Shown here one piece after another: positions 1 through 64,000 of a stretch of 64,000 bases of DNA (the first letter of the stretch is position 1; each line of letters begins with the position of its first letter). The stretch covers positions 62,001 through 126,000 of the forward strand of contig NZ_CP019070.1 of NCBI RefSeq assembly GCF_001956695.1. Reading direction: 5' to 3'. Under the pieces are notes generated by a model that saw only the letters and a list, made by a program, of their open reading frames with translations, searched no databases and was not told the origin of the DNA. The translations under genes were made by a program, and so were the position numbers. Source of the DNA: Poseidonibacter parvus. Its GTDB lineage: Bacteria > Campylobacterota > Campylobacteria > Campylobacterales > Arcobacteraceae.

Positions 1-103
1 TGGAAGATCAGGCGGTGATAGAGATAGAGGCGGAAGATCTGGTGGTAGATCTGACGGACGGTCTGGTGGAAGATCAGGCGATAGAAATAGAAGAAGAGAT
101 TAA
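1..103 (+). CDS. C-terminal tail of an RNA helicase-like protein (partial)
   Basis: The frame starting at base 2 is open from the window edge to a TAA at 101-103 and encodes 33 residues made almost only of Gly, Arg, Ser and Asp in RSGG/RSGD repeats. Such RGG-type tails bind RNA and typically end DEAD-box helicases (RhlE/DeaD type) in this group. No catalytic part is in the window, so the helicase identity is inference; another RNA-binding protein with an RGG tail is possible. Confidence 0.5.
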   Translation, partial: GRSGGDRDRGGRSGGRSDGRSGGRSGDRNRRRD

Positions 104-343
104 TCTCTTTTTCTACACCCAATAAACTTCAAAAACTACTTATAGTATATAATACAAAATAATAATCCTAAATCTCTTTTTATCTTTTCTAATATTGTAA
201 AATTTACAAATTTTTCAGGTATATAATATAGTCTTTTATCATAAATTAACTACTTTAGCTATAAATAAATTAAGCTTATTTAAAGGTTTAGCAAGTAATT
301 TTCCACTAAAATAATATCCATTTAAAATTACAAAAGGGTTACA

Positions 344-1924
344 TTGGATATTAAAACTTTCGATTCTATAGATAAAGCTACTGAGAAAACAGTTTCAAGC
401 TTTGCTAAACTTTCACTTGCATTACTTTTTATGGTAGTAGTTTTTCTTTGGTCTTATACTTCACATGGTGATGTTCCAAATAACACATTTTTAGTTATTG
501 GTGCAGTATTTGGTGCATATATGGCTATGAATATTGGTGCTAATGATGTTGCAAACAACGTAGGACCTGCTGTTGGTTCAAAAGCAATGACATTAATGTG
601 GGCAATTATAATTGCAGCTACATTTGAAGCTCTTGGTGCTTTTGTTGCAGGTGGTGATGTTGTTAAGACTATTAAAAAAGGTATTATTGATCCTGCTTTA
701 ATTTCTGACCCTCAAATCTTTATTTGGGCTATGACAGCTGCTTTATTATCAGCTGCACTTTGGCTTAACTTTGCAACATCTGTTGGAGCTCCAGTTTCAA
801 CTACTCACTCAATTGTTGGTGGTGTTATGGGTGCAGGTATTGCAGCAGCAGGTTTTTCTATTGTAGATTGGGGAACAATGGGTAAAATTGCTGCTTCTTG
901 GGTTATATCTCCTGTTTTAGGTGGAATTATTGCTGCAGCTTTTCTTTATCTTATTAAAACTAAGATTGTTTATAAAAAAGATATGGTTAGTTCCGCAAAA
1001 ATAATTGTTCCTTATTTAATAGCTGTTATGACTTGGGCATTTTCTACTTATTTAATTTTAAAAGGTATTAAAAGATTAATAAAATTAGACTTCTTTACTG
1101 CTGCTGGAATTGCTTTAATAATTGCAGTAATAGCATATATATTAGTAAAACCATTAATTGCAAAAGCTGCAGATAAGCTTGAAAATACAAGAGTTAGTGT
1201 TAATACACTATTTACAGTTCCTTTAATTTTTGCAGCTGCACTTTTATCATTTGCTCATGGTGCTAATGATGTTGCAAATGCAATTGGACCATTAGCTGCT
1301 ATTAATGATGCTGTTATGAACTCTGAAATTCATTCAAAAGTTGATATTCCATTTTGGGTAATGGCAGTTGGTGCTTTAGGTATTGCCGTTGGACTTGCAT
1401 TATATGGACCAAAGCTTATTAAAACAGTTGGTTCTGAAATTACTGAATTAGACCAAATGAGAGCTTATTCAATTGCTATGGCTGCATCTATTACTGTTAT
1501 TATTGCATCTCAACTTGGACTCCCTGTTTCTTCAACTCATATTGCAGTTGGTGGTGTATTTGGGGTAGGTTTTTTACGAGAATATTTAGATTCTAATGAA
1601 AGTAGATTTTTACAAGGTTTAAGAAAAAAGTTTAAAAAGCATAAAAAAGAATTAGACTCAATGACTAAAGAGCTTGATGAATTAGAAAAACTTGAATCAA
1701 AGTCTAAAACTAATTATGTAAGAATTGTTGAATTATACAAAAGTATTGAAGAAAAACAAGAGATTGTAAAACAAGAGAAAAAAGACGTTAAAGAAGCTAA
1801 AAGTGTTAAGTATGTAAAAAGAGATGCAGTTAAAAAGATTATTGCTGCATGGGTTATTACTGTACCTGCTGCTGCTATTCTATCAGCTGCAGTATTCTTT
1901 ATGATAAAAGGAATTATGGCTTAA
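344..1924 (+). CDS. pit: PiT family inorganic phosphate transporter
   Basis: 526-residue polytopic inner-membrane protein of the PiT family, which takes up phosphate (often as a metal-phosphate complex) with a cation gradient. The duplicated family signature is visible: GANDVANN at about residues 65-72 and GANDVANAIGP at about 306-316, one per inverted half. Between the last two membrane segments (about residues 425-500) lies a Lys/Glu-rich coiled-coil insertion on the cytoplasmic side, longer than in E. coli PitA. The start is a TTG at 344 behind a weak AAAAGGG; no ATG lies near the N-terminus, so TTG is needed to keep the N-terminal region. No PhoU-like DUF47 gene, a common PiT partner, is beside it. 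Confidence 0.9.
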   Translation: MDIKTFDSIDKATEKTVSSFAKLSLALLFMVVVFLWSYTSHGDVPNNTFLVIGAVFGAYMAMNIGANDVANNVGPAVGSKAMTLMWAIIIAATFEALGAFVAGGDVVKTIKKGIIDPALISDPQIFIWAMTAALLSAALWLNFATSVGAPVSTTHSIVGGVMGAGIAAAGFSIVDWGTMGKIAASWVISPVLGGIIAAAFLYLIKTKIVYKKDMVSSAKIIVPYLIAVMTWAFSTYLILKGIKRLIKLDFFTAAGIALIIAVIAYILVKPLIAKAADKLENTRVSVNTLFTVPLIFAAALLSFAHGANDVANAIGPLAAINDAVMNSEIHSKVDIPFWVMAVGALGIAVGLALYGPKLIKTVGSEITELDQMRAYSIAMAASITVIIASQLGLPVSSTHIAVGGVFGVGFLREYLDSNESRFLQGLRKKFKKHKKELDSMTKELDELEKLESKSKTNYVRIVELYKSIEEKQEIVKQEKKDVKEAKSVKYVKRDAVKKIIAAWVITVPAAAILSAAVFFMIKGIMA

Positions 1925-1942
1925 GTAGAATTATCTACTTAA
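1921..1942. terminator. Hairpin at the end of the phosphate transporter gene
   Basis: A perfect 9-bp inverted repeat TTAAGTAGA / TCTACTTAA with a 4-nt loop overlaps the stop codon. There is no clear T-run after it, so it may be a weak terminator or a 3' stabilising hairpin. Confidence 0.4.
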
Positions 1943-2077
1943 AGCCTAAGATCTTACTTTTTATTCTATTTGAAAGATTTTATAACTTTATGTTAAAATC
2001 ACGAAAAAAATAGGAATTACTCTATCGAAGCTATCTTATCTGTTTTACCAGTTTATTTTTTTATTGTTTTAGGTTTT

Positions 2078-2938
2078 ATGGCTAAGAAAGTTTTTAGTGA
2101 TGAGATTAATGAAAGAACATTAGTTCTTTTATCTCTTTACTTTTTCCAACCTATTTTAATCTTTTGGGGACTAACAAAAGCTCCTATTGATTATGCATTT
2201 ATAGCTTCTCCTTTAGTATATTTAGCAATTGTTTTAATTTCACTACTAATTTTATTAATAGTAAATAAAAAGATATTTAAACAAAGACAAGATCAATCTA
2301 TTTATTTAGCAACTTCACTTGTAGGAAATACTGGTAATTTAGGTATTCCTTTAGGAATTGCACTATTTGGAATGGCTTCTGTTCCTTACACAAGTATTAT
2401 AAATATTGCAAATATATTATTTATATATATATTCTCAGTTTATTTCTTTGCAAGAGAGCAATTTTCACTAAAAGAAGCAATTTTCTCAATTTCAAAAATA
2501 CCTGGTATTTGGTTTGCAATATTAGCATTACTTGTAAATTATAATGGTATTGGAATTGATAAAAATATTTATACTGCTTTAGAAATGGGTGCTTATGCTT
2601 CTATGGTAATTCAATTATTAATTTTTGGTATGTATTTATCTAAAATCAAAATCAAATCTATGCCTTGGTATTCATCTTTACATATTAGTTTTATCAAACA
2701 TATATTTTTACCATTATTTGGAATATTTATCATTTTATACTTTACCAATTTAAACGCTTATGTGGCTTCAATTTTAATTATGGAGCTTATGGTACCACTT
2801 GCTGTTAATAATGTGAATTTAGCAGCTTTATACAACTGTAAACCATATGATGTAACAGCTTCGATTTTGATTTCATCTGTAATTTTTGTTTTTCTTTTAT
2901 ATCCTTATATTCAAATTATTGAATATTTTATTAAATAG
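2078..2938 (+). CDS. AEC (auxin efflux carrier) family transporter
   Basis: At least 286 residues with about eight to ten membrane segments and the AEC family motif region around TSLVGNTGNLGIPLG. Family members export or import small organic anions; the substrate is not predictable. The ATG at 2078 is the first canonical start, but the reading frame is open upstream to 1997 and the 17 codons before the ATG encode a hydrophobic stretch (EAILSVLPVYFFIVLGF) that matches the first membrane helix of AEC proteins. An AGGA at 2012-2015 sits 8 nt before an in-frame ATC at 2024. The real protein therefore probably starts upstream at a non-ATG codon. The gene is followed by asnB after 8 nt. Confidence 0.8.
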   Translation: MAKKVFSDEINERTLVLLSLYFFQPILIFWGLTKAPIDYAFIASPLVYLAIVLISLLILLIVNKKIFKQRQDQSIYLATSLVGNTGNLGIPLGIALFGMASVPYTSIINIANILFIYIFSVYFFAREQFSLKEAIFSISKIPGIWFAILALLVNYNGIGIDKNIYTALEMGAYASMVIQLLIFGMYLSKIKIKSMPWYSSLHISFIKHIFLPLFGIFIILYFTNLNAYVASILIMELMVPLAVNNVNLAALYNCKPYDVTASILISSVIFVFLLYPYIQIIEYFIK

Positions 2939-2946
2939 GACTTTGT

Positions 2947-4737
2947 ATGTGTGGAATTTTAGGTAGTAATTTTTTATCAAATGATTTTGAACAAGCTTTA
3001 CAAATACAAAATAATAGAGGTCCTGATTATCAAAAAAGTGTGAAAATAAATAATATGCAATTTGGTCATAATAGATTAGCAATTATTGATTTAAATGAAG
3101 AAGCAAATCAACCTATGGTTTTTGATGATGTTTTGATTGTTTTTAATGGAGAAATTTATAACTATAAGCAGTTAATTATTGATGAAAATTTAGAGTGTAA
3201 AACTGCTTCTGATACAGAAGTAATTATTAGACTTTATCAGAAATATGAGCATGATTTTTTGAATAAATTAAATGGAATGTTTTCTTTTTGCCTTTACGAT
3301 ATGAAAAAAGAAAAGTATTTTTGTGCAAGAGATAGATATGGTAAAAAACCATTTTTTTACTATTTTAAAGATAACAAATTTATTTTTGCTTCTTCAATAA
3401 AATCAGTTTTAAAGCTATTAGATAAGAAACCTAATTTAAATAAAGTTGCTGTCAATAAATATTTACAATATTTTGTCTCATATGGTGAGGATACTTTTTA
3501 TCAAAATATTTTAAAACTTGAAGCTTCTACTTATTTAATTTACGAACCAAAAAAATCAAAAGAGCTTATAAAAAAAAGATATTATAAGATTAATACCTAT
3601 AAAAAAATAAAAGATGAAAATACAGCATTAAAAGATATTGAAGAACTTTTAATATCTAGTGTTGAAACAAGACTAGTAGGTGATGTTGAAGTTGCATCAT
3701 TATTAAGTGGTGGAATTGATAGTTCACTAATATCAGCACTTTATACAAAAATTTCTGGCAAAAAGATTAATACTTTTTCAGTTGGTTATGATGAATATAA
3801 AAACTATTGTGAACTAGATTTTGCACAAATTACAGCAAAGCATATAGGCTCAAATCATCATCCTGTGATAATATCAAAAAAAGAGTATATAGATAACTTT
3901 CATGATTCTTTAGATGCTCTAGAAGAACCTCATGGAGATAGTGCAGCAATCCCTTTAAATATTTTAAGTCAAAATATTCATCAAAGTGGAATCAAGACTG
4001 TATTATCAGGAGAAGGAAGTGATGAAATATTTTTAGGATATGATAATTATGCAAAGTTTTTAAAATATTATGAATTTGAAAAAACACTCTCACAAGGTCA
4101 AAATGACTTTTTAAACACAATAGTTTCAGCTTTGCAAAATAATACAAAAGAAAGTGAATACTTACGAAGAATCGTTAAAAAACAAACTTTATATAACTCT
4201 TTTGGAGAAATATATACAGATATTCAAAGAAAAAAGCTTTTTAATAAACTTCCTAGTTATAAAGCAGAAAAACCAAAAAACGATCCTGTTGATTGGATGA
4301 GCTATATTGATTTAAAAATATGGTTAGGAGAGTCTTTACTTTCAAAAGTTGATAGGATTTCTATGAAAAACTCACTAGAAGTTAGAACTCCTTTTTTAGA
4401 TTTTAATTTAGTTAATTATATGTTTTCTGTGGATTCAAATATAAAAGTTGGAAATACAAATAAGTATTTACTTAAAAAAATTGCAGCTAAATATATACCA
4501 AAAGAAATTATTAATAGAACAAAAAAAGGATTTAACTCACCTTTTAATGAATGGCTAAATGAAGAATATGGAAAATCAATTTTAGATACAATAATAGATG
4601 TAAATAATACAACTAAATTATTTAATGAAACGTATATTAGACATATATATGAACTTTCATTGAACAGAAAATTTAAGCAGCATTTGTATTCTTTATTTAT
4701 ATTCTCACTATGGTTTAAAAAAGAGTATATTTCTTAA
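2947..4737 (+). CDS. asnB: Glutamine-hydrolysing asparagine synthetase
   Basis: 596-residue cytosolic enzyme making asparagine from aspartate, ATP and glutamine. The N-terminus is MCGIL, so Cys2 becomes the N-terminal nucleophile of the class II glutaminase domain (about residues 2-200). The synthetase domain carries the PP-loop ATP motif SGGIDSSLISALY at about residue 253, followed by SGEGSDEIFLGY and the KVDRISM region. Length is normal for AsnB. AGGAC lies just before the ATG, and the gene begins 8 nt after the transporter stop, so the two may be co-transcribed. Some AsnB-like proteins modify cell-surface glycans or peptides instead, but nothing nearby suggests that. Confidence 0.9.
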   Translation: MCGILGSNFLSNDFEQALQIQNNRGPDYQKSVKINNMQFGHNRLAIIDLNEEANQPMVFDDVLIVFNGEIYNYKQLIIDENLECKTASDTEVIIRLYQKYEHDFLNKLNGMFSFCLYDMKKEKYFCARDRYGKKPFFYYFKDNKFIFASSIKSVLKLLDKKPNLNKVAVNKYLQYFVSYGEDTFYQNILKLEASTYLIYEPKKSKELIKKRYYKINTYKKIKDENTALKDIEELLISSVETRLVGDVEVASLLSGGIDSSLISALYTKISGKKINTFSVGYDEYKNYCELDFAQITAKHIGSNHHPVIISKKEYIDNFHDSLDALEEPHGDSAAIPLNILSQNIHQSGIKTVLSGEGSDEIFLGYDNYAKFLKYYEFEKTLSQGQNDFLNTIVSALQNNTKESEYLRRIVKKQTLYNSFGEIYTDIQRKKLFNKLPSYKAEKPKNDPVDWMSYIDLKIWLGESLLSKVDRISMKNSLEVRTPFLDFNLVNYMFSVDSNIKVGNTNKYLLKKIAAKYIPKEIINRTKKGFNSPFNEWLNEEYGKSILDTIIDVNNTTKLFNETYIRHIYELSLNRKFKQHLYSLFIFSLWFKKEYIS

Positions 4738-4794
4738 GAAACAAAAGTGTAAAATCAAGACTTATATAATTTATAATATTTTAAAGAGGACTAT

Positions 4795-5097
4795 ATGACA
4801 GTACTAATACCTGTTGATTCAACAAATAGAGACGAATGTGTTATTGCATCAATAGAAGAAAATAAATCATGGGCTTTTGTAACTTTAGATGGTGGTAAAA
4901 TATCGAAGATAGAGTTTGTAGAAAGAAGAGAAGATATTTCTGTATGGATTGATGCAGTAGTGGTTATAAATGAGTTAGAATATGTTTGGCCATTTATGGA
5001 TGAAGGAATAATTGCTTTAATTGCTCCAACACAAAAAAGTATTGATGAAATCGTTGAAGCTTTTTTATTCAAAGATTTACACGACTTTACAGTATAA
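4795..5097 (+). CDS. Small conserved protein of unknown function, possibly NifX/NafY-like fold
   Basis: 100 residues behind a strong AGAGGA ribosome site. The N-terminus (MTVLIPVD) and the pattern of strands with a central DAVVVINEL loosely recall the dinitrogenase FeMo-cofactor-binding (NifX/NafY) fold, but no signature is convincing. It is immediately followed (stop TAA then ATG with no gap) by the BluB-like gene, so they are translationally linked. I cannot assign a function. Confidence 0.6.
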   Translation: MTVLIPVDSTNRDECVIASIEENKSWAFVTLDGGKISKIEFVERREDISVWIDAVVVINELEYVWPFMDEGIIALIAPTQKSIDEIVEAFLFKDLHDFTV

Positions 5098-5730
5098 ATG
5101 ATTTTTAATAAAAAAGATCAAACTACATTAGAAAATATTATTACCTCAAGACGTGATGTTAGAGGTAATAATTTTATTAATAAAAAGATATCAAAAAAGA
5201 AACTTTTAAAGATTTTAAACTCAGCACAAAATGCACCTTCTGTTGGGTATTCACAACCTTGGCGCTTTATAATTGTTGATAAAAAGAAAAAGGACTTAGT
5301 TTATAATCACTTTTCAAAATCATTTGAAAAAAGTAAAAAGAAATTTAAAGATAGAAAATTATACTCTTCACTTAAATTAGAAGGTATAAAAGAATCAAAT
5401 ATCAATATTGCTGTTTATTATAAAAAAAGTAAAAAAGATATTTTGGGTCAAACATATATGAAAAGAACAGGTGAATATTCTGTCATATGTGCAATTTTAA
5501 ATATGTGGTTAACTGCAAGATCATTAAATATTGGTATGGGATGGGTTTCAATTCTAAAGCCGAAAAAAATAAATGATATATTTGATATTAAAAAAGAAGA
5601 TTACAAATTTATCGCATATTTATGCTTTGGATATACAAAAGAGTTTTATGATGAACCAGAATTAAAAAAACTTGGTTGGAAAAAGAAGAAGAAATTAGAA
5701 AAATTAATCTTAAAAAAAGGAAAAATATGA
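5098..5730 (+). CDS. bluB: BluB-like flavin enzyme (5,6-dimethylbenzimidazole synthase / nitroreductase family)
   Basis: 210-residue nitroreductase-fold protein. The N-terminal SRRDVRGN and NAPSVGYSQPWRFI, the later MGWVSIL and the C-terminal PELKKLGW follow the BluB pattern more closely than ordinary NfsB/RutE nitroreductases. BluB splits reduced FMN with oxygen to make dimethylbenzimidazole, the lower ligand of cobalamin. No other cobalamin gene is in the window, so the pathway role is inference. It overlaps the next gene by four bases (ATGA). A generic nitroreductase remains the alternative. Confidence 0.7.
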   Translation: MIFNKKDQTTLENIITSRRDVRGNNFINKKISKKKLLKILNSAQNAPSVGYSQPWRFIIVDKKKKDLVYNHFSKSFEKSKKKFKDRKLYSSLKLEGIKESNINIAVYYKKSKKDILGQTYMKRTGEYSVICAILNMWLTARSLNIGMGWVSILKPKKINDIFDIKKEDYKFIAYLCFGYTKEFYDEPELKKLGWKKKKKLEKLILKKGKI

Positions 5731-6797
5731 AAAAAATGATTACAAAAGTAGCTATTACATCTGCATTACTTATGGCAATGTCTGTAAGTATGCAAGCAAA
5801 AGAAAAAGTTTATAAACTTAAACTTGCTACTACATGGGGAAAAACAACTGTACCTTTAATTGATACAACTTATGAGATGGTAAAATTAGCTGAAGAGATG
5901 TCAAATGGTAGATTAAAAATTAGAGTTGATACTGCATCAAAGCATAAAGCACCTTTAGGTATTTTAGATATGGTAAAAGCTGGTCAATATGATATGGGAC
6001 ACTCAGCATCTTATTATTGGAAAGGTAAAGATATAAATACATTACCTTTTACTTCTATGCCTTTTGGTTTAACTGCACCTGAGCAATATGCATGGTTTTA
6101 TCATGGTGGTGGCTTAGAACTTATGCAAAAAGTTTACTCAAAACATAAAGTATTATCATTTCCTGGTGGAAGCACTGGGGTTCAAATGGGTGGATGGTTT
6201 AGAAATGAAATTAATTCTCTTGATGACTTAAAAGGTCTTAAAATGAGAATTCCAGGTTTTGCAGGTGAAGTTATGGCTAAACTTGGTGTTGTTGTTACAA
6301 ATATTGCTCCTGGGGAGCTTTATACTTCTTTAGATAGTAAAACAATTGATGCTTTAGAATGGGTTGGACCATCAATGGATATTAAAATGGGATTTCATAA
6401 AATAGCACCATTTTATTATACAGGTTGGCATGAACCAGCTTCAGAAATGCAATTTTTAATTAATAAAAGATCATTTGATAAACTTCCAAAAGATTTACAA
6501 ACAATCTTAAAAGTTTCAATGAGAACATCTGCATATAATATGTATATTAAAAACTACGATATGAATATTACTGCATGGAAAAATATGTTAAAAGATAATC
6601 CTGATATCAAAGTTAAAACATTTCCAAAAGTTGTTATGGATGAAATGAAAAAATCAAATAAAGAATTAAGAGATGAAGTTAGTTCTAAAAGTCCTTTACT
6701 AAAAGAAGTTTTAGATTCTCAAGATGCTTATCAGAAAAAAGCTAGAGAATGGACAAAGATGTCTGATTATCTATACTTAAAAGATAATTTAAAATAG
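5727..6797 (+). CDS. TRAP transporter periplasmic solute-binding protein (DctP family)
   Basis: 356 residues from the ATG at 5727, chosen over an upstream in-frame start because it has an AAGG ribosome site, begins a clean signal peptide (MKKMITK then a hydrophobic core ending near MQAKEK) and overlaps the bluB stop by 4 nt. The mature part has the DctP pattern, including the FRNEINSLDDLKGLKMRIPG region and the ALEWVGPSMD ligand-site region. DctP proteins deliver carboxylates or related acids to a DctQ/DctM membrane pair, but no such genes are adjacent, so this is an orphan binding protein. The ligand is unknown. Confidence 0.88.
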   Translation: MKKMITKVAITSALLMAMSVSMQAKEKVYKLKLATTWGKTTVPLIDTTYEMVKLAEEMSNGRLKIRVDTASKHKAPLGILDMVKAGQYDMGHSASYYWKGKDINTLPFTSMPFGLTAPEQYAWFYHGGGLELMQKVYSKHKVLSFPGGSTGVQMGGWFRNEINSLDDLKGLKMRIPGFAGEVMAKLGVVVTNIAPGELYTSLDSKTIDALEWVGPSMDIKMGFHKIAPFYYTGWHEPASEMQFLINKRSFDKLPKDLQTILKVSMRTSAYNMYIKNYDMNITAWKNMLKDNPDIKVKTFPKVVMDEMKKSNKELRDEVSSKSPLLKEVLDSQDAYQKKAREWTKMSDYLYLKDNLK

Positions 6798-6807
6798 TTT
6801 ACTAAAA

Positions 6808-6836
6808 TTAATTAAGAGCATTCAGCTCTTAATTAA
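6808..6836. terminator. Bidirectional terminator between convergent genes
   Basis: A perfect 12-bp inverted repeat TTAATTAAGAGC / GCTCTTAATTAA with a 5-nt loop, flanked by A-rich and T-rich sequence, separates the rightward TRAP gene from the leftward iron-sulfur subunit gene and overlaps the stop codon of the latter. Confidence 0.75.
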
Positions 6837-7552
6837 AATCCATTTGGATTAAATCCAAAATTAATAGAAGAATCAAATTTTGAAAAGTTAGGATTTTCAT
6901 ATCCTTTTTGAACAGAGATATTTTGTAACTGCATAATATCTGCTTTTGGATCAATACCTTGTGGACATACAAAAGTACAGGCACTGCATAAAGTACAATC
7001 CCAAATACCTTTTTTTTGTATAGAAGCAATTATAGAGCTATTATCTAACACTTTCTTATCATTTGCATATCTTAATGCTCTTGTTAGTGCAAAAGGCCCT
7101 AGAAACTCTTTATTTACATCATATACAGGACAAGAACTATAGCAGGAATTACAAAGTATACAATTACTTTGTGTATCAATTAGTTTTATGTCATTATTAG
7201 TAATTTCTGCATTGCTCTTATCATCTAAAAATGCATTTGAAGTTTTTATTAACAATGTTTCATGTGAAACATCTGTAACTAAATCTTTTATTACTGAACG
7301 ATTTTTCAAAGGTTCAATCAAATCATTATCTTGTACATTTGTTTTACAACTTAGTTTTTCTACACCATTTACAAGAACAGCACAAGAACCACAAACTCCA
7401 CTTTTACATCCGCATCTAAATGTTAAACTTGCATCTTGAGTAGTTTTTATTTCAGTTAAGGCTTGAAGTAAATTTGTTTTTTGTATATCAAAGAAATCTA
7501 TATGATTTTTATCTTCATTCTCTTTACTAAATCTTTTTATCTTTATTTTCAT
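6833..7552 (-). CDS. Succinate dehydrogenase/fumarate reductase iron-sulfur subunit-like protein
   Basis: 239 residues. The N-terminal ferredoxin domain has CGCKSGVCGSCAVLVNG plus a later LSC for a [2Fe-2S] cluster; the C-terminal domain has CILCNSCYSSCP and CTLCSACTFVCPQG for [4Fe-4S] and [3Fe-4S]/[4Fe-4S] clusters. This is the SdhB/FrdB layout that passes electrons between quinone and the flavoprotein. Its start overlaps the flavoprotein stop by 4 nt. No membrane anchor (SdhC/D/E or FrdC) follows, as the next gene is convergent, so the electron donor is unknown: an anchor may be elsewhere, or the pair may be soluble. Confidence 0.85.
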   Translation of the reverse strand: MKIKIKRFSKENEDKNHIDFFDIQKTNLLQALTEIKTTQDASLTFRCGCKSGVCGSCAVLVNGVEKLSCKTNVQDNDLIEPLKNRSVIKDLVTDVSHETLLIKTSNAFLDDKSNAEITNNDIKLIDTQSNCILCNSCYSSCPVYDVNKEFLGPFALTRALRYANDKKVLDNSSIIASIQKKGIWDCTLCSACTFVCPQGIDPKADIMQLQNISVQKGYENPNFSKFDSSINFGFNPNGF

Positions 7553-9153
7553 ATTACATCCTCAAAATCTATTTGAAGTTCATTATTAAGGATTTTTGCA
7601 AAAGAGTTTTTTTGATATGCATTTAGTTCAAATGGATAATCATCTCTATAATGAGCTCCCCTACTTTCTTTTCTTTGTATAGCTGTTTTAATAATTATTT
7701 CTGCTATGTCTATCATATTAATAAATTCTATAAATTCAATTAGATTCTTATTGTATATTCTGGATTTATCTTGAATACCCATTTGCTTTATTTTTTGTTT
7801 CATAGCTAGTACATCAATTAATGCTAAAGTTAGATTTTCATCATTTCTAAATACTCCAACGTTATTGAAAAATAGTTTTCCTAATTTTTCTTTTTCATAA
7901 TAAAAGTTTATTTCATTTGTATATGAATAAACTTCATTAATAAAGTTTTTTTGTTTAGTAAAACTTGCTGTTTCTTTATTTATATTATTGCTAGATTTTA
8001 TATTATTCTTTGATGCATTTGTTCCTGCTATTTTACCAAGTGTTACAATTTCTAATAAAGAATTACCACCTAATCTATTTGCACCATGAATTGATGCTTG
8101 AGCAACTTCACCACAAGCATATAAAGATTTGATGTTAGTTTTGCTATCTATATCTGTTTTTATTCCACCCATGGAATAATGAGCAGCTGGGTTAATCGGA
8201 AGTAGTTCTTCTTCAATTTTGACATTTGAAAATTCTAGTGCTAGTCTTTTTTCTTGAGGCATAGTTTCATTTATTTTGTCAAGACCTAGATGTCTTAAAT
8301 CTAAATATACTTTTTGATCTTGATTTATTCTTTTATATATTGCTCTAGCAACTTCATCTCTAGGCTTTAGTTCATCAATAAATCTTTGTTTGTTTTCATC
8401 AAGTAAAAAACCACCCTCACCTCTAGCACTTTCACTAACTAATATATTACTATTTTCTAATGCTGTTGGATGGAACTGTACAAATTCCATATTTGATAAT
8501 ATTGCACCAGCTTTTAGTGTACAATTTAATCCATCTGCAGTATTAGAAAAAGAATTTGTTGTATGGTTTGAATAAATACCAGCATAACCACCAGATGCTA
8601 TTATTGTGCTTTTTGATAATATTTCTTTTATAGTCCCTTCTTGTATATCAAAAATAATAGCACCTTTACATGTATCATTCTCTATTATTAATTCAAGAAG
8701 CATATGTTCATTTAAAAAGTTAATATTCTCTTTTATACATTGATCATATAATGTATGAACAATTTTTAATCCTGTGTAATCACTTGAGTAACATGTTCTT
8801 AGTTTTTTAGTTCCGCCAAACTTTCTTTGTGCAATTTGGTTACTATTATTTCTTGTAAACGGTACTCCAATACTATCAAGCCAGTTTATTGTATCTTTAG
8901 CATTTTTACACATAAAGTTTATATTATCTTTATTAGCAAGTCCTCTTGATGCCTTATATGTATCTTCTGTATGAATATCAACACTATCATCATCTTCATA
9001 TAAAACTGCATTTATTCCACCTTGTGCTTGCACTGTTTGGGAATGTGTTGGATATGTTTTAGATATTACAAGTACTTTAGTATCTTTTTGTTGTGCTGAT
9101 AAAGCTGCTGTTAATCCTGCTGCTCCAGAACCAATTATTATTACATCATACAT
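7549..9153 (-). CDS. Succinate dehydrogenase/fumarate reductase flavoprotein-like subunit
   Basis: 534 residues, shorter than most SdhA/FrdA. It has the FAD-binding GSGAAG at 8-13, the catalytic-site stretches QFHPTALE and SARGEGGFLLD, a second AAHYSMGG histidine and LGGNSLLE. The FAD-proximal region reads PTHSQTVQAQGG (about 35-46). Aligned by eye to E. coli FrdA RSHTVAAEGG, the histidine that binds FAD covalently is replaced by Gln39, so FAD may be held non-covalently, as in aspartate oxidase. There is no Tat signal, so it should be cytoplasmic. The following iron-sulfur gene makes NadB unlikely. It follows the Phd-like gene after one base. Confidence 0.82.
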   Translation of the reverse strand: MYDVIIIGSGAAGLTAALSAQQKDTKVLVISKTYPTHSQTVQAQGGINAVLYEDDDSVDIHTEDTYKASRGLANKDNINFMCKNAKDTINWLDSIGVPFTRNNSNQIAQRKFGGTKKLRTCYSSDYTGLKIVHTLYDQCIKENINFLNEHMLLELIIENDTCKGAIIFDIQEGTIKEILSKSTIIASGGYAGIYSNHTTNSFSNTADGLNCTLKAGAILSNMEFVQFHPTALENSNILVSESARGEGGFLLDENKQRFIDELKPRDEVARAIYKRINQDQKVYLDLRHLGLDKINETMPQEKRLALEFSNVKIEEELLPINPAAHYSMGGIKTDIDSKTNIKSLYACGEVAQASIHGANRLGGNSLLEIVTLGKIAGTNASKNNIKSSNNINKETASFTKQKNFINEVYSYTNEINFYYEKEKLGKLFFNNVGVFRNDENLTLALIDVLAMKQKIKQMGIQDKSRIYNKNLIEFIEFINMIDIAEIIIKTAIQRKESRGAHYRDDYPFELNAYQKNSFAKILNNELQIDFEDVI

Positions 9154-9154
9154 T

Positions 9155-9565
9155 TTATTCCCAAAAATCTTTTAAAGCTTCATTCTCTTTTTTTGTTGTA
9201 GCTTTTTTTTGAAAATCAAGATCTAGATTTTCAATTTGAGCAAGAGCATTTTCTAAGTCTTTGTTATTAATTTCATCATCAATTATCTCTTCAATACTTT
9301 CTTCTTGAATTATTTCTTTTTCATCCTTAATAATTTCAGGTTTTCTAAGATTTTTTTCTTTTACTTTTTCTTGAAGTTTTATGTAATCATTTATTAGTTC
9401 TTCATATTTATTGAAATCTAATAACATAAAACTAGGCTTTCCATCTCTTAATATTACAGCTTTATCAATCTCTTTTTTTGATACTTTATCAAATATCATC
9501 TTGCTTTTTCTGATTAATTCGGTTGATGAAAACATCTCATTTGATCTATATTGTAGTAAGTCCAT
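9155..9565 (-). CDS. Phd/YefM-like antitoxin-fold protein with acidic tail
   Basis: 136 residues. The first half (FSSTELIRKSKMIFDKVSKKEIDKAVILRDGKPSFMLLDFNKYEEL) follows the Phd/YefM fold, which binds DNA as a dimer in toxin-antitoxin systems. The second half is a Glu/Lys-rich, probably helical extension. No toxin gene adjoins; the gene is instead head of a leftward unit with the flavoprotein pair, which starts one base after its stop. It may be a stand-alone regulator. TATTGTA direct repeats lie just upstream of its start. Functional assignment is tentative. Confidence 0.6.
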   Translation of the reverse strand: MDLLQYRSNEMFSSTELIRKSKMIFDKVSKKEIDKAVILRDGKPSFMLLDFNKYEELINDYIKLQEKVKEKNLRKPEIIKDEKEIIQEESIEEIIDDEINNKDLENALAQIENLDLDFQKKATTKKENEALKDFWE

Positions 9566-9578
9566 TTATACTCCTATA

Positions 9579-9599
9579 CGTATTGTAATATGTATTGTA
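9579..9599 (-). promoter_or_regulatory. Direct repeats upstream of the Phd-like gene, candidate operator
   Basis: CGTATTGTA at 9579-9587 and TGTATTGTA at 9591-9599 repeat with a 12-bp period immediately upstream of the leftward gene start, and a TATTGTA core recurs just inside the gene near 9549. This layout suits autoregulation by the Phd-like protein; that link is inference. Confidence 0.35.
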
Positions 9600-9729
9600 G
9601 CACATTTTACAATATTAATAAAAGATTTAAATATTTTTTTGATTAAAAGAGGTATTTTTTAAGAGTCTTATATAGCGTATCTAATAGTCATAATAGCACA
9701 TATATTTACATATGTACTATTGAATTTTT

Positions 9730-11130
9730 TTATTTTGAAAATATCATTTCTGCCCATTCTGTGATTGGACCTCTTAATACTTTTTGTAATTTTATTGCAA
9801 AAGTATTTACTAAAGTATTTTCATTTTTTGTGGATTTCAGAAGTGTTGTTAAAGAGTTTGTATATTTATTTACATAGAAGTTATCTATTTGTTTATTTGA
9901 ACCTAGTATTACAACTTTAGATGTATTATCTATTCTAGATAAAACCATTTGCATAGTTTTATTTGACATGTTTTGTGCTTCATCAATTATGATAAATGCA
10001 TTAGAAATAGTTCTCCCTCTCATTTCTCCTACCCACATAGTTTCGATACTGTAATTTTGAATCATCTGTTCTACTCTTGAAGTAACTTCACCATCATCAA
10101 GTTCTGGTATATTTTCAAGATTCTTTTTTGATTTCTTTTTATATTCTGTTCTAATTATGTATTCTAAACTATCCATTAAAGGATGGTTATAAATTCTGAA
10201 TTTTTCTTCAAATCCTGGAAGATATCCAACATCTTCACCTTTATCTAGTGATTCAACTGAGTTTCTAATGTAAATGATTTTTTGGTATTGTTTTTGTCTT
10301 ATTAGTTTAAGTGCCCCACTTAAAGCTAAAAGAGTTTTACCCGAACCTGCTTTTGCTTCTATAATTAAAACATTATATAAGTGAGATGCAATTGCATTTG
10401 AAAAGAATAATTGTTCTTTATTTAAAGGAGTAATTATTTGATTTCGAATTTCACCTTCATCTAAAACTCTAATTCTTTTATTTTCAATATTTGCTAAAAT
10501 TACTTGATCTGAATCTATAACTTTAAAACAATATGAATAGTTATAGGGTTTATAATCTTTATCAAATTTATATATTTCTTGATTATCAAAATCTTCTAAA
10601 TCTTGAAAATCTATTTCAATATCTTTTATAAACTCATAGTTAAACTCATCTTTATTTGAACCAAGTAACGCATCAGTTTTTATATCAAGTGATATTGCTC
10701 TAGTTCTTGCCATAATATCAAGTGATAAAAATTCAACTTCTTTTTCATAATAGCTATTTGAAAAAGTCGCTATTTCTAATATCTTTCTGTCATTAATTAT
10801 ATTTAAAGATACATTCTTTGAATTTAGTGAATACTCTTCTTTTGAAATAATATCAATTATTGTAGCTTGTTTATTTTGTATTTCTAATCGTATTATTTTG
10901 TAAGTATCTTTTTTTATTGATTCTTTAATTTTTGAATTTTCAAGTATTCTTGCAAACTCTCTTGCTTGAAAATTTATCTCATCAAAACCTGATTTTTTAG
11001 TATCAATTTCATCTAAAACTGTCTCAGGTAAAATTATAAGGTTTTTACTATCTTGTGATAGTTTAAAAATATTACTTGCATCTTCTAATAAAATATTAGT
11101 ATCAAGTACGTAGTATTTATCAAATTTCAT
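9730..11130 (-). CDS. PIN-domain/PhoH-type ATPase
   Basis: 466 residues in two parts. An N-terminal PIN nuclease domain (YVLDTNILLED at the start, further acidic residues to about 180) is fused to a PhoH-like P-loop ATPase with Walker A EAKAGSGKTLLALS (about 256-269) and Walker B FIIIDEAQNMS (about 390). This is the PhoH2/YlaK-type arrangement, linked in other bacteria to RNA unwinding and cleavage. It sits at the downstream end of the leftward housekeeping cluster, abutting the hemJ stop. Confidence 0.88.
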   Translation of the reverse strand: MKFDKYYVLDTNILLEDASNIFKLSQDSKNLIILPETVLDEIDTKKSGFDEINFQAREFARILENSKIKESIKKDTYKIIRLEIQNKQATIIDIISKEEYSLNSKNVSLNIINDRKILEIATFSNSYYEKEVEFLSLDIMARTRAISLDIKTDALLGSNKDEFNYEFIKDIEIDFQDLEDFDNQEIYKFDKDYKPYNYSYCFKVIDSDQVILANIENKRIRVLDEGEIRNQIITPLNKEQLFFSNAIASHLYNVLIIEAKAGSGKTLLALSGALKLIRQKQYQKIIYIRNSVESLDKGEDVGYLPGFEEKFRIYNHPLMDSLEYIIRTEYKKKSKKNLENIPELDDGEVTSRVEQMIQNYSIETMWVGEMRGRTISNAFIIIDEAQNMSNKTMQMVLSRIDNTSKVVILGSNKQIDNFYVNKYTNSLTTLLKSTKNENTLVNTFAIKLQKVLRGPITEWAEMIFSK

Positions 11131-11649
11131 TTATTTTTTCTCTTTTTGTTTATAAACTTTATAGACTATAAAAGCACCAATTAAAAGTGTAATTACTGTA
11201 AAGGCTATTGAAAATGTTTTTGTTATCACATATCCCACAATCAATAAAGCTAAAATTGTTGGTACTTCATTATAAGCTCTAAAGAAATTACCACTTCTTT
11301 CATAATTATCATTTTCAAGTTTTTTTCTAAAATATCCAAGAGAGTAAGAATAAATTACTAATAATAGTGCAAATAAAAGTTTTGCATGCATCCAACCACC
11401 TGCTTCACTTGAAAGTAAATATGGATTTAAATATATCATAACAGCACCACTTATAATTGTGGCCCACATAGCAGGAACACCAATATATTTATACATTTTT
11501 AATTCTTGTATTTTTACTACTTCAACAAACTCTTTTTTATTTTGATGTTCAGTGTGATAGACATAAAGTCTTGGTTGATAAAACAACATTGCCATCCATG
11601 ACATTACAGCCATAATATGAAATGTTAATATCCATGTGTAGTATTCCAT
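11131..11649 (-). CDS. hemJ: HemJ-type protoporphyrinogen IX oxidase
   Basis: 172-residue membrane protein of four to five helices (UPF0093/HemJ). Family marks include an early histidine in LTFHIMAVMSWMAMLFYQPRLYVYH, MHAKLLFALLLVIYS in the middle and FRAYNEVPTILALLIVGYV near the end. HemJ oxidises protoporphyrinogen IX in the inner membrane and serves haem synthesis in bacteria lacking HemG/HemY. It is packed between rarA (shared base 11649) and the PhoH-like gene. Confidence 0.85.
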   Translation of the reverse strand: MEYYTWILTFHIMAVMSWMAMLFYQPRLYVYHTEHQNKKEFVEVVKIQELKMYKYIGVPAMWATIISGAVMIYLNPYLLSSEAGGWMHAKLLFALLLVIYSYSLGYFRKKLENDNYERSGNFFRAYNEVPTILALLIVGYVITKTFSIAFTVITLLIGAFIVYKVYKQKEKK

Positions 11650-12836
11650 TATGAATCCTTGTTTTTAATTTTTTCTACCCAATCATTTAAAGTTTTTTCA
11701 TACCCAATATTTAATGAATTATATATGTTTAGATCTTCTTTTAAATACTTTTGTTCAACATAACCACCAAAATCGTGAGGGTATAAATAGCCTATATGCT
11801 GCGAATCTAAATGTTTTGGTATATCTAGTAGTTTTCCAGCTTTAATGCCTTGTAGAGCTTTATTGATAGCTTTATAAGCACCATTAGATTTTGGACTTGA
11901 TGTTAAGTAAATTATACACTGCCCTAGCATAATTCTAGATTCTGGATATCCGATTTTATTACATGCTGTCATTGTACTAACGGCAAGATTAAAAGCATTA
12001 GGATTAGCATTACCAATATCTTCACTTGCAAAGATTACTAGTCTTCTTGTAATAAAATCAACGCTTTCTCCACCGTTTATTAATCTTGCCATATAATATA
12101 AAGCTGCATCAATATTTGAACCTCTCATTGATTTAATCATCGCAGATGCTAAATCATAATGAGTATTAGAAGAGGATACTCCATCCCCTATAACATTCTC
12201 TCTTAGTTGCTTCAATAAATCAATTGTAATCTCTTTTGAAACTTTATAAGAAAAGTTTAAAAGTGTAAGCATTGCTCTTGCATCACCTGAACTTGAAAGG
12301 ATTAAATACTCTTTTGTTTCTTTATCAAATTTTGCATCAATATCTTTTAAAGCTATTTGTAATATCTTTTCCATTTCTTCTTGAGTAAAAGCTTTAAATT
12401 CATAAAGAAAAGATCTAGAACGAATTGCATTTGTCAATGTAAAAAATGGATTTTCTGTACTTGCACCTATTATCGTTGCATCATAATTTTCCATTATTGG
12501 AAGAAGTACTTCTTGTTGATTTTTAGAAAGTCTATGTACTTCATCAATGAAAATTAAAGGTTTAATTAAAGCATTTTTATATCTATCAAATACTTTACGT
12601 AAATCTTCAACTTTAATACTTGTGGCATTAAAATAGTAATAATCTGTATCTATTTCACGAGCTATTATTTTTGCAAGAGTTGTTTTTCCAGTTCCTGGTT
12701 TTCCATAGAAAAATAAGTGTGGTATTTCTTTTTGTTTTATAAGTTTATAAAGGGCTTTGTCTTTTGATATTATGTGAGATTGACCAACAAAGTTATCTAA
12801 ACTTGTTGGTCTTAATTTGTTAGAAAGATCTGTCAT
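11649..12836 (-). CDS. rarA: Replication-associated recombination protein RarA (MgsA)
   Basis: 395-residue clamp-loader-like AAA+ ATPase. LRPTSLDNFVGQSHI opens the protein, followed by Walker A YGKPGTGKTTLAKII (about 44-56), Walker B LIFIDEVHRL and sensor ASTENPFF; the C-terminal tetramerisation domain includes LPKHLDSQH-like and PHDFGGYVEQ. RarA acts at stalled forks. Length is slightly short for the family (about 430-450). It overlaps rluB by 17 nt. Confidence 0.92.
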   Translation of the reverse strand: MTDLSNKLRPTSLDNFVGQSHIISKDKALYKLIKQKEIPHLFFYGKPGTGKTTLAKIIAREIDTDYYYFNATSIKVEDLRKVFDRYKNALIKPLIFIDEVHRLSKNQQEVLLPIMENYDATIIGASTENPFFTLTNAIRSRSFLYEFKAFTQEEMEKILQIALKDIDAKFDKETKEYLILSSSGDARAMLTLLNFSYKVSKEITIDLLKQLRENVIGDGVSSSNTHYDLASAMIKSMRGSNIDAALYYMARLINGGESVDFITRRLVIFASEDIGNANPNAFNLAVSTMTACNKIGYPESRIMLGQCIIYLTSSPKSNGAYKAINKALQGIKAGKLLDIPKHLDSQHIGYLYPHDFGGYVEQKYLKEDLNIYNSLNIGYEKTLNDWVEKIKNKDS

Positions 12837-13626
12837 CTTCTTCGTTTTGGCTTAAAAAGTCTCTTAGGTTTCTGTATTCTTCTTTTGAAAGGAATCTGCT
12901 TTTTCCTGTTGGTAGATTATTTAGTGAAATTCCACCAAATTCAAATCTTTTAAGATCTAAAATATCAAGTCCGAAGTGTGCAAAGAATCTTCTTAATTCT
13001 CTGTTTTTACCTTCATTTATTGATACTTTAATTTTTGAAAATTTTTCACCATTACTTACGATGTTATATCCTAAGAATGGAGCAAATTTCATTGATCTGA
13101 TTTTACTACCTTTAAATGCTCCATCTGTCGCATCTTCAAGTTCTAAACCATGCATCATCGCAGATTCAACTTTTGGACCAATTGGGCCATTTACTTTTAT
13201 TTTGTAAATTCTTTCTAAATTAGAGTGCATTAAAGCATCAACAATCTGAACTGAATCAGATAAAAGAAGTAAACCTTCACTTGCATAATCAAGCCGTCCT
13301 ACAGACATAAAGTGAGCATATCTTTTACCTAATGAATCATAAATAGTTTTTCTACCTTGTGGGTCTTTCTTAGATACTATTTCACCCTTTGGTTTATTGT
13401 AAATAATTACCGTAGGCATTTTATTTTTATCTTCTTTAATAGGAGTTTTATTGATATGAACTTCATCATTAACAGTTACTTTTGTAGCTAAATTTTCAAC
13501 TACAACACCATTAACTTTTACTTTACCCTCTTCTATTAATCTATCTGCTTCTCTTCTTGAATATTTACTATTATGTGATAAAAATTTATTTAATCTAACA
13601 GCTTCTAGTTCTTCTTCTTTTCTCAT
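12820..13626 (-). CDS. rluB: RluB-family 23S rRNA pseudouridine synthase
   Basis: 268 residues. An N-terminal S4 RNA-binding domain (VRLNKFLSHNSKYSRREADRLIEEGKVKVNG, about 9-40) precedes the pseudouridine synthase domain whose catalytic Asp lies in the GRLDYASEGLLLLSDS motif. This is the RsuA/RluB/RluE/RluF group; RluB (23S U2605 in E. coli numbering) is the usual Campylobacterota member. It ends with a short acidic tail overlapping rarA and shares one base with the kdsD stop. Confidence 0.88.
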   Translation of the reverse strand: MRKEEELEAVRLNKFLSHNSKYSRREADRLIEEGKVKVNGVVVENLATKVTVNDEVHINKTPIKEDKNKMPTVIIYNKPKGEIVSKKDPQGRKTIYDSLGKRYAHFMSVGRLDYASEGLLLLSDSVQIVDALMHSNLERIYKIKVNGPIGPKVESAMMHGLELEDATDGAFKGSKIRSMKFAPFLGYNIVSNGEKFSKIKVSINEGKNRELRRFFAHFGLDILDLKRFEFGGISLNNLPTGKSRFLSKEEYRNLRDFLSQNEEDDRSF

Positions 13627-14588
13627 TATTTTATACCAGCTTCTATTAAGTCATGAATATGAAGTACACCAATTAGTTTGTCTTCATTATCTGTAACTAT
13701 TAATAATTGTATTTTAAAATCTTCAATAACTTGTAATGCATCACTAGCTAAAAGATCTTTATTTTTTAATGTTTTAGGATTTGTTGATGCTAATGATTCA
13801 ACTGTACAATCAATTGTAAAGTCATCATTCATTAGAGCTCTTCTTAAATCTCCATCACTTAATAATCCAATTACTTTATTGTTGTCATCTGTGATTATTA
13901 CACTTCCAAGTCTACCTTCACTCATTTGTAAAATGGCATCTTTTAGTTTTGTTTCACGTGAAACTATAGGAAGATTCTCTCTTCTTAGTAAATCATCAAC
14001 TTTTACAAAAAGTTTTTTTCCTAAGCTTCCTCCTGGGTGAAATGATGCAAAATCTTCTTTTTGGAAGTTTCTTTTTCTCATTAAAGTAACTGCTAATGCA
14101 TCACCCATTGCCATAGTTAATGTAGTAGAAGACATAGGAGCAACATCTAAAGGACATCCCTCTTTTTCAACTTTTACATTTATAAAAACATCTGAGTATT
14201 TTGCTAGTGTAGAATTTTCATTACTAGCCATTGCAATTAGTGGAATATTAAATCTTTTAAGATGAGGAAGAATTTGAACTAATTCTTCACTCTCACCTGA
14301 GTATGAGATACCTAAAACAATATCTTCTTTACCAATCATTCCTAAATCCCCATGCATAGCTTCAGTAGGATGAAGGAAAAATGAACTAGTACCAGTACTT
14401 GCAAGTGTAGCTGCTATTTTTGTTCCAACAAGTCCTGATTTACCAACACCTGTAATAATAAGTTTACCTTTTGAATTTACAATTAAATCAATAGCTTTAT
14501 CTATATCAAAAGATATTTTTCCTGCCGCTTTTTCTAATTCCTTAGCTTCTGTTAACAGTGTATCTTTAACTATTTGTTTAAAATCCAT
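13626..14588 (-). CDS. kdsD: D-arabinose 5-phosphate isomerase (KpsF/GutQ family)
   Basis: 320 residues from the ATG at 14588, preferred because AAGGAG lies just upstream; a longer in-frame start would overlap the RNase J gene. The SIS domain has VTGVGKSG-like ITGVGKSGLVGTKIAATLASTG, followed by two CBS domains (about 200-320). The enzyme converts ribulose 5-phosphate to arabinose 5-phosphate for KDO and lipid A assembly. The conserved metal/substrate segment EGCPLDVAPMSSTT is intact. Confidence 0.9.
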   Translation of the reverse strand: MDFKQIVKDTLLTEAKELEKAAGKISFDIDKAIDLIVNSKGKLIITGVGKSGLVGTKIAATLASTGTSSFFLHPTEAMHGDLGMIGKEDIVLGISYSGESEELVQILPHLKRFNIPLIAMASNENSTLAKYSDVFINVKVEKEGCPLDVAPMSSTTLTMAMGDALAVTLMRKRNFQKEDFASFHPGGSLGKKLFVKVDDLLRRENLPIVSRETKLKDAILQMSEGRLGSVIITDDNNKVIGLLSDGDLRRALMNDDFTIDCTVESLASTNPKTLKNKDLLASDALQVIEDFKIQLLIVTDNEDKLIGVLHIHDLIEAGIK

Positions 14589-14598
14589 TCTTTTCTCC

Positions 14599-16560
14599 TT
14601 ATTGTACAAATATAGTAGGTACAATCATTGGGTATTTTTTATATTTTCTAATACAATGTTTTCTAACGGCTTTTCTAATTTCATCTTCTATCATTCTAGT
14701 GTTTTTGAAAATACCTGGTTTAACATTTGCTAGGAATGTAGCTAATAAATCTTCAATTTCTTTTGCAAAAAATTTATCTTGTTTATCAGGAACTAATCCA
14801 AATGAAGTAACTTTTGCTCTATCGGCTAATGTTCTATCATTTTCATTGATTTGTGCAACAATCATAACAACACCCTCGTTTGCCATTGTTTGTCTATCCA
14901 TAACAATATCATCAGAAATTTTGTGATTTAATTGATTATCAATATACACTTTTCCTGATTTAACAGTTTTAACTTTTTTCATATACTTAGGAGTTACTTC
15001 AATTTGCTCACCAGCATTCATAATATAAAGATTTCTTTCTAAAATACCACAGTCAATCCCTGTTTTACCATGCTTTAATGCATGATTATATTCACCATGA
15101 ACAGGCATAAAGAATTTAGGTTTAACTAATCTTAACATTAATTTTTGCTCTTCTTGAGCTGCGTGTCCTGATACGTGAATATCTGCGTAATCTTGGTATG
15201 CTACTTTAGCTCCAGCTTTTAATAAATTATTTAAAATTCCAGATACACTAGCTTCATTTCCAGGAATTGCTTTAGCAGATAATACAATTTGATCACTTGG
15301 CTTGATTTTAATATGTCTATGTTCATGAATAGCCATTCTAAATAATGCTGACATTGGTTCACCCTGACTACCTGTAGTTACAATTAGTACTTCTTCATCT
15401 TTATATTTATTCACTTCATGTGCATCTATAAAAGAATCTTTTGGGAATTTAACATATCCAAGACCCATTGCTAAGTCTAAGTTTTTCTCCATTGATCTAC
15501 CAATTACACAAACTTTTCTATTTGCTTTAATTCCTCTTTCAATAGCTTGTGCAACTCTATGAATATTTGAAGAGAATGTAGACATAATAACTCTACCTTT
15601 TGCATCAGCAAAAATTCTGTCAAATGTAGGCCCTACTGTTTTTTCAGTTTTTGTAAATCCTGGTGAGTGAGAGTTTGTTGAATCAGATGTTAATAGTAAA
15701 ACACCCTTCTCTCCATAATATGCAAGTCTGTGTAAATCTGTTGGATATCCATCAACAGGAGTATGGTCAATTTTAAAATCACCTGTGTGAATCATAGTTC
15801 CAGCTTCAGTTGTAACCGCAATTGCAGATGAATCAATAATTGAGTGAGTAACATGCATCCACTCTACTTCAAATTCACCAATTTTAATTGGTTTTCTTTT
15901 TTCAATACATCTAAAGAATTTTCTAAATTCTCTCATTTTATGTTCATCAAATTTTGAACCAATCATTTCTAATGGTAATGATGTACCATAAACTGGGAAT
16001 TGCATCTCTTTGAATAAATATGGCATTGCACCAATATGATCTTCATGTCCATGTGTAATAATAACAGCTTCAATTTTGTGTTTAATTTCTCTTAAATAAG
16101 TAAAATCAGGAATTAAAATATCAACACCATGCATAGTTTCATCAGGGAAATTCATACCAACATCAACAATAATTGCAGACTTTTCAGTCTCAATAATCAT
16201 CATATTTCCACCAATTTCACCTAATCCACCAAGAGGAGTAATTCTCATTTTTGCAGATGTGTTTAAGTTCAATTTATAATGAGGATTTAACCTATCTTTT
16301 TGAATCTTTTCATTTACTAAGTGTGCTTTTTTAAGATCATTCATCCAACCATCACCTGTCATTTCAGTTGGTAGTTTTGCTTTTGGTCTTCTATTATTGT
16401 TATTGTGGTTTGGTTTTCTTTTTTGAGGAGTTTTTTGACCTTCATTTGAAGGCTTATTATCTTCTTTTTTTGTTTGCTTTTGTTCTACTGGATTGTTTTC
16501 AGTAGTTTCTTTAGCAGCCTGCGTGTTAACAATTGTTTCTTCTTGTTTAATTTCTTCCAT
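14599..16560 (-). CDS. rnj: Ribonuclease J
   Basis: 653 residues. The metallo-beta-lactamase/beta-CASP core carries the zinc motif ITHGHEDHIGAMPY (about 164-177) and the later HTGDFKID and HVSGHA motifs, ending in a C-terminal domain. Before the core is a low-complexity, Lys/Asn/Gln-rich extension of about 100 residues, a trait also known from Helicobacter RNase J, where the extension is involved in assembly. RNase J is the main mRNA-decay enzyme in this class of bacteria. It overlaps the rsmA stop by 14 nt and precedes kdsD by a short gap. Confidence 0.92.
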   Translation of the reverse strand: MEEIKQEETIVNTQAAKETTENNPVEQKQTKKEDNKPSNEGQKTPQKRKPNHNNNNRRPKAKLPTEMTGDGWMNDLKKAHLVNEKIQKDRLNPHYKLNLNTSAKMRITPLGGLGEIGGNMMIIETEKSAIIVDVGMNFPDETMHGVDILIPDFTYLREIKHKIEAVIITHGHEDHIGAMPYLFKEMQFPVYGTSLPLEMIGSKFDEHKMREFRKFFRCIEKRKPIKIGEFEVEWMHVTHSIIDSSAIAVTTEAGTMIHTGDFKIDHTPVDGYPTDLHRLAYYGEKGVLLLTSDSTNSHSPGFTKTEKTVGPTFDRIFADAKGRVIMSTFSSNIHRVAQAIERGIKANRKVCVIGRSMEKNLDLAMGLGYVKFPKDSFIDAHEVNKYKDEEVLIVTTGSQGEPMSALFRMAIHEHRHIKIKPSDQIVLSAKAIPGNEASVSGILNNLLKAGAKVAYQDYADIHVSGHAAQEEQKLMLRLVKPKFFMPVHGEYNHALKHGKTGIDCGILERNLYIMNAGEQIEVTPKYMKKVKTVKSGKVYIDNQLNHKISDDIVMDRQTMANEGVVMIVAQINENDRTLADRAKVTSFGLVPDKQDKFFAKEIEDLLATFLANVKPGIFKNTRMIEDEIRKAVRKHCIRKYKKYPMIVPTIFVQ

Positions 16561-17341
16561 TTTTTACCTTTGTATACAATTGGCTATACAAAGATGAACT
16601 GATTTCATGAGGTCTTATATTATCATTAATTCCAAGTTCTTCATAATATTGAGATATTAATTTTTTATCAACAAGCGAAGAAAGATTTTTTGATAATTTT
16701 TTTCTAGGCTGCACGAAGCAAGCTTTCAAAAATTTATTAAAATCTTTATCAATAGTTTTACTCATATCTTTTCTAATATAAAGAATAGAAGACATAACTT
16801 TTGGTGGAGGATCAAATGATTCAGGAGGAACGTCAAATAGTATTCTTGATTCAAGTGATACCATATCCGCAATTACTCCTAATGAAGAGAACTCTTTATC
16901 CTTAGGCTTCGCCGAGAATTTTAAAGCTACTTCTTTTTGAATCATTACAATGATACTCTCACAGTTTTTGTCTTCAAATGCTCTTAATATAATATTTGTT
17001 GCAATATAATATGGTAAATTTGCTATTAAATCATATTTACCATCATGTAGAGTTCCTTGGGCATCCCAAGCTTCTAAAACATCAGTGTGGATCAGTTTTA
17101 GTTTATTCTCTTCTAATTCTATTGCAAATTTGGACTCTAAAATACTAATTAAATCAGTATCTACTTCATAAGCAGTCATCTCTTTGTACTTGACTATATT
17201 TTTAGTCAAATCACCTAATCCAGGCCCAATTTCCACGACATAGTTATTGTTGTTGGGCATCGATTGGATGATTCTATCCAAAACCATAGTATCTTTTAAA
17301 AAGTTTTGTCCGTATTTCTTTTTTGCTTTTATATTTTCCAT
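16547..17341 (-). CDS. rsmA: 16S rRNA dimethyladenosine transferase
   Basis: 264 residues; dimethylates A1518 and A1519 of 16S rRNA. Motifs visible: KKYGQNFLKD at the N-terminus, SAM-binding VEIGPGLGDLTKNIV (about 37-51) and the catalytic NLPYYIATNII. It heads the leftward cluster, and its start faces the hisF promoter region at 17342-17414. Confidence 0.93.
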   Translation of the reverse strand: MENIKAKKKYGQNFLKDTMVLDRIIQSMPNNNNYVVEIGPGLGDLTKNIVKYKEMTAYEVDTDLISILESKFAIELEENKLKLIHTDVLEAWDAQGTLHDGKYDLIANLPYYIATNIILRAFEDKNCESIIVMIQKEVALKFSAKPKDKEFSSLGVIADMVSLESRILFDVPPESFDPPPKVMSSILYIRKDMSKTIDKDFNKFLKACFVQPRKKLSKNLSSLVDKKLISQYYEELGINDNIRPHEISSSLYSQLYTKVKNGRN

Positions 17342-17414
17342 AATTGCGAAGAGTATAACTGTTTTTAACTTACAATTAGATAAGATAATAACTAATAATA
17401 ATTAAGGAATTTAT

Positions 17415-18176
17415 TTGAGTAGTTTTGCAAAAAGAATTATACCTTGTTTAGATGTGGATAACGGACGAGTGGTTAAGGGAATTAACTTTGTTGGACTTCG
17501 TGATGCAGGTGATCCTGTAGAAGTTGCAAAAAGATATAATAATGAAGGTGCAGATGAAATAACTTTTTTAGATATTACTGCAAGTCATGAAAATCGAGGG
17601 ACAATTGTAGATATTGTGAAAGAAGTTGCAAAAGAAGTTTTTATTCCTCTTACTGTTGGTGGAGGTATAAGAAAACTTGAAGATATTTACAAGCTACTAA
17701 ATGTTGGTTGTGACAAGGTTTCTATTAATTCATCTGCTGTAACAAACCCTGATTTAATTAATGAAAGTGCAAAACGATTTGGTAGCCAGTGTATAGTAAC
17801 CGCTATTGATGTAAAAAAAGTAGAAGATGGTTCCTATCATGTTTTTGTAAAAGGTGGACGAGAAGATACAGGACTTGACGCTGTAGCATGGGCAAAAGAA
17901 GTATATGATAGAGGTGCTGGAGAAATTCTACTTACTTCTATGGATACTGATGGTGCTAAAACTGGATTTGAGTTAAATATTACTGAAAAAATTTCTTCAA
18001 TGATTGATATTCCTGTTATTGCATCTGGTGGTGCTGGGACTATGGAACACATGAAAGAAGCTTTTGAACATGGAGCAAGTGCAGCCTTAGCTGCATCAAT
18101 TTTCCATTTTAAAGAAATTGATATTATGGATTTAAAAAGATATCTAAGAGATAATAATATACCAGTAAGGATATAA
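17415..18176 (+). CDS. hisF: Imidazole glycerol phosphate synthase subunit HisF
   Basis: 253-residue TIM barrel that cyclises PRFAR to imidazole glycerol phosphate and AICAR in histidine synthesis. The catalytic aspartates lie in [15 protein letters not shown] and [14 protein letters not shown]; phosphate-binding VGGGIR and ASGGAG are present. The start is TTG at 17415 behind AAGGA at 17404-17408. HisH is not nearby, as is common when histidine genes are scattered. Confidence 0.94.
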
Positions 18177-18177
18177 T

Positions 18178-18861
18178 ATGAAAGTTAAGTTTTTATTTTT
18201 AATTGCCCTACTTCTACCTATTTCACTATTGTCATATGAAATTAGTTTTAATAAGAAATTTTCAAAATCTGTTGCTCCTGATGTTTTAGTTGCAAGTGTA
18301 AATATTAGTATTGAAAATGAATCTGAAGGCTTTATAGCTTCACATATAGAAAAGTTTACTAAGTATATTGATAGAAATAAAACAGTTCAAAAAAGCCATG
18401 GAAATGTAACTATAAGTCCAAAATATAAATATTTTAAGAATACTCAAAAGTTTATTGGTTACCACGGAAATTTAAGATATACAATAAAAGGTGAAAGTGC
18501 AAAAAATATAAACTCTTTTATTGATGATTTAATAGCTTTAGAATCAAAGTACGATAAAGATAACGTTAAACTTAGAATTTCAAAGCTTTCATGGACTGTT
18601 AGTAATAAACTTTATGAAAGTAATCAAGATACATTAAGAATTGATGCTTTTAAATGGATTGAAGTATATGCAAACTCTTTAAAAAATGAAATATCTAAAG
18701 AATGTGAAGTAAAAAATATTAATATTAACCAATCAAGTCCACAAGTTTTTAGAGCAAGAACTGCACAATCTCTTACAGAAAAACGAATATCAAATATTGC
18801 ACCTATTAGTACAAATGTAGAAATTAAAATTGAACCAAATTTTGTTTTGGAGTGTAAATGA
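18178..18861 (+). CDS. SIMPL-domain (DUF541) exported protein
   Basis: 227 residues with a signal peptide ([21 protein letters not shown]). The mature part resembles SIMPL/DUF541 proteins, periplasmic or surface proteins of unclear function, with the typical [10 protein letters not shown] and [14 protein letters not shown] stretches. It starts 1 nt after hisF and overlaps the following gene by ATGA. Confidence 0.7.
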
Positions 18862-19394
18862 TAATTTGCGCAGGAAGAAATGAAACTTTTAAATTTGCTA
18901 ATGCAATGGGTGTTGGCTTGATTGAATCGGCAATTAATTTAACTAAAAAATGCCTAGAAGATAAACCTGAATTTATAATTTTTGTAGGAAGTGCAGGTTC
19001 TTATGGAGAGCATGAGATATTTGATATTGTTGAATCAAAAAGTGCTTCAAATATTGAATTATCTTTTCTTTCAAATGATTCATATACACCTTTAGATAAA
19101 ATTGCCCAGTCAAAAAATGAAATGCTAAGAGATGACACAATTGTTAATTCATCAAATTATATTTCAACAAATGAAGAATTATGTAAGAAATACAATGAAT
19201 ATGGTGTAGGAATTGAGAATATGGAGTTTTTTTCTCTTGTTCAAGTAGCAAATGAATTTAATATTCCAATTGCAGGCGTATTTATAATAACAAATTATAC
19301 AAATGAAAATGCACATAAAGATTTTATAAAAAACCATAAAATTGCGATGGAAAAATTAAGTGAATATTTGCTTAATAAGAACATCATAAAATAA
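18858..19394 (+). CDS. Nucleoside phosphorylase/hydrolase superfamily protein
   Basis: 178 residues, short for the family. FIIFVGSAGSYG resembles the phosphate/ribose loop of purine nucleoside phosphorylases and GIENMEFFSLVQVANEFNIPIAGVFIITNY matches the MTAN/PNP base-binding region with the ribose-contacting ENMEF (VEMEG in MTAN). The true substrate (purine nucleoside, methylthioadenosine or other) cannot be told. Four-base overlap with the SIMPL gene. Confidence 0.72.
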   Translation: MIICAGRNETFKFANAMGVGLIESAINLTKKCLEDKPEFIIFVGSAGSYGEHEIFDIVESKSASNIELSFLSNDSYTPLDKIAQSKNEMLRDDTIVNSSNYISTNEELCKKYNEYGVGIENMEFFSLVQVANEFNIPIAGVFIITNYTNENAHKDFIKNHKIAMEKLSEYLLNKNIIK

Positions 19395-19420
19395 AATAAT
19401 AGAAAAGAAATGGAAAAGTA

Positions 19421-20503
19421 ATGGCAAAAGAAGGAACACCCTCAATATATGACTTCTCACTTGATGAATTAAAAGAGACTTTAAAACCATCATTTAGAGC
19501 AAAGCAAATATATAACTGGTTATACAAGCAATACGCATCTTCGTATGATGAGATGAAAAATATACCAAAAGATTTGAAAGAAGAACTAGAAGAAAAATAC
19601 CCTATTGATGTAATGAGTATTTTAAAAAAAGAAGTAAGTACTGATGGAAGTATTAAATATCTTTTTAAATTAAGAGATAATTTAACAGTTGAAGCTGTTT
19701 TATTACTTATGAAAGAAAAAAAGAAAAACGAAGAAGGTGTAATTGTCCGAAGTGAAAAATACACTGTTTGTGTTTCTTCACAAGTTGGATGTAAAGTAGG
19801 TTGTACTTTTTGTTTAACTGCAAAAGGTGGCTTTGTTAGAAACCTTACAGTTGGCGAGTATATTGCACAAATTGTAAATATTAAAAGAGATAATGATATC
19901 CCAGCTAATAAATCAGTAAACATAGTATATATGGGAATGGGTGAACCACTTGATAACTTTAAAAACTTTACACGTGCTGTAAATGTATTTAGTGAAGAAG
20001 AGGGATTATCTATTAATAAAAGAAGACAAACTGTTTCTACTTCTGGTGTTGCTTCTAAGATTGAGAAACTAGGAGAGTTTGATTTAGGAATACAATTAGC
20101 TATTTCACTTCATGCTGTTGATGATGACTTAAGATCTGAGTTAATTCCTATGAATAAAGCTTATAATATTCAAACTATTATTGATGCAGTTAGAAAATTC
20201 CCTGTTGATACAAGAAAAAAAGTGATGTTTGAATATCTTGTAATCAAGGGTAAAAATGACAGTATTGAAGCTGCTGCTAAATTAATTAAACTATTAAATG
20301 GTATAAATGCAAAAGTAAATCTAATTTTCTTTAATCCTTATCCAGGAACTGATTATGAAAGACCAGAAGTTGCTGATATGATTAGATTTAAAGACTATTT
20401 AAATGATAGAGGACTTATTTGTACTATTAGAGAATCAAAAGGTATAGATATCTCTGCAGCATGTGGACAGTTAAAAGAAAAGGATGCAAATGGGCTTACT
20501 TGA
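19421..20503 (+). CDS. rlmN: Dual-specificity rRNA/tRNA adenine C2 methyltransferase RlmN
   Basis: 360-residue radical SAM enzyme methylating A2503 of 23S rRNA and A37 of some tRNAs. The cluster motif CKVGCTFCLTAKGG lies at about residues 119-132, and the methyl-carrying C-terminal cysteine is in ISAACGQL. Length is standard. A 32-codon ORF overlaps its 3' end. Confidence 0.95.
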   Translation: MAKEGTPSIYDFSLDELKETLKPSFRAKQIYNWLYKQYASSYDEMKNIPKDLKEELEEKYPIDVMSILKKEVSTDGSIKYLFKLRDNLTVEAVLLLMKEKKKNEEGVIVRSEKYTVCVSSQVGCKVGCTFCLTAKGGFVRNLTVGEYIAQIVNIKRDNDIPANKSVNIVYMGMGEPLDNFKNFTRAVNVFSEEEGLSINKRRQTVSTSGVASKIEKLGEFDLGIQLAISLHAVDDDLRSELIPMNKAYNIQTIIDAVRKFPVDTRKKVMFEYLVIKGKNDSIEAAAKLIKLLNGINAKVNLIFFNPYPGTDYERPEVADMIRFKDYLNDRGLICTIRESKGIDISAACGQLKEKDANGLT

Positions 20504-20588
20504 AATAGGACTACTAATATTTATAGCAATTGTAGCAATAGTATCAGGCGTAGGATTTTACATATATAATAAAAAAGAGGAGAAGTAA
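20490..20588 (+). CDS. Predicted 32-residue single-span membrane protein
   Basis: ATG at 20490 lies 6 nt behind AAAAGG inside the rlmN 3' end, and the TAA at 20586-20588 is 3 nt before gltX. The product has a 20-residue hydrophobic segment (from LLEIGLLIF to GVGFYIY) and a short Lys/Glu tail. Position, ribosome site and membrane character favour a real small protein; its GAGGAGAAG end also supplies the gltX ribosome site, so translation may be coupled. Function unknown. Confidence 0.5.
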   Translation: MGLLEIGLLIFIAIVAIVSGVGFYIYNKKEEK

Positions 20589-20591
20589 GAA

Positions 20592-22001
20592 ATGGCAATT
20601 ACAAGATTTGCACCAAGTCCAACAGGATATTTACATATTGGAGGACTTAGAACTGCACTTTATTCTTATCTTTGGGCTAAAAAAACTAATGGTGAATTTA
20701 AATTAAGAATTGAAGATACAGATAATGCTAGAAATAATGAAGATGCTGTAAGAGCAATTTTAGAAGCTTTTGAATGGGTTGGAATGCCAAGTGACTGTGA
20801 GATTGAATACCAATCTAAAAGAGTAGATATTTATAAAAAATATATCGCACAACTTTTAGAAGAAGGTAAAGCTTATAAGTGTTACATGAGCAGAGATGAA
20901 CTTGATGCTTTAAGAGCAAAACAAGAAGCTGCAAAAGAAAATCCAAGATATGATGAAACTTGGAGACCAGAAGAGGGTAAAGTATTACCTCAAATTCCTG
21001 CTGATATTGAACCAGTTATTAGAATTAAAGCTCCAAAAGAGGGTGCTATAACTTTTGAAGATGGTGTAAAAGGTTCTATGAAATTTGAAGCTAATCAAGT
21101 TGATGATTTTGTAATTGCTAGGGCAAATGGAATGCCTATTTATAACTTTGTTGTGGCTATTGATGACCATTTAATGGGAATGACTGATGTATTAAGAGGT
21201 GATGATCACTTAACTAATACTCCAAAGCAAATTGTAATTTATAATGCTCTAGGTTTTGAAGTACCAAAATTCTTCCATATGCCAATGATTAATAACCCTC
21301 AAGGTAAAAAACTATCTAAAAGAGATGGAGCTATGGATGTTATGCAATATAAAGCTGATGGTTATCTTCCAGAAGCTTTATTAAACTTTCTTGTTAGACT
21401 TGGTTGGTCAAATGGAGATCAAGAAGTATTCTCAATGGATGAAATGCTAGAACTGTTTGATCCAAATAATATTAATAAGTCAGCATCTTCATATAATGCA
21501 GAAAAACTTTTATGGTTAAACTCTGAATATATAAAAGCTGTTTCAAATGATAGATTAGTAGAGGAGTTAAAAGCTTTTGATTTAGATTTAACACACTACA
21601 ATAAGAAAACAGAGATACTAGATTTAGCAAAACAAAGAGCACAAACTTTAATTGAATTAAAAAATGCTGTTAATACAATTTTAGAAGTACCAACTTCATA
21701 TGAAGCAAAAGGAAGTAAAAAGTTTGTTAAAGAAGGAACAGTAGAGTTTTTAAATAAATATCTAGTATTATTAGGTGAAAATAAAGACAATTTATATTCA
21801 GTTGATAAAGTTGAAGCAATTACAAAACCATTTATTGAAGAGAATGGTTTAAAATTTCCTCAATTATTTCAACCAATTAGAATTGCATTAACAGGTGGAA
21901 CACAAGCACCTTCTGTTTACGATATTATTTCTATTTTAGGTTACGATGAAACTCGGTCTAGACTTGATAGAGCAATAGAAAAGAACTTCGACAAAGAATA
22001 A
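20592..22001 (+). CDS. gltX: Glutamyl-tRNA synthetase
   Basis: 469 residues, class I aminoacyl-tRNA synthetase. The HIGH motif is in FAPSPTGYLHIGGLRTALY at the N-terminus and the KMSKS motif is KLSKRDGA (about 237-244); MTDVLRGDDHLTNTPKQ is also typical. Campylobacterota often carry two GltX paralogs, one charging tRNA-Gln; which one this is cannot be decided here. Confidence 0.94.
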   Translation: MAITRFAPSPTGYLHIGGLRTALYSYLWAKKTNGEFKLRIEDTDNARNNEDAVRAILEAFEWVGMPSDCEIEYQSKRVDIYKKYIAQLLEEGKAYKCYMSRDELDALRAKQEAAKENPRYDETWRPEEGKVLPQIPADIEPVIRIKAPKEGAITFEDGVKGSMKFEANQVDDFVIARANGMPIYNFVVAIDDHLMGMTDVLRGDDHLTNTPKQIVIYNALGFEVPKFFHMPMINNPQGKKLSKRDGAMDVMQYKADGYLPEALLNFLVRLGWSNGDQEVFSMDEMLELFDPNNINKSASSYNAEKLLWLNSEYIKAVSNDRLVEELKAFDLDLTHYNKKTEILDLAKQRAQTLIELKNAVNTILEVPTSYEAKGSKKFVKEGTVEFLNKYLVLLGENKDNLYSVDKVEAITKPFIEENGLKFPQLFQPIRIALTGGTQAPSVYDIISILGYDETRSRLDRAIEKNFDKE

Positions 22002-22014
22002 AATCAACTTACAT

Positions 22015-22038
22015 TTTAGGTGCCAGATGGTACCTAAA
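22015..22038. terminator. Hairpin between convergent gltX and response regulator
   Basis: TTTAGGTGCC / GGTACCTAAA pair over 10 bp (one G-U) around a 4-nt loop, located between the two convergent 3' ends. No T-run follows, so it is a probable but weak bidirectional terminator. Confidence 0.5.
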
Positions 22039-22046
22039 GTGATTAC

Positions 22047-22706
22047 CTATAATTTCAGTTTATAACCTATCCCTTTTATAGTAATTATCATATCTTTTCC
22101 TAAAACTTTTCGTAAGTTTTTTATATAAGTTCTAATAGTTGTAGCAGTTGGTACTTCATCATAAACCCAGTTATTCAATGAAATTTCATCTATTGAGACA
22201 GCTTTATTTTTATTTTTTAATAAATATTCAAAAACTTTTGCTTCTGTTTTTGAAAGATGAGTTTGCTTATTTTCAAAGATTATATCTTTTGTATTATAAT
22301 TATATGAGAAGTTTTGGCTTAAAACTTTTATCTCTTGATTGTCTATTTGTCTTAATCTTTTTATATTATTAATACGCAAATTTAATTCGCTTAAAGTAAA
22401 AGGTTTTTTAATATAATCATCAGCACCAGAATCGAACCCTTCTTGCATATCTTTCGAAGTATGCAAAGAAGTAATATAAATGCTTGGAATATCAATTTGA
22501 CGCTCTTTTAAGCTTTTCAATAAATCAAAACCATTTAATGAAGGTACATTTACATCAAGAAGTAATAAATCAAATGATCTTTCATAAATAGCTTCAATTG
22601 CTTCTTGACCATCAAAAGTTGTATGAACTTCATGTCCTAATTCATCTAAAAATTCTTCTATGATTTCATTTAATAAGGAATCATCTTCTAGTAGTAATAT
22701 TTTCAT
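22047..22706 (-). CDS. OmpR-family response regulator
   Basis: 219 residues: receiver domain with phospho-acceptor Asp51 (LLLLDVNVPS), acidic pair EDD at 7-9 and Lys in IKKPF (about 100), then a winged-helix DNA-binding domain. It is divergent from the histidine kinase gene, which in turn precedes a copper/silver-type efflux operon, so it is likely the CusR/CopR-type activator of that operon. That role is inferred from position. Confidence 0.88.
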   Translation of the reverse strand: MKILLLEDDSLLNEIIEEFLDELGHEVHTTFDGQEAIEAIYERSFDLLLLDVNVPSLNGFDLLKSLKERQIDIPSIYITSLHTSKDMQEGFDSGADDYIKKPFTLSELNLRINNIKRLRQIDNQEIKVLSQNFSYNYNTKDIIFENKQTHLSKTEAKVFEYLLKNKNKAVSIDEISLNNWVYDEVPTATTIRTYIKNLRKVLGKDMIITIKGIGYKLKL

Positions 22707-22729
22707 TCTAGAAGTATAGTTAATTTTAC

Positions 22730-23947
22730 ATGGAAAGTATATGGAAAAAAGCTTTTATGTTATACTCTTGCAAAAAATATGAAAAACAGGAGTTTTATAT
22801 TAAATTAACACAAAGTGAAAAAAGAACATTTATAAGATTTCTTGGTCTATATTTAGGTAGTTCATTTTTTTTGATACTTTTTATTGCAATACTTTATTTT
22901 CAAAATGAAAAAAATGTATATTTTGATTTAACAAAAACAAAAATGCAAAATATTGTATCTAATATCGGATCACAAGTTATTCTTGCACATATGCAAGGTA
23001 AAACACTTGATAAATCTCAATTTTTAAAAAGTGACCTCTATCAAATATCATTTTATGACAAATATAAAAATAAGTTATATGGAAACTTAGAAGAAAAAGT
23101 TGATTTTTCAAAAAAGATTATTCAAAAAGAAAAATATTTTATTTTAGTGCATGATGATGATTATGGACATCTAGGAATATTTCATATTGCTATAAAAGAA
23201 AACTTATATTATCAAAAGATTATTGACTTAAGAAATGAAATCATAATTCTTTTTCTAATTATATATTCTATTTTGGGATTAATTGGATTCTATCTTGCTC
23301 GTTTATTTTTAAAACCAATAAAAGATGAAAGAGAAAAGTTAAACAACTTTATAAAAGACACTACCCATGAATTAAACACACCAATAAGCGCAATTTTAAT
23401 GTCTTTGGAAAATGAAAAATTAAGTAAAAAACAAATTGAAAGAGTGCGCTTAGGTGCAATTAAAGTGAGTGATGTATATAAAGATTTAACATATATTTTT
23501 TTAGAAGAAAGAGAAACAAAGACTAACCTAGAAGAAATTTCTTTAAAAATTTTAATCGAAAAAGAATTGAAATACTTTGAAGTCTTAGCTGAAAAAAAGA
23601 AAATAATAATAGATGTTAACTTAGAAGACTTAAAATATAAAATTGATGAATCAGACTTTATTAGAGTTTTTAATAATCTCTTATCAAATGCTATAAAATA
23701 TAATAAACAAAATGGTTCTATTAGTGTTTTATTAAAAGAAAGAAAACTTGTTATTAAAGATTCAGGTATTGGAATTGATAATGATAAAATTAAAGATATT
23801 TTTAATAGATATTATAGAGCTACAAAGGACAATGGTGGCTTTGGGTTAGGACTTAATATCGTAAAAAATATATGTGATGAATACAATATAAAAGTTGATG
23901 TTCATTCAAAAGTAAAAGAAGAAACTACTTTTACTCTTACTTTTTAA
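22730..23947 (+). CDS. Sensor histidine kinase, likely metal-responsive
   Basis: Up to 405 residues: two membrane segments flanking a short periplasmic part of about 130 residues, HisKA box DTTHELNTPIS (His about residue 212), N-box NNLLSNAIKYN and G-box GFGLGLNIVKNIC. The start is uncertain. ATG 22730 has no ribosome site and would leave only 23 bp between divergent genes. In-frame ATT 22799 follows AGGAG (22788-22792) with ideal spacing, and would begin the protein at KLTQSEKRTF, as relatives do. A TATACT -10-like element (22761-22766) lies between the two candidates. It faces the response regulator and precedes the efflux operon. Confidence 0.85.
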   Translation: MESIWKKAFMLYSCKKYEKQEFYIKLTQSEKRTFIRFLGLYLGSSFFLILFIAILYFQNEKNVYFDLTKTKMQNIVSNIGSQVILAHMQGKTLDKSQFLKSDLYQISFYDKYKNKLYGNLEEKVDFSKKIIQKEKYFILVHDDDYGHLGIFHIAIKENLYYQKIIDLRNEIIILFLIIYSILGLIGFYLARLFLKPIKDEREKLNNFIKDTTHELNTPISAILMSLENEKLSKKQIERVRLGAIKVSDVYKDLTYIFLEERETKTNLEEISLKILIEKELKYFEVLAEKKKIIIDVNLEDLKYKIDESDFIRVFNNLLSNAIKYNKQNGSISVLLKERKLVIKDSGIGIDNDKIKDIFNRYYRATKDNGGFGLGLNIVKNICDEYNIKVDVHSKVKEETTFTLTF

Positions 23948-24019
23948 GTTACTTCTATTTCCTCCACACTTTCTCCTCATTAAATATATATACTTCTTTA
24001 AATTAAAAAAGGAGTTTAT

Positions 24020-24400
24020 ATGAACTTATTCAAATTATTAACAATACTTGCTTTAACATTTGGTTTTTTAAATGCAGAACGAATCTTTCAAGAAGGTGAA
24101 AAAAATGGCTATAAAATTGTACTTAAATCAGAAAAGTCCTTAGTTGTTGGAGATAATATTTTCTTTGTCACTTTATTAAAAGATGGAAAAAACTTTACAA
24201 ATGCAAAAGTTAAAGCAAAGTTTTTTATGCCAGAAATGCCTGGTATGCCATATATGGAATTTAAAGATAAAGCAAAATTAATTGAAAATAAATATCAAAT
24301 GAAAATAAACTTTTCAATGGGTGGAACTTGGCAATATCATTTACTATTTAAAACAGAAGATGGAAAAGTACATAAAATAAGATCAAGTGTAAACTTATAG
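24020..24400 (+). CDS. YtkA/FixH-like exported protein of the efflux operon
   Basis: 126 residues with a signal peptide (MNLFKLLTILALTFGFLNA) and a beta-rich YtkA/FixH-like domain. The methionine-rich MPEMPGMPYM segment would suit copper or silver binding in the periplasm. AAAGGAG precedes the ATG, and it is followed after 8 nt by the TolC-like gene. Its place ahead of the efflux genes suggests a periplasmic metal-handling role, but this is inference. Confidence 0.65.
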   Translation: MNLFKLLTILALTFGFLNAERIFQEGEKNGYKIVLKSEKSLVVGDNIFFVTLLKDGKNFTNAKVKAKFFMPEMPGMPYMEFKDKAKLIENKYQMKINFSMGGTWQYHLLFKTEDGKVHKIRSSVNL

Positions 24401-24408
24401 GTTTTATT

Positions 24409-25617
24409 ATGTTAAAAAAGACTCTTCTATTCTCATCACTACTGTTTTTTAATATTTTAAATGCTCAGAATATAAATAGTTTAATAGATTATAGTTTTAA
24501 ACAAAACTATAATCTAAAAGCTTTAGAACAAAGTATTAAAAGTGCAAAAGAACAAATAGAACTTTCTTCTAAATGGAATAATCCAAATTTATCTTTTGGT
24601 GTAAATGATATACAGTTTGATGATGTTTCAAGAAGAGATTTAGAACCAATGCAATCTGCATTTATAGGTATTTCGCAAGTGGTACCTATAAATGATAAAC
24701 TTAAAACAAAAGAGAAAATAGCTAAAAATGATTATGAAATATCAAAATATTTATTAGAGGATAAAAAACTAGAATATAAATCTAAAATATATGAATATGT
24801 TTATTATATAAAGTTAGTAGAAAAGAGATTAGCTTTATATGAAGAGTTTAAAATAAATACTAAAAATCTTGAAAAACTATTAACGCAACTTTATACATAT
24901 AATAAAGCATCTCAAGTACAAATATTGAATACACAAATATTATATGAAAATTTAAAGCTAAAATCACAAAAATTAAAAACAATATTAAATACAATAAATT
25001 TAAAACTTGAGCAAATAACATATAAAAAAATAGAAGATATAGATATTAATCTAAGTGTAAAAGAAGTGAAGTTATCTATGGCTATTGATACTCATCCGAT
25101 GATTTTATTATTAGAGCAAGCATCAAAGAAACAAGATAATATTTCTGTTTTAGAAAAAGAAAAGAAGAATTCAGATGTAAAAGTTTCACTTAGTTATTTT
25201 CAAAGAGATAGTAAATATGAAGATTATGTAAATGTTTCTTTATCTATTCCTTTATCTATTTATGGAAGTGAAGATTTAAAAGCTAAAAAAGCAAAAATTA
25301 AAACTCTTGAATTAAATCATAAACTCCAAGATACAAAAATGACTTTTATAAATAAAATCAAAACTTATCAAAGTAATATTAATGATTCTATAAAAACAAT
25401 AAATATTATTGAAAATAATATCCTTCCAAAATTTAGTCATTTACAAAAAGTTTTAGAAGCATACAATTCAAACGGTTTTTCAAATAATATTGATTCAAGT
25501 TCTCTTATAAAAAATCTAAATGAAATTATAAAATATAAACTACAAGCTATTGATGAAAAAGAAAAATATTTCACTGCAATAGCAAAATCAATGTATTTAA
25601 GAGAGGAAGTCCAATGA
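24409..25617 (+). CDS. TolC-family outer membrane efflux protein
   Basis: 402 residues with a signal peptide and long coiled-coil helices of the OEP/TolC type (two repeats; SLSIPLSIYG before the second helical hairpin). It forms the outer-membrane channel of the tripartite pump encoded by the next two genes; the adaptor gene overlaps its stop by 4 nt. Confidence 0.87.
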   Translation: MLKKTLLFSSLLFFNILNAQNINSLIDYSFKQNYNLKALEQSIKSAKEQIELSSKWNNPNLSFGVNDIQFDDVSRRDLEPMQSAFIGISQVVPINDKLKTKEKIAKNDYEISKYLLEDKKLEYKSKIYEYVYYIKLVEKRLALYEEFKINTKNLEKLLTQLYTYNKASQVQILNTQILYENLKLKSQKLKTILNTINLKLEQITYKKIEDIDINLSVKEVKLSMAIDTHPMILLLEQASKKQDNISVLEKEKKNSDVKVSLSYFQRDSKYEDYVNVSLSIPLSIYGSEDLKAKKAKIKTLELNHKLQDTKMTFINKIKTYQSNINDSIKTINIIENNILPKFSHLQKVLEAYNSNGFSNNIDSSSLIKNLNEIIKYKLQAIDEKEKYFTAIAKSMYLREEVQ

Positions 25618-26618
25618 AATATATCTTAAGTGCCCTAATAATAGGCTTTACAATACTGAATGCTCAAATTCTTGAAGTTTCACAAGTATTCAATAAAAAG
25701 CTCGTCAAAGTACAAAAAGAGCATATAGGTACTTTAAAAAGCTTTTATGGAACAAGTGCTTTAAATGAAACAAAAATTTATGATATTGTTACAAGATTTG
25801 ATGGATATATTACAAATTTATATGCAAACGAACAATATAAAAGTATAAAAAAAGGAAAAGCACTTTTTACAATATATTCTGATGAAATAAATTCAATACA
25901 GCAAGAATTACAAATTGCTAAGAAATTTAATAAATCATTAATAAATAGTAATATTGAAAAACTAAAAGCTTTAGATATAAATTCTTCAACTATTAAAAGA
26001 ATAAAATCTTCAAAAAAGACAATTAAAAATATTTCATTTTATTCTCCTTCAAATGCAATTATTTTACAAAAAAACATTAACAAAGGAAGTTTTGCTAAAA
26101 AAGGAAAACTTTTACTCCAGCTTGCCTCTTTAGATGAGCTTTGGTTTATAGCTTCTGTTTATCAAAAAGATTTAAGCTTTATAAAAAAAGATATGAAAGC
26201 AAGAATATATCTTGATGGAATAAAAAAACCTATAGTTTCAAAAGTTGATATGATTTATCCTACACTTGATTTAAAAACTAAAACAGTAGATGTAAGATTT
26301 GTATTAGAAAATAAAGATTTAAAACTAATTCCTAATATGTTTGGAAAAGTTGATATTAAAACTATTGAAAAAGAAATGCTGACTTTACCTAAAACAGCAG
26401 TACTTTCAAAAGGTGATAAGTTTTTTGTTTTTCAAAACCTTTCAAAAACAGAATTTGAACCAATAGAAGTAAAAGCAAAAAGGATTTCTTCTAATAAGTA
26501 TGAAATTATAGAAGGTTTAGAAGAAGGACAAAGTGTAATAAATAATGCATTGTTTTTACTTGATTCTGATGCTACTACAAATGGACTTTATAGTTCAGAT
26601 GATGACGATGACTGGTAA
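25614..26618 (+). CDS. RND efflux periplasmic adaptor (CusB-like)
   Basis: 334 residues, short for CusB. It starts with a signal peptide, then a barrel-sandwich segment (YDIVTRFDGYITNLYANEQYKSIKKGKALFTIYS), a short helical hairpin, and beta-barrel and membrane-proximal domains. The N-terminal Met-rich arm of E. coli CusB is not obvious. It links the RND pump with the TolC channel. The acidic C-terminal end (SSDDDDDW) is unusual and might bind cations. Confidence 0.87.
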   Translation: MKYILSALIIGFTILNAQILEVSQVFNKKLVKVQKEHIGTLKSFYGTSALNETKIYDIVTRFDGYITNLYANEQYKSIKKGKALFTIYSDEINSIQQELQIAKKFNKSLINSNIEKLKALDINSSTIKRIKSSKKTIKNISFYSPSNAIILQKNINKGSFAKKGKLLLQLASLDELWFIASVYQKDLSFIKKDMKARIYLDGIKKPIVSKVDMIYPTLDLKTKTVDVRFVLENKDLKLIPNMFGKVDIKTIEKEMLTLPKTAVLSKGDKFFVFQNLSKTEFEPIEVKAKRISSNKYEIIEGLEEGQSVINNALFLLDSDATTNGLYSSDDDDDW

Positions 26619-26636
26619 TAGGTAGTAGGAAAAACA

Positions 26637-29600
26637 ATGGTTGAAAATATAATCTCATATAGTATAAAAAATAAATTCTTAGTTCTTTTTTCTGTAATAA
26701 TCTTAACAATTGCTTCTTTTTGGGCTGTAAAAAATACATCTTTAGACGCCTTACCTGATTTATCACCTCCCCAAGTAATTGTGCAGGTTAAATGGGCAGG
26801 ACAAAGTCCTAAGACAATTGAAGAGCAAGTTTCATATCCTTTAATATCAAATTTAATGAGCCTACCAAATATTGATACAGTAAGAGCCATGAGTTCTTTT
26901 CAAAATGCTTTGATATATATTATATTTAAAGATGGTACAGACCTTTATGATTCACGAAATAGAATACTTGAACAACTTTCTCAACTTCAAGGAACATTTC
27001 CTCAAGGTGTTGATGTTGCAATTGGTCCAGATGCGACAGGAGTTGGTTGGGCTTATGAATATGCTCTTAAATCTGAAAGTAAATCTTTAGATGAATTAAG
27101 AACTTTACAAGATTATTACTATAAATATGCCTTGCTTGGTGTTGATGGAGTTAGTGAAATTGCTTCAATTGGTGGGTTTATAAAAAACTATGAGATTACT
27201 TTAAATCAAGATAGATTAGTTCAATATAACATTAGTATTGATGAGGTTAAAAGTGCCTTAGTAAAAAACAATGACGAAAAAGGCGGTCGAATTATTTTAG
27301 AAAATGGCTTTGAGCATATGATTCAAGCAAAAGGCTATTTAAAATCACGTGTAGATATTGAAAATATTACAGTAAAAACAAACAACTCAATACCTTTAAA
27401 AATAAGTGATATTGCAAGTGTAAATATTACTTCAACAAATCGTCGTGGAATGGTAGATTTAAATGGTGAAGGTGAAATAGTAGGTGGAATTGTAGTTGTA
27501 AGATATGGTGAGAATCCATATTCAGTAATAAAAGCAGTAAAAGAAAAAATCAAGACTTTAAATGTAGAAGGTGTGCAAGTAGTTGAAACTTATGATAGAA
27601 CATCGTTAATTGATAAGGCTATTGATACATTAAAAAATACACTTATTGAAGAATCAATTATTGTGATGATTATTACTGGTTTATTTTTATTTCATTTTAG
27701 GTCTGCACTTATTATTATAATAACACTACCTCTTACAGTTTTAATCACTTTTTTACTAATGAAAGCATTTGGAATGGGTTCAAATATTATGAGTTTAGGA
27801 GGAATTGCTATTGCTATTGGTGCAATGGTTGATGCAACAATTGTAATGGTTGAAAATGCTCATAAATATCTTCAAGGAAAAGAAAATATTTCAAATGAGG
27901 AAAGAATTAAAATTATAATTAAGTCTGCTAAGCAAGTTGGACGTCCAATATTTTTTGCATTAATATTAGTTGTAGTTTCTTTTTTACCAATTTTTGCACT
28001 AACAGGACAAGAAGGAAGACTTTTCACTCCCTTAGCTTTTACAAAATCTTTTGCAATGATTAGTGGAGCAATTTTATCAATTACAATTGTTCCAATATTA
28101 ATGATATTTTTAATACGAGGAAAACTTTTAAGTGAAGATAAAAACTGGTTAAATAAGTTTTTCGTCACTTTATATTCTCCTTTGCTAAAGATATCTCTTA
28201 GATTTAGATATTTAATAGTATTTATTTTTTTAGCAACAATAATTGCAGCATATCCTGTTTATAAGAAGCAAAATTGGGAATTTATGCCAATGATAAATGA
28301 ACAAACTTTTATGTATATGCCAGTAACTCCCTATGGTTTAGGAATTGATTTATCAAAAGAGCTTACACAAAAAACAGATAAAATCTTAAAATCTTTTCCT
28401 GAAGTTCAAACTGTATTTGGAAAAGCAGGTCGAGCTGATACTGCTACAGATCCTGCACCTTTAGCAATGATTGAAACTATTATTACTTTTAAACCACAAG
28501 AGCAGTGGAGGGAAGGAATGACATATAAAAAGTTAATGCAGGAAATGGATAAAAAACTTCAAATAGCAGGGCTTATAAATTCTTGGACATATCCAATTCG
28601 AGGACGTATTGATATGCTTTTAACTGGTATAAGAACACCTCTTGGAATAAAATTATATGGGAATAGTCATACACAATTAGAAATTACAGCAACTTTAATT
28701 GAGCAAAAACTAAAAAAGTTTGATAAAACTCTTTCGGTATCAACAGATAAGATTAATTCAGGGTATTATTTAAATATTGATGTAAAAGAAGAAATGCTTG
28801 CAAGATTTGGAATAAATAAAAATGATGTACTTTCAACAATATCACTTGGTGTTGCAGGCTCAAAAATATCAACTTTTATAGATGGCTTAGAGAGATATCC
28901 AATTAGCTTAAGATTTGAAACTACTCAAAGAGAAGATATAACAGTTTTAAATAATCTTCAAATTAAAACAAAACTAGGTTTTCAGCCTTTAGAAATGTTT
29001 GCAAATTTAAAGTATGAAGAAGGACCTTCTGTAATTAAGTCTGAAAAAGCTTTAAATGTAAACTTTATCTATATAACACCTAAAAATGATATATCTGCAA
29101 AACAGTATAAAGATGAAGCAAAGCAGTTATTAAAAGATATAAAACTTCCTAATGGGTTTTATTATGAGTGGGCAGGGCAAAGTGAGTATTTAGAATCTGC
29201 TATGCAAAGGCTAATGTATATTATTCCTTTAACTTTTGTGCTTATCTTTATTTTGATTTATTTTGCACTAAAAAATATTACATATACAATGATTATATTT
29301 TTCACCCTTCCTTTTGCACTCACAGGTGGAATATTTTACTTAGACTATTTAGACTTTAATATATCTATTGCAGTTATAGTTGGCTTTTTAGCCTTACTTG
29401 GTGTTGCTGCTGAAACTTCAATTGTAATGCTAGTTTATTTACATGAAGCAATGAATGAATTAAAACAAAAATGTATAAAAATTGAAGATAAGGATATCTT
29501 TGAATATATTTATAAAGGAGCGGTATTAAGACTTCGCCCAAAACTTATGACATTATTTGCAATTTTAGGTGGTTTAATTCCTATTATGTATATAAATACA

Positions 29601-29726
29601 GTAGGAAGTGAAGTAATGCAAAGAATAGCAGCACCAATGATAGGAGGAATGATATCATCTGCGTTTTTAACTTTGATAATAATTCCCTCGATATTCTATA
29701 TTTTAACTTTAAGACAAAAAAATTAA
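26637..29726 (+). CDS. cusA: Heavy-metal RND efflux pump (CusA/SilA type)
   Basis: 1029-residue inner-membrane pump with twelve helices and two large periplasmic loops. The GGIAIAIGAMVDATIVMVENAHK motif in helix 4 and TGQEGRLFTPLAFTK are close to CusA/SilA, so monovalent copper or silver is the likeliest substrate; divalent CzcA-type use is the alternative. With the upstream sensor pair, outer channel and adaptor it makes a complete Cus-like system, and a copper-linked RiPP operon follows about 200 bp downstream. Confidence 0.88.
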   Translation: MVENIISYSIKNKFLVLFSVIILTIASFWAVKNTSLDALPDLSPPQVIVQVKWAGQSPKTIEEQVSYPLISNLMSLPNIDTVRAMSSFQNALIYIIFKDGTDLYDSRNRILEQLSQLQGTFPQGVDVAIGPDATGVGWAYEYALKSESKSLDELRTLQDYYYKYALLGVDGVSEIASIGGFIKNYEITLNQDRLVQYNISIDEVKSALVKNNDEKGGRIILENGFEHMIQAKGYLKSRVDIENITVKTNNSIPLKISDIASVNITSTNRRGMVDLNGEGEIVGGIVVVRYGENPYSVIKAVKEKIKTLNVEGVQVVETYDRTSLIDKAIDTLKNTLIEESIIVMIITGLFLFHFRSALIIIITLPLTVLITFLLMKAFGMGSNIMSLGGIAIAIGAMVDATIVMVENAHKYLQGKENISNEERIKIIIKSAKQVGRPIFFALILVVVSFLPIFALTGQEGRLFTPLAFTKSFAMISGAILSITIVPILMIFLIRGKLLSEDKNWLNKFFVTLYSPLLKISLRFRYLIVFIFLATIIAAYPVYKKQNWEFMPMINEQTFMYMPVTPYGLGIDLSKELTQKTDKILKSFPEVQTVFGKAGRADTATDPAPLAMIETIITFKPQEQWREGMTYKKLMQEMDKKLQIAGLINSWTYPIRGRIDMLLTGIRTPLGIKLYGNSHTQLEITATLIEQKLKKFDKTLSVSTDKINSGYYLNIDVKEEMLARFGINKNDVLSTISLGVAGSKISTFIDGLERYPISLRFETTQREDITVLNNLQIKTKLGFQPLEMFANLKYEEGPSVIKSEKALNVNFIYITPKNDISAKQYKDEAKQLLKDIKLPNGFYYEWAGQSEYLESAMQRLMYIIPLTFVLIFILIYFALKNITYTMIIFFTLPFALTGGIFYLDYLDFNISIAVIVGFLALLGVAAETSIVMLVYLHEAMNELKQKCIKIEDKDIFEYIYKGAVLRLRPKLMTLFAILGGLIPIMYINTVGSEVMQRIAAPMIGGMISSAFLTLIIIPSIFYILTLRQKN

Positions 29727-29821
29727 GTATAAAAAAGACTATAAATAAGGGGTTTATTGAGAATTTTTCATAAAAATATATAATATTTTGTAATCTAAAC
29801 ATTCACTACACAATAAAAATG

Positions 29822-29912
29822 TATAATTCCCTTGTACATATGAAAGAGATAAGAAAAAAATGACGCTTTTTTAAATAGAAAAGTAAATAATATATATGAT
29901 AAGATAATTATC
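29822..29912 (+). promoter_or_regulatory. Promoter region of the RiPP operon with Fur-box-like palindrome
   Basis: A TATAAT at 29822-29827 is a plausible -10. Closer to the gene, GATAA (29898-29902), GATAA (29903-29907) and TTATC (29908-29912) form a Fur-box-like array whose last two parts are a perfect palindrome GATAATTATC. It lies 24 bp before the ATG. Binding by Fur or another metal regulator is inference. Confidence 0.4.
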
Positions 29913-29935
29913 AATTAAAATACTAAGGAAATAAA

Positions 29936-30214
29936 ATGAATACTAAAATGAAATTAGCTGGAATTATGTTAGGAGCTGCTTTAACAACTACATCTGCATT
30001 TGCTGCAGGAAGTTCATGTGGAGCTGGAAAATGTGGTGGTGAAGCTAAGAAAGTAGAAAAGAAGGGTTCTTGTGGAGCTGGAAAATGTGGTGGTGAAGCT
30101 AAGAAAGACATGAAAAAAGGTTCTTGTGGAGCTGGAAAATGTGGTGGTGAAGCTAAGAAAGACATGAAAAAAGGTTCTTGTGGAGCTGGTAAATGTGGTT
30201 CAGATAAAAAATAA
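29936..30214 (+). CDS. bufA: Cysteine-repeat RiPP precursor of bufferin/HvfA type
   Basis: 92 residues: a Sec-type signal peptide (cleavage near AFAAG) followed by four near-identical 18-residue repeats centred on SCGAGKCGG. The eight cysteines sit at about 28/33, 46/51, 64/69 and 82/87. Repeated GKCGG motifs, a signal peptide and the following DUF692 and HvfC-like genes match bufferins, exported peptides whose cysteines are modified to copper-binding groups. Earlier annotations call such proteins low-molecular-weight or DUF2282 proteins. A strong AAGGAA precedes the ATG. Confidence 0.82.
   Translation: MNTKMKLAGIMLGAALTTTSAFAAGSSCGAGKCGGEAKKVEKKGSCGAGKCGGEAKKDMKKGSCGAGKCGGEAKKDMKKGSCGAGKCGSDKK
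30014..30205 (+). repeat. 54-bp tandem repeat within the RiPP precursor gene
   Basis: Three full 54-bp units and a partial fourth encode the 18-residue cysteine repeats. Units two and three are nearly identical at DNA level (TGTGGAGCTGGAAAATGTGG core), so the copy number is likely to vary by slippage or recombination. Confidence 0.85.
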
Positions 30215-30233
30215 TTTTTAAAAAGAATAAACA

Positions 30234-31058
30234 ATGATAAATTTAAATGGATGTGGACTAGGGCTTAGAAGTGATTTTTTACTTGATATAGAATCAAGTA
30301 AATTTCAACCAGATTGGTGGGAGGTAACTCCTGAGAACTGGATGCATATGCCAAGGCTTTATGAAAAAGCTTTTGAAAAAGCAGTTTTTTCTAAACCTAC
30401 TGTTGCACATGGTTTATCTTTATCAATTGGTTCTGCTGACAAACTTAATAGAAAGTTTGTCAAGCAAATCAAAACTTTCCTAGATAGATATAATATAGAG
30501 TTCTATTCTGAACATCTTTCCTTCTCATCAATAGACAATAAACAATCATACGAATTATTACCATTACCAATGACAAAAAAAATGATAGAGATTGTAAGTG
30601 ATAGAGTAAAAGAAGTTGAGGATATAATTCAAAGAAATCTAATATTAGAAAATGCAACATATTATTTAGTTCCATACGCTGAAATGGCAGAGGTTGATTT
30701 TATCAATGAAGTAATGGAAAAATCAGGTGCTAAAATGCTACTTGATGTAAATAATGTTTTTGTAAACTCAGTGAATCATTCATTTAAAGCACGAAAATTT
30801 ATTGACCAGCTTGATAAAAGTAAAGTAGCATATATGCATATGGCTGGACATTACTTTGATGAAGATTCAGGACTTAAAATTGATTCACATGGTATGCCTA
30901 TTTGTTCTGGTGTTTGGAAACTTTTAGAATATACACTAAAACAAATTGATGCTCCTGTTATGATTGAAAGAGATAATAACGTACCACCTCTTGATGAACT
31001 TGTAGTAGAATACAAAAAAATGGAAAGTATTTGTAAGGCTGTTCGTAATGCAAAATAA
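30234..31058 (+). CDS. bufB: DUF692 iron-dependent RiPP-modifying enzyme (BufB/HvfB/MbnB-like)
   Basis: 274-residue TIM-barrel enzyme of the DUF692 family, whose members use a multi-iron centre to oxidise cysteine side chains in RiPP precursors. Probable metal ligands are seen in order: AHGLSLS, SEHLSFS, LENATYY, LLDVNNV, MAGHYF, DSHGMPI and MIERDNN. The precursor gene lies 20 bp upstream and the HvfC-like partner overlaps its end by 11 nt, as in other bufferin operons. Confidence 0.88.
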   Translation: MINLNGCGLGLRSDFLLDIESSKFQPDWWEVTPENWMHMPRLYEKAFEKAVFSKPTVAHGLSLSIGSADKLNRKFVKQIKTFLDRYNIEFYSEHLSFSSIDNKQSYELLPLPMTKKMIEIVSDRVKEVEDIIQRNLILENATYYLVPYAEMAEVDFINEVMEKSGAKMLLDVNNVFVNSVNHSFKARKFIDQLDKSKVAYMHMAGHYFDEDSGLKIDSHGMPICSGVWKLLEYTLKQIDAPVMIERDNNVPPLDELVVEYKKMESICKAVRNAK

Positions 31059-31743
31059 AAAACCACTTGAAAGAGAAGTTCAAGATAGATTCATTGATAT
31101 TATAAGTGAACAAAAAGAAAACTCTACAAATTCAGTTTATAATGTTTATCAAAAATTAGTCTTTTATAGATATGAAGAAATTATAAAAACTACATTTATC
31201 GAATTTTGCAAGTATATAAGTGAAGATGAATTAGAAAAAAGTATATATGAATTTTTAAAAAATCCACCAAGTACACCATTTGTATGGCAAATAGCAAATG
31301 ATTATAGAAAGTTTGTAAAAAAACAAAAGCTTTTTCACGATAGAAAATATTTGTATGAACTATTATATTTTGACTGGATTGAAGTTGAAATATACATGAA
31401 AGAGTATAAAAAAATAAAAGTAAAAGATTTTGATTGGAATAAAAGCTATAAATTAGCTCCAAGTGCAAGACTTAAAACTTTTAATTTTGATATTATTAAT
31501 AAAGAACATAAAAATAAAAGAGAAAATTTTTTAATTATATATTATGACTATAAAAGTGATGAGGTATTATTTAGAGAAATTAATCAGTTCTTATATGTAC
31601 TAATAAAACAATCGAATAAAAAACAAAGTATTCTAAAAATTTTAGAAGCTTTATGTATAGAAAATGAAATAGATTTGGAAGAGGCTAAAATGGTTTTATA
31701 TGAGCCTTTAAAAGAGTTACTATTTTCAAAGGCTATTTATTAA
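31048..31743 (+). CDS. bufC: HvfC/DUF2063-like partner of the RiPP enzyme
   Basis: 231 residues. The N-terminal half (REVQDRFIDIIS, NVYQKLVFYRYEEIIKTTF) follows the DUF2063/HvfC pattern; these proteins bind the precursor and hold it for the DUF692 enzyme. The sequence is more divergent than the other two operon members, so the call rests partly on gene order. A DoxX-type BufD, present in some bufferin operons, is absent. Confidence 0.72.
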   Translation: MQNKKPLEREVQDRFIDIISEQKENSTNSVYNVYQKLVFYRYEEIIKTTFIEFCKYISEDELEKSIYEFLKNPPSTPFVWQIANDYRKFVKKQKLFHDRKYLYELLYFDWIEVEIYMKEYKKIKVKDFDWNKSYKLAPSARLKTFNFDIINKEHKNKRENFLIIYYDYKSDEVLFREINQFLYVLIKQSNKKQSILKILEALCIENEIDLEEAKMVLYEPLKELLFSKAIY

Positions 31744-31810
31744 AACCTAAGTTCTTTTTGTTAGTATATAAGTTTATTAAAAAATATATTAACAAAGAAA
31801 AGAGTCTACA

Positions 31811-33049
31811 ATGGGTTTAAAAAAAATCATTTTTCCAATATCATCATTATTTTTTGCAATTGCTTTTTTAGCTATTGGTTATGGAATGATTTTAACATTT
31901 ATAGGTGTTTACTTAAAAGACTTAGGTGTTAATAATACTGTTATTGGGATTATTAATGCTGCATTCTTTTTAGGTGCTATTTTATCTTCAATATTTTCTC
32001 AAAAAATTATATCTACTGTTGGACATATTAGAAGTTTTGCTGCTTTTGCTGCTTTAATGATTATTTCTTTTCTTTTGCATTCTGTTTTTTTTAATGAGAT
32101 TTTATGGGCAGCCTTAAGATTAATTTCTGGCTTTTCTTTTTATGGTTTATTAATAATATTAGAAAGCTGGTTAAATGAAAAAAGCTCCGAAGAAAGTAGG
32201 GGGAAGATATTAGCTATTTATACAATAATTTTCTATTTAGCTACTGCATTAGGACAACTTTTTCTAAATATTGATGAGCATTTTAAGCAATTTATTTTTA
32301 CAATAGGTTCTGTTCTTGTTCTCTTTTCTGTTCTTATTATCTCTTTAACTAAAATAAAAGAACCCATCTTAGAACCTTTTGATAAATTTAGTTTTCCAAA
32401 AATATTTTCAATAGTTCCACTTGCAACAGTTACTAGTTTTATTAGTGGATTTGTAGTGGGAGGGTTTTTTACAATGCTTCCTATTTATATTCTTATGCAA
32501 AGTGATTCGCTTGAACTTGTTTCAAAATTTATGCTAATTTCAATAATAGGTGGACTAATTTCTCAATGGCCTGTAGGAATACTTTCTGATAAATATGGAA
32601 GAAGAAAACTTATTTCTATTGTTTCTTTTCTTTCAGCTTTTACATCTCTTTTCTTTATTTTATATGCACAAGAAGAACTGTATTTATATATTCTTGGTTT
32701 CTTTCTAGGATTAACAATATTTACCTTGTATCCATTAGCAGTTGCAAGAGCTAATGATGTTGTTGATGAAAGTAAAGATATTATAGAGATAAGTAGAACA
32801 TTGCTTTTTACATATGGAATTGGTTCTTTTCTTTCACCTCTTATAATAGGTGTTGGTCTTAGTCTAAGTCCTAACTTTTTGTTTATAAGTTTCTTTACTC
32901 TATGTTTTATTCTAAGTATCTATGCTTTAACACAAGAAAGAGTAAAAGACAAAGACTTAAGTGTCTTTGTAAATATTCCAGTTGCATCTGGGGCTGAATT
33001 ACCACAATTAGATCCTAGACAAGATGAGAACTATGAGAAAGAGGTTTAA
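31811..33049 (+). CDS. MFS transporter (YcaD-like)
   Basis: 412 residues, twelve membrane segments; GKILAIYTIIFYLATALGQ and DKYGRRKLISI (the conserved loop after helix 8) are MFS marks, and the pattern is like the YcaD group. The hydrophilic C-terminus is short. Substrate unknown. Its stop overlaps the convergent MATE gene by 4 nt. Confidence 0.82.
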   Translation: MGLKKIIFPISSLFFAIAFLAIGYGMILTFIGVYLKDLGVNNTVIGIINAAFFLGAILSSIFSQKIISTVGHIRSFAAFAALMIISFLLHSVFFNEILWAALRLISGFSFYGLLIILESWLNEKSSEESRGKILAIYTIIFYLATALGQLFLNIDEHFKQFIFTIGSVLVLFSVLIISLTKIKEPILEPFDKFSFPKIFSIVPLATVTSFISGFVVGGFFTMLPIYILMQSDSLELVSKFMLISIIGGLISQWPVGILSDKYGRRKLISIVSFLSAFTSLFFILYAQEELYLYILGFFLGLTIFTLYPLAVARANDVVDESKDIIEISRTLLFTYGIGSFLSPLIIGVGLSLSPNFLFISFFTLCFILSIYALTQERVKDKDLSVFVNIPVASGAELPQLDPRQDENYEKEV

Positions 33050-34401
33050 ATAGTTTTGTTACAAACCTCTTTTAAAACTCTATTTGTATAAAAATATGCA
33101 AAAATAGCTGCTGAATAAATCATAAATAAAATACCAAACCATAGATAAATAAAATCAAGTTCAAAATATTTTACGATTACCCACGCAATAATAAGTTTTG
33201 CAACAATTTGTCTATATAAACTAATATATAAAATCATTTTAGGTTTTTTAATTCCCTGAAGTGTTGATACACAAATAAACAGAACAATATAAGCATAGAA
33301 AATCCAAATTTCAACTAGTAAGTAATCAACTCCAAAATTTACAACTGTTTCATTTGAATCAAATTGTGTAATAATAAATCTTCCAAGAAGTGTTAATAAT
33401 ACAATTCCAATTGTAGAAATAATAAATCCATATTTAAGTGATACTTTTAAAGTTTCAATAACTCTATCATATTTTTTAGCACCATAATTGTTTGAAACTA
33501 ATGTTAAAACAGCTGTATTAAGACCAAGTGCAGGTAAAAGCATTAGTTGTTCAACTCTGTATCCAATTCCATAACCAGCAACTGCTTGCATACCATAATG
33601 AGATACAAAATAAGTAAGTATTAAAGAACCAAATGCCATTGTAAGCATACTTAAACTAATAGGTAAACCTTGAGATAAAAATAGTTTATATACTCTTAAA
33701 TTAGGTATAAAGTATTCAAGTTTTTCAAAGTGAATAACTTTTGTTTGTAAAACTTTGTAAAACATAAAACACATATTTAATACTTGAATTAAAACTGTTG
33801 CTATTGCAATACCTTGTATTCCCATAGCAGGAATAAATAAAAACCCATAAATAAATAAAGGGTTTAAAACTAAGTTTGCAAAAAAACCAAATATAAGTGT
33901 ATTTCTATATGTTTTTGTATCACCTTGGGCTACTAATATTGAGTTAAGAGAAAAGTTAAACATAAAAAATACTGTACCAAATAAAATAGGGTTAATATAT
34001 TCAATAGAAGTATTTAAGTATTGCTCACTTGCACCTAAAAGTATAAACAAAGAAGGTGCTGCAAAATAACCTATAAGACCTAAAAAGATACCAAGTATAG
34101 GAATAAAAAATAAACCTTTATGTGCATAAATAGAAGCTAATTTATATTTCTTTTTTCCAAATGCATTTCCAAGTAGGGCTGTAATCGCAGATGAAAATCC
34201 ATATCCTAATCCAATAATTAAAAAGAATATCATAAATGATAAAGATAGTGAAGCAATAGCCTCAGTTGATATAAGTCCTGCGTAAAATGTATCTACAACA
34301 TTATACATTGTATTAAAAAACATTCCTACACTAGCTGGAATGGCTAATTGTTTAATAAGTGATGGAATATTTTGTGTAGTTAAGTGTTCTGATTTTCTCA
34401 A
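33046..34401 (-). CDS. MATE family efflux transporter
   Basis: 451 residues, twelve helices in two MATE repeats (QLAIPASVGMFFNTMYNVVDTFYAGLIST and, in the second half, LSQGLPISLSMLTMAFGSLILTYFVSHYG). Such pumps export drugs or cationic metabolites with sodium or protons. Convergent with the MFS gene. Confidence 0.87.
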   Translation of the reverse strand: MRKSEHLTTQNIPSLIKQLAIPASVGMFFNTMYNVVDTFYAGLISTEAIASLSLSFMIFFLIIGLGYGFSSAITALLGNAFGKKKYKLASIYAHKGLFFIPILGIFLGLIGYFAAPSLFILLGASEQYLNTSIEYINPILFGTVFFMFNFSLNSILVAQGDTKTYRNTLIFGFFANLVLNPLFIYGFLFIPAMGIQGIAIATVLIQVLNMCFMFYKVLQTKVIHFEKLEYFIPNLRVYKLFLSQGLPISLSMLTMAFGSLILTYFVSHYGMQAVAGYGIGYRVEQLMLLPALGLNTAVLTLVSNNYGAKKYDRVIETLKVSLKYGFIISTIGIVLLTLLGRFIITQFDSNETVVNFGVDYLLVEIWIFYAYIVLFICVSTLQGIKKPKMILYISLYRQIVAKLIIAWVIVKYFELDFIYLWFGILFMIYSAAIFAYFYTNRVLKEVCNKTI

Positions 34402-34468
34402 AAGGAAAGTCCTTGTATCAAAAAGATAGTTTAAGGGTGTATTTAATAATTAATTAGAAAAGAAGAGT

Positions 34469-35731
34469 TTAGTCTTCTATTCTAATCATTGAAGGTTCAG
34501 CTGTAACAACACCTGCTTCTTTGATATCGTTTAATGCTTTATTTATATCTTTTTCTATACAAGTATGAGTAGAAAGTAAAAGATGAGCACAAGTTCTATT
34601 AAGTGGCTTTTGAATCATTTTCTCAATTGAAATATTATGAGTTGTTAATATATTAGCAACTTTTGCTAATACACCAGTTTTGTCTTCAACTCTTAATCTT
34701 AAATAATATTTTGTTTGAATATCATCTTTATTCATAAGTTTTAACTCTTCACCATAAGAAGTTTCAAAACCAAGCATAGGTGAGCCTTTTCCTCGTCTTG
34801 CAATATCAACGATATTTGCAATAACAGCTGAAGCTGTAGCATCTCCACCTGCACCTGGTCCATAGTACATTGTTTCACCAACTTTATCACCAATTACAGA
34901 AACACCGTTCATAACACCATCAACTTTTGCAATCATCTGTGCATTTGGAATTAATACAGGATGAACTCTAAGTTCAATTTTGTTTTCTATTTTTTTAGCA
35001 ATTGTTAATAATTTTATTGAATAATCAAACTCAGAAGCAAAATCAATATCTTCAGGAGAAATGTTTTCAATTCCTTCTATTAAAATATCTTCAGGTTTTG
35101 CATCAATTCCATAAGCAATAGAACCTAAGATTAATAGTTTATGAGCAGCATCAAAACCACCAACATCAAATGTTGGATCAGCTTCTGCATAACCTAATTC
35201 TTGAGATTCTTTTAAAATAGTGTCATAATCAACACCTTCATCAATCATTTTTGTAAGCATATAGTTACAAGTACCGTTCATAATACCTTTGATTGATAAA
35301 ATATTATTTGCAGTTAATCCATCTCTTAATGCATTAACAATCGGAATACCACCAGCAATTGCTGCTTCATATTCAAATGCAGTATCTCCTGCTATTTCTT
35401 GAAGATCATATCTGTGATAAGCTAATAAGGCTTTATTAGCAGTAACTACTGCTTTGCCTTTTTCTAATGCTTTTTTAACAACTTCATAAGGCTTTTCAAT
35501 TCCACCCATAAGCTCAACAACAATATCAATTGACTCGTCATTTAAAACTTCATCAATATTGTCTGTTAATTTTATTGAAACGTCTCTGTCTTTGTTTAAG
35601 TTAGAAACTACTCCAAGAACAGGTTCAATTTCGATACCAGCACGTGCTGTGATAATATTTTTATTATCTCTTAAAATATTTGCAACACTTGCTCCTACTG
35701 TTCCTACTCCAATAATTCCTACTTTTAACAT
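34469..35731 (-). CDS. hom: Homoserine dehydrogenase
   Basis: 420 residues: NAD-binding GIIGVGTVGASVANIL at the N-terminus, catalytic GIMNGTCNYMLTKM and YAEADPTFDVGGFDAAHKL, and a C-terminal ACT domain (about 345-420) for feedback control. It reduces aspartate semialdehyde to homoserine on the way to threonine and methionine. The aminotransferase gene lies 14 nt upstream. Confidence 0.94.
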   Translation of the reverse strand: MLKVGIIGVGTVGASVANILRDNKNIITARAGIEIEPVLGVVSNLNKDRDVSIKLTDNIDEVLNDESIDIVVELMGGIEKPYEVVKKALEKGKAVVTANKALLAYHRYDLQEIAGDTAFEYEAAIAGGIPIVNALRDGLTANNILSIKGIMNGTCNYMLTKMIDEGVDYDTILKESQELGYAEADPTFDVGGFDAAHKLLILGSIAYGIDAKPEDILIEGIENISPEDIDFASEFDYSIKLLTIAKKIENKIELRVHPVLIPNAQMIAKVDGVMNGVSVIGDKVGETMYYGPGAGGDATASAVIANIVDIARRGKGSPMLGFETSYGEELKLMNKDDIQTKYYLRLRVEDKTGVLAKVANILTTHNISIEKMIQKPLNRTCAHLLLSTHTCIEKDINKALNDIKEAGVVTAEPSMIRIED

Positions 35732-35745
35732 TTGTTTTCCTATCT

Positions 35746-36960
35746 TTATTTTTCTAATGATTTTAAATATTTCTTAATATTTTTTGCTGCTTGTCTAATT
35801 CTTTTTTCATTTTCAATTAGTGCAATTCTTACATGTGTATCACCATAGTGTCCAAATCCAATACCAGGACTTACAGCTACTTTTGCATGTGTAATTAATT
35901 GTTTTGAGAATTCCATACTTCCTAAATGCTCTGCTTGTTTTGGAATTTTTGCCCAAATAAACATAGAAGCATTTGGTACATCCATATCCCAACCCGCATC
36001 TTTAAATGCATCAATCATTACATCACGTCTGAACCTGTATTTTTCAATATGCTCTTCAACACATTCTTGTGGACCATCAAGTGCAACAGTAGCTGCTACT
36101 TGAATTGGTGTAAACATTCCATAATCAAGCCATGATTTTATTCTTTTTAATGCACCTACAAGTTTTTCATTACCTACAATAAATCCAACTCTCCATCCTG
36201 CCATATTATATGACTTTGATAATGTAAATGATTCAACTGCAACATCAAGCGCACCAACTGCTCCAAAAATTGAAGGAGTTTTATATCCATCAAAAGTAAT
36301 ATCAGCATAAGCAATATCTGAAATTACATAGAATCTTTCTCTTTTTGCCATATCAACTAATCGTTGGTAAAACTCTGGTGTTACTGTAGCACAAGTTGGA
36401 TTGTGTGGGAAGTTAACTAATACATATTTAACTTTTGGAATTGATTCATCTAAAGTTTTTTGTAATCTTTCAAAAAATAGATCTTCATCAACTTTAAAAT
36501 CTTTTCCAAATGAAAGTTCAAACTTGTGAATAGCTGCTCCACTTAACATAAATGCGTATGAATGAATTGGATATGTAGGATCTGGTACAACTGCAACATC
36601 GCCTACATTTACAATAGCTTGAACTAAGTGAACATAACCTTCTTTAGAACCCATTGTTGCACAAGCGTGTTTATCTGGATCTAGGTAATCTACACCATAT
36701 TTTCTTTTATACCAGTTACAAATTGCAAGTCTAAGCTTGTAAATACCAGCACTTGCTGAATAACCATGATTTTTTGCTTTATCAGCTGTTTCTTTTAATT
36801 TATCTATTACATGTTGTGGTGCAGGACCATCAGGATTTCCCATAGAAAAATCTATAATATCTTCACCAGCACGTCTTGCTTCCATTTTTATATTATTAAC
36901 TTCTGCAAACACGTAGTTTGGAAGTCGCTTCATTCTTTCAAACTCTATTTCTTCAAACAC
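35746..36960 (-). CDS. PLP-dependent class I aminotransferase (AlaC/DapL-like)
   Basis: 404 residues. DFSMGNPDGPAPQHVIDKL, VNFPHNPTCATV and the PLP-lysine segment SFTLSKSYNMAGWRVGF identify the AAT-I fold; sequence flavour is that of AlaC/glutamate-pyruvate-type enzymes also annotated as LL-diaminopimelate aminotransferase-like. It is the first gene of a likely pair with hom, so an amino-acid synthesis role is probable. Confidence 0.87.
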   Translation of the reverse strand: MFEEIEFERMKRLPNYVFAEVNNIKMEARRAGEDIIDFSMGNPDGPAPQHVIDKLKETADKAKNHGYSASAGIYKLRLAICNWYKRKYGVDYLDPDKHACATMGSKEGYVHLVQAIVNVGDVAVVPDPTYPIHSYAFMLSGAAIHKFELSFGKDFKVDEDLFFERLQKTLDESIPKVKYVLVNFPHNPTCATVTPEFYQRLVDMAKRERFYVISDIAYADITFDGYKTPSIFGAVGALDVAVESFTLSKSYNMAGWRVGFIVGNEKLVGALKRIKSWLDYGMFTPIQVAATVALDGPQECVEEHIEKYRFRRDVMIDAFKDAGWDMDVPNASMFIWAKIPKQAEHLGSMEFSKQLITHAKVAVSPGIGFGHYGDTHVRIALIENEKRIRQAAKNIKKYLKSLEK

Positions 36961-36964
36961 TTGA

Positions 36965-37777
36965 CTACTCCTTAGTAATACTAATTCCTCGCTTTAAATT
37001 AGCAAGGGAATACAAATCATCTATTTTTATATATGTTGTATTATTTGGTACATCTACTTTTAAATTTTGATGCAAACTATCATCTTTAAAGTTTTCTATA
37101 ATCTTTAAATCATTATCATAAAAAACTACATTAGGATGCCATCTATTACCACTTTTTGAAATGATATTTATGCTATTTGCATTAGCAACTTTTAGCATAT
37201 ATGGTTTAAGTGGTTTTTTTAGAGATAATTGATTGTTATTTACTAAATCTTTTGATTTCTTAATCACAGAATTATCACTAATAATAGAATATCTCCAGTT
37301 ATATGTTCCCTCTTTTTTTATAAAGCTTACTTTACAATTATTTTTTGCAAGTGCTTTTGATAATCTAAGAGGGTTAATGGCGGCTTCAGTTTTTAATTTT
37401 ATATTCCAAATAAAACTGTTTCCATCATATTTTGCATCTTGAACTAAATAGTAATAATGTCCAAGAGATTTAAGTGAGTCTTGCAAAATCATTAAAGATT
37501 TTTTTGGATTGTCACTTATTTTAAAAGAAACATCTATATATCTTGATGTTCTATATTTTAATTTTAATAAACCATTACTTTGTAGTTTACTTGTTAATGC
37601 TATATAGTTTACTTGACCATTAGTATAATACGCAGAGCTATTATTTTTAAAAATATAGTTAATAAGGTTTTTATGCTTATTAAAAGCACTATTTCCTAAA
37701 ATATTCTTAATTGGTGTATTTATATTTGCATTTAAAGTTATTGTACATACTATTATTAAAATTAAATTTTTTATCAT
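36965..37777 (-). CDS. Exported protein of unknown function
   Basis: 270 residues with a signal peptide (MIKNLILIIVCTITLNANI). The mature part shows repeated YxxxV/LKYRTSRYIDVSFKIS beta-type segments but no family I recognise. It sits 4 bp upstream of the aminotransferase in the same direction and may be co-transcribed. Confidence 0.6.
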   Translation of the reverse strand: MIKNLILIIVCTITLNANINTPIKNILGNSAFNKHKNLINYIFKNNSSAYYTNGQVNYIALTSKLQSNGLLKLKYRTSRYIDVSFKISDNPKKSLMILQDSLKSLGHYYYLVQDAKYDGNSFIWNIKLKTEAAINPLRLSKALAKNNCKVSFIKKEGTYNWRYSIISDNSVIKKSKDLVNNNQLSLKKPLKPYMLKVANANSINIISKSGNRWHPNVVFYDNDLKIIENFKDDSLHQNLKVDVPNNTTYIKIDDLYSLANLKRGISITKE

Positions 37778-37787
37778 TTTAAATCTC

Positions 37788-38477
37788 TTATCTTTTTAGA
37801 TTATAAATTAATATCCCAGCTGCTACTGATACGTTTAATGAATCAAATTCATGTTCCATTGCAATTGATACTTTTAAGTCTAGTTTTTTAGCAACTTTTG
37901 GAGAAATTCCTTCACCTTCACTTCCTAAAAATAGTGCAACTTTATCGGTTTTCTCAATTTTTCCATATTTTTTTAAATCAACACCATCCATAGTTGCACC
38001 AATTAAAGTGAAACCTGAATCAATTAATTCACTTGCTAAATCAGCAGATCTTGGATGAACTGTAAATGGTAAATCAAGTAATGCACCAGCACTTGTTCTT
38101 ACAATTCCTGAATTATTAATTGTTTTAATATTTGAAGCAATTAAGCCTTCAATTCCCATTGAATAAGCAGTTCTTGCAATTGCACCAATATTACCAACAT
38201 CAGTTAATCCATCAAGAACTAAAATAAAGTTCATTTTCTTCAATTCTTTGATTGGGGTATAGTCAAATTGACTTAACTTTAAAAAGAAACCTTGATGATT
38301 TCCACCTTTTGCAAGAGCTTGAGCTTTTTGATTATCTACTTTGTAAATAACCTTATCTAGTTTTGCAAACCTTGAAAAAAGTTTTTTATCTATTTCTTTT
38401 GAAAGAAAAACTTCTTCAATTAAATTTGGGTAGTTGTCTAGTACGAATAGTACGATTTGTTTTCCATATATTATCAT
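37788..38477 (-). CDS. rlmB: SpoU/TrmH-family 23S rRNA 2'-O-methyltransferase
   Basis: 229 residues: short N-terminal substrate domain, then a trefoil-knot SPOUT domain with LDGLTDVGNIGAIARTA, LFLGSEGEGISP and SMEHEFDSLNVSVAAGIL-type motifs (here IAMEHEFDSLNVSVAAG). This is the RlmB/TrmH pattern, modifying G2251 of 23S rRNA. It follows rsmI after 2 nt. Confidence 0.9.
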   Translation of the reverse strand: MIIYGKQIVLFVLDNYPNLIEEVFLSKEIDKKLFSRFAKLDKVIYKVDNQKAQALAKGGNHQGFFLKLSQFDYTPIKELKKMNFILVLDGLTDVGNIGAIARTAYSMGIEGLIASNIKTINNSGIVRTSAGALLDLPFTVHPRSADLASELIDSGFTLIGATMDGVDLKKYGKIEKTDKVALFLGSEGEGISPKVAKKLDLKVSIAMEHEFDSLNVSVAAGILIYNLKR

Positions 38478-38479
38478 GG

Positions 38480-39295
38480 CTAGATTGTATCTAAAAGTTG
38501 TTGATAAACCTCTTTTGTAGATTGTCCTGTAAGTTTTGAGATAAGTTTTGCTTTAACTTTAGGTGCTAAGTCAAGGTCTTGAATGTCTTTTAATTCTAAA
38601 GCTGAACCTATAGTTTCTAAAGGTTCAATTATCACAACCCATTCACCTCTTATATTTATATTTTTAAACTCTTCAAAAAGATTTGAAGCTTTATTTTTAT
38701 AAATAGTTTGATGTAGTTTTGTAATCTCTTTTGCTAAAAATATTGTTCTATTTGGAGCTTTGTCTTTTAATTCTTCTAGTAGTTTTGCAAGTCTATGTGG
38801 TGATTCATAAAGTATTGCTAATTTATTATCATTTAAAATTGCATCAAGTTTTGAAGCTCTTTGCTTTCCTTTGTGGTCTAAAAAACCATGAAAAGAAAAA
38901 GTAGTACTTTCAAAACCACTCATTGCGTAAGCAGTTAATACAGCATTTGCACCAGGAAGTACATCATATTCTATATTATTTTTTATGCAATAATCAACAA
39001 GTGAAGCACCTGGATCTGAAACACAAGGCATTCCTGCATCACTTACGTAAACAACATTTTTAGTAAAAGTTTCTTTTGATAATGTTTCTAAGACTTTTTT
39101 TTCATTGTGAGAATGATAAGATTTGTATTCTTTATTTGAAAAATCTAGATTATTTTTTTCACCTAAAAGTGAAAGTAGTTTTTTTGTGACTCTTGTATCT
39201 TCACAAAAAATTAGTTCACACTCCTGTAAAACTTGAAGAGATCTTTTTGAGACATCTTCAAGATTTCCAATTGGAGTGGGAACTAAGCAGAGCAT
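38480..39295 (-). CDS. rsmI: 16S rRNA cytidine-1402 2'-O-methyltransferase
   Basis: 271 residues, tetrapyrrole methylase fold: LVPTPIGNLEDVSKRSLQVL, FCEDTRVTKKLL, VSDAGMPCVSDPG and LPGANAVLTAYAMSGF are characteristic of RsmI. It sits between rpmE and rlmB, a familiar order in Campylobacterota. Confidence 0.94.
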   Translation of the reverse strand: MLCLVPTPIGNLEDVSKRSLQVLQECELIFCEDTRVTKKLLSLLGEKNNLDFSNKEYKSYHSHNEKKVLETLSKETFTKNVVYVSDAGMPCVSDPGASLVDYCIKNNIEYDVLPGANAVLTAYAMSGFESTTFSFHGFLDHKGKQRASKLDAILNDNKLAILYESPHRLAKLLEELKDKAPNRTIFLAKEITKLHQTIYKNKASNLFEEFKNINIRGEWVVIIEPLETIGSALELKDIQDLDLAPKVKAKLISKLTGQSTKEVYQQLLDTI

Positions 39296-39304
39296 AAAGT
39301 TCTA

Positions 39305-39511
39305 CTACTTAGAAGCAGCAGCGTATTTAGCTTTGAATTTCTCAACTCTACCAGCAGCATCAACAATTTTTTGCTCTCCAGTAAAGAATGGGTGACAAGC
39401 TGAACAAATATCAATTCTCATAGTTTCAACATTTGATTTAGTTTCAAATGAATTACCACAAGCACAAGATACTGCACAAGTTTTGTAATCTGGGTGTATA
39501 TCTTTTTTCAC
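39305..39511 (-). CDS. rpmE: Ribosomal protein L31
   Basis: 68 residues. [26 protein letters not shown] and [25 protein letters not shown] identify L31, with the zinc-type cysteine set intact (C-form). Confidence 0.96.
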
Positions 39512-39598
39512 GCCATATTCCTTATATAAATTAATGTAAAATAAAAGGTCAAGTCTTAATGTTGCCCTTTATTAAACTCTTTTGGACGGGGATTATAT

Positions 39599-40471
39599 CT
39601 AAAAATACTTAAGAATCTCTGAATTTAAGTTTGTTATAATATCTGAAATTTGAAGATTATTAAATTGTCCTTTATTAAAGGTATTTTGTCTCTTTGCTAA
39701 TTTACTAGTATTTAAAGCAATTTTTTCTTCAAGTTGTTTTTTATTTAATTTTCCATCTAAAAACTCTAGTGTTTCAATAATTCCAATTGAAGACATGGCA
39801 TTTGGTTTTCTTGTATATTTTTTTTCTAGATAAATTACTTCATCAATGATTCCATCATCTATCATCATTTTTGTTCTTTGATTAATTCTTTTTCTTAAAT
39901 CTTCTTTTTCCCAAAGTATTTCAAAAAGTTTTAAATCTTTTACTATAGGAGTTTTAGGATTTTGAATAAAGTATTCACTAGGAGTTAAATTTGTTTCTTT
40001 ATAAATGGCATAGGCTTTTTCAACTCTATATTTATCATTTCTTTTGATTTTAGACATATAATCTTCATCTTTTGAATATAGTAAATCATAAACTTCACCA
40101 ACATTGCTATCAAGTTTTACTTTTGAGTTTACACCTGTAGATAAGCCTTCAATAAGTGCTTTTAAATAAAAACCAGTTCCACCAACGATGATTAAGTTTT
40201 TATTGTTTTGTAAAGCATAGTTTTTAGCTTTTTTATAACAATCAATAAATTGCATTACATCATACTCAACATTGGGATAAACTTCATCTATTCCAAAATG
40301 AATAATATCCCCTCTTTCTTCTTTTAAAGGTTTTGCAGACGCTATATCTATTTCTTTATATACAGATAATGAATCTAGTGAGAGTATAATAGAGTTTGTT
40401 TTTTGTGCTATTTCTAAGGATAAACCAGTTTTACCAGAGGCAGTTGAGCCAATTATTGCTATTTCTTTCAT
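39599..40471 (-). CDS. miaA: tRNA dimethylallyltransferase
   Basis: 290 residues from the ATG at 40471; a TTG two codons earlier is also possible. The P-loop GSTASGKTGLSLEIA, SLDSLSVYKEIDIASAKP and VGGTGFYLKALIEGLS identify MiaA, which adds the isopentenyl group to A37 of tRNAs reading UNN codons. Confidence 0.94.
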   Translation of the reverse strand: MKEIAIIGSTASGKTGLSLEIAQKTNSIILSLDSLSVYKEIDIASAKPLKEERGDIIHFGIDEVYPNVEYDVMQFIDCYKKAKNYALQNNKNLIIVGGTGFYLKALIEGLSTGVNSKVKLDSNVGEVYDLLYSKDEDYMSKIKRNDKYRVEKAYAIYKETNLTPSEYFIQNPKTPIVKDLKLFEILWEKEDLRKRINQRTKMMIDDGIIDEVIYLEKKYTRKPNAMSSIGIIETLEFLDGKLNKKQLEEKIALNTSKLAKRQNTFNKGQFNNLQISDIITNLNSEILKYF

Positions 40472-40506
40472 TGGCAAATTTTAGCTAATTTTTAGTGAAA
40501 GCAATA

Positions 40507-40710
40507 TTATTTAGATTTTTGAGTTTCTTTGCAGTCTTCTATTTTCTGGTTTAATTTATTTATTTCTTGTTCTTTTTTTATTAGTTTTTTTAATAATGTT
40601 GAAACATTTTCTTTTTCAGATTCTACAACATGAGTTTGTACTTTTGATGCACATGCAGTAAATAATATTGTAATACTTATTATAAGTATTGTAGGTTTAA
40701 GGAATTTCAT
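40507..40710 (-). CDS. Small lipoprotein
   Basis: 67 residues: signal peptide with lipobox FTAC (Cys about 20), then a short charged helical or coiled-coil tail (LLKKLIKKEQEINKLNQKIEDC). It lies just downstream of the PAxYK-repeat lipoprotein in the same direction. Function unknown. Confidence 0.65.
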   Translation of the reverse strand: MKFLKPTILIISITILFTACASKVQTHVVESEKENVSTLLKKLIKKEQEINKLNQKIEDCKETQKSK

Positions 40711-40740
40711 AAAGTTCTTTCTTTGTAATGTTAGATTAAA

Positions 40741-40764
40741 ACAAAAAGCATTACTGCTTTTTGT
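40741..40764. terminator. Terminator after the repeat lipoprotein gene
   Basis: Perfect 10-bp stem ACAAAAAGCA / TGCTTTTTGT with a TTAC loop and flanking T/A runs, 10 bp downstream of the leftward gene end. Confidence 0.75.
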
Positions 40765-40774
40765 TTTTGGGATA

Positions 40775-42145
40775 CTATAAACCTAAAGATTTTAAAGTCT
40801 TTAAAGTAAGAGCACCTTCATTTAATTTGTTAGCTTTTTGGTAAGCGTTAACAGCAGCTTTTGTTTCTGAACCATAAACACCATCAATTTTAGTGATGTT
40901 AAAGTTTTTAGCTTTTAATGCTCTTTGTAAATTTGAAACTACATCAGAAGTTGTATTTGTTTCACAAAGAATTCCTTGCCATTTAAGGTAAGAATCTGCA
41001 ACTTTAACTTTTGTTGGTACATTTGTATAAACAGCTGGAATGTTAGTTTTCATTTCTTTTGCTGGAGTTGCAACAACTCTAGTTTTAACCATTTTGCATA
41101 CAGCTGGAATTTTAACTTCTTTAGTAGTAGCAGGAGTTGCAACAACTTTTTTAGTTACCATTTTGTAAACAGCTGGAATAACAATTTTTCTAGTAGTAGC
41201 AGGAGTTGCAATTACTTGAGTTGGAACATTTTTATATGTTGCTGGAATTTTGATTTCTTTAGTAGTAGCAGGAGTTGCAACAACTCTTCTTTCTACAGTT
41301 CTGTAAACAGCTGGAGTTTTAACTTCTCTAGTTGTTGCAGGTTTATCAATTACTTTTGAAGTAAGTGTTTTATATTCAGCTGGATATTCAATTAAACATA
41401 AAATATCTCCAGTTGAGTTATCAACTTTTTCAATTTCACCTCTACCTTTTTTCCATGCAGTATATGCAGGCTTAACTAAAATCTTTTCAGACATAGTTTT
41501 ATAAGTAGCTGGAACTGTAACTAATTTAGTTTTTTCTGGCTCAACCATAATAGTTTCTTTAACTGTTTTATAAGTTGCAGGTACTGTAACAATTCTTGAA
41601 GTTTCAGCAGATGCCATTACATTTTGATTAGCTTTTTTGTAAGTTGCAGGTACTACAACTAACTTAGTTGTTTCTGGCTTAATTAAAATCTTTTCAGTAA
41701 CAGTTTTATAAGTCGCAGGAACTGCTACTAATTTTGTAGAAGCTTCTCTAATAGTAACTTTCTTTTCAACTACTTTATAAGTTGCAGGAGTAATTGAAAT
41801 ATTAGTTCTTGCTTCTTTTAACATTTTTTGAATATTTTTAGTTTCATATTTTGCAGGAACTAAAACCTTTGCGTAACACTCACCAGCTTTTGCATTCGCA
41901 GGTACTAATGAATTACTTACAGCATTTGAATCTTTAGATTCAGCATTCATTGCATTAATTGAACTTAATGCTTTTGTTTTATCCATCTCTAATTGAGAAA
42001 TTTTCGCATTTTGTGCTTCAATTTCTTTTTGTAATTGCATTACTTTATCAGATGATGTACCCATTGTATCTTTAGATGAACATCCAGTCATCCCAATAAC
42101 AGCAGCAGTTGCTAGTATTGCAGAATTTCTTAAATAATTTGACAT
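40775..42145 (-). CDS. Lipoprotein with twelve PAxYK repeats and a peptidoglycan-binding domain
   Basis: 456 residues. A lipobox (MTGC, Cys about 22) is followed by a coiled-coil stretch (about 35-65). About twelve copies of a 20-24-residue repeat follow, each with PAxYK (VPATYKTV, IPAVYKMV and variants) and a KV/KI strand about nine residues on. An odd insert WKKGRGEIEKVDN...LCLIEYPAEYK interrupts the repeats mid-way, and a related W...ILCETN ends them. The last 60 residues are a PG_binding_1 domain (NLQRALKAKNFNITKIDGVYGSETKAAVNAYQ). Anchored in the outer membrane and binding peptidoglycan, it could be an envelope spacer. I recognise no named family. Confidence 0.8.
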   Translation of the reverse strand: MSNYLRNSAILATAAVIGMTGCSSKDTMGTSSDKVMQLQKEIEAQNAKISQLEMDKTKALSSINAMNAESKDSNAVSNSLVPANAKAGECYAKVLVPAKYETKNIQKMLKEARTNISITPATYKVVEKKVTIREASTKLVAVPATYKTVTEKILIKPETTKLVVVPATYKKANQNVMASAETSRIVTVPATYKTVKETIMVEPEKTKLVTVPATYKTMSEKILVKPAYTAWKKGRGEIEKVDNSTGDILCLIEYPAEYKTLTSKVIDKPATTREVKTPAVYRTVERRVVATPATTKEIKIPATYKNVPTQVIATPATTRKIVIPAVYKMVTKKVVATPATTKEVKIPAVCKMVKTRVVATPAKEMKTNIPAVYTNVPTKVKVADSYLKWQGILCETNTTSDVVSNLQRALKAKNFNITKIDGVYGSETKAAVNAYQKANKLNEGALTLKTLKSLGL

Positions 42146-42263
42146 TTTATCCCTTTAAAATTTTTTATTTATAAATCTTAGCTGAATAATTATAAACATT
42201 ACTTTAAAATTTATAAAAGTTATGTTACTATTCGTTAACTTATTAAAATTCGAGGAGAATAAA

Positions 42264-42743
42264 TTGAAAAAAATTATTGTATCAACATTAGTTGGATTAA
42301 TTGGAGCTGCATCTTTAAGTGCTGCTGATTGTGTAATGGTAAAGGACTTAAATGTTCAGTTTAAAAATGCATCTACTGTATATTCTAATTCTTCAGAAAT
42401 GAAAGAAATCAGAGAATATGCACAATTTTTAAAAGAAACTGATTTATACACACTTATTGAAGGACATACAAGTTCTTTAGCAGGCGCTAAATATAACTAT
42501 GATTTATCATCAAAAAGAGCTACAAAAGTTAGATCAGAATTAATTAGATTAGGTGTTAGCCCATCAAAAGTAAGAGCTATGGGATTTGGTGAATCATCTC
42601 CTTTATACAACAACAACACTGAATCTGGTGCTGCACAAAATAGAAGAGTAATTGGTGAAGTATTTAATACAGCTGCTGAATTATCAAACTACATTGCAAG
42701 TGAAAAATCAAGAATTGCAACTATTAAATATAACGAGCAATAA
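42264..42743 (+). CDS. OmpA-family peptidoglycan-binding protein
   Basis: 159 residues from a TTG at 42264, chosen because GAGGAG lies just upstream and it begins a clean signal peptide (KKIIVSTLVGLIGAASLSAAD); the longer ATG frame has neither. The OmpA domain shows LIEGHTSSLAGAKYNYDLSSKRATKVRSEL and GFGESSPLYNNNTESGAAQNRRV. It is divergent from the repeat lipoprotein gene, so the 118 bp between holds both promoters, and both products would bind peptidoglycan. Confidence 0.88.
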   Translation: MKKIIVSTLVGLIGAASLSAADCVMVKDLNVQFKNASTVYSNSSEMKEIREYAQFLKETDLYTLIEGHTSSLAGAKYNYDLSSKRATKVRSELIRLGVSPSKVRAMGFGESSPLYNNNTESGAAQNRRVIGEVFNTAAELSNYIASEKSRIATIKYNEQ

Positions 42744-42754
42744 AACTCTTAAAT

Positions 42755-42790
42755 AAATAAAGACAAACTAGCGTCTTTATTTATTTTTTT
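42755..42790 (+). terminator. Rho-independent terminator
   Basis: Stem AAATAAAGAC / GTCTTTATTT (10 bp, 8-nt loop) followed by a T-run, directly after the OmpA gene. Confidence 0.85.
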
Positions 42791-42814
42791 ATTATTCTTA
42801 GCTAAAATTCTTTT

Positions 42815-43675
42815 ATGGAAAAACTCTTAAAAAAACTTAATGATTTTAATGAACTAGTAATGTTCAAACATTCGATATTTTCACTACCTTTTATTTTTAT
42901 TGCTATGGTTGTTGCTGCAAATGGTTGGTTTGGATTTAAATTAATGATACTTGGTATTTTAGCCGCGCTTACTGCAAGAAATTTTGCAATGGGATTTAAT
43001 AGATATATGGATAGAGATATAGATGCTTTAAATCCAAGAACTGTGAATAGACCAAATGTAGATGGAAGGATTTCGGCTTCTTCTATGTTAATATTTACAA
43101 TTGCAAATGCATTAGGATTTATTCTAATCGCATATTTTGTTAATGATTTAGCGTTATATTTATCTTTACCTATTTTATTTGTTATTGGCTCTTATTCTTA
43201 TTTTAAAAGGTTTTCATATCTTGCACATATAATATTAGGTATATCTCTAGGACTTGCACCAATAGCAGGTGTTGTAACAGTATTAGAAACTATTCCTTTA
43301 TGGTCTGTATTTCTTAGTATTGGAGTTATGTTTTGGGTTGCTGGGTTTGATTTACTTTATTCTTTACAAGATATCGAAGTAGATAAAAAATTAAATCTTC
43401 ACTCAATCCCTTCAAAATTTGGTGCTAAAAAGACAATGCTAATATCAAAAGTATTTCATTTTTTTACAGTAGTTTTTTGGTTATTATTTGTAATAAACTC
43501 AGAGAGCTCATTTTTTGCATATTTAGCAGTAATAATAAGTGCACTGATGCTAAGTTATGAACATTATTTAGTAAATAAAGATTTTACAAAAATAGATAAA
43601 GCCTTTTTCACTGTTAATGGCTACTTAGGAATTGTATTTTTTATATTGATTGTGTTAGATAATATTTTTTACTAA
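42815..43675 (+). CDS. mqnP: UbiA-family prenyltransferase, probably MqnP of menaquinone synthesis
   Basis: 286-residue membrane enzyme. The two aspartate-rich motifs are NRYMDRDID (about 66-74) and DLLYSLQDIEVDKK (about 185-198). The short form and sequence match the UbiA-like MqnP of the futalosine menaquinone pathway used by Campylobacterota; 4-hydroxybenzoate prenyltransferase is the older label. No other mqn gene is in the window. Confidence 0.85.
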   Translation: MEKLLKKLNDFNELVMFKHSIFSLPFIFIAMVVAANGWFGFKLMILGILAALTARNFAMGFNRYMDRDIDALNPRTVNRPNVDGRISASSMLIFTIANALGFILIAYFVNDLALYLSLPILFVIGSYSYFKRFSYLAHIILGISLGLAPIAGVVTVLETIPLWSVFLSIGVMFWVAGFDLLYSLQDIEVDKKLNLHSIPSKFGAKKTMLISKVFHFFTVVFWLLFVINSESSFFAYLAVIISALMLSYEHYLVNKDFTKIDKAFFTVNGYLGIVFFILIVLDNIFY

Positions 43676-43679
43676 AAAA

Positions 43680-43735
43680 GAAAGAATTTTTATAACATAA
43701 AAGGTATCTAAGTTTTTATGTGGTAATATTCTTTC
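43680..43735. repeat. Long two-block inverted repeat before tRNA-Arg
   Basis: GAAAGAAT (43680-43687) pairs with ATTCTTTC (43728-43735), and inside it ACATAAAA (43695-43702) pairs with TTTTATGT (43714-43721). It may end the prenyltransferase transcript. TAATAT at 43724-43729 inside the right arm is also the best -10 for the tRNA. Confidence 0.55.
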
Positions 43736-43747
43736 CTTATTTAAAGC

Positions 43748-43824
43748 GCGTCTGTGGCTCAACTGGATAGAGCACTGGGTTTCGGCCCCGGCGGTTGGGG
43801 GTTCGAATCCCTCCAGGCGTACCA
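43748..43824 (+). tRNA. tRNA-Arg (TCG anticodon)
   Basis: A 77-nt cloverleaf can be folded by hand: acceptor GCGTCTG/CAGGCGT, D-arm GCTC/GAGC, anticodon stem CTGGG/CCCGG with loop TTTCGGC (anticodon TCG), T-arm GGGGG/CCCTC with TTCGAAT, and encoded CCA. It decodes CGA and related codons. Its 3' 45 nt are the attachment site of the mobile element, so this part is supplied by the element. Confidence 0.96.
43779..43824 (+). repeat. Left attachment site (attL core), 46-bp direct repeat
   Basis: The 46 bp from GTTTCGGCCCCGGCGG to the tRNA CCA recur exactly at 59355-59400. They run from the anticodon stem to the tRNA 3' end, the classic target of tyrosine integrases. The 54 bp after each copy also match with five differences. 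Confidence 0.93.
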
Positions 43825-43830
43825 TTTAGA

Positions 43831-43877
43831 AGCCCGATTTAATCGCTGTTTACAGTGTTTAGGTCGGGCTTTTTTTA
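43831..43877 (+). terminator. Terminator of tRNA-Arg
   Basis: AGCCCGA (43831-43837) pairs with TCGGGCT (43864-43870), followed by seven or more T. A near copy follows the right attachment repeat. Confidence 0.88.
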
Positions 43878-44037
43878 TTTGTCAAAATATCTAAATTCCC
43901 ACCTAAATCCCACCTTTATAAATTTCTTTCTAAAAGTATCGTACTTTGAGACATCTAGTTTTTTAGGTTAAAAAGATCTATAAATTAAAAATTTAAATAA
44001 CGCCTATTCAACTTAGAAGTGCAACACCAATCTAAAA

Positions 44038-44658
44038 TTATGCTGCTAATTTCCTTTGTAAAATCTTAAAAAATATCTCATTTGGAGTTTTATAGCCAAG
44101 AACTTTTCTAGGTCTATTGTTTAGACGATTTTGTATATTTACAATTTCAGTTCTTGATTCCTTCTCCACAACTTTAGGTCTTTTATCTATAGAAATTCTA
44201 TTCTTAATAATACCTCTAGTATTGTAATCATTACTTCTTTTGTGATACTTTTTATTTTTATGTCTTAGCTTAAAATATAATCTTCCTCCACAACTTTTGT
44301 TATGGTAAATGTATTGATATATAGTTTCATAAGATACTGTATATGAAAGCTTTTGTTTTTTCATAACACCTGATATCTGTTCTGGAGACCAATCTAATTT
44401 TAGTTTCTCTTGAATATAAATTTTAACCTTTTTGGTGAGTTTTACAAATTTGTTTTTCTTATTGTGTCTAGTAAAGGTTAATTGCTCAGAAACTTCAGCT
44501 TGATATTTATTATATTTACTATCTCTGCTAATCTCTCTACTTATTGTTGATTGAGATTTATCTAATATTTTTGCTATGTCATTTTGGGTATATCCAACTT
44601 TAATATAAGCAGATATTTGATATCGTTCTTTTAGGGGTAACTGCGTGAATTTTTTCAT
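44038..44658 (-). pseudogene. IS30-family transposase lacking its catalytic core
   Basis: 206 residues where full-length IS30 transposases have about 310-320. The N-terminus is an intact HTH (LPLKERYQISAYIKVGYTQNDIAKILDKSQSTISREI) and the C-terminus has NRLNNRPRKVLGYKTPNEIFF. The join VEKESR-TEIVNIQ removes the whole region that normally carries GDWE.DT, TDNGKEF and the ENxNG glutamate, all three DDE residues. The deletion is in frame. TAGAAGT occurs in inverted orientation at 44014-44020 and 44724-44730, perhaps remains of the insertion sequence ends. Such a protein could still bind its ends but not transpose. Confidence 0.85.
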
Positions 44659-44789
44659 AAATATTTTCCTATTTTGTGGTGAAAAGGGATATCTAATATC
44701 TAGTTAACCCTTCTTAACACCTTACTTCTAGAATTTATGCATTTATGATTTGAATTGGGTTTTTATTTTATTACTAATTGTAATTTATT

Positions 44790-44921
44790 TTATTTAAACT
44801 CTTTCTTTTCCCAATCTTTCCATCTCCTTTTTTTACTTCTAAATCTAGAATATAAATTTAGGATTGTAAAAAAGATGATTGTTCCTATTATTATTATTGT
44901 CAGTGTTGGATTTTGAGTCAT
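44790..44921 (-). CDS. Predicted 43-residue membrane peptide
   Basis: Begins MTQNPTLT, then an isoleucine-rich span (IIIIGTIIFFTIL) and a strongly basic tail (RFRSKKRRWKDWEKKEFK). The ribosome site is weak (AAAGAAA). Single helix plus cationic tail is the layout of type I toxins and of many small membrane regulators. Real coding is uncertain. Confidence 0.35.
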   Translation of the reverse strand: MTQNPTLTIIIIGTIIFFTILNLYSRFRSKKRRWKDWEKKEFK

Positions 44922-45005
44922 ATTATTTCTTTAATAGTTCAGGGTTTTCGTAAAGGTTTCCAAGTAGCAGCATTTTTAAGTCGCTATAAGAACAAGTGAA
45001 ATCAC

Positions 45006-45034
45006 TTGACACTTTGTATTATATATGATATAAT
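45006..45034 (+). promoter_or_regulatory. Perfect consensus sigma-70 promoter
   Basis: TTGACA at 45006-45011, a 17-bp spacer, and TATAAT at 45029-45034. Campylobacterota promoters rarely have any recognisable -35 box, so an exact match to both hexamers with ideal spacing marks a very strong, possibly imported promoter. Transcription should begin near 45041. Confidence 0.85.
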
Positions 45035-45040
45035 TTTTGT

Positions 45041-45239
45041 CTAATTTGAAGATAACCTCTAAAACAAAGGATATTTCATAAAGAACACATTCGTGTTTTT
45101 GTTGAATTATCTCTCTGGTAGTTCATGTTAGTTCCGTTCTGTGAGTTTTTTGCCGAGAACTCAAAATGGAATATTCAAGTTTAGCTAGAAACAAACAAGA
45201 ATACTGTGTAACCCAAGTCTAGTGCTTGGGTTTTTTTTT
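45041..45239 (+). ncRNA. Structured small RNA of about 200 nt, unknown family
   Basis: The stretch between the perfect promoter and the terminator at 45210-45239 has no convincing ORF but clear helices: AGATAA/TTATCT (45050-45055 with 45107-45112) enclosing AAGAACAC/GTGTTTTT with an ATTC loop, and TTCCGTT/AATGGAA (45132-45138 with 45165-45171) enclosing GAGTT/AACTC. Size resembles 6S RNA, but the end-to-end pairing and central bubble of 6S are not seen. A segment at 45184-45199 is complementary to the start region of the ORF at 45413. Confidence 0.6.
45210..45239 (+). terminator. Rho-independent terminator of the small RNA
   Basis: Perfect stem AACCCAAG (45210-45217) / CTTGGGTT (45225-45232), 7-nt loop, then an uninterrupted T-run to 45239. 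Confidence 0.92.
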
Positions 45240-45245
45240 GCCTAA

Positions 45246-45364
45246 AAATATGTGTTTTTAGAGTTGTGGATACACCCATACCCATTCCGAACATGGCCGT
45301 TAAGCACTTCATCGCTGATAATACTGCATCTTTCAGGTGTGGAAATGTAGGACAGTGCATATTT
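45246..45364 (+). ncRNA. 5S rRNA-like RNA
   Basis: 119 nt, the length of a true 5S. From GTGGATACACCC through CCCATTCCGAAC, GTTAAGCAC, TTCATCGCTGATAATACTGCATC to TTTCAGGTGTGGAAATGTAGGAC it follows bacterial 5S. Helices still pair: helix I AAATATG (45246-45252) with CATATTT (45358-45364), extendable by wobbles; helix III CCAT (45276-45279) with ATGG (45293-45296) plus AC with GT; helix IV CTGCATC (45324-45330) with GGTGTGG (45336-45342). Loop C is 13 nt as in E. coli. Changed positions include CC for the usual bulged AA (45297-45298). It lies after a terminator and 36 bp before a ribosome site, not in an rRNA operon. Confidence 0.8.
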
Positions 45365-45412
45365 GCACAGTTGCTCTCTTTTGAGTGACTTATCTTACAA
45401 AGGAGGTGAGCC

Positions 45413-45520
45413 TTGTTTACAAGTTTTCTAGCAGTGAACTTTAATGTTCCTTATATTATTATCGCAGCATGCTATGCAGTGATATTTACAGTCTATTTAT
45501 ATATGGCTGTAACACATTAA
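45413..45520 (+). CDS. Predicted 35-residue hydrophobic peptide with very strong ribosome site
   Basis: AAAGGAGGTGA (45399-45409) is close to full complementarity with the 16S 3' end and is set 6 nt before a TTG at 45413. The frame encodes MFTSFLAVNF, then a hydrophobic span (VPYIIIAACYAVIFTVYLYM) ending AVTH; stop 45518-45520. One membrane helix of this size is typical of type I toxins and small membrane regulators. CTTG/CAAG at 45412-45423 could hide the start codon in a small hairpin. A perfect palindrome CACATTAATTAATGTG (45513-45528) overlaps the stop. Product name unknown. Confidence 0.62.
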   Translation: MFTSFLAVNFNVPYIIIAACYAVIFTVYLYMAVTH

Positions 45521-45559
45521 TTAATGTGAAAAATAAAACGTAACGGCAATTACAGTTTT

Positions 45560-45589
45560 CCCTAGTCCTCGGTTTGACTAGGGTTTTAT
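45560..45589 (+). terminator. Rho-independent terminator ending the RNA/peptide locus
   Basis: CCCTAGTC (45560-45567) pairs with GACTAGGG (45576-45583), followed by TTTT. A second hairpin just before it (AAAACGTAA with TTACAGTTTT, 45535-45559) may assist. Confidence 0.85.
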
Positions 45590-45813
45590 ATTAAACTACT
45601 CCGTAAAGATTCTAAATCATGAAAGATTTAATCCCTTCACATTCAGCACATATATCTACATAATAAAGTATGATTTTATCGTCTATAAAAACTTAGAATT
45701 TATAATGATTGAATTAAAAGCATCGTAAGTTGAGCTATAAAGCTATCGTAGATTGAGAACATATTTAAGTTTAAACTACTTGTAATAGGAATCCTACCAA
45801 GAGAATTTATATA

Positions 45814-45839
45814 AGAGATACTACAAATATAGTATCTCT
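45814..45839. terminator. Hairpin downstream of the repressor gene
   Basis: Perfect 10-bp stem AGAGATACTA / TAGTATCTCT with a 6-nt loop, 43 bp past the leftward repressor stop. The rest of 45590-45881 shows no gene I can support. Confidence 0.5.
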
Positions 45840-45881
45840 ACTATTCTTAAAAGATAAGGAGTACATAAATGCTCTTTGTAT

Positions 45882-46439
45882 CTATTTCCAGAAGCCTTTA
45901 TAATTCATAATTTCTTCATGTTCTTGTATTAAAACATAACATTCAATTTTAGATAAACTATTTTCAATAAAATTACTCAATTGCACTTTATTATTTTTAT
46001 TAATTAGAGTTACTTCAATACCCTTAATCCTTGATATTAACTCATCTTTAGAATTGAATACTGTGAAGTTGCTTTTTTCTTCTGATATATCTTTAAGAAT
46101 ATTTTGTAAATATTTTTTTGGAATCATCTTATTTGCCCAGTCAAAAAATGAACCATCCGTATAGCTCTTTATTTTATCTCTTAACTGATATTTAGTGTGA
46201 TCAAGTATCAAATCAAAAAAACTTAATACTTCTTCATTTATTAAATCTATTTCTTCTTTTTTAATAATTTCATCATAGATACCAAGTTCTAGTAATTTAT
46301 TTTTTATTGTTTTAATTGAATTGTTTTTTTTCCATTTTGAAATTGCAGGTTGTCCTATATTTAATATATTTGACAGTTCAGAAATTGTGTGAACATTATA
46401 ATATGACATAAGCCTATCAATTAATCGTGATGCATTCAT
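45882..46439 (-). CDS. Phage CI-type helix-turn-helix repressor
   Basis: 185 residues. The N-terminus (RLIDRLMSYYNVHTISELSNILNIGQPAISKWKKNNSI) is a CI-repressor-type HTH as in P2/186-like and similar phage repressors; the rest is not a LexA-like peptidase. It is divergent from the AlpA-like gene across a 138-bp region with two inverted repeats, so it likely represses excision and mobilization genes. Confidence 0.72.
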   Translation of the reverse strand: MNASRLIDRLMSYYNVHTISELSNILNIGQPAISKWKKNNSIKTIKNKLLELGIYDEIIKKEEIDLINEEVLSFFDLILDHTKYQLRDKIKSYTDGSFFDWANKMIPKKYLQNILKDISEEKSNFTVFNSKDELISRIKGIEVTLINKNNKVQLSNFIENSLSKIECYVLIQEHEEIMNYKGFWK

Positions 46440-46508
46440 AAAAATCCTTAATACAATAAACTATAATTAAGCAATTTAAAAGCTTATAAATGGAAAAATT
46501 CCTTTAAT

Positions 46509-46557
46509 ATTCCGTTTATTGGAATAAAGTATATTGTTAACTTATTATAGTAAGTTA
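46509..46557. promoter_or_regulatory. Operator-like inverted repeats between divergent regulators
   Basis: ATTCC/GGAAT at 46509-46525 and TAACTTA/TAAGTTA at 46538-46557 lie between the repressor and the AlpA-like gene, the second one close to an AAAAGGAG ribosome site. They are good candidates for repressor binding. Confidence 0.5.
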
Positions 46558-46577
46558 TTAATAAAAGGAGAATAAAT

Positions 46578-46808
46578 ATGGAAATTTCGGATATAGATGC
46601 AATTGACCCAAGTTTTAAAACATTAGTCTGTTTAAATCAAAAACAGACAGCTCAAATATTAGGAGTATCATCAAGCAGTCTAGAAAATTGGAGATCTGCG
46701 GGAATTGGTCCTTCCTACAAAAAAATAAATAGTGGAAAGCGTGGACGAATTCTTTATACAAAGAGTTCAATTGTAGAGTTTTTAAATAATACTGTAAAAA
46801 CAGTATAG
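46578..46808 (+). CDS. AlpA/excisionase-like DNA-binding protein
   Basis: 76 residues with a MerR/AlpA-like winged helix (LNQKQTAQILGVSSSSLENWRSAGIGPSYKKI, then GRILYTKSSIVEFL). Proteins of this type direct integrase toward excision or activate its gene. Strong ribosome site AAAGGAG. Located right of the operator region facing the repressor. Confidence 0.72.
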   Translation: MEISDIDAIDPSFKTLVCLNQKQTAQILGVSSSSLENWRSAGIGPSYKKINSGKRGRILYTKSSIVEFLNNTVKTV

Positions 46809-46919
46809 TTGTCCACTTATAGAGTTTTGGCAAACAGTCAAAAGTGGACTAATACCATCAGTAAGATGATATAAAATATTATCATAAATATCTTATTGGT
46901 TAAATAAATAAGGTTAAAA

Positions 46920-47258
46920 ATGAATAGTAAAAATGAAAAAGTAAAACTAGGTTTTACAACGATTCAACATGATCCCAGGATAAAATTTAATTTATCAAAT
47001 AATGATTATTGTATAGCAGATGCTATTTATAATTTATCAAATAATCCTTCCTCAATTTGTCCAGGTTGGTGTTATGCAAGTAGAGAGAAAATTGGGATAT
47101 TCTTTGGTGTGAGTAGACAATCTGTAATTACTATAGTTAAAAAACTAGTTAAAAGTAATTTAGTTGAGATTCATAATGAAACAAAGTATATACGAACAAC
47201 CCAATTATGGTATGACGAATTTGTCACATTTCAAATGAAAAAATCAAACAGGGTGTAA
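46920..47258 (+). CDS. Small helix-turn-helix protein, possible replication initiator
   Basis: 112 residues. The middle (CYASREKIGIFFGVSRQSVITIVKKLVKSNLVEIHN) is an HTH_36-like winged helix as found in phage and plasmid replication proteins. Its stop codon lies inside the first of three iteron-like repeats, which also points to replication or autoregulation. It is much shorter than typical Rep proteins, so a pure regulator is also possible. Confidence 0.6.
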   Translation: MNSKNEKVKLGFTTIQHDPRIKFNLSNNDYCIADAIYNLSNNPSSICPGWCYASREKIGIFFGVSRQSVITIVKKLVKSNLVEIHNETKYIRTTQLWYDEFVTFQMKKSNRV

Positions 47259-47317
47259 AGAAACTTGACATTAAGGTGTAAAGAAAGTTTACAGCAGGGT
47301 GTAAAGATTCTTTACAC
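47251..47317 (+). repeat. Iteron-like repeats, GGTGTAAAGA with 23-bp period
   Basis: GGTGTAAAGA occurs at 47252, 47275 and 47298, each exactly 23 bp apart. Inverted half-sites accompany the last two: TGTAAA/TTTACA and the perfect GTGTAAAGA-T-TCTTTACAC at 47299-47317. The regular helical spacing next to an HTH gene is the form of a plasmid iteron origin or an autoregulated operator. Confidence 0.75.
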
Positions 47318-47361
47318 AATAAGAATATATATAACAATATTCATAAAGAAGAGGAAGAAGA

Positions 47362-47721
47362 ATGAAATATACAAATGAATTTAAAAATTCAAAGTTTGAA
47401 TTATTTTATAAATTTATAAAAAATGATGGACTAGTTCCTAAGAAAAGTGAAAGATTACATAAGAAAAAGATTTATAGTAATCTGATGAATAATCAAAAAA
47501 TGACACTTGAAAATTTTGAAGATTACTTAGTATGGGATAAAAAAGAATCTATTAAAAGTATTATAGGTGAAGAAATAAATTATAAGAAATTAAATGGACA
47601 AATTATTGATGTTAGTTTTGAAGATAATGATTATTTAAAAATTCATATGAAAGAGGGAAATATTCTAATTCAAATAAAAGATTTTGCAGACTTTAAAAAG
47701 TTAGCATCAAATGTTTTATGA
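47362..47721 (+). CDS. Hypothetical protein of the mobilization region
   Basis: 119 residues; Lys-rich N-terminal helical half and a beta-type C-terminal half (GQIIDVSFEDNDYLKIHMKEGNILIQIKDF). A clear GAGGAAGAAG ribosome site precedes it. No family recognised. A 19-codon ORF with AAAAGGA (47735-47794) separates it from the TraJ-like gene and could be a small protein. Confidence 0.6.
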   Translation: MKYTNEFKNSKFELFYKFIKNDGLVPKKSERLHKKKIYSNLMNNQKMTLENFEDYLVWDKKESIKSIIGEEINYKKLNGQIIDVSFEDNDYLKIHMKEGNILIQIKDFADFKKLASNVL

Positions 47722-47795
47722 GAAAAGGATAAAAATGATTTTAACAATGCAATTAAATCATCAAAAAAGTGATCATCAAGTAGTGAAAGATTAAT

Positions 47796-48176
47796 ATGAG
47801 AAGACCTTTAAATCAAAACCAAAGAAGAGATATAAAAATAACGGTTAGAGTTAATCAAAATGAGCAAGAAAACTTGGTTTTAAACTCTAATAAACATGGA
47901 CTAAAAATCCCAGGATATTTAAGATCATTAGGTCTTAATTATTCTATAAAATCTATTGTTGATGAAAAAGCAGCTGCTAATCTTTTAAAAGTAAATGCAG
48001 ATATGGGAAGATTAGGAGGTCTTTTTAAAATGTGGTTAGAGGATAATAGAGCAGATAAACATGACTTTAGTAACACTAGAACTTACAAAGATATAGACAA
48101 TCTTGTAAATGATATAGAAAGACTAAAGTTAATATTAAAAAATGAAGCATTAAAAATAATGCAGAAACAAGCATGA
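47796..48176 (+). CDS. TraJ/MobC-type relaxosome accessory protein
   Basis: 126 residues with an N-terminal ribbon-helix-helix (DIKITVRVNQNEQENLVLNSNKHGLKIPGYLRSLGL) and a helical tail including NADMGRLGGLFKMWL, as in TraJ of IncP plasmids and MobC. It would bind oriT and recruit the relaxase, whose start overlaps its stop by four bases (ATGA). Confidence 0.8.
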   Translation: MRRPLNQNQRRDIKITVRVNQNEQENLVLNSNKHGLKIPGYLRSLGLNYSIKSIVDEKAAANLLKVNADMGRLGGLFKMWLEDNRADKHDFSNTRTYKDIDNLVNDIERLKLILKNEALKIMQKQA

Positions 48177-49762
48177 TAGTTAAAAAGGTAGCTGCAAAAA
48201 AAGCTACAAAATCAAGTTATAAAGCTTTAGCAAATTATATATTAGATCTAAGAAACAATATGGAAAAAGTAGAAACTTATTATTTCTCAAATTGTAGTTA
48301 TACGGAAATAGCTCACAACATTCTAGAGATTGAAAATACACAATCTTTGAATCAAAGAGTAAAACAAGATAAAACTTATCATTTGATTGTTTCTTTTCAA
48401 GAAGATGAGAATCCAAGTGATGAGATAATTCAAGATATTGAAAAGGAACTTTTACAATCAATAGGACTTGAAGATTGTCAAAGATTGAGTGTTATTCATA
48501 GTAATACTAATTATAAGCATATGCATATTGCAGTTAATTTAATAGATCCAATAACTCACAAGATTAAAAATCTACCTTTTGATAAGTTAACACTACAAAG
48601 GAAAGCTGGAGAACTGGAAATAAAACATAATTTAAAAATTACAAATCATGTTAGAAAAACTCTTGAAGAAAAAAAGAATGATATGGATGATAAAACTATT
48701 CATACAGGAATAGTTAATTTTAAAGATTGGGTAAAAGAAAATGCTGCAGCTGAGATTAAAAAAGTTTTAGCTGATGATAAAACTACCTGGAAAGATCTAT
48801 ATAAAACTTTGGCCAAATATGATCTAGAGCTAAAAGATCGAGGAAATGGAAATGTAATATCAAGTAGATCAAGAAAACTATTCATAAAAGCATCAGATAT
48901 AAGCAGAGAGCTTTCAAAAGCTAAATTAGATAAAAGATATGGAGAAAAAGATAAAGAGGCTTTAAAAACAATTATAGACAAAATAGAACCTATACATAAG
49001 TTTGAACTAAAAACTAATCTTAAATCAAATCTTTGGGATGAATATAGAGAGTTTGAAAAAATAAAACTCCAGGAAAAAGAAATATTATTAGTAAAAGAAA
49101 AGCAACAAAGAGAATTATATAAATTGAATGTCAAAAAAAAGTGGCAAATACACAGAGAAAAAACTATGAAAGATAGAACTATCTCTAGACAAGAGAAACA
49201 AAAAATTTATAAAATGATTAATGAATCTAGAAAGAAAGAGTTAAGTACTTATCAAGTCCAATTTAAAGAGCAAAGATTAGAAATATATTCAAAGTATAAA
49301 AAGCTTTCATATAAAGATTATCTTATAAATAAATCTTTAACTGGCAATAAAATGGCCCTTGAATCGTTGAGAAGAACTAAACCAGAAATTAAACCTAAGG
49401 AAAACACTTTTGCAGCAATAAGTGGAAAGATGAATAATCAAATTTTTTCTTTTGGTGATAAATTAATTAATAAAGATGGATCCATAACCTATAGACTTAA
49501 TGACGAAAGTAAGGTCATAGACAAAGGTAATTATTTAAAAATAAATATAAATAATAACAAATCAAATGAAGTTCTAAATGTTTTAAAAATAGCAATAGCT
49601 AAATATGGAAAGGATTTAGATATTACAGGAACGGAAGACTTTAAACGAGAAGTAATCAAAACTGTACAAAAGTATAATTTAGATGTTAAATTTAAAGATG
49701 AAAAAATGCAAGTTATTAAAAATATATATAATAAAAAGAATGAAAATAGTTATTCTTACTAA
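48173..49762 (+). CDS. MOBP-type relaxase (TraI/VirD2-like)
   Basis: 529 residues. The N-terminal nuclease part has a candidate catalytic Tyr in KSSYKALANYILD (about 15-30) and the metal histidines in VIHSNTNYKHMHIAVNLIDP (about 105-124), the IncP TraI pattern. The remainder is Lys/Glu-rich helix typical of mobilization proteins. It nicks oriT and leads the strand to a helper conjugation system. The oriT was not located with certainty. Confidence 0.85.
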   Translation: MIVKKVAAKKATKSSYKALANYILDLRNNMEKVETYYFSNCSYTEIAHNILEIENTQSLNQRVKQDKTYHLIVSFQEDENPSDEIIQDIEKELLQSIGLEDCQRLSVIHSNTNYKHMHIAVNLIDPITHKIKNLPFDKLTLQRKAGELEIKHNLKITNHVRKTLEEKKNDMDDKTIHTGIVNFKDWVKENAAAEIKKVLADDKTTWKDLYKTLAKYDLELKDRGNGNVISSRSRKLFIKASDISRELSKAKLDKRYGEKDKEALKTIIDKIEPIHKFELKTNLKSNLWDEYREFEKIKLQEKEILLVKEKQQRELYKLNVKKKWQIHREKTMKDRTISRQEKQKIYKMINESRKKELSTYQVQFKEQRLEIYSKYKKLSYKDYLINKSLTGNKMALESLRRTKPEIKPKENTFAAISGKMNNQIFSFGDKLINKDGSITYRLNDESKVIDKGNYLKININNNKSNEVLNVLKIAIAKYGKDLDITGTEDFKREVIKTVQKYNLDVKFKDEKMQVIKNIYNKKNENSYSY

Positions 49763-50089
49763 ATCTATTACGTTTTTATTTTAAGTGTTAGTTCATAATG
49801 ATTTTATTACTAACTTGGTAATAAGACATTACTAAAAGTATAGCTAGTACTGTTCCTAAGTATTGGCTATATTGTTACTAAGTGTGTTTAAATTTATACA
49901 AAAAGATAGAAACTCATTCTTAAAAATAAAATTTTGACAAAAAAAATACAAAAATACGATTTTTTTAAATACATAATTGATATATTTGGGAATTTTTACT
50001 AGCTATAAACTATATAATTAATATTTAATAAACTTGAGATCCAGAAAAAGATATACTTTTTTCTGGAAATATACTAATAGGAAAATACT
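49763..50089. promoter_or_regulatory. Non-coding stretch with hairpin/operator before abiEi
   Basis: No ORF is supported here. CCAGAAAAA (50041-50049) and TTTTTCTGG (50058-50066) form a perfect 9-bp inverted repeat 24 bp before the antitoxin start, suited to autoregulation by an AbiEi-type protein or to attenuation. A TATATAAT-like element lies shortly upstream near 50010. Confidence 0.45.
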
Positions 50090-50698
50090 ATGAAGCTCTA
50101 TGAAAAGGTATTTTATTTCATATCTGGTCACGGTAGGGGATGGGCATTCTCATCAAGTGATTTGATAAAGAAATTTGATAGACAACAAATAGATAGTACT
50201 TTATCTGATTTATCAAAAAATAAAAGAATCAGAAGAATAGCTAGAGGTATTTATGACTATCCTAAATATAGTGATTTCTTGCAAAAAGAGTTAAGCCCAG
50301 ATATTTATCAAGTAGCTCGTGCATATGCTAGAAAATTTAATTGGAGAATAGAAGTTTCTGGAGATAGTGCTTTAAATCTTTTAGATCTTTCAACACAAAT
50401 ACAAGCAAAATATATTTATCTTTCAGATGGACCAAATAAAAGGTATAAAATACTAGAGAACATAACTCTAGAATTTAAAAAGTCAGCTTTAAAAGACATT
50501 GGTTTTAAATATAAAGAGAGTTCTTTAATTGTTCAATCATTAAAAGCTTTAGGCAAAGATCATATAACTTCTAAAACGATTCATAAAATCAAAGAGCAAA
50601 TTGATTATAAAATGTATGATAAAATTTTAAAAGATACACAAAGTACGACACTATGGGTATATGAAATCATAAAGCAAATTTGTGAAAAAAACAAATAG
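50090..50698 (+). CDS. AbiEi/DUF6088-type antitoxin and transcription regulator
   Basis: 202 residues: a winged-helix N-terminus (FSSSDLIKKFDRQQIDSTLSDLSKNKRIRRIARGIYDYP) and a C-terminal domain with YARKFNWRIEVSGDSALNLLDLS and YLSDGPNKRY. This is the antitoxin of AbiE-type (type IV) systems, normally paired with an AbiEii nucleotidyltransferase toxin directly downstream. Here only a 13-codon stump follows (50709-50750), so it is an orphan that may control the methyltransferase-helicase pair behind it. Confidence 0.78.
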   Translation: MKLYEKVFYFISGHGRGWAFSSSDLIKKFDRQQIDSTLSDLSKNKRIRRIARGIYDYPKYSDFLQKELSPDIYQVARAYARKFNWRIEVSGDSALNLLDLSTQIQAKYIYLSDGPNKRYKILENITLEFKKSALKDIGFKYKESSLIVQSLKALGKDHITSKTIHKIKEQIDYKMYDKILKDTQSTTLWVYEIIKQICEKNK

Positions 50699-50708
50699 AG
50701 GAATAATA

Positions 50709-50750
50709 ATGATAGAATCAAAAACATTATCTTTGGATGATAGAACATGA
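50709..50750 (+). pseudogene. Stump of an AbiEii-type toxin gene
   Basis: Thirteen codons (MIESKTLSLDDRT) behind GAGGAATAAT, then TGA overlapping the ATG of the methyltransferase. LSLDDR resembles the LPxxDRxxLF opening of AbiEii nucleotidyltransferases. It looks like the toxin was cut off and replaced by the next gene pair; a true short leader peptide is the alternative. Confidence 0.45.
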
Positions 50751-51352
50751 AGAATACAATCAATTATTATGAAAAAAATGCAAATTCTCTAATTTCTCGA
50801 TATGAATCAGCTGATATAAGTGACTTACAAGATTTTTTAATAAACACTTTTACAAAAAAATCACAATTACTTGAAATTGGTTGTGGTTCAGGACGTGATG
50901 CTATGTTTATGACGAAACATAACTATAATATTATAGGAATTGATGGCTCATCAAATATGATAGAGGAAGCAAAAAATATTCATCCTGAATTATTGGGGAA
51001 ACTATTTCAAAAAATTTTACCAAATGATTTACAATTTGATAGAGAATTTGATGGAATTTATTCAATTGCTACATTAATGCATTTAACAAAAACTGATATA
51101 AAAAAAACCATCCTAAAAATATATAATTTATTAAATCAAAATGGAAAATTTTTAATGTCTATTTCTTTATTTAGAGATGATATTGATAAGAATGGGTTTG
51201 ATGAAAAAGGAAGGTTCTTTTTAGTATTGAATTTTGAAGAGTGGATTAAAATTTGTGAAGATTCAGGATTCAAAATCATTGAAACAAAAAGAAATAAAGA
51301 TGGACTCAATAGAAATGGCATTGAGTGGCTTACTTTAGTAGCTCAGAAATAA
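50747..51352 (+). CDS. Class I SAM-dependent methyltransferase
   Basis: 201 residues: SAM-binding LLEIGCGSGRDAMFM (about 40-54), IIGIDGSSNMIEEA, then FDGIYSIATLMHLTKTDI. It lacks a target-recognition domain and the NPPY/DPPY motif, so it is not a standard DNA methylase; TehB-like or small-molecule methylation is likelier. It ends 1 nt before the helicase gene, so the two form a tight pair. Confidence 0.8.
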   Translation: MKNTINYYEKNANSLISRYESADISDLQDFLINTFTKKSQLLEIGCGSGRDAMFMTKHNYNIIGIDGSSNMIEEAKNIHPELLGKLFQKILPNDLQFDREFDGIYSIATLMHLTKTDIKKTILKIYNLLNQNGKFLMSISLFRDDIDKNGFDEKGRFFLVLNFEEWIKICEDSGFKIIETKRNKDGLNRNGIEWLTLVAQK

Positions 51353-51353
51353 T

Positions 51354-53960
51354 ATGAATATAGAAATTATTAAAACAAATGTTATAGATTTTTTAAAACC
51401 TACGTTTAAATTTGAAAAAGAGCTACTGAGAGGTTTTTTATTAATTAACTCAAATAATAATGCAATTATGATTGATTATCAAATCTGTGATAAGTCAAAT
51501 GCTTTTAAATACAATGAGTATACAAAAGAGCAGAACTCTTTAATGTTTAAATATGATTCATGTTATAGATTTTTGATAGATGATGAAAAAGATTTTGAAG
51601 AGTTCAAAGTTATTTATTCACATATTCAAAACAATGATTTTAACGAAGATAAAATAAAACAAAGTGGAGTAAATAGAGAATTAAAAGAAATTGATCCAAC
51701 ACTGCCAGAGGCTTATTTTGAGTCAGCTTTTATTGAATGTTATGGTAGAGAGTCTTTGTCAAAAATAAGAAGAGAGTTTCCTATTATTGATTTTGATGGT
51801 CAGACAAGATGGGTTGACTATCTAATACAACATAAAGATTATAATATTGCAATAGAAAAAAATGGTGAAACTTATCATCATCCAATAATTACTGGAAAAA
51901 CTAAATATAAATCTCAACTACATAAACAAAATTCTTTAGTAGCTTATGGATTTAAAGTTTTTCGTTGGTCATTAGAGGGAATGAAAACAACTGATAATTT
52001 TTACGATGAAGTAAAAAAATATATCGGTGATCTTGAAGATTTACTAGATTTACAAAAGCTTTCAATTTCAAGAGAAATTACACTTTTAAGTCATCAAATT
52101 GATTCACTTAAAGAACTTGAACAAAGAAGAGAAAACGGAGAAAAAAACTTTTTAGTTGTTCTTCCAACAGGTACGGGTAAAACTGAAATTTTAATTGCTG
52201 ATTTGATAGAACAGTATAAAAAAGACAAATATTTAAAAGTTTTGATTTTAGTTCCCACAAAACAGTTAAAAATAGACACTATAAAGAAAGTAAATTATAG
52301 ATTTGAAAATGAATTACATGTAAAAGTATTAATTGGTGAAGAGAAAAACTCCCAAATCTTAATACAAACATATTCTTGGATGAGTAGATATTATCAAAAA
52401 TTCAACAGTTTAGATTTTGACTATATTGCAGTTGATGAAGCTCATCATGCCGTTGCACCAACTTTACAAAAAGTTATTCAATATTTTAATCCTCAAATGC
52501 TTTTAGGTTTAACAGCAACAGATAAGCGACTTGATGAAAAAAGTTTGGCTGAAATATTTGGAAAATATGAATCAAACCTAACATTGGTTGAAGCAATTAA
52601 ACAAGATATTCTAGCTCCAATAAAAGCTTTTAGAGTTAAAAGTAATATTGACTTATCAGAAGTTAGATTTAATGGAAAAGACTATTCTTCAACTGATTTA
52701 CAAAAAACAGTAATTACACCATCAAGAGACCAACTTATTGTTGATGTGCTAAAAAAGTATTTTGTTGATAAAACTATGCCTTTTAAATCAGGATTGATTT
52801 TTTGTGTTTCAGTTGCACATGCCAAAAAAGTAGCAAAACTTCTACAAGACAATGAAATATCATGTAAAGCCGTAAGTGGAAATGATAATAATTCACAAAA
52901 GTATATTGAAGAATATCAAAATGGAGAAATCCAATTTTTAACAACTTGTTCATTACTTAATGAAGGATGGGATTCTCCAAGAACTTCAATTATAGTTATG
53001 GCAAGACCCACTATGTCTAAAGTCTTATATGCACAACAGTTAGGACGAGGCACAAGAAAACATAAAGGAAAAGAAGCACTTTATGTAATTGATGTTGTTG
53101 ATAACTATGGAGGGGTAGGAACATTTAAAAATACTCCTTGGTCTATTCATTCATTACTAGGAATATCTGAATACAAACCTTGGGCAAATATGTTAAATCC
53201 AAATAAATTATCCTATGAAGAAATTTTACTTGAGGGACTTTATGAAGAAGAGAGAAAACTTGAATATATAGATATTTTTACTTTTGAGGAGAAATATGCT
53301 GATTACCTTAGTGATGAACAACTAGCAAGAGAACTTTTTATCTCAACAGGAACATTACGTTCTTGGGTAAAGAAAAATGAAGTTACTCCAGATGTTCAAA
53401 TTTCTATAGGTAAACAATTTCTAAACTATTATCACCCTTCTAAAATTGAAGAGATAAGGAAAAATAAAAAGTTAAAGGTTCATAATGATGAAACCATATA
53501 TGAAGATTTTTTTGAGTTTATCAATGAAGGAACTTATTCTCTTTCTTATAAAATGATTTTTATTTTATCATTTCTACAAACTATTGACCATAATGGAGAA
53601 TCAACTTTAGATGATTTAGTTATGGAATTTAAGAAATTTTACCAATATAGAATAGATAAAAACTTGAAAATGGATAGAAGTAAAAGTCCTTTTGAAAAGC
53701 AAGACTTTATAGATAATAACTCAAAAGTTAAACAAAATATTTTGGCAAATCCATTTGAAAAATTTGAGAGAAAAAGATTTATGTATCATTGTAAAGATTT
53801 GAATAACATTGCATTTTCAAATGTTTTATGGAACAAAATTAATAATAAAAATGATATCCAAAAAATAAAAAAGAAATTTTTTGATGATTTAATTAAATAT
53901 TATGAGGAATATGGGAACTTTGATATTGATTATTGGAAAAGTAATTGGACTATAATTTAG
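51354..53960 (+). CDS. Nuclease-helicase fusion (PD-(D/E)XK-like plus SF2 helicase)
   Basis: 868 residues. Residues about 110-215 resemble a DUF559/Vsr-like nuclease (FPIIDFDGQTRWVDYLI, YNIAIEKNGETYHHP, KQNSLVAYGFKVFRWS; candidate D, E and K/N triad). The SF2 core has LPTGTGKTEILIA (about 267), VDEAHH, GLTATDKR and ARPTMSKVLYAQQLGRGTRK. A C-terminal HTH-like stretch (LSDEQLARELFISTGTLRSWVKKNEV) follows. The type is common in defence islands. With the methyltransferase it looks like a two-gene modification/restriction-type unit of undefined class. Confidence 0.82.
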   Translation: MNIEIIKTNVIDFLKPTFKFEKELLRGFLLINSNNNAIMIDYQICDKSNAFKYNEYTKEQNSLMFKYDSCYRFLIDDEKDFEEFKVIYSHIQNNDFNEDKIKQSGVNRELKEIDPTLPEAYFESAFIECYGRESLSKIRREFPIIDFDGQTRWVDYLIQHKDYNIAIEKNGETYHHPIITGKTKYKSQLHKQNSLVAYGFKVFRWSLEGMKTTDNFYDEVKKYIGDLEDLLDLQKLSISREITLLSHQIDSLKELEQRRENGEKNFLVVLPTGTGKTEILIADLIEQYKKDKYLKVLILVPTKQLKIDTIKKVNYRFENELHVKVLIGEEKNSQILIQTYSWMSRYYQKFNSLDFDYIAVDEAHHAVAPTLQKVIQYFNPQMLLGLTATDKRLDEKSLAEIFGKYESNLTLVEAIKQDILAPIKAFRVKSNIDLSEVRFNGKDYSSTDLQKTVITPSRDQLIVDVLKKYFVDKTMPFKSGLIFCVSVAHAKKVAKLLQDNEISCKAVSGNDNNSQKYIEEYQNGEIQFLTTCSLLNEGWDSPRTSIIVMARPTMSKVLYAQQLGRGTRKHKGKEALYVIDVVDNYGGVGTFKNTPWSIHSLLGISEYKPWANMLNPNKLSYEEILLEGLYEEERKLEYIDIFTFEEKYADYLSDEQLARELFISTGTLRSWVKKNEVTPDVQISIGKQFLNYYHPSKIEEIRKNKKLKVHNDETIYEDFFEFINEGTYSLSYKMIFILSFLQTIDHNGESTLDDLVMEFKKFYQYRIDKNLKMDRSKSPFEKQDFIDNNSKVKQNILANPFEKFERKRFMYHCKDLNNIAFSNVLWNKINNKNDIQKIKKKFFDDLIKYYEEYGNFDIDYWKSNWTII

Positions 53961-53969
53961 GAGACAAGA

Positions 53970-54074
53970 TTGTCAAATTTATATCAAAAAAACTATGTGT
54001 CTGTAGATACCCATTTAAAGAAGTTATGTAAGATATATTTGATAATTTTAGTACAAATTAGTGCTACGATTTGA
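53970..54074 (+). pseudogene. Truncated third gene behind the helicase
   Basis: TTG at 53970 follows AGGAG (53959-53963) with ideal spacing and begins MSNLYQKNYVSV, but from 54006 the sequence is the duplicated flank of the HipBST module and the frame stops at 54072. It looks like the start of a third operon gene cut by arrival of the module. Confidence 0.4.
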
Positions 54075-54105
54075 AGTGTTAGAAATAGTATAAAAATATT
54101 TTATA

Positions 54106-55104
54106 CTACTTAATCCTCAATCTTTTCATCCTATCTTTATAAGATTCTTTATAAAACTCTTTTGCTTTAGGACTTAAAAAAGATTTATCAATCAAATCTT
54201 TTACCTCTAAATATGAATCTTCAATAAATTTTATAATTTTATTAAATCTTATTTCAGGTAAATCTATATACTTAGCAAAAGTTTTAAAATCATCATAAGT
54301 ATAGTAACCATATGCTTCATATGTTTCTGTATAATCATCTAATAAATCTATTGCCATATCTCCATATTTTTCATTTATATGAAATCTTGTGTTTAATAAA
54401 TCATAACTTGGTGTTAAAAAGTATTCATTAGAATCTGCTTTACTATACAAAGAAAAGTTTTTAAGATGAGCATCGCCATTACATATTAGATAATTTAAAA
54501 TAATTCTTTTGAAAAAATCTTCTTGTGATACTATACTAGTTGCTACATGCTGTTTTATCATCTTTGCACAATCTAAATAACTACAAGCATCATATTTATA
54601 ATTTTCTCCATGAGTTACTGGTGTTATTCCCATAATTCCTGCAAAATCTTCTTGATCATATTTCAAGTTTGTTTCTTCATCATAATCAAATCTTTTTGTT
54701 ATATAAGCTAACTCTCCATCACTAAACCTAATCAAACCACATGAAGCTGTAGGAATTTTAAATATACTCTTTGAAATAAGCATTGATAAATGTTCATTTG
54801 CCACAATATCTTTTTCATTTTGAATATGTCCATCCCCATTAGTAATAGGTTTTAATATATATTTACCATTACTTGCCGTTGGTATTAAATCTTTTTTTTC
54901 AAAAGTTAAGGAGATTTTATCTTGTACTCCAGAGATTGACATTCTAGGAGATAGTTCTGCTCTTTTTTTAGTAAATTCAATTCTGTCAAAATTTAAAGGA
55001 TTTGGTACATTCCCATTAAATAGTTCTTTAATACATTTTGAACAATAGTTATTCCGTAATTTCTTATTTGCTGCTAAGCAGCCTAAACATATCTTATCTT
55101 CCAT
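54106..55104 (-). CDS. hipT: HipT-like serine/threonine kinase toxin
   Basis: 332 residues, the length of HipT rather than full HipA (about 440). It opens with a zinc-finger-like CLGC...CSKC (Cys 6, 9, 21, 24). The Gly-rich loop carries SIS at 56-58 in MSISGVQDK, the pair of autophosphorylated serines in the E. coli O127 HipT. Catalytic loop GDAHLKNFSLY and metal loop SYDLL are intact, so the kinase should be active. HipT is known to phosphorylate tryptophanyl-tRNA synthetase; the target here is unknown. Confidence 0.85.
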   Translation of the reverse strand: MEDKICLGCLAANKKLRNNYCSKCIKELFNGNVPNPLNFDRIEFTKKRAELSPRMSISGVQDKISLTFEKKDLIPTASNGKYILKPITNGDGHIQNEKDIVANEHLSMLISKSIFKIPTASCGLIRFSDGELAYITKRFDYDEETNLKYDQEDFAGIMGITPVTHGENYKYDACSYLDCAKMIKQHVATSIVSQEDFFKRIILNYLICNGDAHLKNFSLYSKADSNEYFLTPSYDLLNTRFHINEKYGDMAIDLLDDYTETYEAYGYYTYDDFKTFAKYIDLPEIRFNKIIKFIEDSYLEVKDLIDKSFLSPKAKEFYKESYKDRMKRLRIK

Positions 55105-55106
55105 TT

Positions 55107-55433
55107 TTATATCTCATCTTTTTCTATTGTAATAGAACCTATTGTGTTCTCTTTTGTTGTTAATAGTAATCTTGAAAAATCATCATTTTTATCAATTCTA
55201 AGTTCTTTGCATTGAATATCTTTTAATTTACCTTCTGCTAATAAATTATAAAAAAAAGGAAATAAATTCTTTGAGGTAAACTCCTCTTCTTGTAATGGAA
55301 ATGTAAGACTAATAGCTTTTGAATTATCTTTACTTAAATACTCTTTGTTATAAACAAAACTATAGCTATTTTCATCAAGTTTTGTAAGTAAACCAGTAAA
55401 TATACTATTTCTAAAAACTTTTGCTCTTTGCAT
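55107..55433 (-). CDS. hipS: HipS-like antitoxin (HipA N-subdomain-1 protein)
   Basis: 108 residues equal to the N-terminal subdomain that is fused in HipA: VFRNSIFTGLLTK at the start and FFYNLLAEGKL in the middle. In HipBST this small protein, not HipB, is the direct antitoxin. It shares one base with hipB and lies 2 bp before hipT. Confidence 0.82.
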   Translation of the reverse strand: MQRAKVFRNSIFTGLLTKLDENSYSFVYNKEYLSKDNSKAISLTFPLQEEEFTSKNLFPFFYNLLAEGKLKDIQCKELRIDKNDDFSRLLLTTKENTIGSITIEKDEI

Positions 55434-55645
55434 TATTTAATCTTCACTTTGATATCCAATTCCATTCCTAATACATCTAAAAGTTTTTCTAGTGTTTTAA
55501 TTGTAGGATTTGCTTTTCCATTTTCAATCTCAGATATTGAAACATAATTAACACCCGAATAATCTTGTAAATCTTTTAATTCAAGATTTAATTCTTTTCT
55601 TCTTTTTTTAATAGTCTTACCTATTTTAGTAGAGGTAGCTTCCAT
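55433..55645 (-). CDS. hipB: HipB-like XRE-family DNA-binding protein
   Basis: 70 residues; XRE helix-turn-helix (IGKTIKKRRKELNLELKDLQDYSGVNYVSISEIENGKANPTIKTLEKLLDVLG). First gene of the leftward operon; likely autorepressor acting on the palindromes upstream. Confidence 0.88.
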   Translation of the reverse strand: MEATSTKIGKTIKKRRKELNLELKDLQDYSGVNYVSISEIENGKANPTIKTLEKLLDVLGMELDIKVKIK

Positions 55646-55668
55646 TTTAATACCTTAATATATATTTC

Positions 55669-55749
55669 TATTTAGTATATAAGTTAAATATGACCAATTA
55701 TATAGCTTCTAAAATAAATATTTGCTTTAGTTTTAGTATATATACTAAA
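55669..55749 (-). promoter_or_regulatory. Operator region of inner HipBST module
   Basis: A perfect 18-bp palindrome TTTAGTATATATACTAAA at 55732-55749 and a partial one (TATTTA...TAAATA, 55669-55690) flank the promoter region upstream of hipB. In the outer copy the first palindrome is broken in its left half (61391-61408). Confidence 0.6.
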
Positions 55750-55815
55750 TAGTATTGTTTCCATTATGAATATTTAAGAGAATATTTCATATTTAGCATA
55801 TATATGAAATATAAG

Positions 55816-56154
55816 TTATAAAATATCTTCTGGATTAATTTCTCTAGTATGTGGATTATATGGCTTATGTTTTTTATCTCCAATTACAATTTTTTTTATT
55901 TTTGGAGTTTTATCTGTTTCTTTTAGTTCTGCAGTTTTATTTTGTACAATGTTAGAGATAGAAAATCTTTTATCTTTATTAAAAATAAATTCTTGAAAAT
56001 ATCTATTAAATTGTTTATAAGACATAGAAATTATTTCTTCTTTTTTGAGTAGTTCATATAAATGTTTGGCAACAACAAGTCCTCTTTTATAATACAAATC
56101 TTTAATATAATCATAATTACTAAAAAATTGAACTTTAGCAGTACCTCTTTGCAT
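55816..56154 (-). CDS. TraK-like mobilization accessory protein (tentative)
   Basis: 112 residues. LYYKRGLVVAKHLYELLKKEEIISMSYKQFNRYFQEFIF resembles the N-terminal helical domain of TraK-type oriT-binding proteins (IncP), followed by a basic tail. That would fit the TraJ/TraI-like genes 8 kb away, but the separation is unusual. Without searches it remains a tentative call. Confidence 0.45.
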   Translation of the reverse strand: MQRGTAKVQFFSNYDYIKDLYYKRGLVVAKHLYELLKKEEIISMSYKQFNRYFQEFIFNKDKRFSISNIVQNKTAELKETDKTPKIKKIVIGDKKHKPYNPHTREINPEDIL

Positions 56155-56406
56155 AATTAATGTCCTTTAATGTCTTTTTAATAGATTTAAGGTTATTTTA
56201 CTTATATATAACTTAAAAATTAATCAAGTAAGTAAAATTGAGATAAAGTGACATATAATGCATTAGAAGAAAAAGGCAAGATGTGTAAAAGACTGTCATT
56301 AATAAATTAATTGAAAGTTTTTACTATCTTGAATTTATTCACAATGTAATTGTTCAACAGAAATGATACATATTGAATTAAAAATATTTATAATAAGGAT
56401 CCTGTA

Positions 56407-57807
56407 TTGATTAATGATAAAGAACTTAATGAACTATTTGAGAAGAAAAAAGAGTATTTTAATAATAAAACAAAAGATGAGATAAAAGATTGTATTACTA
56501 AGGATTCTGAATATAATGTGGTAACTTTAAAACTTGAACTTAAAGACTTTGGTTTTTTTAAAGAAGCTAAAAATGTAGAAAAACTGATGATTTATTTTGG
56601 AGTATACGATAATGATACAAATGAATATTTAGATTATTCAACTTATTCAAATGTTGATATTAATGCTGATATCATATTGTCAAGAAGATCTGTCATAGTT
56701 AAAAAAATCAATAAATATTTAAATTTTGATGCTAACTTATCCTTTAAAATATTTATTGTCCCTATTATTCAAGAAAATGAAGACTTGATCTTTTCTTTAG
56801 AACAAAAACTATATTTACCAGATATAACAAGTACTAATAATGAGAACTTTTTGGGTAGTTCAAAGAAACTTCTTACATTTCTATATAGTAAAATATTGCC
56901 AATATTTATATTTATTTTAATTCCTGCCAATGTATATATTTATTTAATAAAAAAAATAGGTTTAGTTGAATCCTTAATTGATATTTCGACAATAACTACA
57001 ACGGTAATATATTTATTAAATGAGACAATAAATATACTTTTTGATAATTTACTTTCATTTTTTATTGGAGGAATATTATTTATTCCAGTTTATTTATTAA
57101 TTATATTTTTTTTCACAGTTTATGGCTTTTACATTTTTAGCAAAGTCTTTAGAGTTATAAAAAAGTTAGTCTTATGTAATACAAAAAATGAATATCATGA
57201 GATACTTTATGAAAAAATTACAATAAAAAGGCTCCATTTCGATTTAGTACCTATGATTAAATCTTTTTTCTCAACTAAATATATATATTTATACTCATTA
57301 ACTTATTCATTGCTAGTATTGTTTTTATTTATGGTCTTTTTTATTACTCAAATAGCTGATACAAATAAAAATAGTATAAATAGTATAAATAAAATAAATA
57401 CTGTAATATCGATTGCTGCGAATGAGTATATTCAATATTCTGCCTTTCCTAAGCTAGCTAATATAAAATTAAAAAATGAATCTTCTAAAAAAGAATTTGT
57501 ATTATTTATGGGCTATGATAAAACATACAGTTACTATTACGATATAAGTTATATTAATAATGTTTTATCAAAGTATTCAAGTAATGAAATACAAAAGTTT
57601 ATGGAAGATTATAAAAAACACAATAATCATCAAAAAATTGAAATTTCTTTTCAAGATATATTTAAAACTTTTCTAGCTGGACATATAGATAATAATAATA
57701 TAAAAGCAATAAAAAATGATATGTATGAGTTTTATGATATAGGTAAATTTAGTATGGGTGGAGATATTTTTTCTAAATTAAAAGATGGAGAACTTAGTAT
57801 CAAATAA
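56407..57807 (+). CDS. Membrane protein of unknown function
   Basis: 466 residues from a TTG at 56407 behind AAGGA. A soluble N-terminal part of about 155 residues precedes four likely membrane segments (about 160-182, 188-210, 215-245 and 295-318). A soluble C-terminal part includes INTVISIAANEYIQYSAFP and FVLFMGYDKTYSYYY. No family recognised. It sits between the HipBST module and the integrase and is probable accessory cargo. Confidence 0.65.
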   Translation: MINDKELNELFEKKKEYFNNKTKDEIKDCITKDSEYNVVTLKLELKDFGFFKEAKNVEKLMIYFGVYDNDTNEYLDYSTYSNVDINADIILSRRSVIVKKINKYLNFDANLSFKIFIVPIIQENEDLIFSLEQKLYLPDITSTNNENFLGSSKKLLTFLYSKILPIFIFILIPANVYIYLIKKIGLVESLIDISTITTTVIYLLNETINILFDNLLSFFIGGILFIPVYLLIIFFFTVYGFYIFSKVFRVIKKLVLCNTKNEYHEILYEKITIKRLHFDLVPMIKSFFSTKYIYLYSLTYSLLVLFLFMVFFITQIADTNKNSINSINKINTVISIAANEYIQYSAFPKLANIKLKNESSKKEFVLFMGYDKTYSYYYDISYINNVLSKYSSNEIQKFMEDYKKHNNHQKIEISFQDIFKTFLAGHIDNNNIKAIKNDMYEFYDIGKFSMGGDIFSKLKDGELSIK

Positions 57808-57907
57808 ATCTTTGCCTATTATCAGTATATTCAGCTAATGGAAAACTTTCTAATTGATTTAATAGGTGTGATGGAGTTGCTTATATAGATAATTAGATTT
57901 AGTTGAA

Positions 57908-57926
57908 TTAGTTGAAATTCAACTAA
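57908..57926. promoter_or_regulatory. 19-bp perfect palindrome between convergent genes
   Basis: TTAGTTGAA-A-TTCAACTAA, extendable by one pair on each side. It lies between the 3' ends of the membrane protein and the integrase, so it may be a terminator for both, though no T-run follows. The remaining 57808-58077 shows nothing else I can support. Confidence 0.45.
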
Positions 57927-58077
57927 TCACTACCAATTACAACCAATTCTATTTGATATGGTTCTTTTAAATATGTTTCAGTAACAGCTAGTAACTCTAA
58001 CTGAGTTTTGATAGCAAGTGATTTGGATAAACCTGGCTGAACAATTTAAAATATAATATATCTTATTACAAACAGAC

Positions 58078-59205
58078 TTAGAACTTTAAATTGAGAATAG
58101 CATCCTTCCCACTTTCAGGAGATAATTTAGCATATCTCATAGTCATATTAATATCACTGTGATTCATCAATTTTTGAATAGTAAAAATTGGTGTACCATT
58201 AATTGCTAAATGAGAAGCAAAGGTATGTCTTAAAGTATGAACTACTGCTCTATTTTTTCTATCATCTTGATCTATTCCTTTATTAAATAAATCATTTATA
58301 ACTATTCTCATTTGTTTCTGAATAGTGCTTGGATCCTTGTTAAATATTTTATCGTTTAATTCATGGTTGACAGTCCAATCTTTTAATAGACTAGATAATT
58401 CGTCAGTTAAAAAAGCTGTATAAGATACTCTTGCATCTTGATCTTTTTTTAGATCATATAGTGTAATTAAATTATTACTAAAATCAATATCTTTTTTTGA
58501 TATAAAAAGTATTGAGGCTAATCTTGCTCCAGTAGTTAAAGCAATCTTTGAAAAAAGAAAAAGTTTTTTATCATCTTTTAGATAGTTATATAGAGTTTTT
58601 ATCTCTTCTTCTTTTAGATATCTATCTCTTTGATTTCTAACTGAATCCATTTCAATATATTTTCTATAATCATTTTTTAATAATTCTTCGTTTAATGCAA
58701 AATTAGTTATAGATTTTAGAATTGTAAGTATGTTATGTATGGTTTTAGTTGATAAAGGTTCACCTCTTGGGTTTTCCTTTTCTTTTAAGTTTTTTTGTAA
58801 TCTTCTAATATCTTCTTTAGAGACAAATTCAAGGTTTAGATCTTTAAAAAAAGGTTCCAAATGTTTTTTAAATGATGCTAGATCACTTTGTTTACTTCTG
58901 CCTTCTTTCCTATTCTCAAAATATTTTTCTTTTATATCATCTAATAAAACTTTTGTGCTTCTCTTATTTTTTGCAAGATTAGGAAGTTCTTCTCCTAATC
59001 TTTGTTTCGTAATAATTTCATTTCTATATCTATTACAATAATGAGTATCTATTCCTTCTGATTGTTTTCCTATTTTTTGTTCAATATCTTTATTGTTTAA
59101 ATCTTTATATCTGATATAATATGTTTTATCAATCCTATTTTTAGTTTTTGTTTCTCTATAGAATACTCCAGAATATCGAGTGTTTATCCTTTTCATTTTT
59201 CCCAC
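58078..59205 (-). CDS. int: Tyrosine recombinase (site-specific integrase)
   Basis: 375 residues: N-terminal arm-binding part (about 1-75), SAM-like core-binding domain (about 85-180) and catalytic domain with TTGARLASILF (Arg about 230), HTLRHTFASHLA, LMNHSDINMTMRYAKL (nucleophile Tyr). Its start lies 149 bp from the right attachment repeat, as expected for an element integrated in a tRNA gene. Confidence 0.93.
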   Translation of the reverse strand: MGKMKRINTRYSGVFYRETKTKNRIDKTYYIRYKDLNNKDIEQKIGKQSEGIDTHYCNRYRNEIITKQRLGEELPNLAKNKRSTKVLLDDIKEKYFENRKEGRSKQSDLASFKKHLEPFFKDLNLEFVSKEDIRRLQKNLKEKENPRGEPLSTKTIHNILTILKSITNFALNEELLKNDYRKYIEMDSVRNQRDRYLKEEEIKTLYNYLKDDKKLFLFSKIALTTGARLASILFISKKDIDFSNNLITLYDLKKDQDARVSYTAFLTDELSSLLKDWTVNHELNDKIFNKDPSTIQKQMRIVINDLFNKGIDQDDRKNRAVVHTLRHTFASHLAINGTPIFTIQKLMNHSDINMTMRYAKLSPESGKDAILNLKF

Positions 59206-59228
59206 CTATTTCCCATCTATAATTATCT

Positions 59229-59339
59229 AATATTGGAATTATAGGTTATTATAAATTAAAATACAATATCATTAATTTTCTATAAATCCCTTATTTATGG
59301 TACCTTGAGGAATATTGGAAAGAATGTAAAATATTGGAA
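59229..59339. repeat. Three AATATTGGAA repeats, candidate integrase arm sites
   Basis: Identical 10-mers at 59229-59238, 59311-59320 and 59330-59339, all between the integrase start and the attachment core, two of them 19 bp apart. Short direct repeats in this place are typical arm-type integrase sites. No copy was seen at the left end. Confidence 0.55.
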
Positions 59340-59354
59340 AAATTAATTTCTCAA

Positions 59355-59400
59355 GTTTCGGCCCCGGCGGTTGGGGGTTCGAATCCCTCCAGGCGTACCA
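59355..59400 (+). repeat. Right attachment site (attR core)
   Basis: Exact 46-bp copy of 43779-43824, from the tRNA-Arg anticodon stem to CCA, but without the 5' half of a tRNA gene. Confidence 0.93.
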
Positions 59401-59406
59401 CCTAGA

Positions 59407-59450
59407 AGCCCGATTTAATTACTGTTTGCAGTGTTTAGGTCGGGCTTTTT
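59407..59450 (+). terminator. Near copy of the tRNA-Arg terminator after attR
   Basis: AGCCCGA (59407-59413) / TCGGGCT (59440-59446) and T-run. The rest of 59451-59664 holds no supported gene; a CACACCT-TTT-CACAC motif matches CCCACCT-AAA-CCCACC at about 43909-43923, so the similarity of the two flanks runs past the terminator. Confidence 0.75.
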
Positions 59451-59764
59451 TTATGTCTATTAAAAAATCGATTCACACCTATTTCACACTATATATAATA
59501 TTTATAAAAACAAACATATAGGTATCTAAAAAAAGTCTATGTCCTGTATGTACAATAAATAGTTGTAATTGCAATTGATAACTAATAAAAACTCCAAAAT
59601 ATAAGAATATTGAAAGTATTTTCCAGAAAAAAGTATAAAATATTAAAAAAATTATGTGACGTGAGATGCCTATTTAAAGAAGTTATGCAAGATATATTTG
59701 ATAATTTTAGTACAAATTAGTGTTACGATTTAGAGTGTTACAAATAGTATAAAAATATTTTATA

Positions 59765-60763
59765 CTATTTAATCCTCAATCTTTTCATTCTATCTTTATA
59801 AGATTCCTTATAAAACTCTTTTGCTTCAGAGCTTAAAAAAGATTTATCAATCAAATCTTCTACTTCTAAATATGAGCCTTCAATAAATTTCATAATTTTA
59901 TTAAATCTAATTTTAGGTAAATCTATATACTTAGCAAAAGTTTTAAAATCATCATAAGTATAGTAACCATAAGCTTCATAAGTAGAAGTATAATCATCTA
60001 ATAAATCTATAGCCATATCTCCATATTTTTCATTTATATGAAATCTTGTGTTTAATAAATCATAACTTGGTGTTAAAAAGTATTCTCTAGAATCTACTTT
60101 ACTATATAAAGAGAAATTTTTAATATGAGCATCACCATTACATATTAGATAATTTAGAATAATTCTTTTAAAAAAGTCTTCTTGTGATACTACACTTGAT
60201 GCTACATATTTTTTTATCATCTTTGCACAATCTAAATAACTACAAGCATCATACTTATAGTTTTCTCCATGAGTTACTGGTGTTATTCCCATAATTCCAG
60301 CAAAATCTTCTTGATCATATTTCAAGTTTGTTTCTTCATCATAATCAAATCTCTTTGTTATGTAAGCTAACTCTCCATCACTAAATCTAATCAAACCACA
60401 CCAAGCTGTAGGAATTTTAAATATATTCTTTGAGATAAGCATTGATAGATGTTCATTTGCCACAATATCTTTTTCATTTTGAATATGTCCATCTCCATTT
60501 GTAATAGGTTTTAATATATATCTTCCATTAGCTGCAGTTGGTATTAAATCTTTCTTTTCAAAAGCTAAGGAGATTTTATCTTGTACTCCAGAGATTGACA
60601 TTCTAGGTGATAATTCTGCTCTTTTTTTAGTAAATTCAACTCTATCAAAATTTAAAGGATTTGGTACCTTTCCATTAAATAGTTCTTTAATACACTTTGA
60701 ACAATAGTTATTTCTTAGTTTTTTATTTTCTGCTAAACAGCCTAAACATATCTTATCTTCCAT
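59765..60763 (-). CDS. hipT: HipT-like kinase toxin, second copy
   Basis: 332 residues, 22 differences from the inner copy by my count (about 93% identical), with the zinc-finger-like cysteines, SIS loop (56-58) and catalytic GDAHIKN intact. Changes are scattered, several in the C-terminal lobe, with S-to-W in the hinge region IPTAWCGL. No sign of decay. Confidence 0.85.
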   Translation of the reverse strand: MEDKICLGCLAENKKLRNNYCSKCIKELFNGKVPNPLNFDRVEFTKKRAELSPRMSISGVQDKISLAFEKKDLIPTAANGRYILKPITNGDGHIQNEKDIVANEHLSMLISKNIFKIPTAWCGLIRFSDGELAYITKRFDYDEETNLKYDQEDFAGIMGITPVTHGENYKYDACSYLDCAKMIKKYVASSVVSQEDFFKRIILNYLICNGDAHIKNFSLYSKVDSREYFLTPSYDLLNTRFHINEKYGDMAIDLLDDYTSTYEAYGYYTYDDFKTFAKYIDLPKIRFNKIMKFIEGSYLEVEDLIDKSFLSSEAKEFYKESYKDRMKRLRIK

Positions 60764-60765
60764 CT

Positions 60766-61092
60766 TTATATCTCATCTTTTTCTATTGTAATAGAACCTA
60801 TTGTGTTCTCTTTGGTTGTTAATAATAACCTTGAAAAATCATCATTTTTATCAATTCTAAGCTCTTTACATTGTATATCTTTTAGTTTACCCTCTGCTAA
60901 TAGATTATAAAAAAAAGGAAATAAGTTTTTTGATGTAAATTCTTCTTCTTGTAAGGGGAATGTTAAACTAATAGCTTTTCCAATATCTTTATTTAAATAC
61001 TCTTTATCATAAACAAAGCTATAGCTATTTTCTTCAAACTTTGTAAGTAAACCAGTAAATATACTATTTCTAAAAACTTTTGCTCTTTGCAT
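60766..61092 (-). CDS. hipS: HipS-like antitoxin, second copy
   Basis: 108 residues, six differences from the inner copy, all between residues 19 and 38; residues 39-108 are identical. The clustering could reflect a specificity patch that keeps the two modules from cross-neutralising, or just a local conversion boundary. Confidence 0.82.
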   Translation of the reverse strand: MQRAKVFRNSIFTGLLTKFEENSYSFVYDKEYLNKDIGKAISLTFPLQEEEFTSKNLFPFFYNLLAEGKLKDIQCKELRIDKNDDFSRLLLTTKENTIGSITIEKDEI

Positions 61093-61304
61093 TATTTAAT
61101 CTTCACTTTGATATCTAATTCCATTCCTAGTACATCTAAAAGTTTTTCAAGTGTCTTAACCGTAGGATTTGCTTTTCCATTTTCAATCTCAGATATTGAA
61201 ACATAATTAACACCCGAATAATCTTGTAAATCTTTTAATTCAAGATTTAATTCTTTTCTTCTTATTTTTATAGTTTTACCTATTTTAGTAGAAGTAGATT
61301 CCAT
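61092..61304 (-). CDS. hipB: HipB-like XRE-family protein, second copy
   Basis: 70 residues with three differences from the inner copy (A3S, K14I, I49V); the recognition helix is unchanged, so both HipB proteins should bind the same operators. Heads the second leftward hip operon. Confidence 0.88.
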   Translation of the reverse strand: MESTSTKIGKTIKIRRKELNLELKDLQDYSGVNYVSISEIENGKANPTVKTLEKLLDVLGMELDIKVKIK

Positions 61305-61513
61305 TTTAATACCTTAATATGTATTCTTATTTAGTATATAAGTTAAATATGTTTAATTATATATCTATAAAAATTAATATTTACTTTAAATTTAAGGTAT
61401 ATACTAAATAATATGATACTAATTGATAATATTTGAAAAAAGACTTCATATTTAATATATATGTTAAATTAAAAATATGATAAACTCAATTTACAAAAAT
61501 AATTGGATTCTAA

Positions 61514-64000
61514 ATGTTTAAAAATGGATTATACGAACAACTTATAAATAATTTGATTTCAAACAAACTAAATTCTTTGGATTTAGAAACCATCTATTAT
61601 AAAACTACTACTATTGAGAAATCAGAAGCCTCTACTTTTTTAACGCAATATATAAGTGACTTTATAAATCATTCATTAAATCTAATAAGTGGTGAAAATA
61701 GTATTGAAACACAAATAAATATCATAAATAAAATAATCTTATTACTTGAAAATGAAATAGAAAAGCAAGACTTTAAAGATAATTTACTTGATATTAATAC
61801 TTCTATTTTAAAAGCAGTTATACCAAAACTTGATTCTCATATAAAAGATTTTGATACTTATATTAAAGAAATTACTCCATATACAGGGCTTACACAAAGT
61901 GAACTTTTTACGGGAAGTAATGCTGGAGTTTCTTTGGAAAGTGAAATAAAAAAAGAGATACTTTCCTCTGATAAAATATATTTTTTGGTCTCTTTTATTA
62001 AGTGGTCAGGAATTAGAATATTTGAAAAAGAGTTAAGAGAATTTACAAAAAGTGGAAAACAATTAAAAATTATCACTACTTCTTATATGGGAGCAACTGA
62101 TTTAAAAGCGGTTGAATTTTTAGCAAGTTTACCAAATACTGAAATCAAAGTTTCATATAATACAGCAAATGAAAGATTGCATGCAAAATCTTATTTGTTT
62201 TTTAGAGATACGGGATTTCATACGGGATATATAGGCTCTTCAAATATTTCAAAAAGTGCACTTACAAGTGGATTAGAATGGAATTTAAAAGTAACAAATT
62301 CAGAAATTTCGCACATAATAAAAAAGTTTCAAAAAACTTTTGAAACATATTGGGAAGATAAAGAATTTGAAGTTTTTACACAAGAAAAAAAGCAAAAACT
62401 TCAAACGGCACTAAAAAATGGTTCCATAAAAGATACAAATAATTTTTCAACCTTCTTTGATATAAAACCACATCATTATCAAGAAGAAATTTTAGAAGAA
62501 CTTCAAGTACAAAGAGAGATTCATAAACGTTACAAAAATCTTTTAGTTGCTGCAACAGGAACTGGAAAAACAGTTATAAGTGCTTTTGATTATAAACGAT
62601 TCAAACAAAATAATCCAAGTGCAAAACTTCTATTTGTAGCACATAGAAAGGAAATTTTAATACAAGCTAGAGCTACTTTTCAAGCGATATTAAAAGACAA
62701 TAATTTTGGTGAATTATGGGTTGATGGAATTACTCCTTTAAGTTATGAGTATTTATTTACTTCTGTTCAGACTCTGCAAAATAATATTGAAAAACTCTCT
62801 CTTACAAAAAACTATTATGATTTTATAATAATTGATGAAGTACATCACATAGCTGCAAAAAGTTATAGACCAATTTTGCAAAAATATGAAGCTAATATTC
62901 TCTTAGGTCTTACTGCAACACCTGAGAGAATGGATAATGAAAATATTTTAGATGATTTTTGTGGAGTAACAGCTTCTGAGATTAGACTTCCTGAGGCATT
63001 AAATAGAAAACTGCTTTGTCCTTTCCAATATTTTGGGATTAGCGATAGTGTAGATTTACAAAATATAAAATGGCAAAATGGAAAATATCAAACTAGTGAA
63101 CTAAATGATGTTTTGTTAAGTGAAAAAAGAGTTGGTGAAATAATCACAAAATGTGAAGAATATCTAACAGATATAAATGATGTCTTGGCAATTGGCTTTT
63201 GTGTATCACAAGAACACGCAAAGTTTATGAGTGAGAAATTTAAGGAAGTTGGTTTAAAAGCAGATTTCCTTATAATTGGAAGTTCTAATAGAGATGATGT
63301 GAAATCAAGATTGTTAAAAAAAGAAATAAACTATTTATTTGTAGTTGATATCTTTAATGAAGGTGTTGACATTCCCCAAATTGATACCATATTATTTTTA
63401 CGTCCAACTGAGAGTTTAACTGTGTTTTTACAACAATTAGGAAGGGGACTTAGATTTACTGAAAACAAAGAGTGCTTGACTGTTTTAGATTTTGTTGGAA
63501 ATGCTAGAGATGAATATGATTTTGAAGGTAAATTTAGAAACTTAATTGGTAAAACTTCTAATAGTGTAAAAGATGAAATAGAAAATGAATTTCCTCATTT
63601 ACCTTTAGGATGTTTAATAGTTTTAGAAAAAAAAGCTAAAGAACATATTTTAAATAATATTAAAAAAGCAACTACACTTGGTAGAAGAAAATTAATATCA
63701 AAAATAAGAAATTATGAAAATCAGACAACTTTACCACTTACAATTAGAAATTTTACGAAGATAAATCATCTTTCTTTAGAAAATTTATATAAAAAAGATA
63801 GTTTTTCTAAATTGTGTTATGAAGCTGATATTGTAGAAGATTTTGATGAAGTTAATGAAAAAGAACTGATAAGAGCAATTTCTAAAAAATGGCTATTAAC
63901 AAGATCTCATAGTTATTTTGAATTTATTTTAGAACTTATAGATAATAATTTCGATTTTACAAAAGAAATTATGGAAAAAAATAAACAATCATTTTTGATG
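61514..64000 (+). CDS. PLD-nuclease / DEAD-box helicase (DUF3427 type), 3' end outside window
   Basis: Open from ATG 61514 to the window edge, 829 codons. An N-terminal helical part is followed by a phospholipase-D-like nuclease with NERLHAKSYLFF (HxK) and GYIGSSNISKSAL. The SF2 helicase has AATGTGKTVISAF (about 352), IIDEVHH, LGLTATPERMD and FLQQLGRGLR. The layout is that of DUF3427-type helicases with a PLD head, often found near restriction or defence genes. It is divergent from the outer hip operon, sharing a 209-bp promoter region. Confidence 0.85.
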   Translation, partial: MFKNGLYEQLINNLISNKLNSLDLETIYYKTTTIEKSEASTFLTQYISDFINHSLNLISGENSIETQINIINKIILLLENEIEKQDFKDNLLDINTSILKAVIPKLDSHIKDFDTYIKEITPYTGLTQSELFTGSNAGVSLESEIKKEILSSDKIYFLVSFIKWSGIRIFEKELREFTKSGKQLKIITTSYMGATDLKAVEFLASLPNTEIKVSYNTANERLHAKSYLFFRDTGFHTGYIGSSNISKSALTSGLEWNLKVTNSEISHIIKKFQKTFETYWEDKEFEVFTQEKKQKLQTALKNGSIKDTNNFSTFFDIKPHHYQEEILEELQVQREIHKRYKNLLVAATGTGKTVISAFDYKRFKQNNPSAKLLFVAHRKEILIQARATFQAILKDNNFGELWVDGITPLSYEYLFTSVQTLQNNIEKLSLTKNYYDFIIIDEVHHIAAKSYRPILQKYEANILLGLTATPERMDNENILDDFCGVTASEIRLPEALNRKLLCPFQYFGISDSVDLQNIKWQNGKYQTSELNDVLLSEKRVGEIITKCEEYLTDINDVLAIGFCVSQEHAKFMSEKFKEVGLKADFLIIGSSNRDDVKSRLLKKEINYLFVVDIFNEGVDIPQIDTILFLRPTESLTVFLQQLGRGLRFTENKECLTVLDFVGNARDEYDFEGKFRNLIGKTSNSVKDEIENEFPHLPLGCLIVLEKKAKEHILNNIKKATTLGRRKLISKIRNYENQTTLPLTIRNFTKINHLSLENLYKKDSFSKLCYEADIVEDFDEVNEKELIRAISKKWLLTRSHSYFEFILELIDNNFDFTKEIMEKNKQSFLM

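Follow-up and report, generated by a model that had tools for sequence, protein, structure and literature searches.

A 5S rRNA-like mRNA leader in tandem with an antisense RNA: a candidate type I toxin-antitoxin-like module on mobile elements of Arcobacteraceae

In known type I toxin-antitoxin systems the antitoxin gene usually lies antisense or divergent to the toxin gene, although this arrangement is outside the strict definition of the type. The tisB/istR and zor/orz systems of Escherichia coli combine a small membrane toxin, a long structured leader and an RNA antitoxin with its own promoter and a short complementarity to that leader, features shared with the locus described here. Regulatory use of a 5S rRNA fold is known from plants, where the mimic associated with TFIIIA goes by the short name P5SM. 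It consists of a 5S fold inside an mRNA, as outlined in PMC5972288. In bacteria, the leader of the bL25 (rplY) mRNA is regulated by a 5S-binding protein (PMC10931766, in outline). As summarised in PMC8322730, the aapA/isoA system of Helicobacter pylori consists of a hydrophobic membrane peptide of about 30 aa and an antisense RNA antitoxin; the full-length aapA1 mRNA is kept silent by its folding until it is processed, and its duplex with the antisense RNA is degraded by RNase III. An atypical double-stranded RNA structure upstream of 5S has also been described in the RNase III-dependent maturation of rRNA in H. pylori (summarised in PMC8708148).

The locus analysed here lies in a window of 64,000 nt from Poseidonibacter parvus (NZ_CP019070.1, positions 62,001 to 126,000; coordinates are counted from the first letter of the window), where a structured RNA (RNA1), a 5S rRNA-like RNA (the 5S mimic) and a small ORF follow one another on the plus strand. 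They are found just inside the left end of what is, from its gene content, a 15.6-kb tRNA-Arg-integrated mobilisable island (43779-59400), as indicated by the 46-bp direct repeats attL (43779-43824, plus strand, the 3' half of tRNA-Arg) and attR (59355-59400, plus strand), a tyrosine integrase (58078-59205, minus strand) and a MobA/VirD2-like relaxase (48173-49762, plus strand) with a NikA-like protein (47796-48176, plus strand). Between attL and the module there is a transposase frame of only 206 aa (44038-44658, minus strand; Pfam HTH_38), probably internally deleted and presumably IS30-like. The island also carries defence cargo (an AbiEi-like protein, a methyltransferase and a large restriction-type helicase, 50090-53960) and, at 54106-55645, HipB with HipA split into N-terminal (108 aa) and C-terminal (331-332 aa) proteins. 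A very similar split-HipA copy is located just outside attR (59765-61092), and hipB followed by split hipA also occurs at L049 722-2279, beside one of the further copies of the module (G034); we take these sets to resemble hipBST.

Among 104 family genomes searched at the DNA level, the same order of RNA1, 5S mimic and small ORF was recognised in three more Arcobacteraceae genomes (G045, G019 and G034, the last an uncultured Aliarcobacter MAG), which brings the known copies to four only. The G045 copy resides in a prophage with a terminase, a DnaB helicase, a CI-like repressor and an integrase beside the gene for RNase P RNA. Next to the G019 copy are genes with a single PHROG match (function unknown, 35 bits), which weakly suggests phage-like neighbours. 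The four genomic contexts are distinct, and two or more of them are mobile; the module is by all appearances rare and mobile. When 398 genomes of the order were searched by pattern, four gave matches, of which G000 and G045 were genuine and G125 and G331 were rejected for want of a 5S match. A scan of genome contigs returned 27 loci with a 5S-like RNA in one only (L070, the G034 contig). In IMG/VR, neither the peptide scan nor pattern scans for the 5S core, the terminator-5S junctions and the P3 hairpin yielded a copy of the module (one pattern scan was without any match and the matches of the others were examined). The phage records searched gave no match, and two plasmid matches (H1 and H2) were both rRNA operons.

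RNA1 appears to be transcribed from an exact TTGACA-17-TATAAT promoter with a TG preceding the -10 box (45006-45034, plus strand). Of the 22 promoter-like sites in 43500-46600 it is the only one that agrees at 12/12 positions; shuffles give 19.6 sites, so the looser ones show no enrichment. With its start inferred, RNA1 extends over 45041-45239 (plus strand) and ends in a terminator (45210-45239, plus strand) formed by a stem at 45210-45232 and a run of Ts; four terminator-like sites were found where 0.7 were expected. The folding energy of RNA1 is -53.1 kcal/mol (z -4.73; 0 of 200 shuffles equally stable), and no plus-strand frame of 25 aa or more is contained in it. An earlier sequence-only reading of this stretch, which had described a perfect consensus promoter followed by about 200 nt of folded non-coding RNA and a terminator, is therefore confirmed on all these points. 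Its further suggestion that such a promoter is out of the ordinary is not supported for this genome, which contains 23 perfect TTGACA-N17-TATAAT sites (against one with a backward control pattern), six of which precede the six true 5S genes by 5.3-5.5 kb; the class thus serves rRNA operons here and is unexceptional, and the RNA1 promoter is of the rRNA class. A promoter-like site is also present 219-228 nt upstream of the 5S mimic in the window, G045 and G019.

RNA1 is strongly folded in every copy, with z-scores of -4.7 in the window, -6.1 and -7.6 in G045 and G019, and -4.1 in G034. A four-helix junction (45069-45176, plus strand) is common to three of the four copies (window, G045 and G019) and comprises P1 (45069-45079/45166-45176), P2 (45080-45088/45093-45101), P3 (45102-45111/45117-45126) and P4 (45143-45147/45158-45162), all on the plus strand, with 86, 87 and 89 bases enclosed by P1 in the window, G045 and G019, respectively. 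A covariance model built from homologous elements, the check that the sequence-only reading had proposed, was derived from G045 and G019 alone, the window being left out because MAFFT had misplaced its P3 and P4; this model recovers the window RNA1 with 40 bits (E 8e-7 over 140 kb). In the model-fitted alignment 94.3% of cells are paired and 6 of 29 pairs show two-sided changes, a level reached in 0 of 500 shuffles; as only three sequences are compared and they are fitted to the structure, this covariation is supportive rather than final. The RNA1 of G034, cut by a contig end, is unrelated in sequence to the other three and unalignable with them. No Rfam family matches RNA1 at or above its gathering score. 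Over the 104 family genomes the model was strong only in its own two sources, in a first look that was insensitive given that the window genome itself was missed; three weak matches (24-29 bits) were set aside with no 5S beside them.

The 5S mimic (45248-45363, plus strand), the leader of the small ORF, starts eight bases past the final T of the RNA1 terminator, and its match to RF00001 spans the whole Rfam model. The four mimics score 64.5 (window), 72.2 (G045), 67.5 (G019) and 77.7 bits (G034), where the gathering cut-off is 38. No LSU match was found in the window or in loci L010, L011 and L018, which places the mimics outside an rRNA operon, a check that is limited upstream in G034 by a contig beginning only 193 bases before the mimic. 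Compensated changes on both sides are seen in ten of the 34 model pairs, a number that none of 500 shuffles reached; helix I, with all cells paired, accounts for five of them. When the 5S model was run over two genera (31 and 10 genomes), the low-scoring copies that could be placed outside an rRNA operon were those of the window and G019 only, plus G034; high-scoring copies were inspected in part. The copies of G007, G008 and G029 were cut by contig ends. A low-scoring 5S in G027 and a 5S copy in G025 were rejected as modules, being accompanied by an LSU fragment and by LSU, respectively. The G027 case (G027:C118, L195, an Aliarcobacter draft) consists of a divergent 23S fragment and a 49-bit 5S, probably foreign sequence in the assembly.

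Downstream of the mimic, a strong Shine-Dalgarno sequence (AAAGGAGG, 45399-45406, plus strand) precedes a small ORF (45413-45520, plus strand) with a TTG start that encodes 35 aa with one predicted membrane span, and a terminator follows (45560-45583, plus strand). The peptides of the four copies measure 33-36 aa, with a best 19-aa hydropathy of 1.69-2.42. The gene is, on the evidence of its codon-position changes, under purifying selection: pS is 0.69 and pN 0.26 between the window and G019, and a third-position excess is seen in all three pairs. No Pfam match and no known toxin family (Pfam, NCBIfam at cut-off) was obtained, the one NCBIfam match being CoxD at 14.1 bits, far under the cut-off. 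Over 104 genomes of the family and 398 of the order, two sets that overlap, a profile of the peptide recovers only the copies in the window, G019 and G045 (73-78 bits); the next best match reaches 20.3 bits. For the G034 peptide, a search of 104 genomes gave a single match of 15.7 bits, at whose locus nothing 5S-like was seen. Two further frames, each combining a hydrophobic stretch with a basic tail, are divergent to RNA1, one of 43 aa in the window (44790-44921, minus strand) and one of 36 aa in G045 (L010 2151-2261, plus strand, read by eye); they may belong to the module as well.

The most obvious target of RNA1 is the mRNA of the peptide downstream. The linker that joins the junction to the terminator (45177-45212, plus strand) is complementary to the leader and to the beginning of the small ORF: 45184-45199 matches the start codon and adjoining codons (45412-45432), and 45203-45211 the leader after the 5S mimic (45363-45371). 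In all four copies the linker pairs with the post-mimic leader and with the Shine-Dalgarno sequence, the start codon or the first codons. When the leader and the initiation region were treated as separate targets, the cognate pair outscored all others in each row and each column of the two 4x4 matrices. The same was obtained when whole RNA1 and mRNA were cofolded, with net energies of -17.6, -26.7, -24.7 and -20.6 kcal/mol for the cognate pairs and of -1.0 to -11.3 kcal/mol for the 12 non-cognate pairs. Dinucleotide-shuffled linkers matched the observed leader pairing in 203, 0, 0 and 29 of 2000 cases and the initiation-region pairing in 176, 6, 5 and 0 of 2000 (window, G045, G019 and G034, respectively), so that the window copy alone is unconvincing, its linker being matched by about 1 in 10 shuffles per target. 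In a test with a longer leader, 78, 17, 4 and 25 of 2000 plain shuffles were as good, and the G034 linker paired better with the leader of G019 (-16.4) than with its own (-14.7). With its own initiation region, the G034 linker reaches a predicted -28.2 despite an unalignable RNA1, and this result carries the most weight, because strong pairing would have been kept though the RNA1 sequence is unrelated. The proposal of the sequence-only reading that a regulatory RNA is carried by the element stands in that RNA1 is real, is kept in structure in homologous elements and, given its cognate pairing, is very probably regulatory; the reading overlooked the downstream half of the module, namely the 5S-like RNA (RF00001, 64.5 bits) and the small coding gene.

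The combination of a conserved, cognate-specific antisense RNA with the mRNA of a small membrane peptide, both carried by mobile elements, speaks for a type I toxin-antitoxin-like module. It is probable, if far from certain, that the locus is such a module, mobile and encoded in tandem, with the 5S mimic as leader of the peptide mRNA. A small hydrophobic protein-coding gene and an RNA with specific complementarity to its mRNA are both present; on the other hand, the candidate antitoxin gene is neither antisense nor divergent to the candidate toxin gene, both being in tandem on the same strand. No promoter between RNA1 and the mimic was shared among the copies searched (G019 alone has a 9/12 site 29 nt before its 5S-like RNA), and the peptide mRNA is therefore probably a read-through product, on which the antisense sequence would also be present in cis, unusual for type I systems. 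The terminated RNA1 would be the product in excess and would bind the peptide mRNA in trans, over the leader and the start codon, so that initiation is prevented and RNase III can attack the duplex. In the predicted fold of the read-through transcript the linker folds in cis onto the leader and start, and this pairing could keep the long transcript silent until a cut at the mimic, as in a 5S precursor, separated the linker and freed an active mRNA that RNA1 would then have to neutralise. After loss of the element the short-lived RNA1 would disappear first and the membrane peptide would harm the cell; alternatively, the module might act in phage exclusion. The processing precedents of H. pylori make such steps plausible, not more (PMC8322730, PMC8708148, both in summary). 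A bolder version, possible yet rather doubtful, gives the mobile-element mRNA a functional 5S rRNA domain: 5S-binding ribosomal proteins would attach to the mimic, or host enzymes for 5S processing would mature it (at the extreme, it would dock on the 50S subunit). Peptide release would then be tied to ribosome assembly, with the antisense RNA setting the threshold, in an addiction or phage-exclusion module sensing ribosome biogenesis.

The complementarity could also be a cis processing stem only, RNA1, the terminator hairpin and the 5S mimic forming one precursor that is cut as in an rRNA operon, without any regulation of the peptide in trans. The minimum-energy folds of all four read-through transcripts do enclose the terminator and the mimic in a stem, the true 5S genes of the genome show, by eye, a short stem at their flanks (TACTCA/TGAGTA) and TTTTGC immediately ahead of the 5S, and the H. 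pylori structure upstream of 5S is a parallel (PMC8708148, in summary). However, a strong terminator lies within the stem and the linker covers the Shine-Dalgarno sequence, start codon or first codons in every copy, which 5S processing does not need, and we regard this explanation as unlikely. Less likely still is that the mimic acts as a sensor, switching read-through or translation of the small ORF when free ribosomal proteins L5, L18 or L25 bind it, as the plant mimic does for TFIIIA splicing. The 5S fold appears to be under selection, the four mimics keeping 29, 31, 32 and 31 of the 34 model pairs where five true copies keep 30-33, and the plant mimic bound by L5 would offer a precedent (PMC5972288, in outline); but the window mimic has two U-U mismatches in helix II, and the antisense linker would be left without explanation. 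RNA1 might also act in trans as an sRNA on targets elsewhere, in the host or in a phage, with the small ORF beside it incidental. Its own promoter, its terminator and a conserved junction beyond the linker would be in keeping with this idea, which is very improbable in view of the cognate-specific pairing of RNA1 with its own downstream gene in all four copies. Degeneration, with the mimic being either what a deleted rRNA operon left behind or a 5S pseudogene in decay, is suggested by a score in the window below that of the true copies (64.5 against 82.5-82.9 bits) but is scarcely tenable, being already contradicted by covariation in the compensated helices, by the same non-rRNA neighbours in the four copies and by the grouping of the four mimics in one clade separate from host 5S (support 93/87; 90% of 200 bootstrap trees, from an alignment of only 114 columns with long branches for the window and G034 mimics).

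The locus would thus work, to judge from its sequence, like a type I system with the peptide as candidate toxin, and it can be set against the systems from which this account started. Unlike the present module, tisB/istR and zor/orz have divergent genes and no 5S mimic. With respect to 5S rRNA itself (RF00001), the mimic is alike in fold and sequence across the whole model and differs in being stand-alone, with no 23S upstream, in a clade of its own and joined to a coding frame. We know of no bacterial mRNA with a complete 5S rRNA fold as its leader. In the open-access literature nothing was found that links a 5S rRNA-like RNA with a prophage or describes phage-encoded 5S mimicry, and the titles and abstract openings on type I systems, Arcobacter RNAs and mobile elements mention no such module. 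The bL25 (rplY) leader is an irregular hairpin serving as translational operator and not a whole 5S fold, as outlined in PMC10931766. In aapA/isoA, IsoA is called an asRNA in the sections consulted of PMC8322730 and is taken to be encoded opposite aapA, whereas RNA1 precedes its proposed target on one and the same strand; a conserved RNA1 junction and a 5S-mimic leader further distinguish the present module, whose peptides, with no Pfam match and no NCBIfam match at cut-off, are set beside AapA by description only. The nearest published idea is the plant TFIIIA mimic (PMC5972288, as outlined there), which is eukaryotic, controls splicing and has no antisense RNA. What stands out in the Arcobacteraceae locus is a complete 5S fold as mRNA leader, with compensatory changes over four contexts, beside an antisense RNA encoded in the same direction. 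Should the proposed mechanism be true, this would be a new architecture for RNA-controlled toxins and a possible link between the maintenance of mobile elements and ribosome biogenesis; isolated '5S rRNA' annotations could then flag such modules, and the four cognate pairs with predicted specificity provide a clean test system.

Follow-up and report, generated by a model that had tools for sequence, protein, structure and literature searches.

Type I toxin-antitoxin systems are defined by two components, a small hydrophobic peptide and an RNA pairing with the mRNA of this peptide (PMC3919570). The tisB/istR-1 and zorO/orzO pairs of E. coli combine a small hydrophobic peptide, a structured 5' leader and a nearby antisense small RNA that pairs with the toxin mRNA (PMC3919570, PMC7708055), and translation of tisB needs a standby site approximately 100 nt upstream of the sequestered ribosome-binding site (PMC7708055). 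In the epsilonproteobacteria, the Helicobacter aapA/IsoA system comprises a peptide of about 30 aa and the antisense RNA IsoA, encoded on the opposite strand and overlapping the ORF, and a long-distance pairing of the aapA mRNA hides its Shine-Dalgarno sequence (PMC6733600).

Structures resembling rRNA have also been described in mRNA leaders. Those preceding the L20 and S15 genes control ribosomal protein genes by mimicking a local binding site, and leaders of this kind are established sensors of ribosomal proteins (PMC7247131). In addition, displaced 5S genes, stand-alone or remnant, occur in Peptococcaceae and Pseudoalteromonadaceae, some of them after terminators and some on plasmids. Most of them are without terminal parts or contain large insertions, and they have been judged likely pseudogenes (PMC7812874).

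Here we describe a locus in a 64,000-nt stretch of Poseidonibacter parvus DNA, referred to below as the window. In our preferred interpretation, which we consider reasonably probable, a 5S rRNA-like RNA at this locus is a co-opted rRNA and provides the leader domain in a small, mobile module resembling type I toxin-antitoxin systems.

Genomic context and anatomy of the module

The host of the module is an integrative, mobilizable element of 15.6 kb, situated at tRNA-Arg (Table 1). The element carries an integrase, a relaxase, a NikA-like protein, an AbiEi-like protein, a methyltransferase, a helicase and a hipBST-like operon. A preliminary description of this DNA had placed the 5S-like RNA inside a mobile element, and the perfect 46-bp repeats, the integrase, the relaxase and the NikA-like protein agree with this setting. 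The module is arranged in the order promoter, RNA1, terminator 1, 5S-like domain, Shine-Dalgarno sequence, 35-aa ORF and terminator 2. No separate promoter was found for an mRNA comprising the 5S-like domain and the ORF.

Table 1. Coordinates of the module and of its host element in the window.
Feature	Position	Strand	Basis or remark
Left attachment repeat, tRNA-Arg 3' half, 46 bp	43779..43824	.	identical 46 bp at 59355-59400
Promoter TTGACA-17-TATAAT, extended -10 TG	45006..45034	+	12/12 consensus positions
RNA1, ~200-nt structured RNA ending in terminator 1, putative antisense (antitoxin-like)	45041..45239	+	fold vs shuffles
Antisense element 2 in RNA1, complementary to ORF start region 45412-45450	45168..45199	+	helix chaining; also paired in whole-transcript fold
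Antisense element 1 ACTGTGTAA, predicted pairing with 45363-45371 TTGCACAGT just 3' of the 5S-like domain	45203..45211	+	helix chaining, flank test
Terminator 1: 9-pair hairpin, T9, then GC	45210..45239	+	ends 6 nt before 5S-like helix I
5S rRNA-like domain	45246..45364	+	RF00001 match, covariance model, paired changes
Shine-Dalgarno AAAGGAGG	45399..45406	+	6 nt before start codon
35-aa hydrophobic ORF, TTG start, MFTSFLAVNFNVPYIIIAACYAVIFTVYLYMAVTH, putative membrane toxin	45413..45520	+	sequence, coding pattern, peptide profile
Terminator 2: 8-pair hairpin and T-rich tail	45560..45583	+	sequence
Tyrosine integrase of element	58078..59205	-	adjoins right attachment repeat 59355-59400

A number of other features were recorded in this region. 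An IS30-family transposase of 206 aa, probably truncated, is found at 44038-44658, directly left of the module and near the left attachment site. The AbiEi-like protein (DUF6088), the methyltransferase and a ResIII/DEAD helicase lie in a row at 50090-53960 as possible defence genes, while a 466-aa protein adjoining the integrase (56407-57807) had no Pfam or PADLOC match. Two hipBST-like operons, in which HTH, HipA N-terminal and HipA C-terminal proteins are encoded as separate genes, are located at 54106-55645 within the element and at 59765-61304 just past the right attachment repeat, and one stretch is approximately 91% identical between them.

Occurrence of the module

A DNA search of 104 genomes of the family revealed three further loci with similarity outside rrn operons, designated G036, G010 and G025. 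The four copies belong to four species of three genera, and the substitutions between them include paired ones. All three further loci possess terminator 1 with T9GC, the 5S-like domain, a Shine-Dalgarno sequence, an ORF of 33, 34 or 36 residues and terminator 2, the hairpin of terminator 1 with its T9GC thus being kept in 4/4 loci. Promoter-like sequences are also present upstream of RNA1 in G036 and G010, and the upstream sequence of the G025 copy is interrupted by the contig end. A promoter for the 5S-like domain inside terminator 1 was considered as well. The sequence TGCTTAAAAT follows the T-run in G036, but no such box occurs in G025, and the candidate was rejected.

A covariance model of the terminator and the 5S-like domain retrieved 4 of the 104 family genomes at 158-191 bits, every rrn 5S scoring at most 139. 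The peptide profile matched the same four genomes, with an E of ~3e-16 or below, and gave no other convincing match in the family; since it was built from these same peptides, this result shows only that no further member is near. Weak peptide matches in other genomes (~18 bits) were taken as chance, and one that was examined had no module around it. Among 399 sampled genomes of the order, only the window genome and G036 were matched by the 5S model and by the peptide profile, and these two were also the only matches of a strict pattern in 397 genomes of the class. Phage records yielded no match to the 5S-like region. Viral and genome contigs were also scanned with a loose pattern; of the loci hit, the 40 viral ones and five of the genome ones were compared with the 5S model, which matched none of these, and a tighter 5S pattern found nothing in viral contigs. 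Within the reach of these searches, the module is rare and occurs in one family only. Within the 104 family genomes, its type of 5S was never found without a preceding terminator 1 and a following ORF.

Plasmid matches to the 5S-like region in Aliarcobacter cibarius and Sulfurovum mangrovi proved to be ordinary rrn operons, with rrn sequence just upstream, and were rejected. In the A. cibarius plasmid record NZ_CP043858.1 (L008:3499-5100), rrn operon sequence approximately 94% identical to that of the window genome is followed by a normal 5S.

A mobile or toxin-antitoxin context was found at all four loci. Besides the integrative element of the window, the G036 copy is inside a prophage with a terminase, a DnaB-like helicase, a CI-like repressor and an integrase, the G010 copy is located approximately 10 kb from an integrase, and downstream of the G025 copy there is a hipBST-like operon (L263:722-2279). 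Proteins of 473, 728 and 165 aa encoded near the G010 module (L262:3708-7808) had no Pfam or PADLOC matches.

The 5S rRNA-like domain

In a whole-window search, the domain gave a full-length match to RF00001 (model positions 1-120) at 45248-45363 (+), with 64.5 bits against a gathering score of 38 and an E of 2.8e-11, in line with its initial recognition as a 5S-like RNA. The host genome, a single 2.87-Mb contig, contains six other 5S genes, which score 82.5-82.9 bits on the same model and have near-identical operon sequence in front of them. With 76% identity to these rrn 5S genes, the island copy is divergent, as had been claimed. The preliminary description had further stated that it stands alone. 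This holds as regards 16S and 23S genes, neither of which was found near it, but the domain is embedded in a conserved module of RNA and small ORF. In a 5S tree, the four module copies cluster beside the rrn 5S of other genera and apart from the 5S of their own genomes, a grouping which, at modest support (54-92) from short sequences, suggests a single origin of the module 5S copies and their horizontal spread.

As read initially, helix I is formed by AAATATG (45246-45252) and CATATTT (45358-45364), and helix III by CCAT/ATGG. The four copies are mutually 77-85% identical. Helix III is fully paired in all of them, with three of its four pairs doubly changed (CCAT/ATGG, CTAG/CTAG, CTTG/CAAG and CCAG/CTGG), and five doubly changed pairs are found in helix I. 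Helix II of the window copy contains two U-U mismatches at positions that are paired in the other three copies, and in the IV/V arm the pair adjoining loop A is open in two copies. The earlier portrayal of the RNA as base-paired is thus correct for helices I and III, which are intact and covarying, but not for helix II of the window copy. The four copies agree at many positions of helix II and show hardly any variation in loop C or on either side of loop E, and helix I and the helix IV hairpin have changed.

Across the four copies, 93.1% of the pair cells are paired in a sequence alignment that was not fitted to structure. Both sides have changed in at least one copy at 14 of the 41 pairs tested, whereas shuffles gave 6.1 and slid controls no more than 3; the 41 pairs include 11 of terminator 1, which hold 4 of the 14 double changes. 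Neither the paired-cell nor the double-change value was reached in any of 500 shuffles. The folding energy of the isolated domain is no better than that of shuffles (z 0.24), so the structural case rests on covariation and not on energy. With 14 doubly changed pairs among only four copies, the conclusion that the 5S-like structure is kept by selection, already proposed in the preliminary description, is strongly supported.

RNA1 and the small ORF

RNA1 folds 4.35 sd better than shuffles in the window (z -4.35), with z of -6.12 in G036 and -8.12 in G010. Its 5' hairpin is kept with paired changes, and a comparison with Rfam at E 5 assigned it to no known family. When the 30 nt preceding terminator 1 were paired in silico with the 30 nt following the 5S-like domain, duplex energies of -13.0, -20.1, -23.6 and -18.0 kcal/mol were predicted in the true pairs, compared with -3.8 to -15.6 kcal/mol when loci were mixed, the true assignment being the best of 24. 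The sum of -74.7 is 6.4 sd beyond the shuffles (-40.7 +/- 5.3) and was reached in 0 of 1000, while the window flank pair by itself is not significant (178/1000 shuffles).

The start region of the ORF is likewise predicted to be complementary to RNA1, with cognate z of 2.8, 1.4, 3.7 and 1.9 for helix-chain scores at the four loci. Antisense element 2 of the window reached a chain score of 59.2 against the ORF start, with 3 of 400 shuffles as good. In G025 there is near-continuous complementarity over the Shine-Dalgarno sequence and the start codon (z -5.3), as judged by whole-duplex energy, a measure that allows large loops and discriminates poorly. A lenient gapped alignment of the RNA1-mRNA pair of the window gave no signal (z 0.3); the stricter helix chaining and the flank-only test were adopted after weaker measures, and the pairing result is partly measure-dependent. 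Cofolding of RNA1 with the mRNA predicted a gain of 9.5-25 kcal/mol. Predicted occlusion of the Shine-Dalgarno sequence by RNA1 was clear only in G025 (unpaired 0.24 to 0.15) and modest elsewhere, and the post-5S mRNA of G025 was predicted to go from 0.48 to 0.14 unpaired with RNA1. On these predictions, RNA1 is complementary to the ORF mRNA, locus by locus, in the four loci.

The ORFs of the four loci encode 33-36 aa with a peak 19-residue hydropathy of 1.7-2.4, and each has a Shine-Dalgarno sequence in front. The window peptide has one hydrophobic stretch. Identity to it is 51-58% for the three closer peptides and only 18% for that of G025, which was assigned by position and size. Differences between the ORFs of the three closer peptides number 22, 17 and 23 at third codon positions versus 9, 4 and 8 at second positions. 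Judged by codon pattern, the ORFs evolve as coding sequence, and the ORF is a gene. No family in Pfam, NCBIfam or PHROGs matched the peptide, and its putative toxicity is deduced from size, hydrophobicity and layout.

Proposed mechanism and alternative interpretations

Computation establishes the anatomy of the module, its recurrence, the covariation of the 5S-like domain, the locus-specific complementarity, coding selection on the ORF and the mobile context, and the scheme built on these is inference. The likeliest scheme is one in which termination would provide an antisense RNA and read-through the mRNA of the peptide. The strong promoter would direct synthesis of RNA1, mostly stopping at terminator 1 and accumulating as an abundant antisense RNA. 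Read-through of terminator 1, which we infer to be partial, would produce a longer mRNA containing RNA1, the 5S-like domain and the coding sequence of the 33-36-aa hydrophobic peptide. Translation would be silenced when the 3' part of RNA1 pairs with the post-5S stretch and the peptide start region, either inside the read-through mRNA itself (in cis) or after release as a terminated RNA (in trans), RNA1 thus being a putative repressor. The folded 5S-like domain would hold both flanks together through helix I and then the flanking helix. As helix I sets the two flanks side by side, the simplest role of the domain would be that of a scaffold zipping antisense to target. Binding of 5S-binding proteins, processing or loss of RNA1 may disturb this arrangement, upon which the peptide would be made and act on the membrane, and the element might be stabilised or phage infection aborted. 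Several points count against this interpretation: only four copies are known, one of them with its upstream sequence cut short; RNA1 lies upstream on the strand of the ORF, unlike in the type I loci compared, and no promoter of its own was found for the mRNA with the 5S-like domain and the ORF; the peptide matched no family; predicted occlusion of the Shine-Dalgarno sequence is clear only in G025; and the flanking helix of the window is not significant by itself.

The preliminary description had offered three roles for the 5S-like RNA, namely a decoy for L5, L18 or L25, a replacement 5S and a leader that senses ribosomal proteins. A leader fits best, because each of the four loci has the domain between a terminator and a small hydrophobic ORF, as part of the 5' leader of this ORF, with a structured putative antisense RNA also upstream wherever that sequence is complete. 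A leader that senses ribosomal proteins is an alternative that we entertain tentatively. The domain would bind free L5, L18 or L25, altering translation or decay of the mRNA, and the peptide would be made when ribosome assembly is disturbed. This amounts to a stronger form of the preferred interpretation, with RNA1 secondary, and the two overlap. The conserved loops C and E suggest that L5, L18 or L25 may bind the domain and tune the switch. The identity of many positions in loop C, helix II and loop E next to the changes in helix I and the helix IV hairpin, the constant location of the domain in a leader, and the precedent of rRNA-mimicking leaders as ribosomal protein sensors (PMC7247131) are all consistent with sensing. 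However, the ORF is no ribosomal protein gene, helix II of the window copy has two U-U mismatches, and the compensated changes fit a pure scaffold equally well. A far-reaching version, in which a mobile element would have turned a whole 5S rRNA into a domain reporting ribosome assembly, through free L5, L18 or L25, to a putative membrane toxin, with a switch gated by the 5S ribonucleoprotein, seems doubtful to us.

Purely cis-acting pairing is in our opinion unlikely. RNA1, terminator 1 and the 5S-like domain would then form one long structured attenuator of the peptide gene without a trans-acting RNA, and the peptide, instead of being a toxin, might have a role in exclusion or regulation at the membrane. 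The location of RNA1 and the ORF on one strand behind one strong promoter, as well as the fold of the whole transcript (45040-45590), which is 7.9 sd better than shuffles, are compatible with such an attenuator, but terminator 1 with its conserved T9 should free RNA1, which is strongly structured by itself.

We regard it as improbable that the RNA is excised, matured and either enters ribosomes or titrates 5S-binding proteins, the ORF being a bystander. The domain is indeed a full-length 5S with conserved loops, and the flanking helix might serve as a processing stem of the RNase III type. Neither a free decoy nor a replacement 5S is as likely as a leader, however, given the six intact rrn 5S genes of the same genome, the partly broken helix II of the window copy with its two mismatches, and the constant association of this 5S type with terminator 1 and the ORF; moreover, the terminator directly upstream would keep its level low. 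Finally, a decaying rRNA fragment carried by the element is hardly credible, for although 76% identity to the chromosomal 5S, the helix II mismatches and the weak isolated stability (z 0.24) might point that way, the compensated changes in helices I and III at four loci and the fixed module in four species of three genera contradict it, as the preliminary description had anticipated.

If the preferred interpretation of a toxin-antitoxin-like module is right, mobile DNA would have recruited a ribosomal RNA to control a toxin-like gene, and stand-alone rRNA matches in islands, which are easily dismissed as pseudogenes, could be functional parts. It would also add a type I-like layout with the antisense RNA and the peptide mRNA on one strand, apparently under one promoter. 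A direct and cheap test is opened thereby, namely whether cells or phages can trigger the toxin by disturbing 5S ribonucleoprotein assembly.

Comparison with known systems

As far as sequence can tell, the parts of the module match the type I toxin-antitoxin definition, a hydrophobic peptide with its own ribosome-binding site being accompanied by an RNA complementary to its mRNA. With regard to a separate transcript, a promoter and a terminator for RNA1 are present, and RNA1 may act in cis only. The literature searched yielded no account of a module of this kind. We therefore file it, pending a toxicity test, as a type I-like module with a 5S leader domain that has no precedent in that literature.

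The small hydrophobic peptide, the structured 5' leader and the nearby RNA predicted to pair with the peptide mRNA resemble tisB/istR-1 and zorO/orzO (PMC3919570, PMC7708055), and the long structured leader together with pairing away from the Shine-Dalgarno sequence recalls tisB in particular (PMC7708055). Unlike in these pairs, the putative antisense RNA of the module lies upstream on the same strand, with a terminator as the sole separation, and a 5S domain forms part of the leader. The module also shares with aapA/IsoA a peptide of similar size, a putative antisense RNA and a predicted long-distance pairing in the mRNA (PMC6733600), the peptides being compared by description; that of the window matches no curated family. 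IsoA differs in its position on the opposite strand overlapping the ORF, and a 5S-like domain is not described for aapA/IsoA (PMC6733600).

By its sequence, the domain resembles the L20 and S15 leaders in being an rRNA-like structure within an mRNA leader (PMC7247131). Those leaders control ribosomal protein genes and mimic a local binding site (PMC7247131), whereas in the window the next ORF encodes a 35-aa hydrophobic peptide, and the module, located on mobile DNA, has an entire 5S rRNA in front of a toxin-like peptide. In contrast to the displaced 5S genes of Peptococcaceae and Pseudoalteromonadaceae, the structure of the module 5S is kept by compensated changes and is tied to an ORF and a putative antisense RNA.
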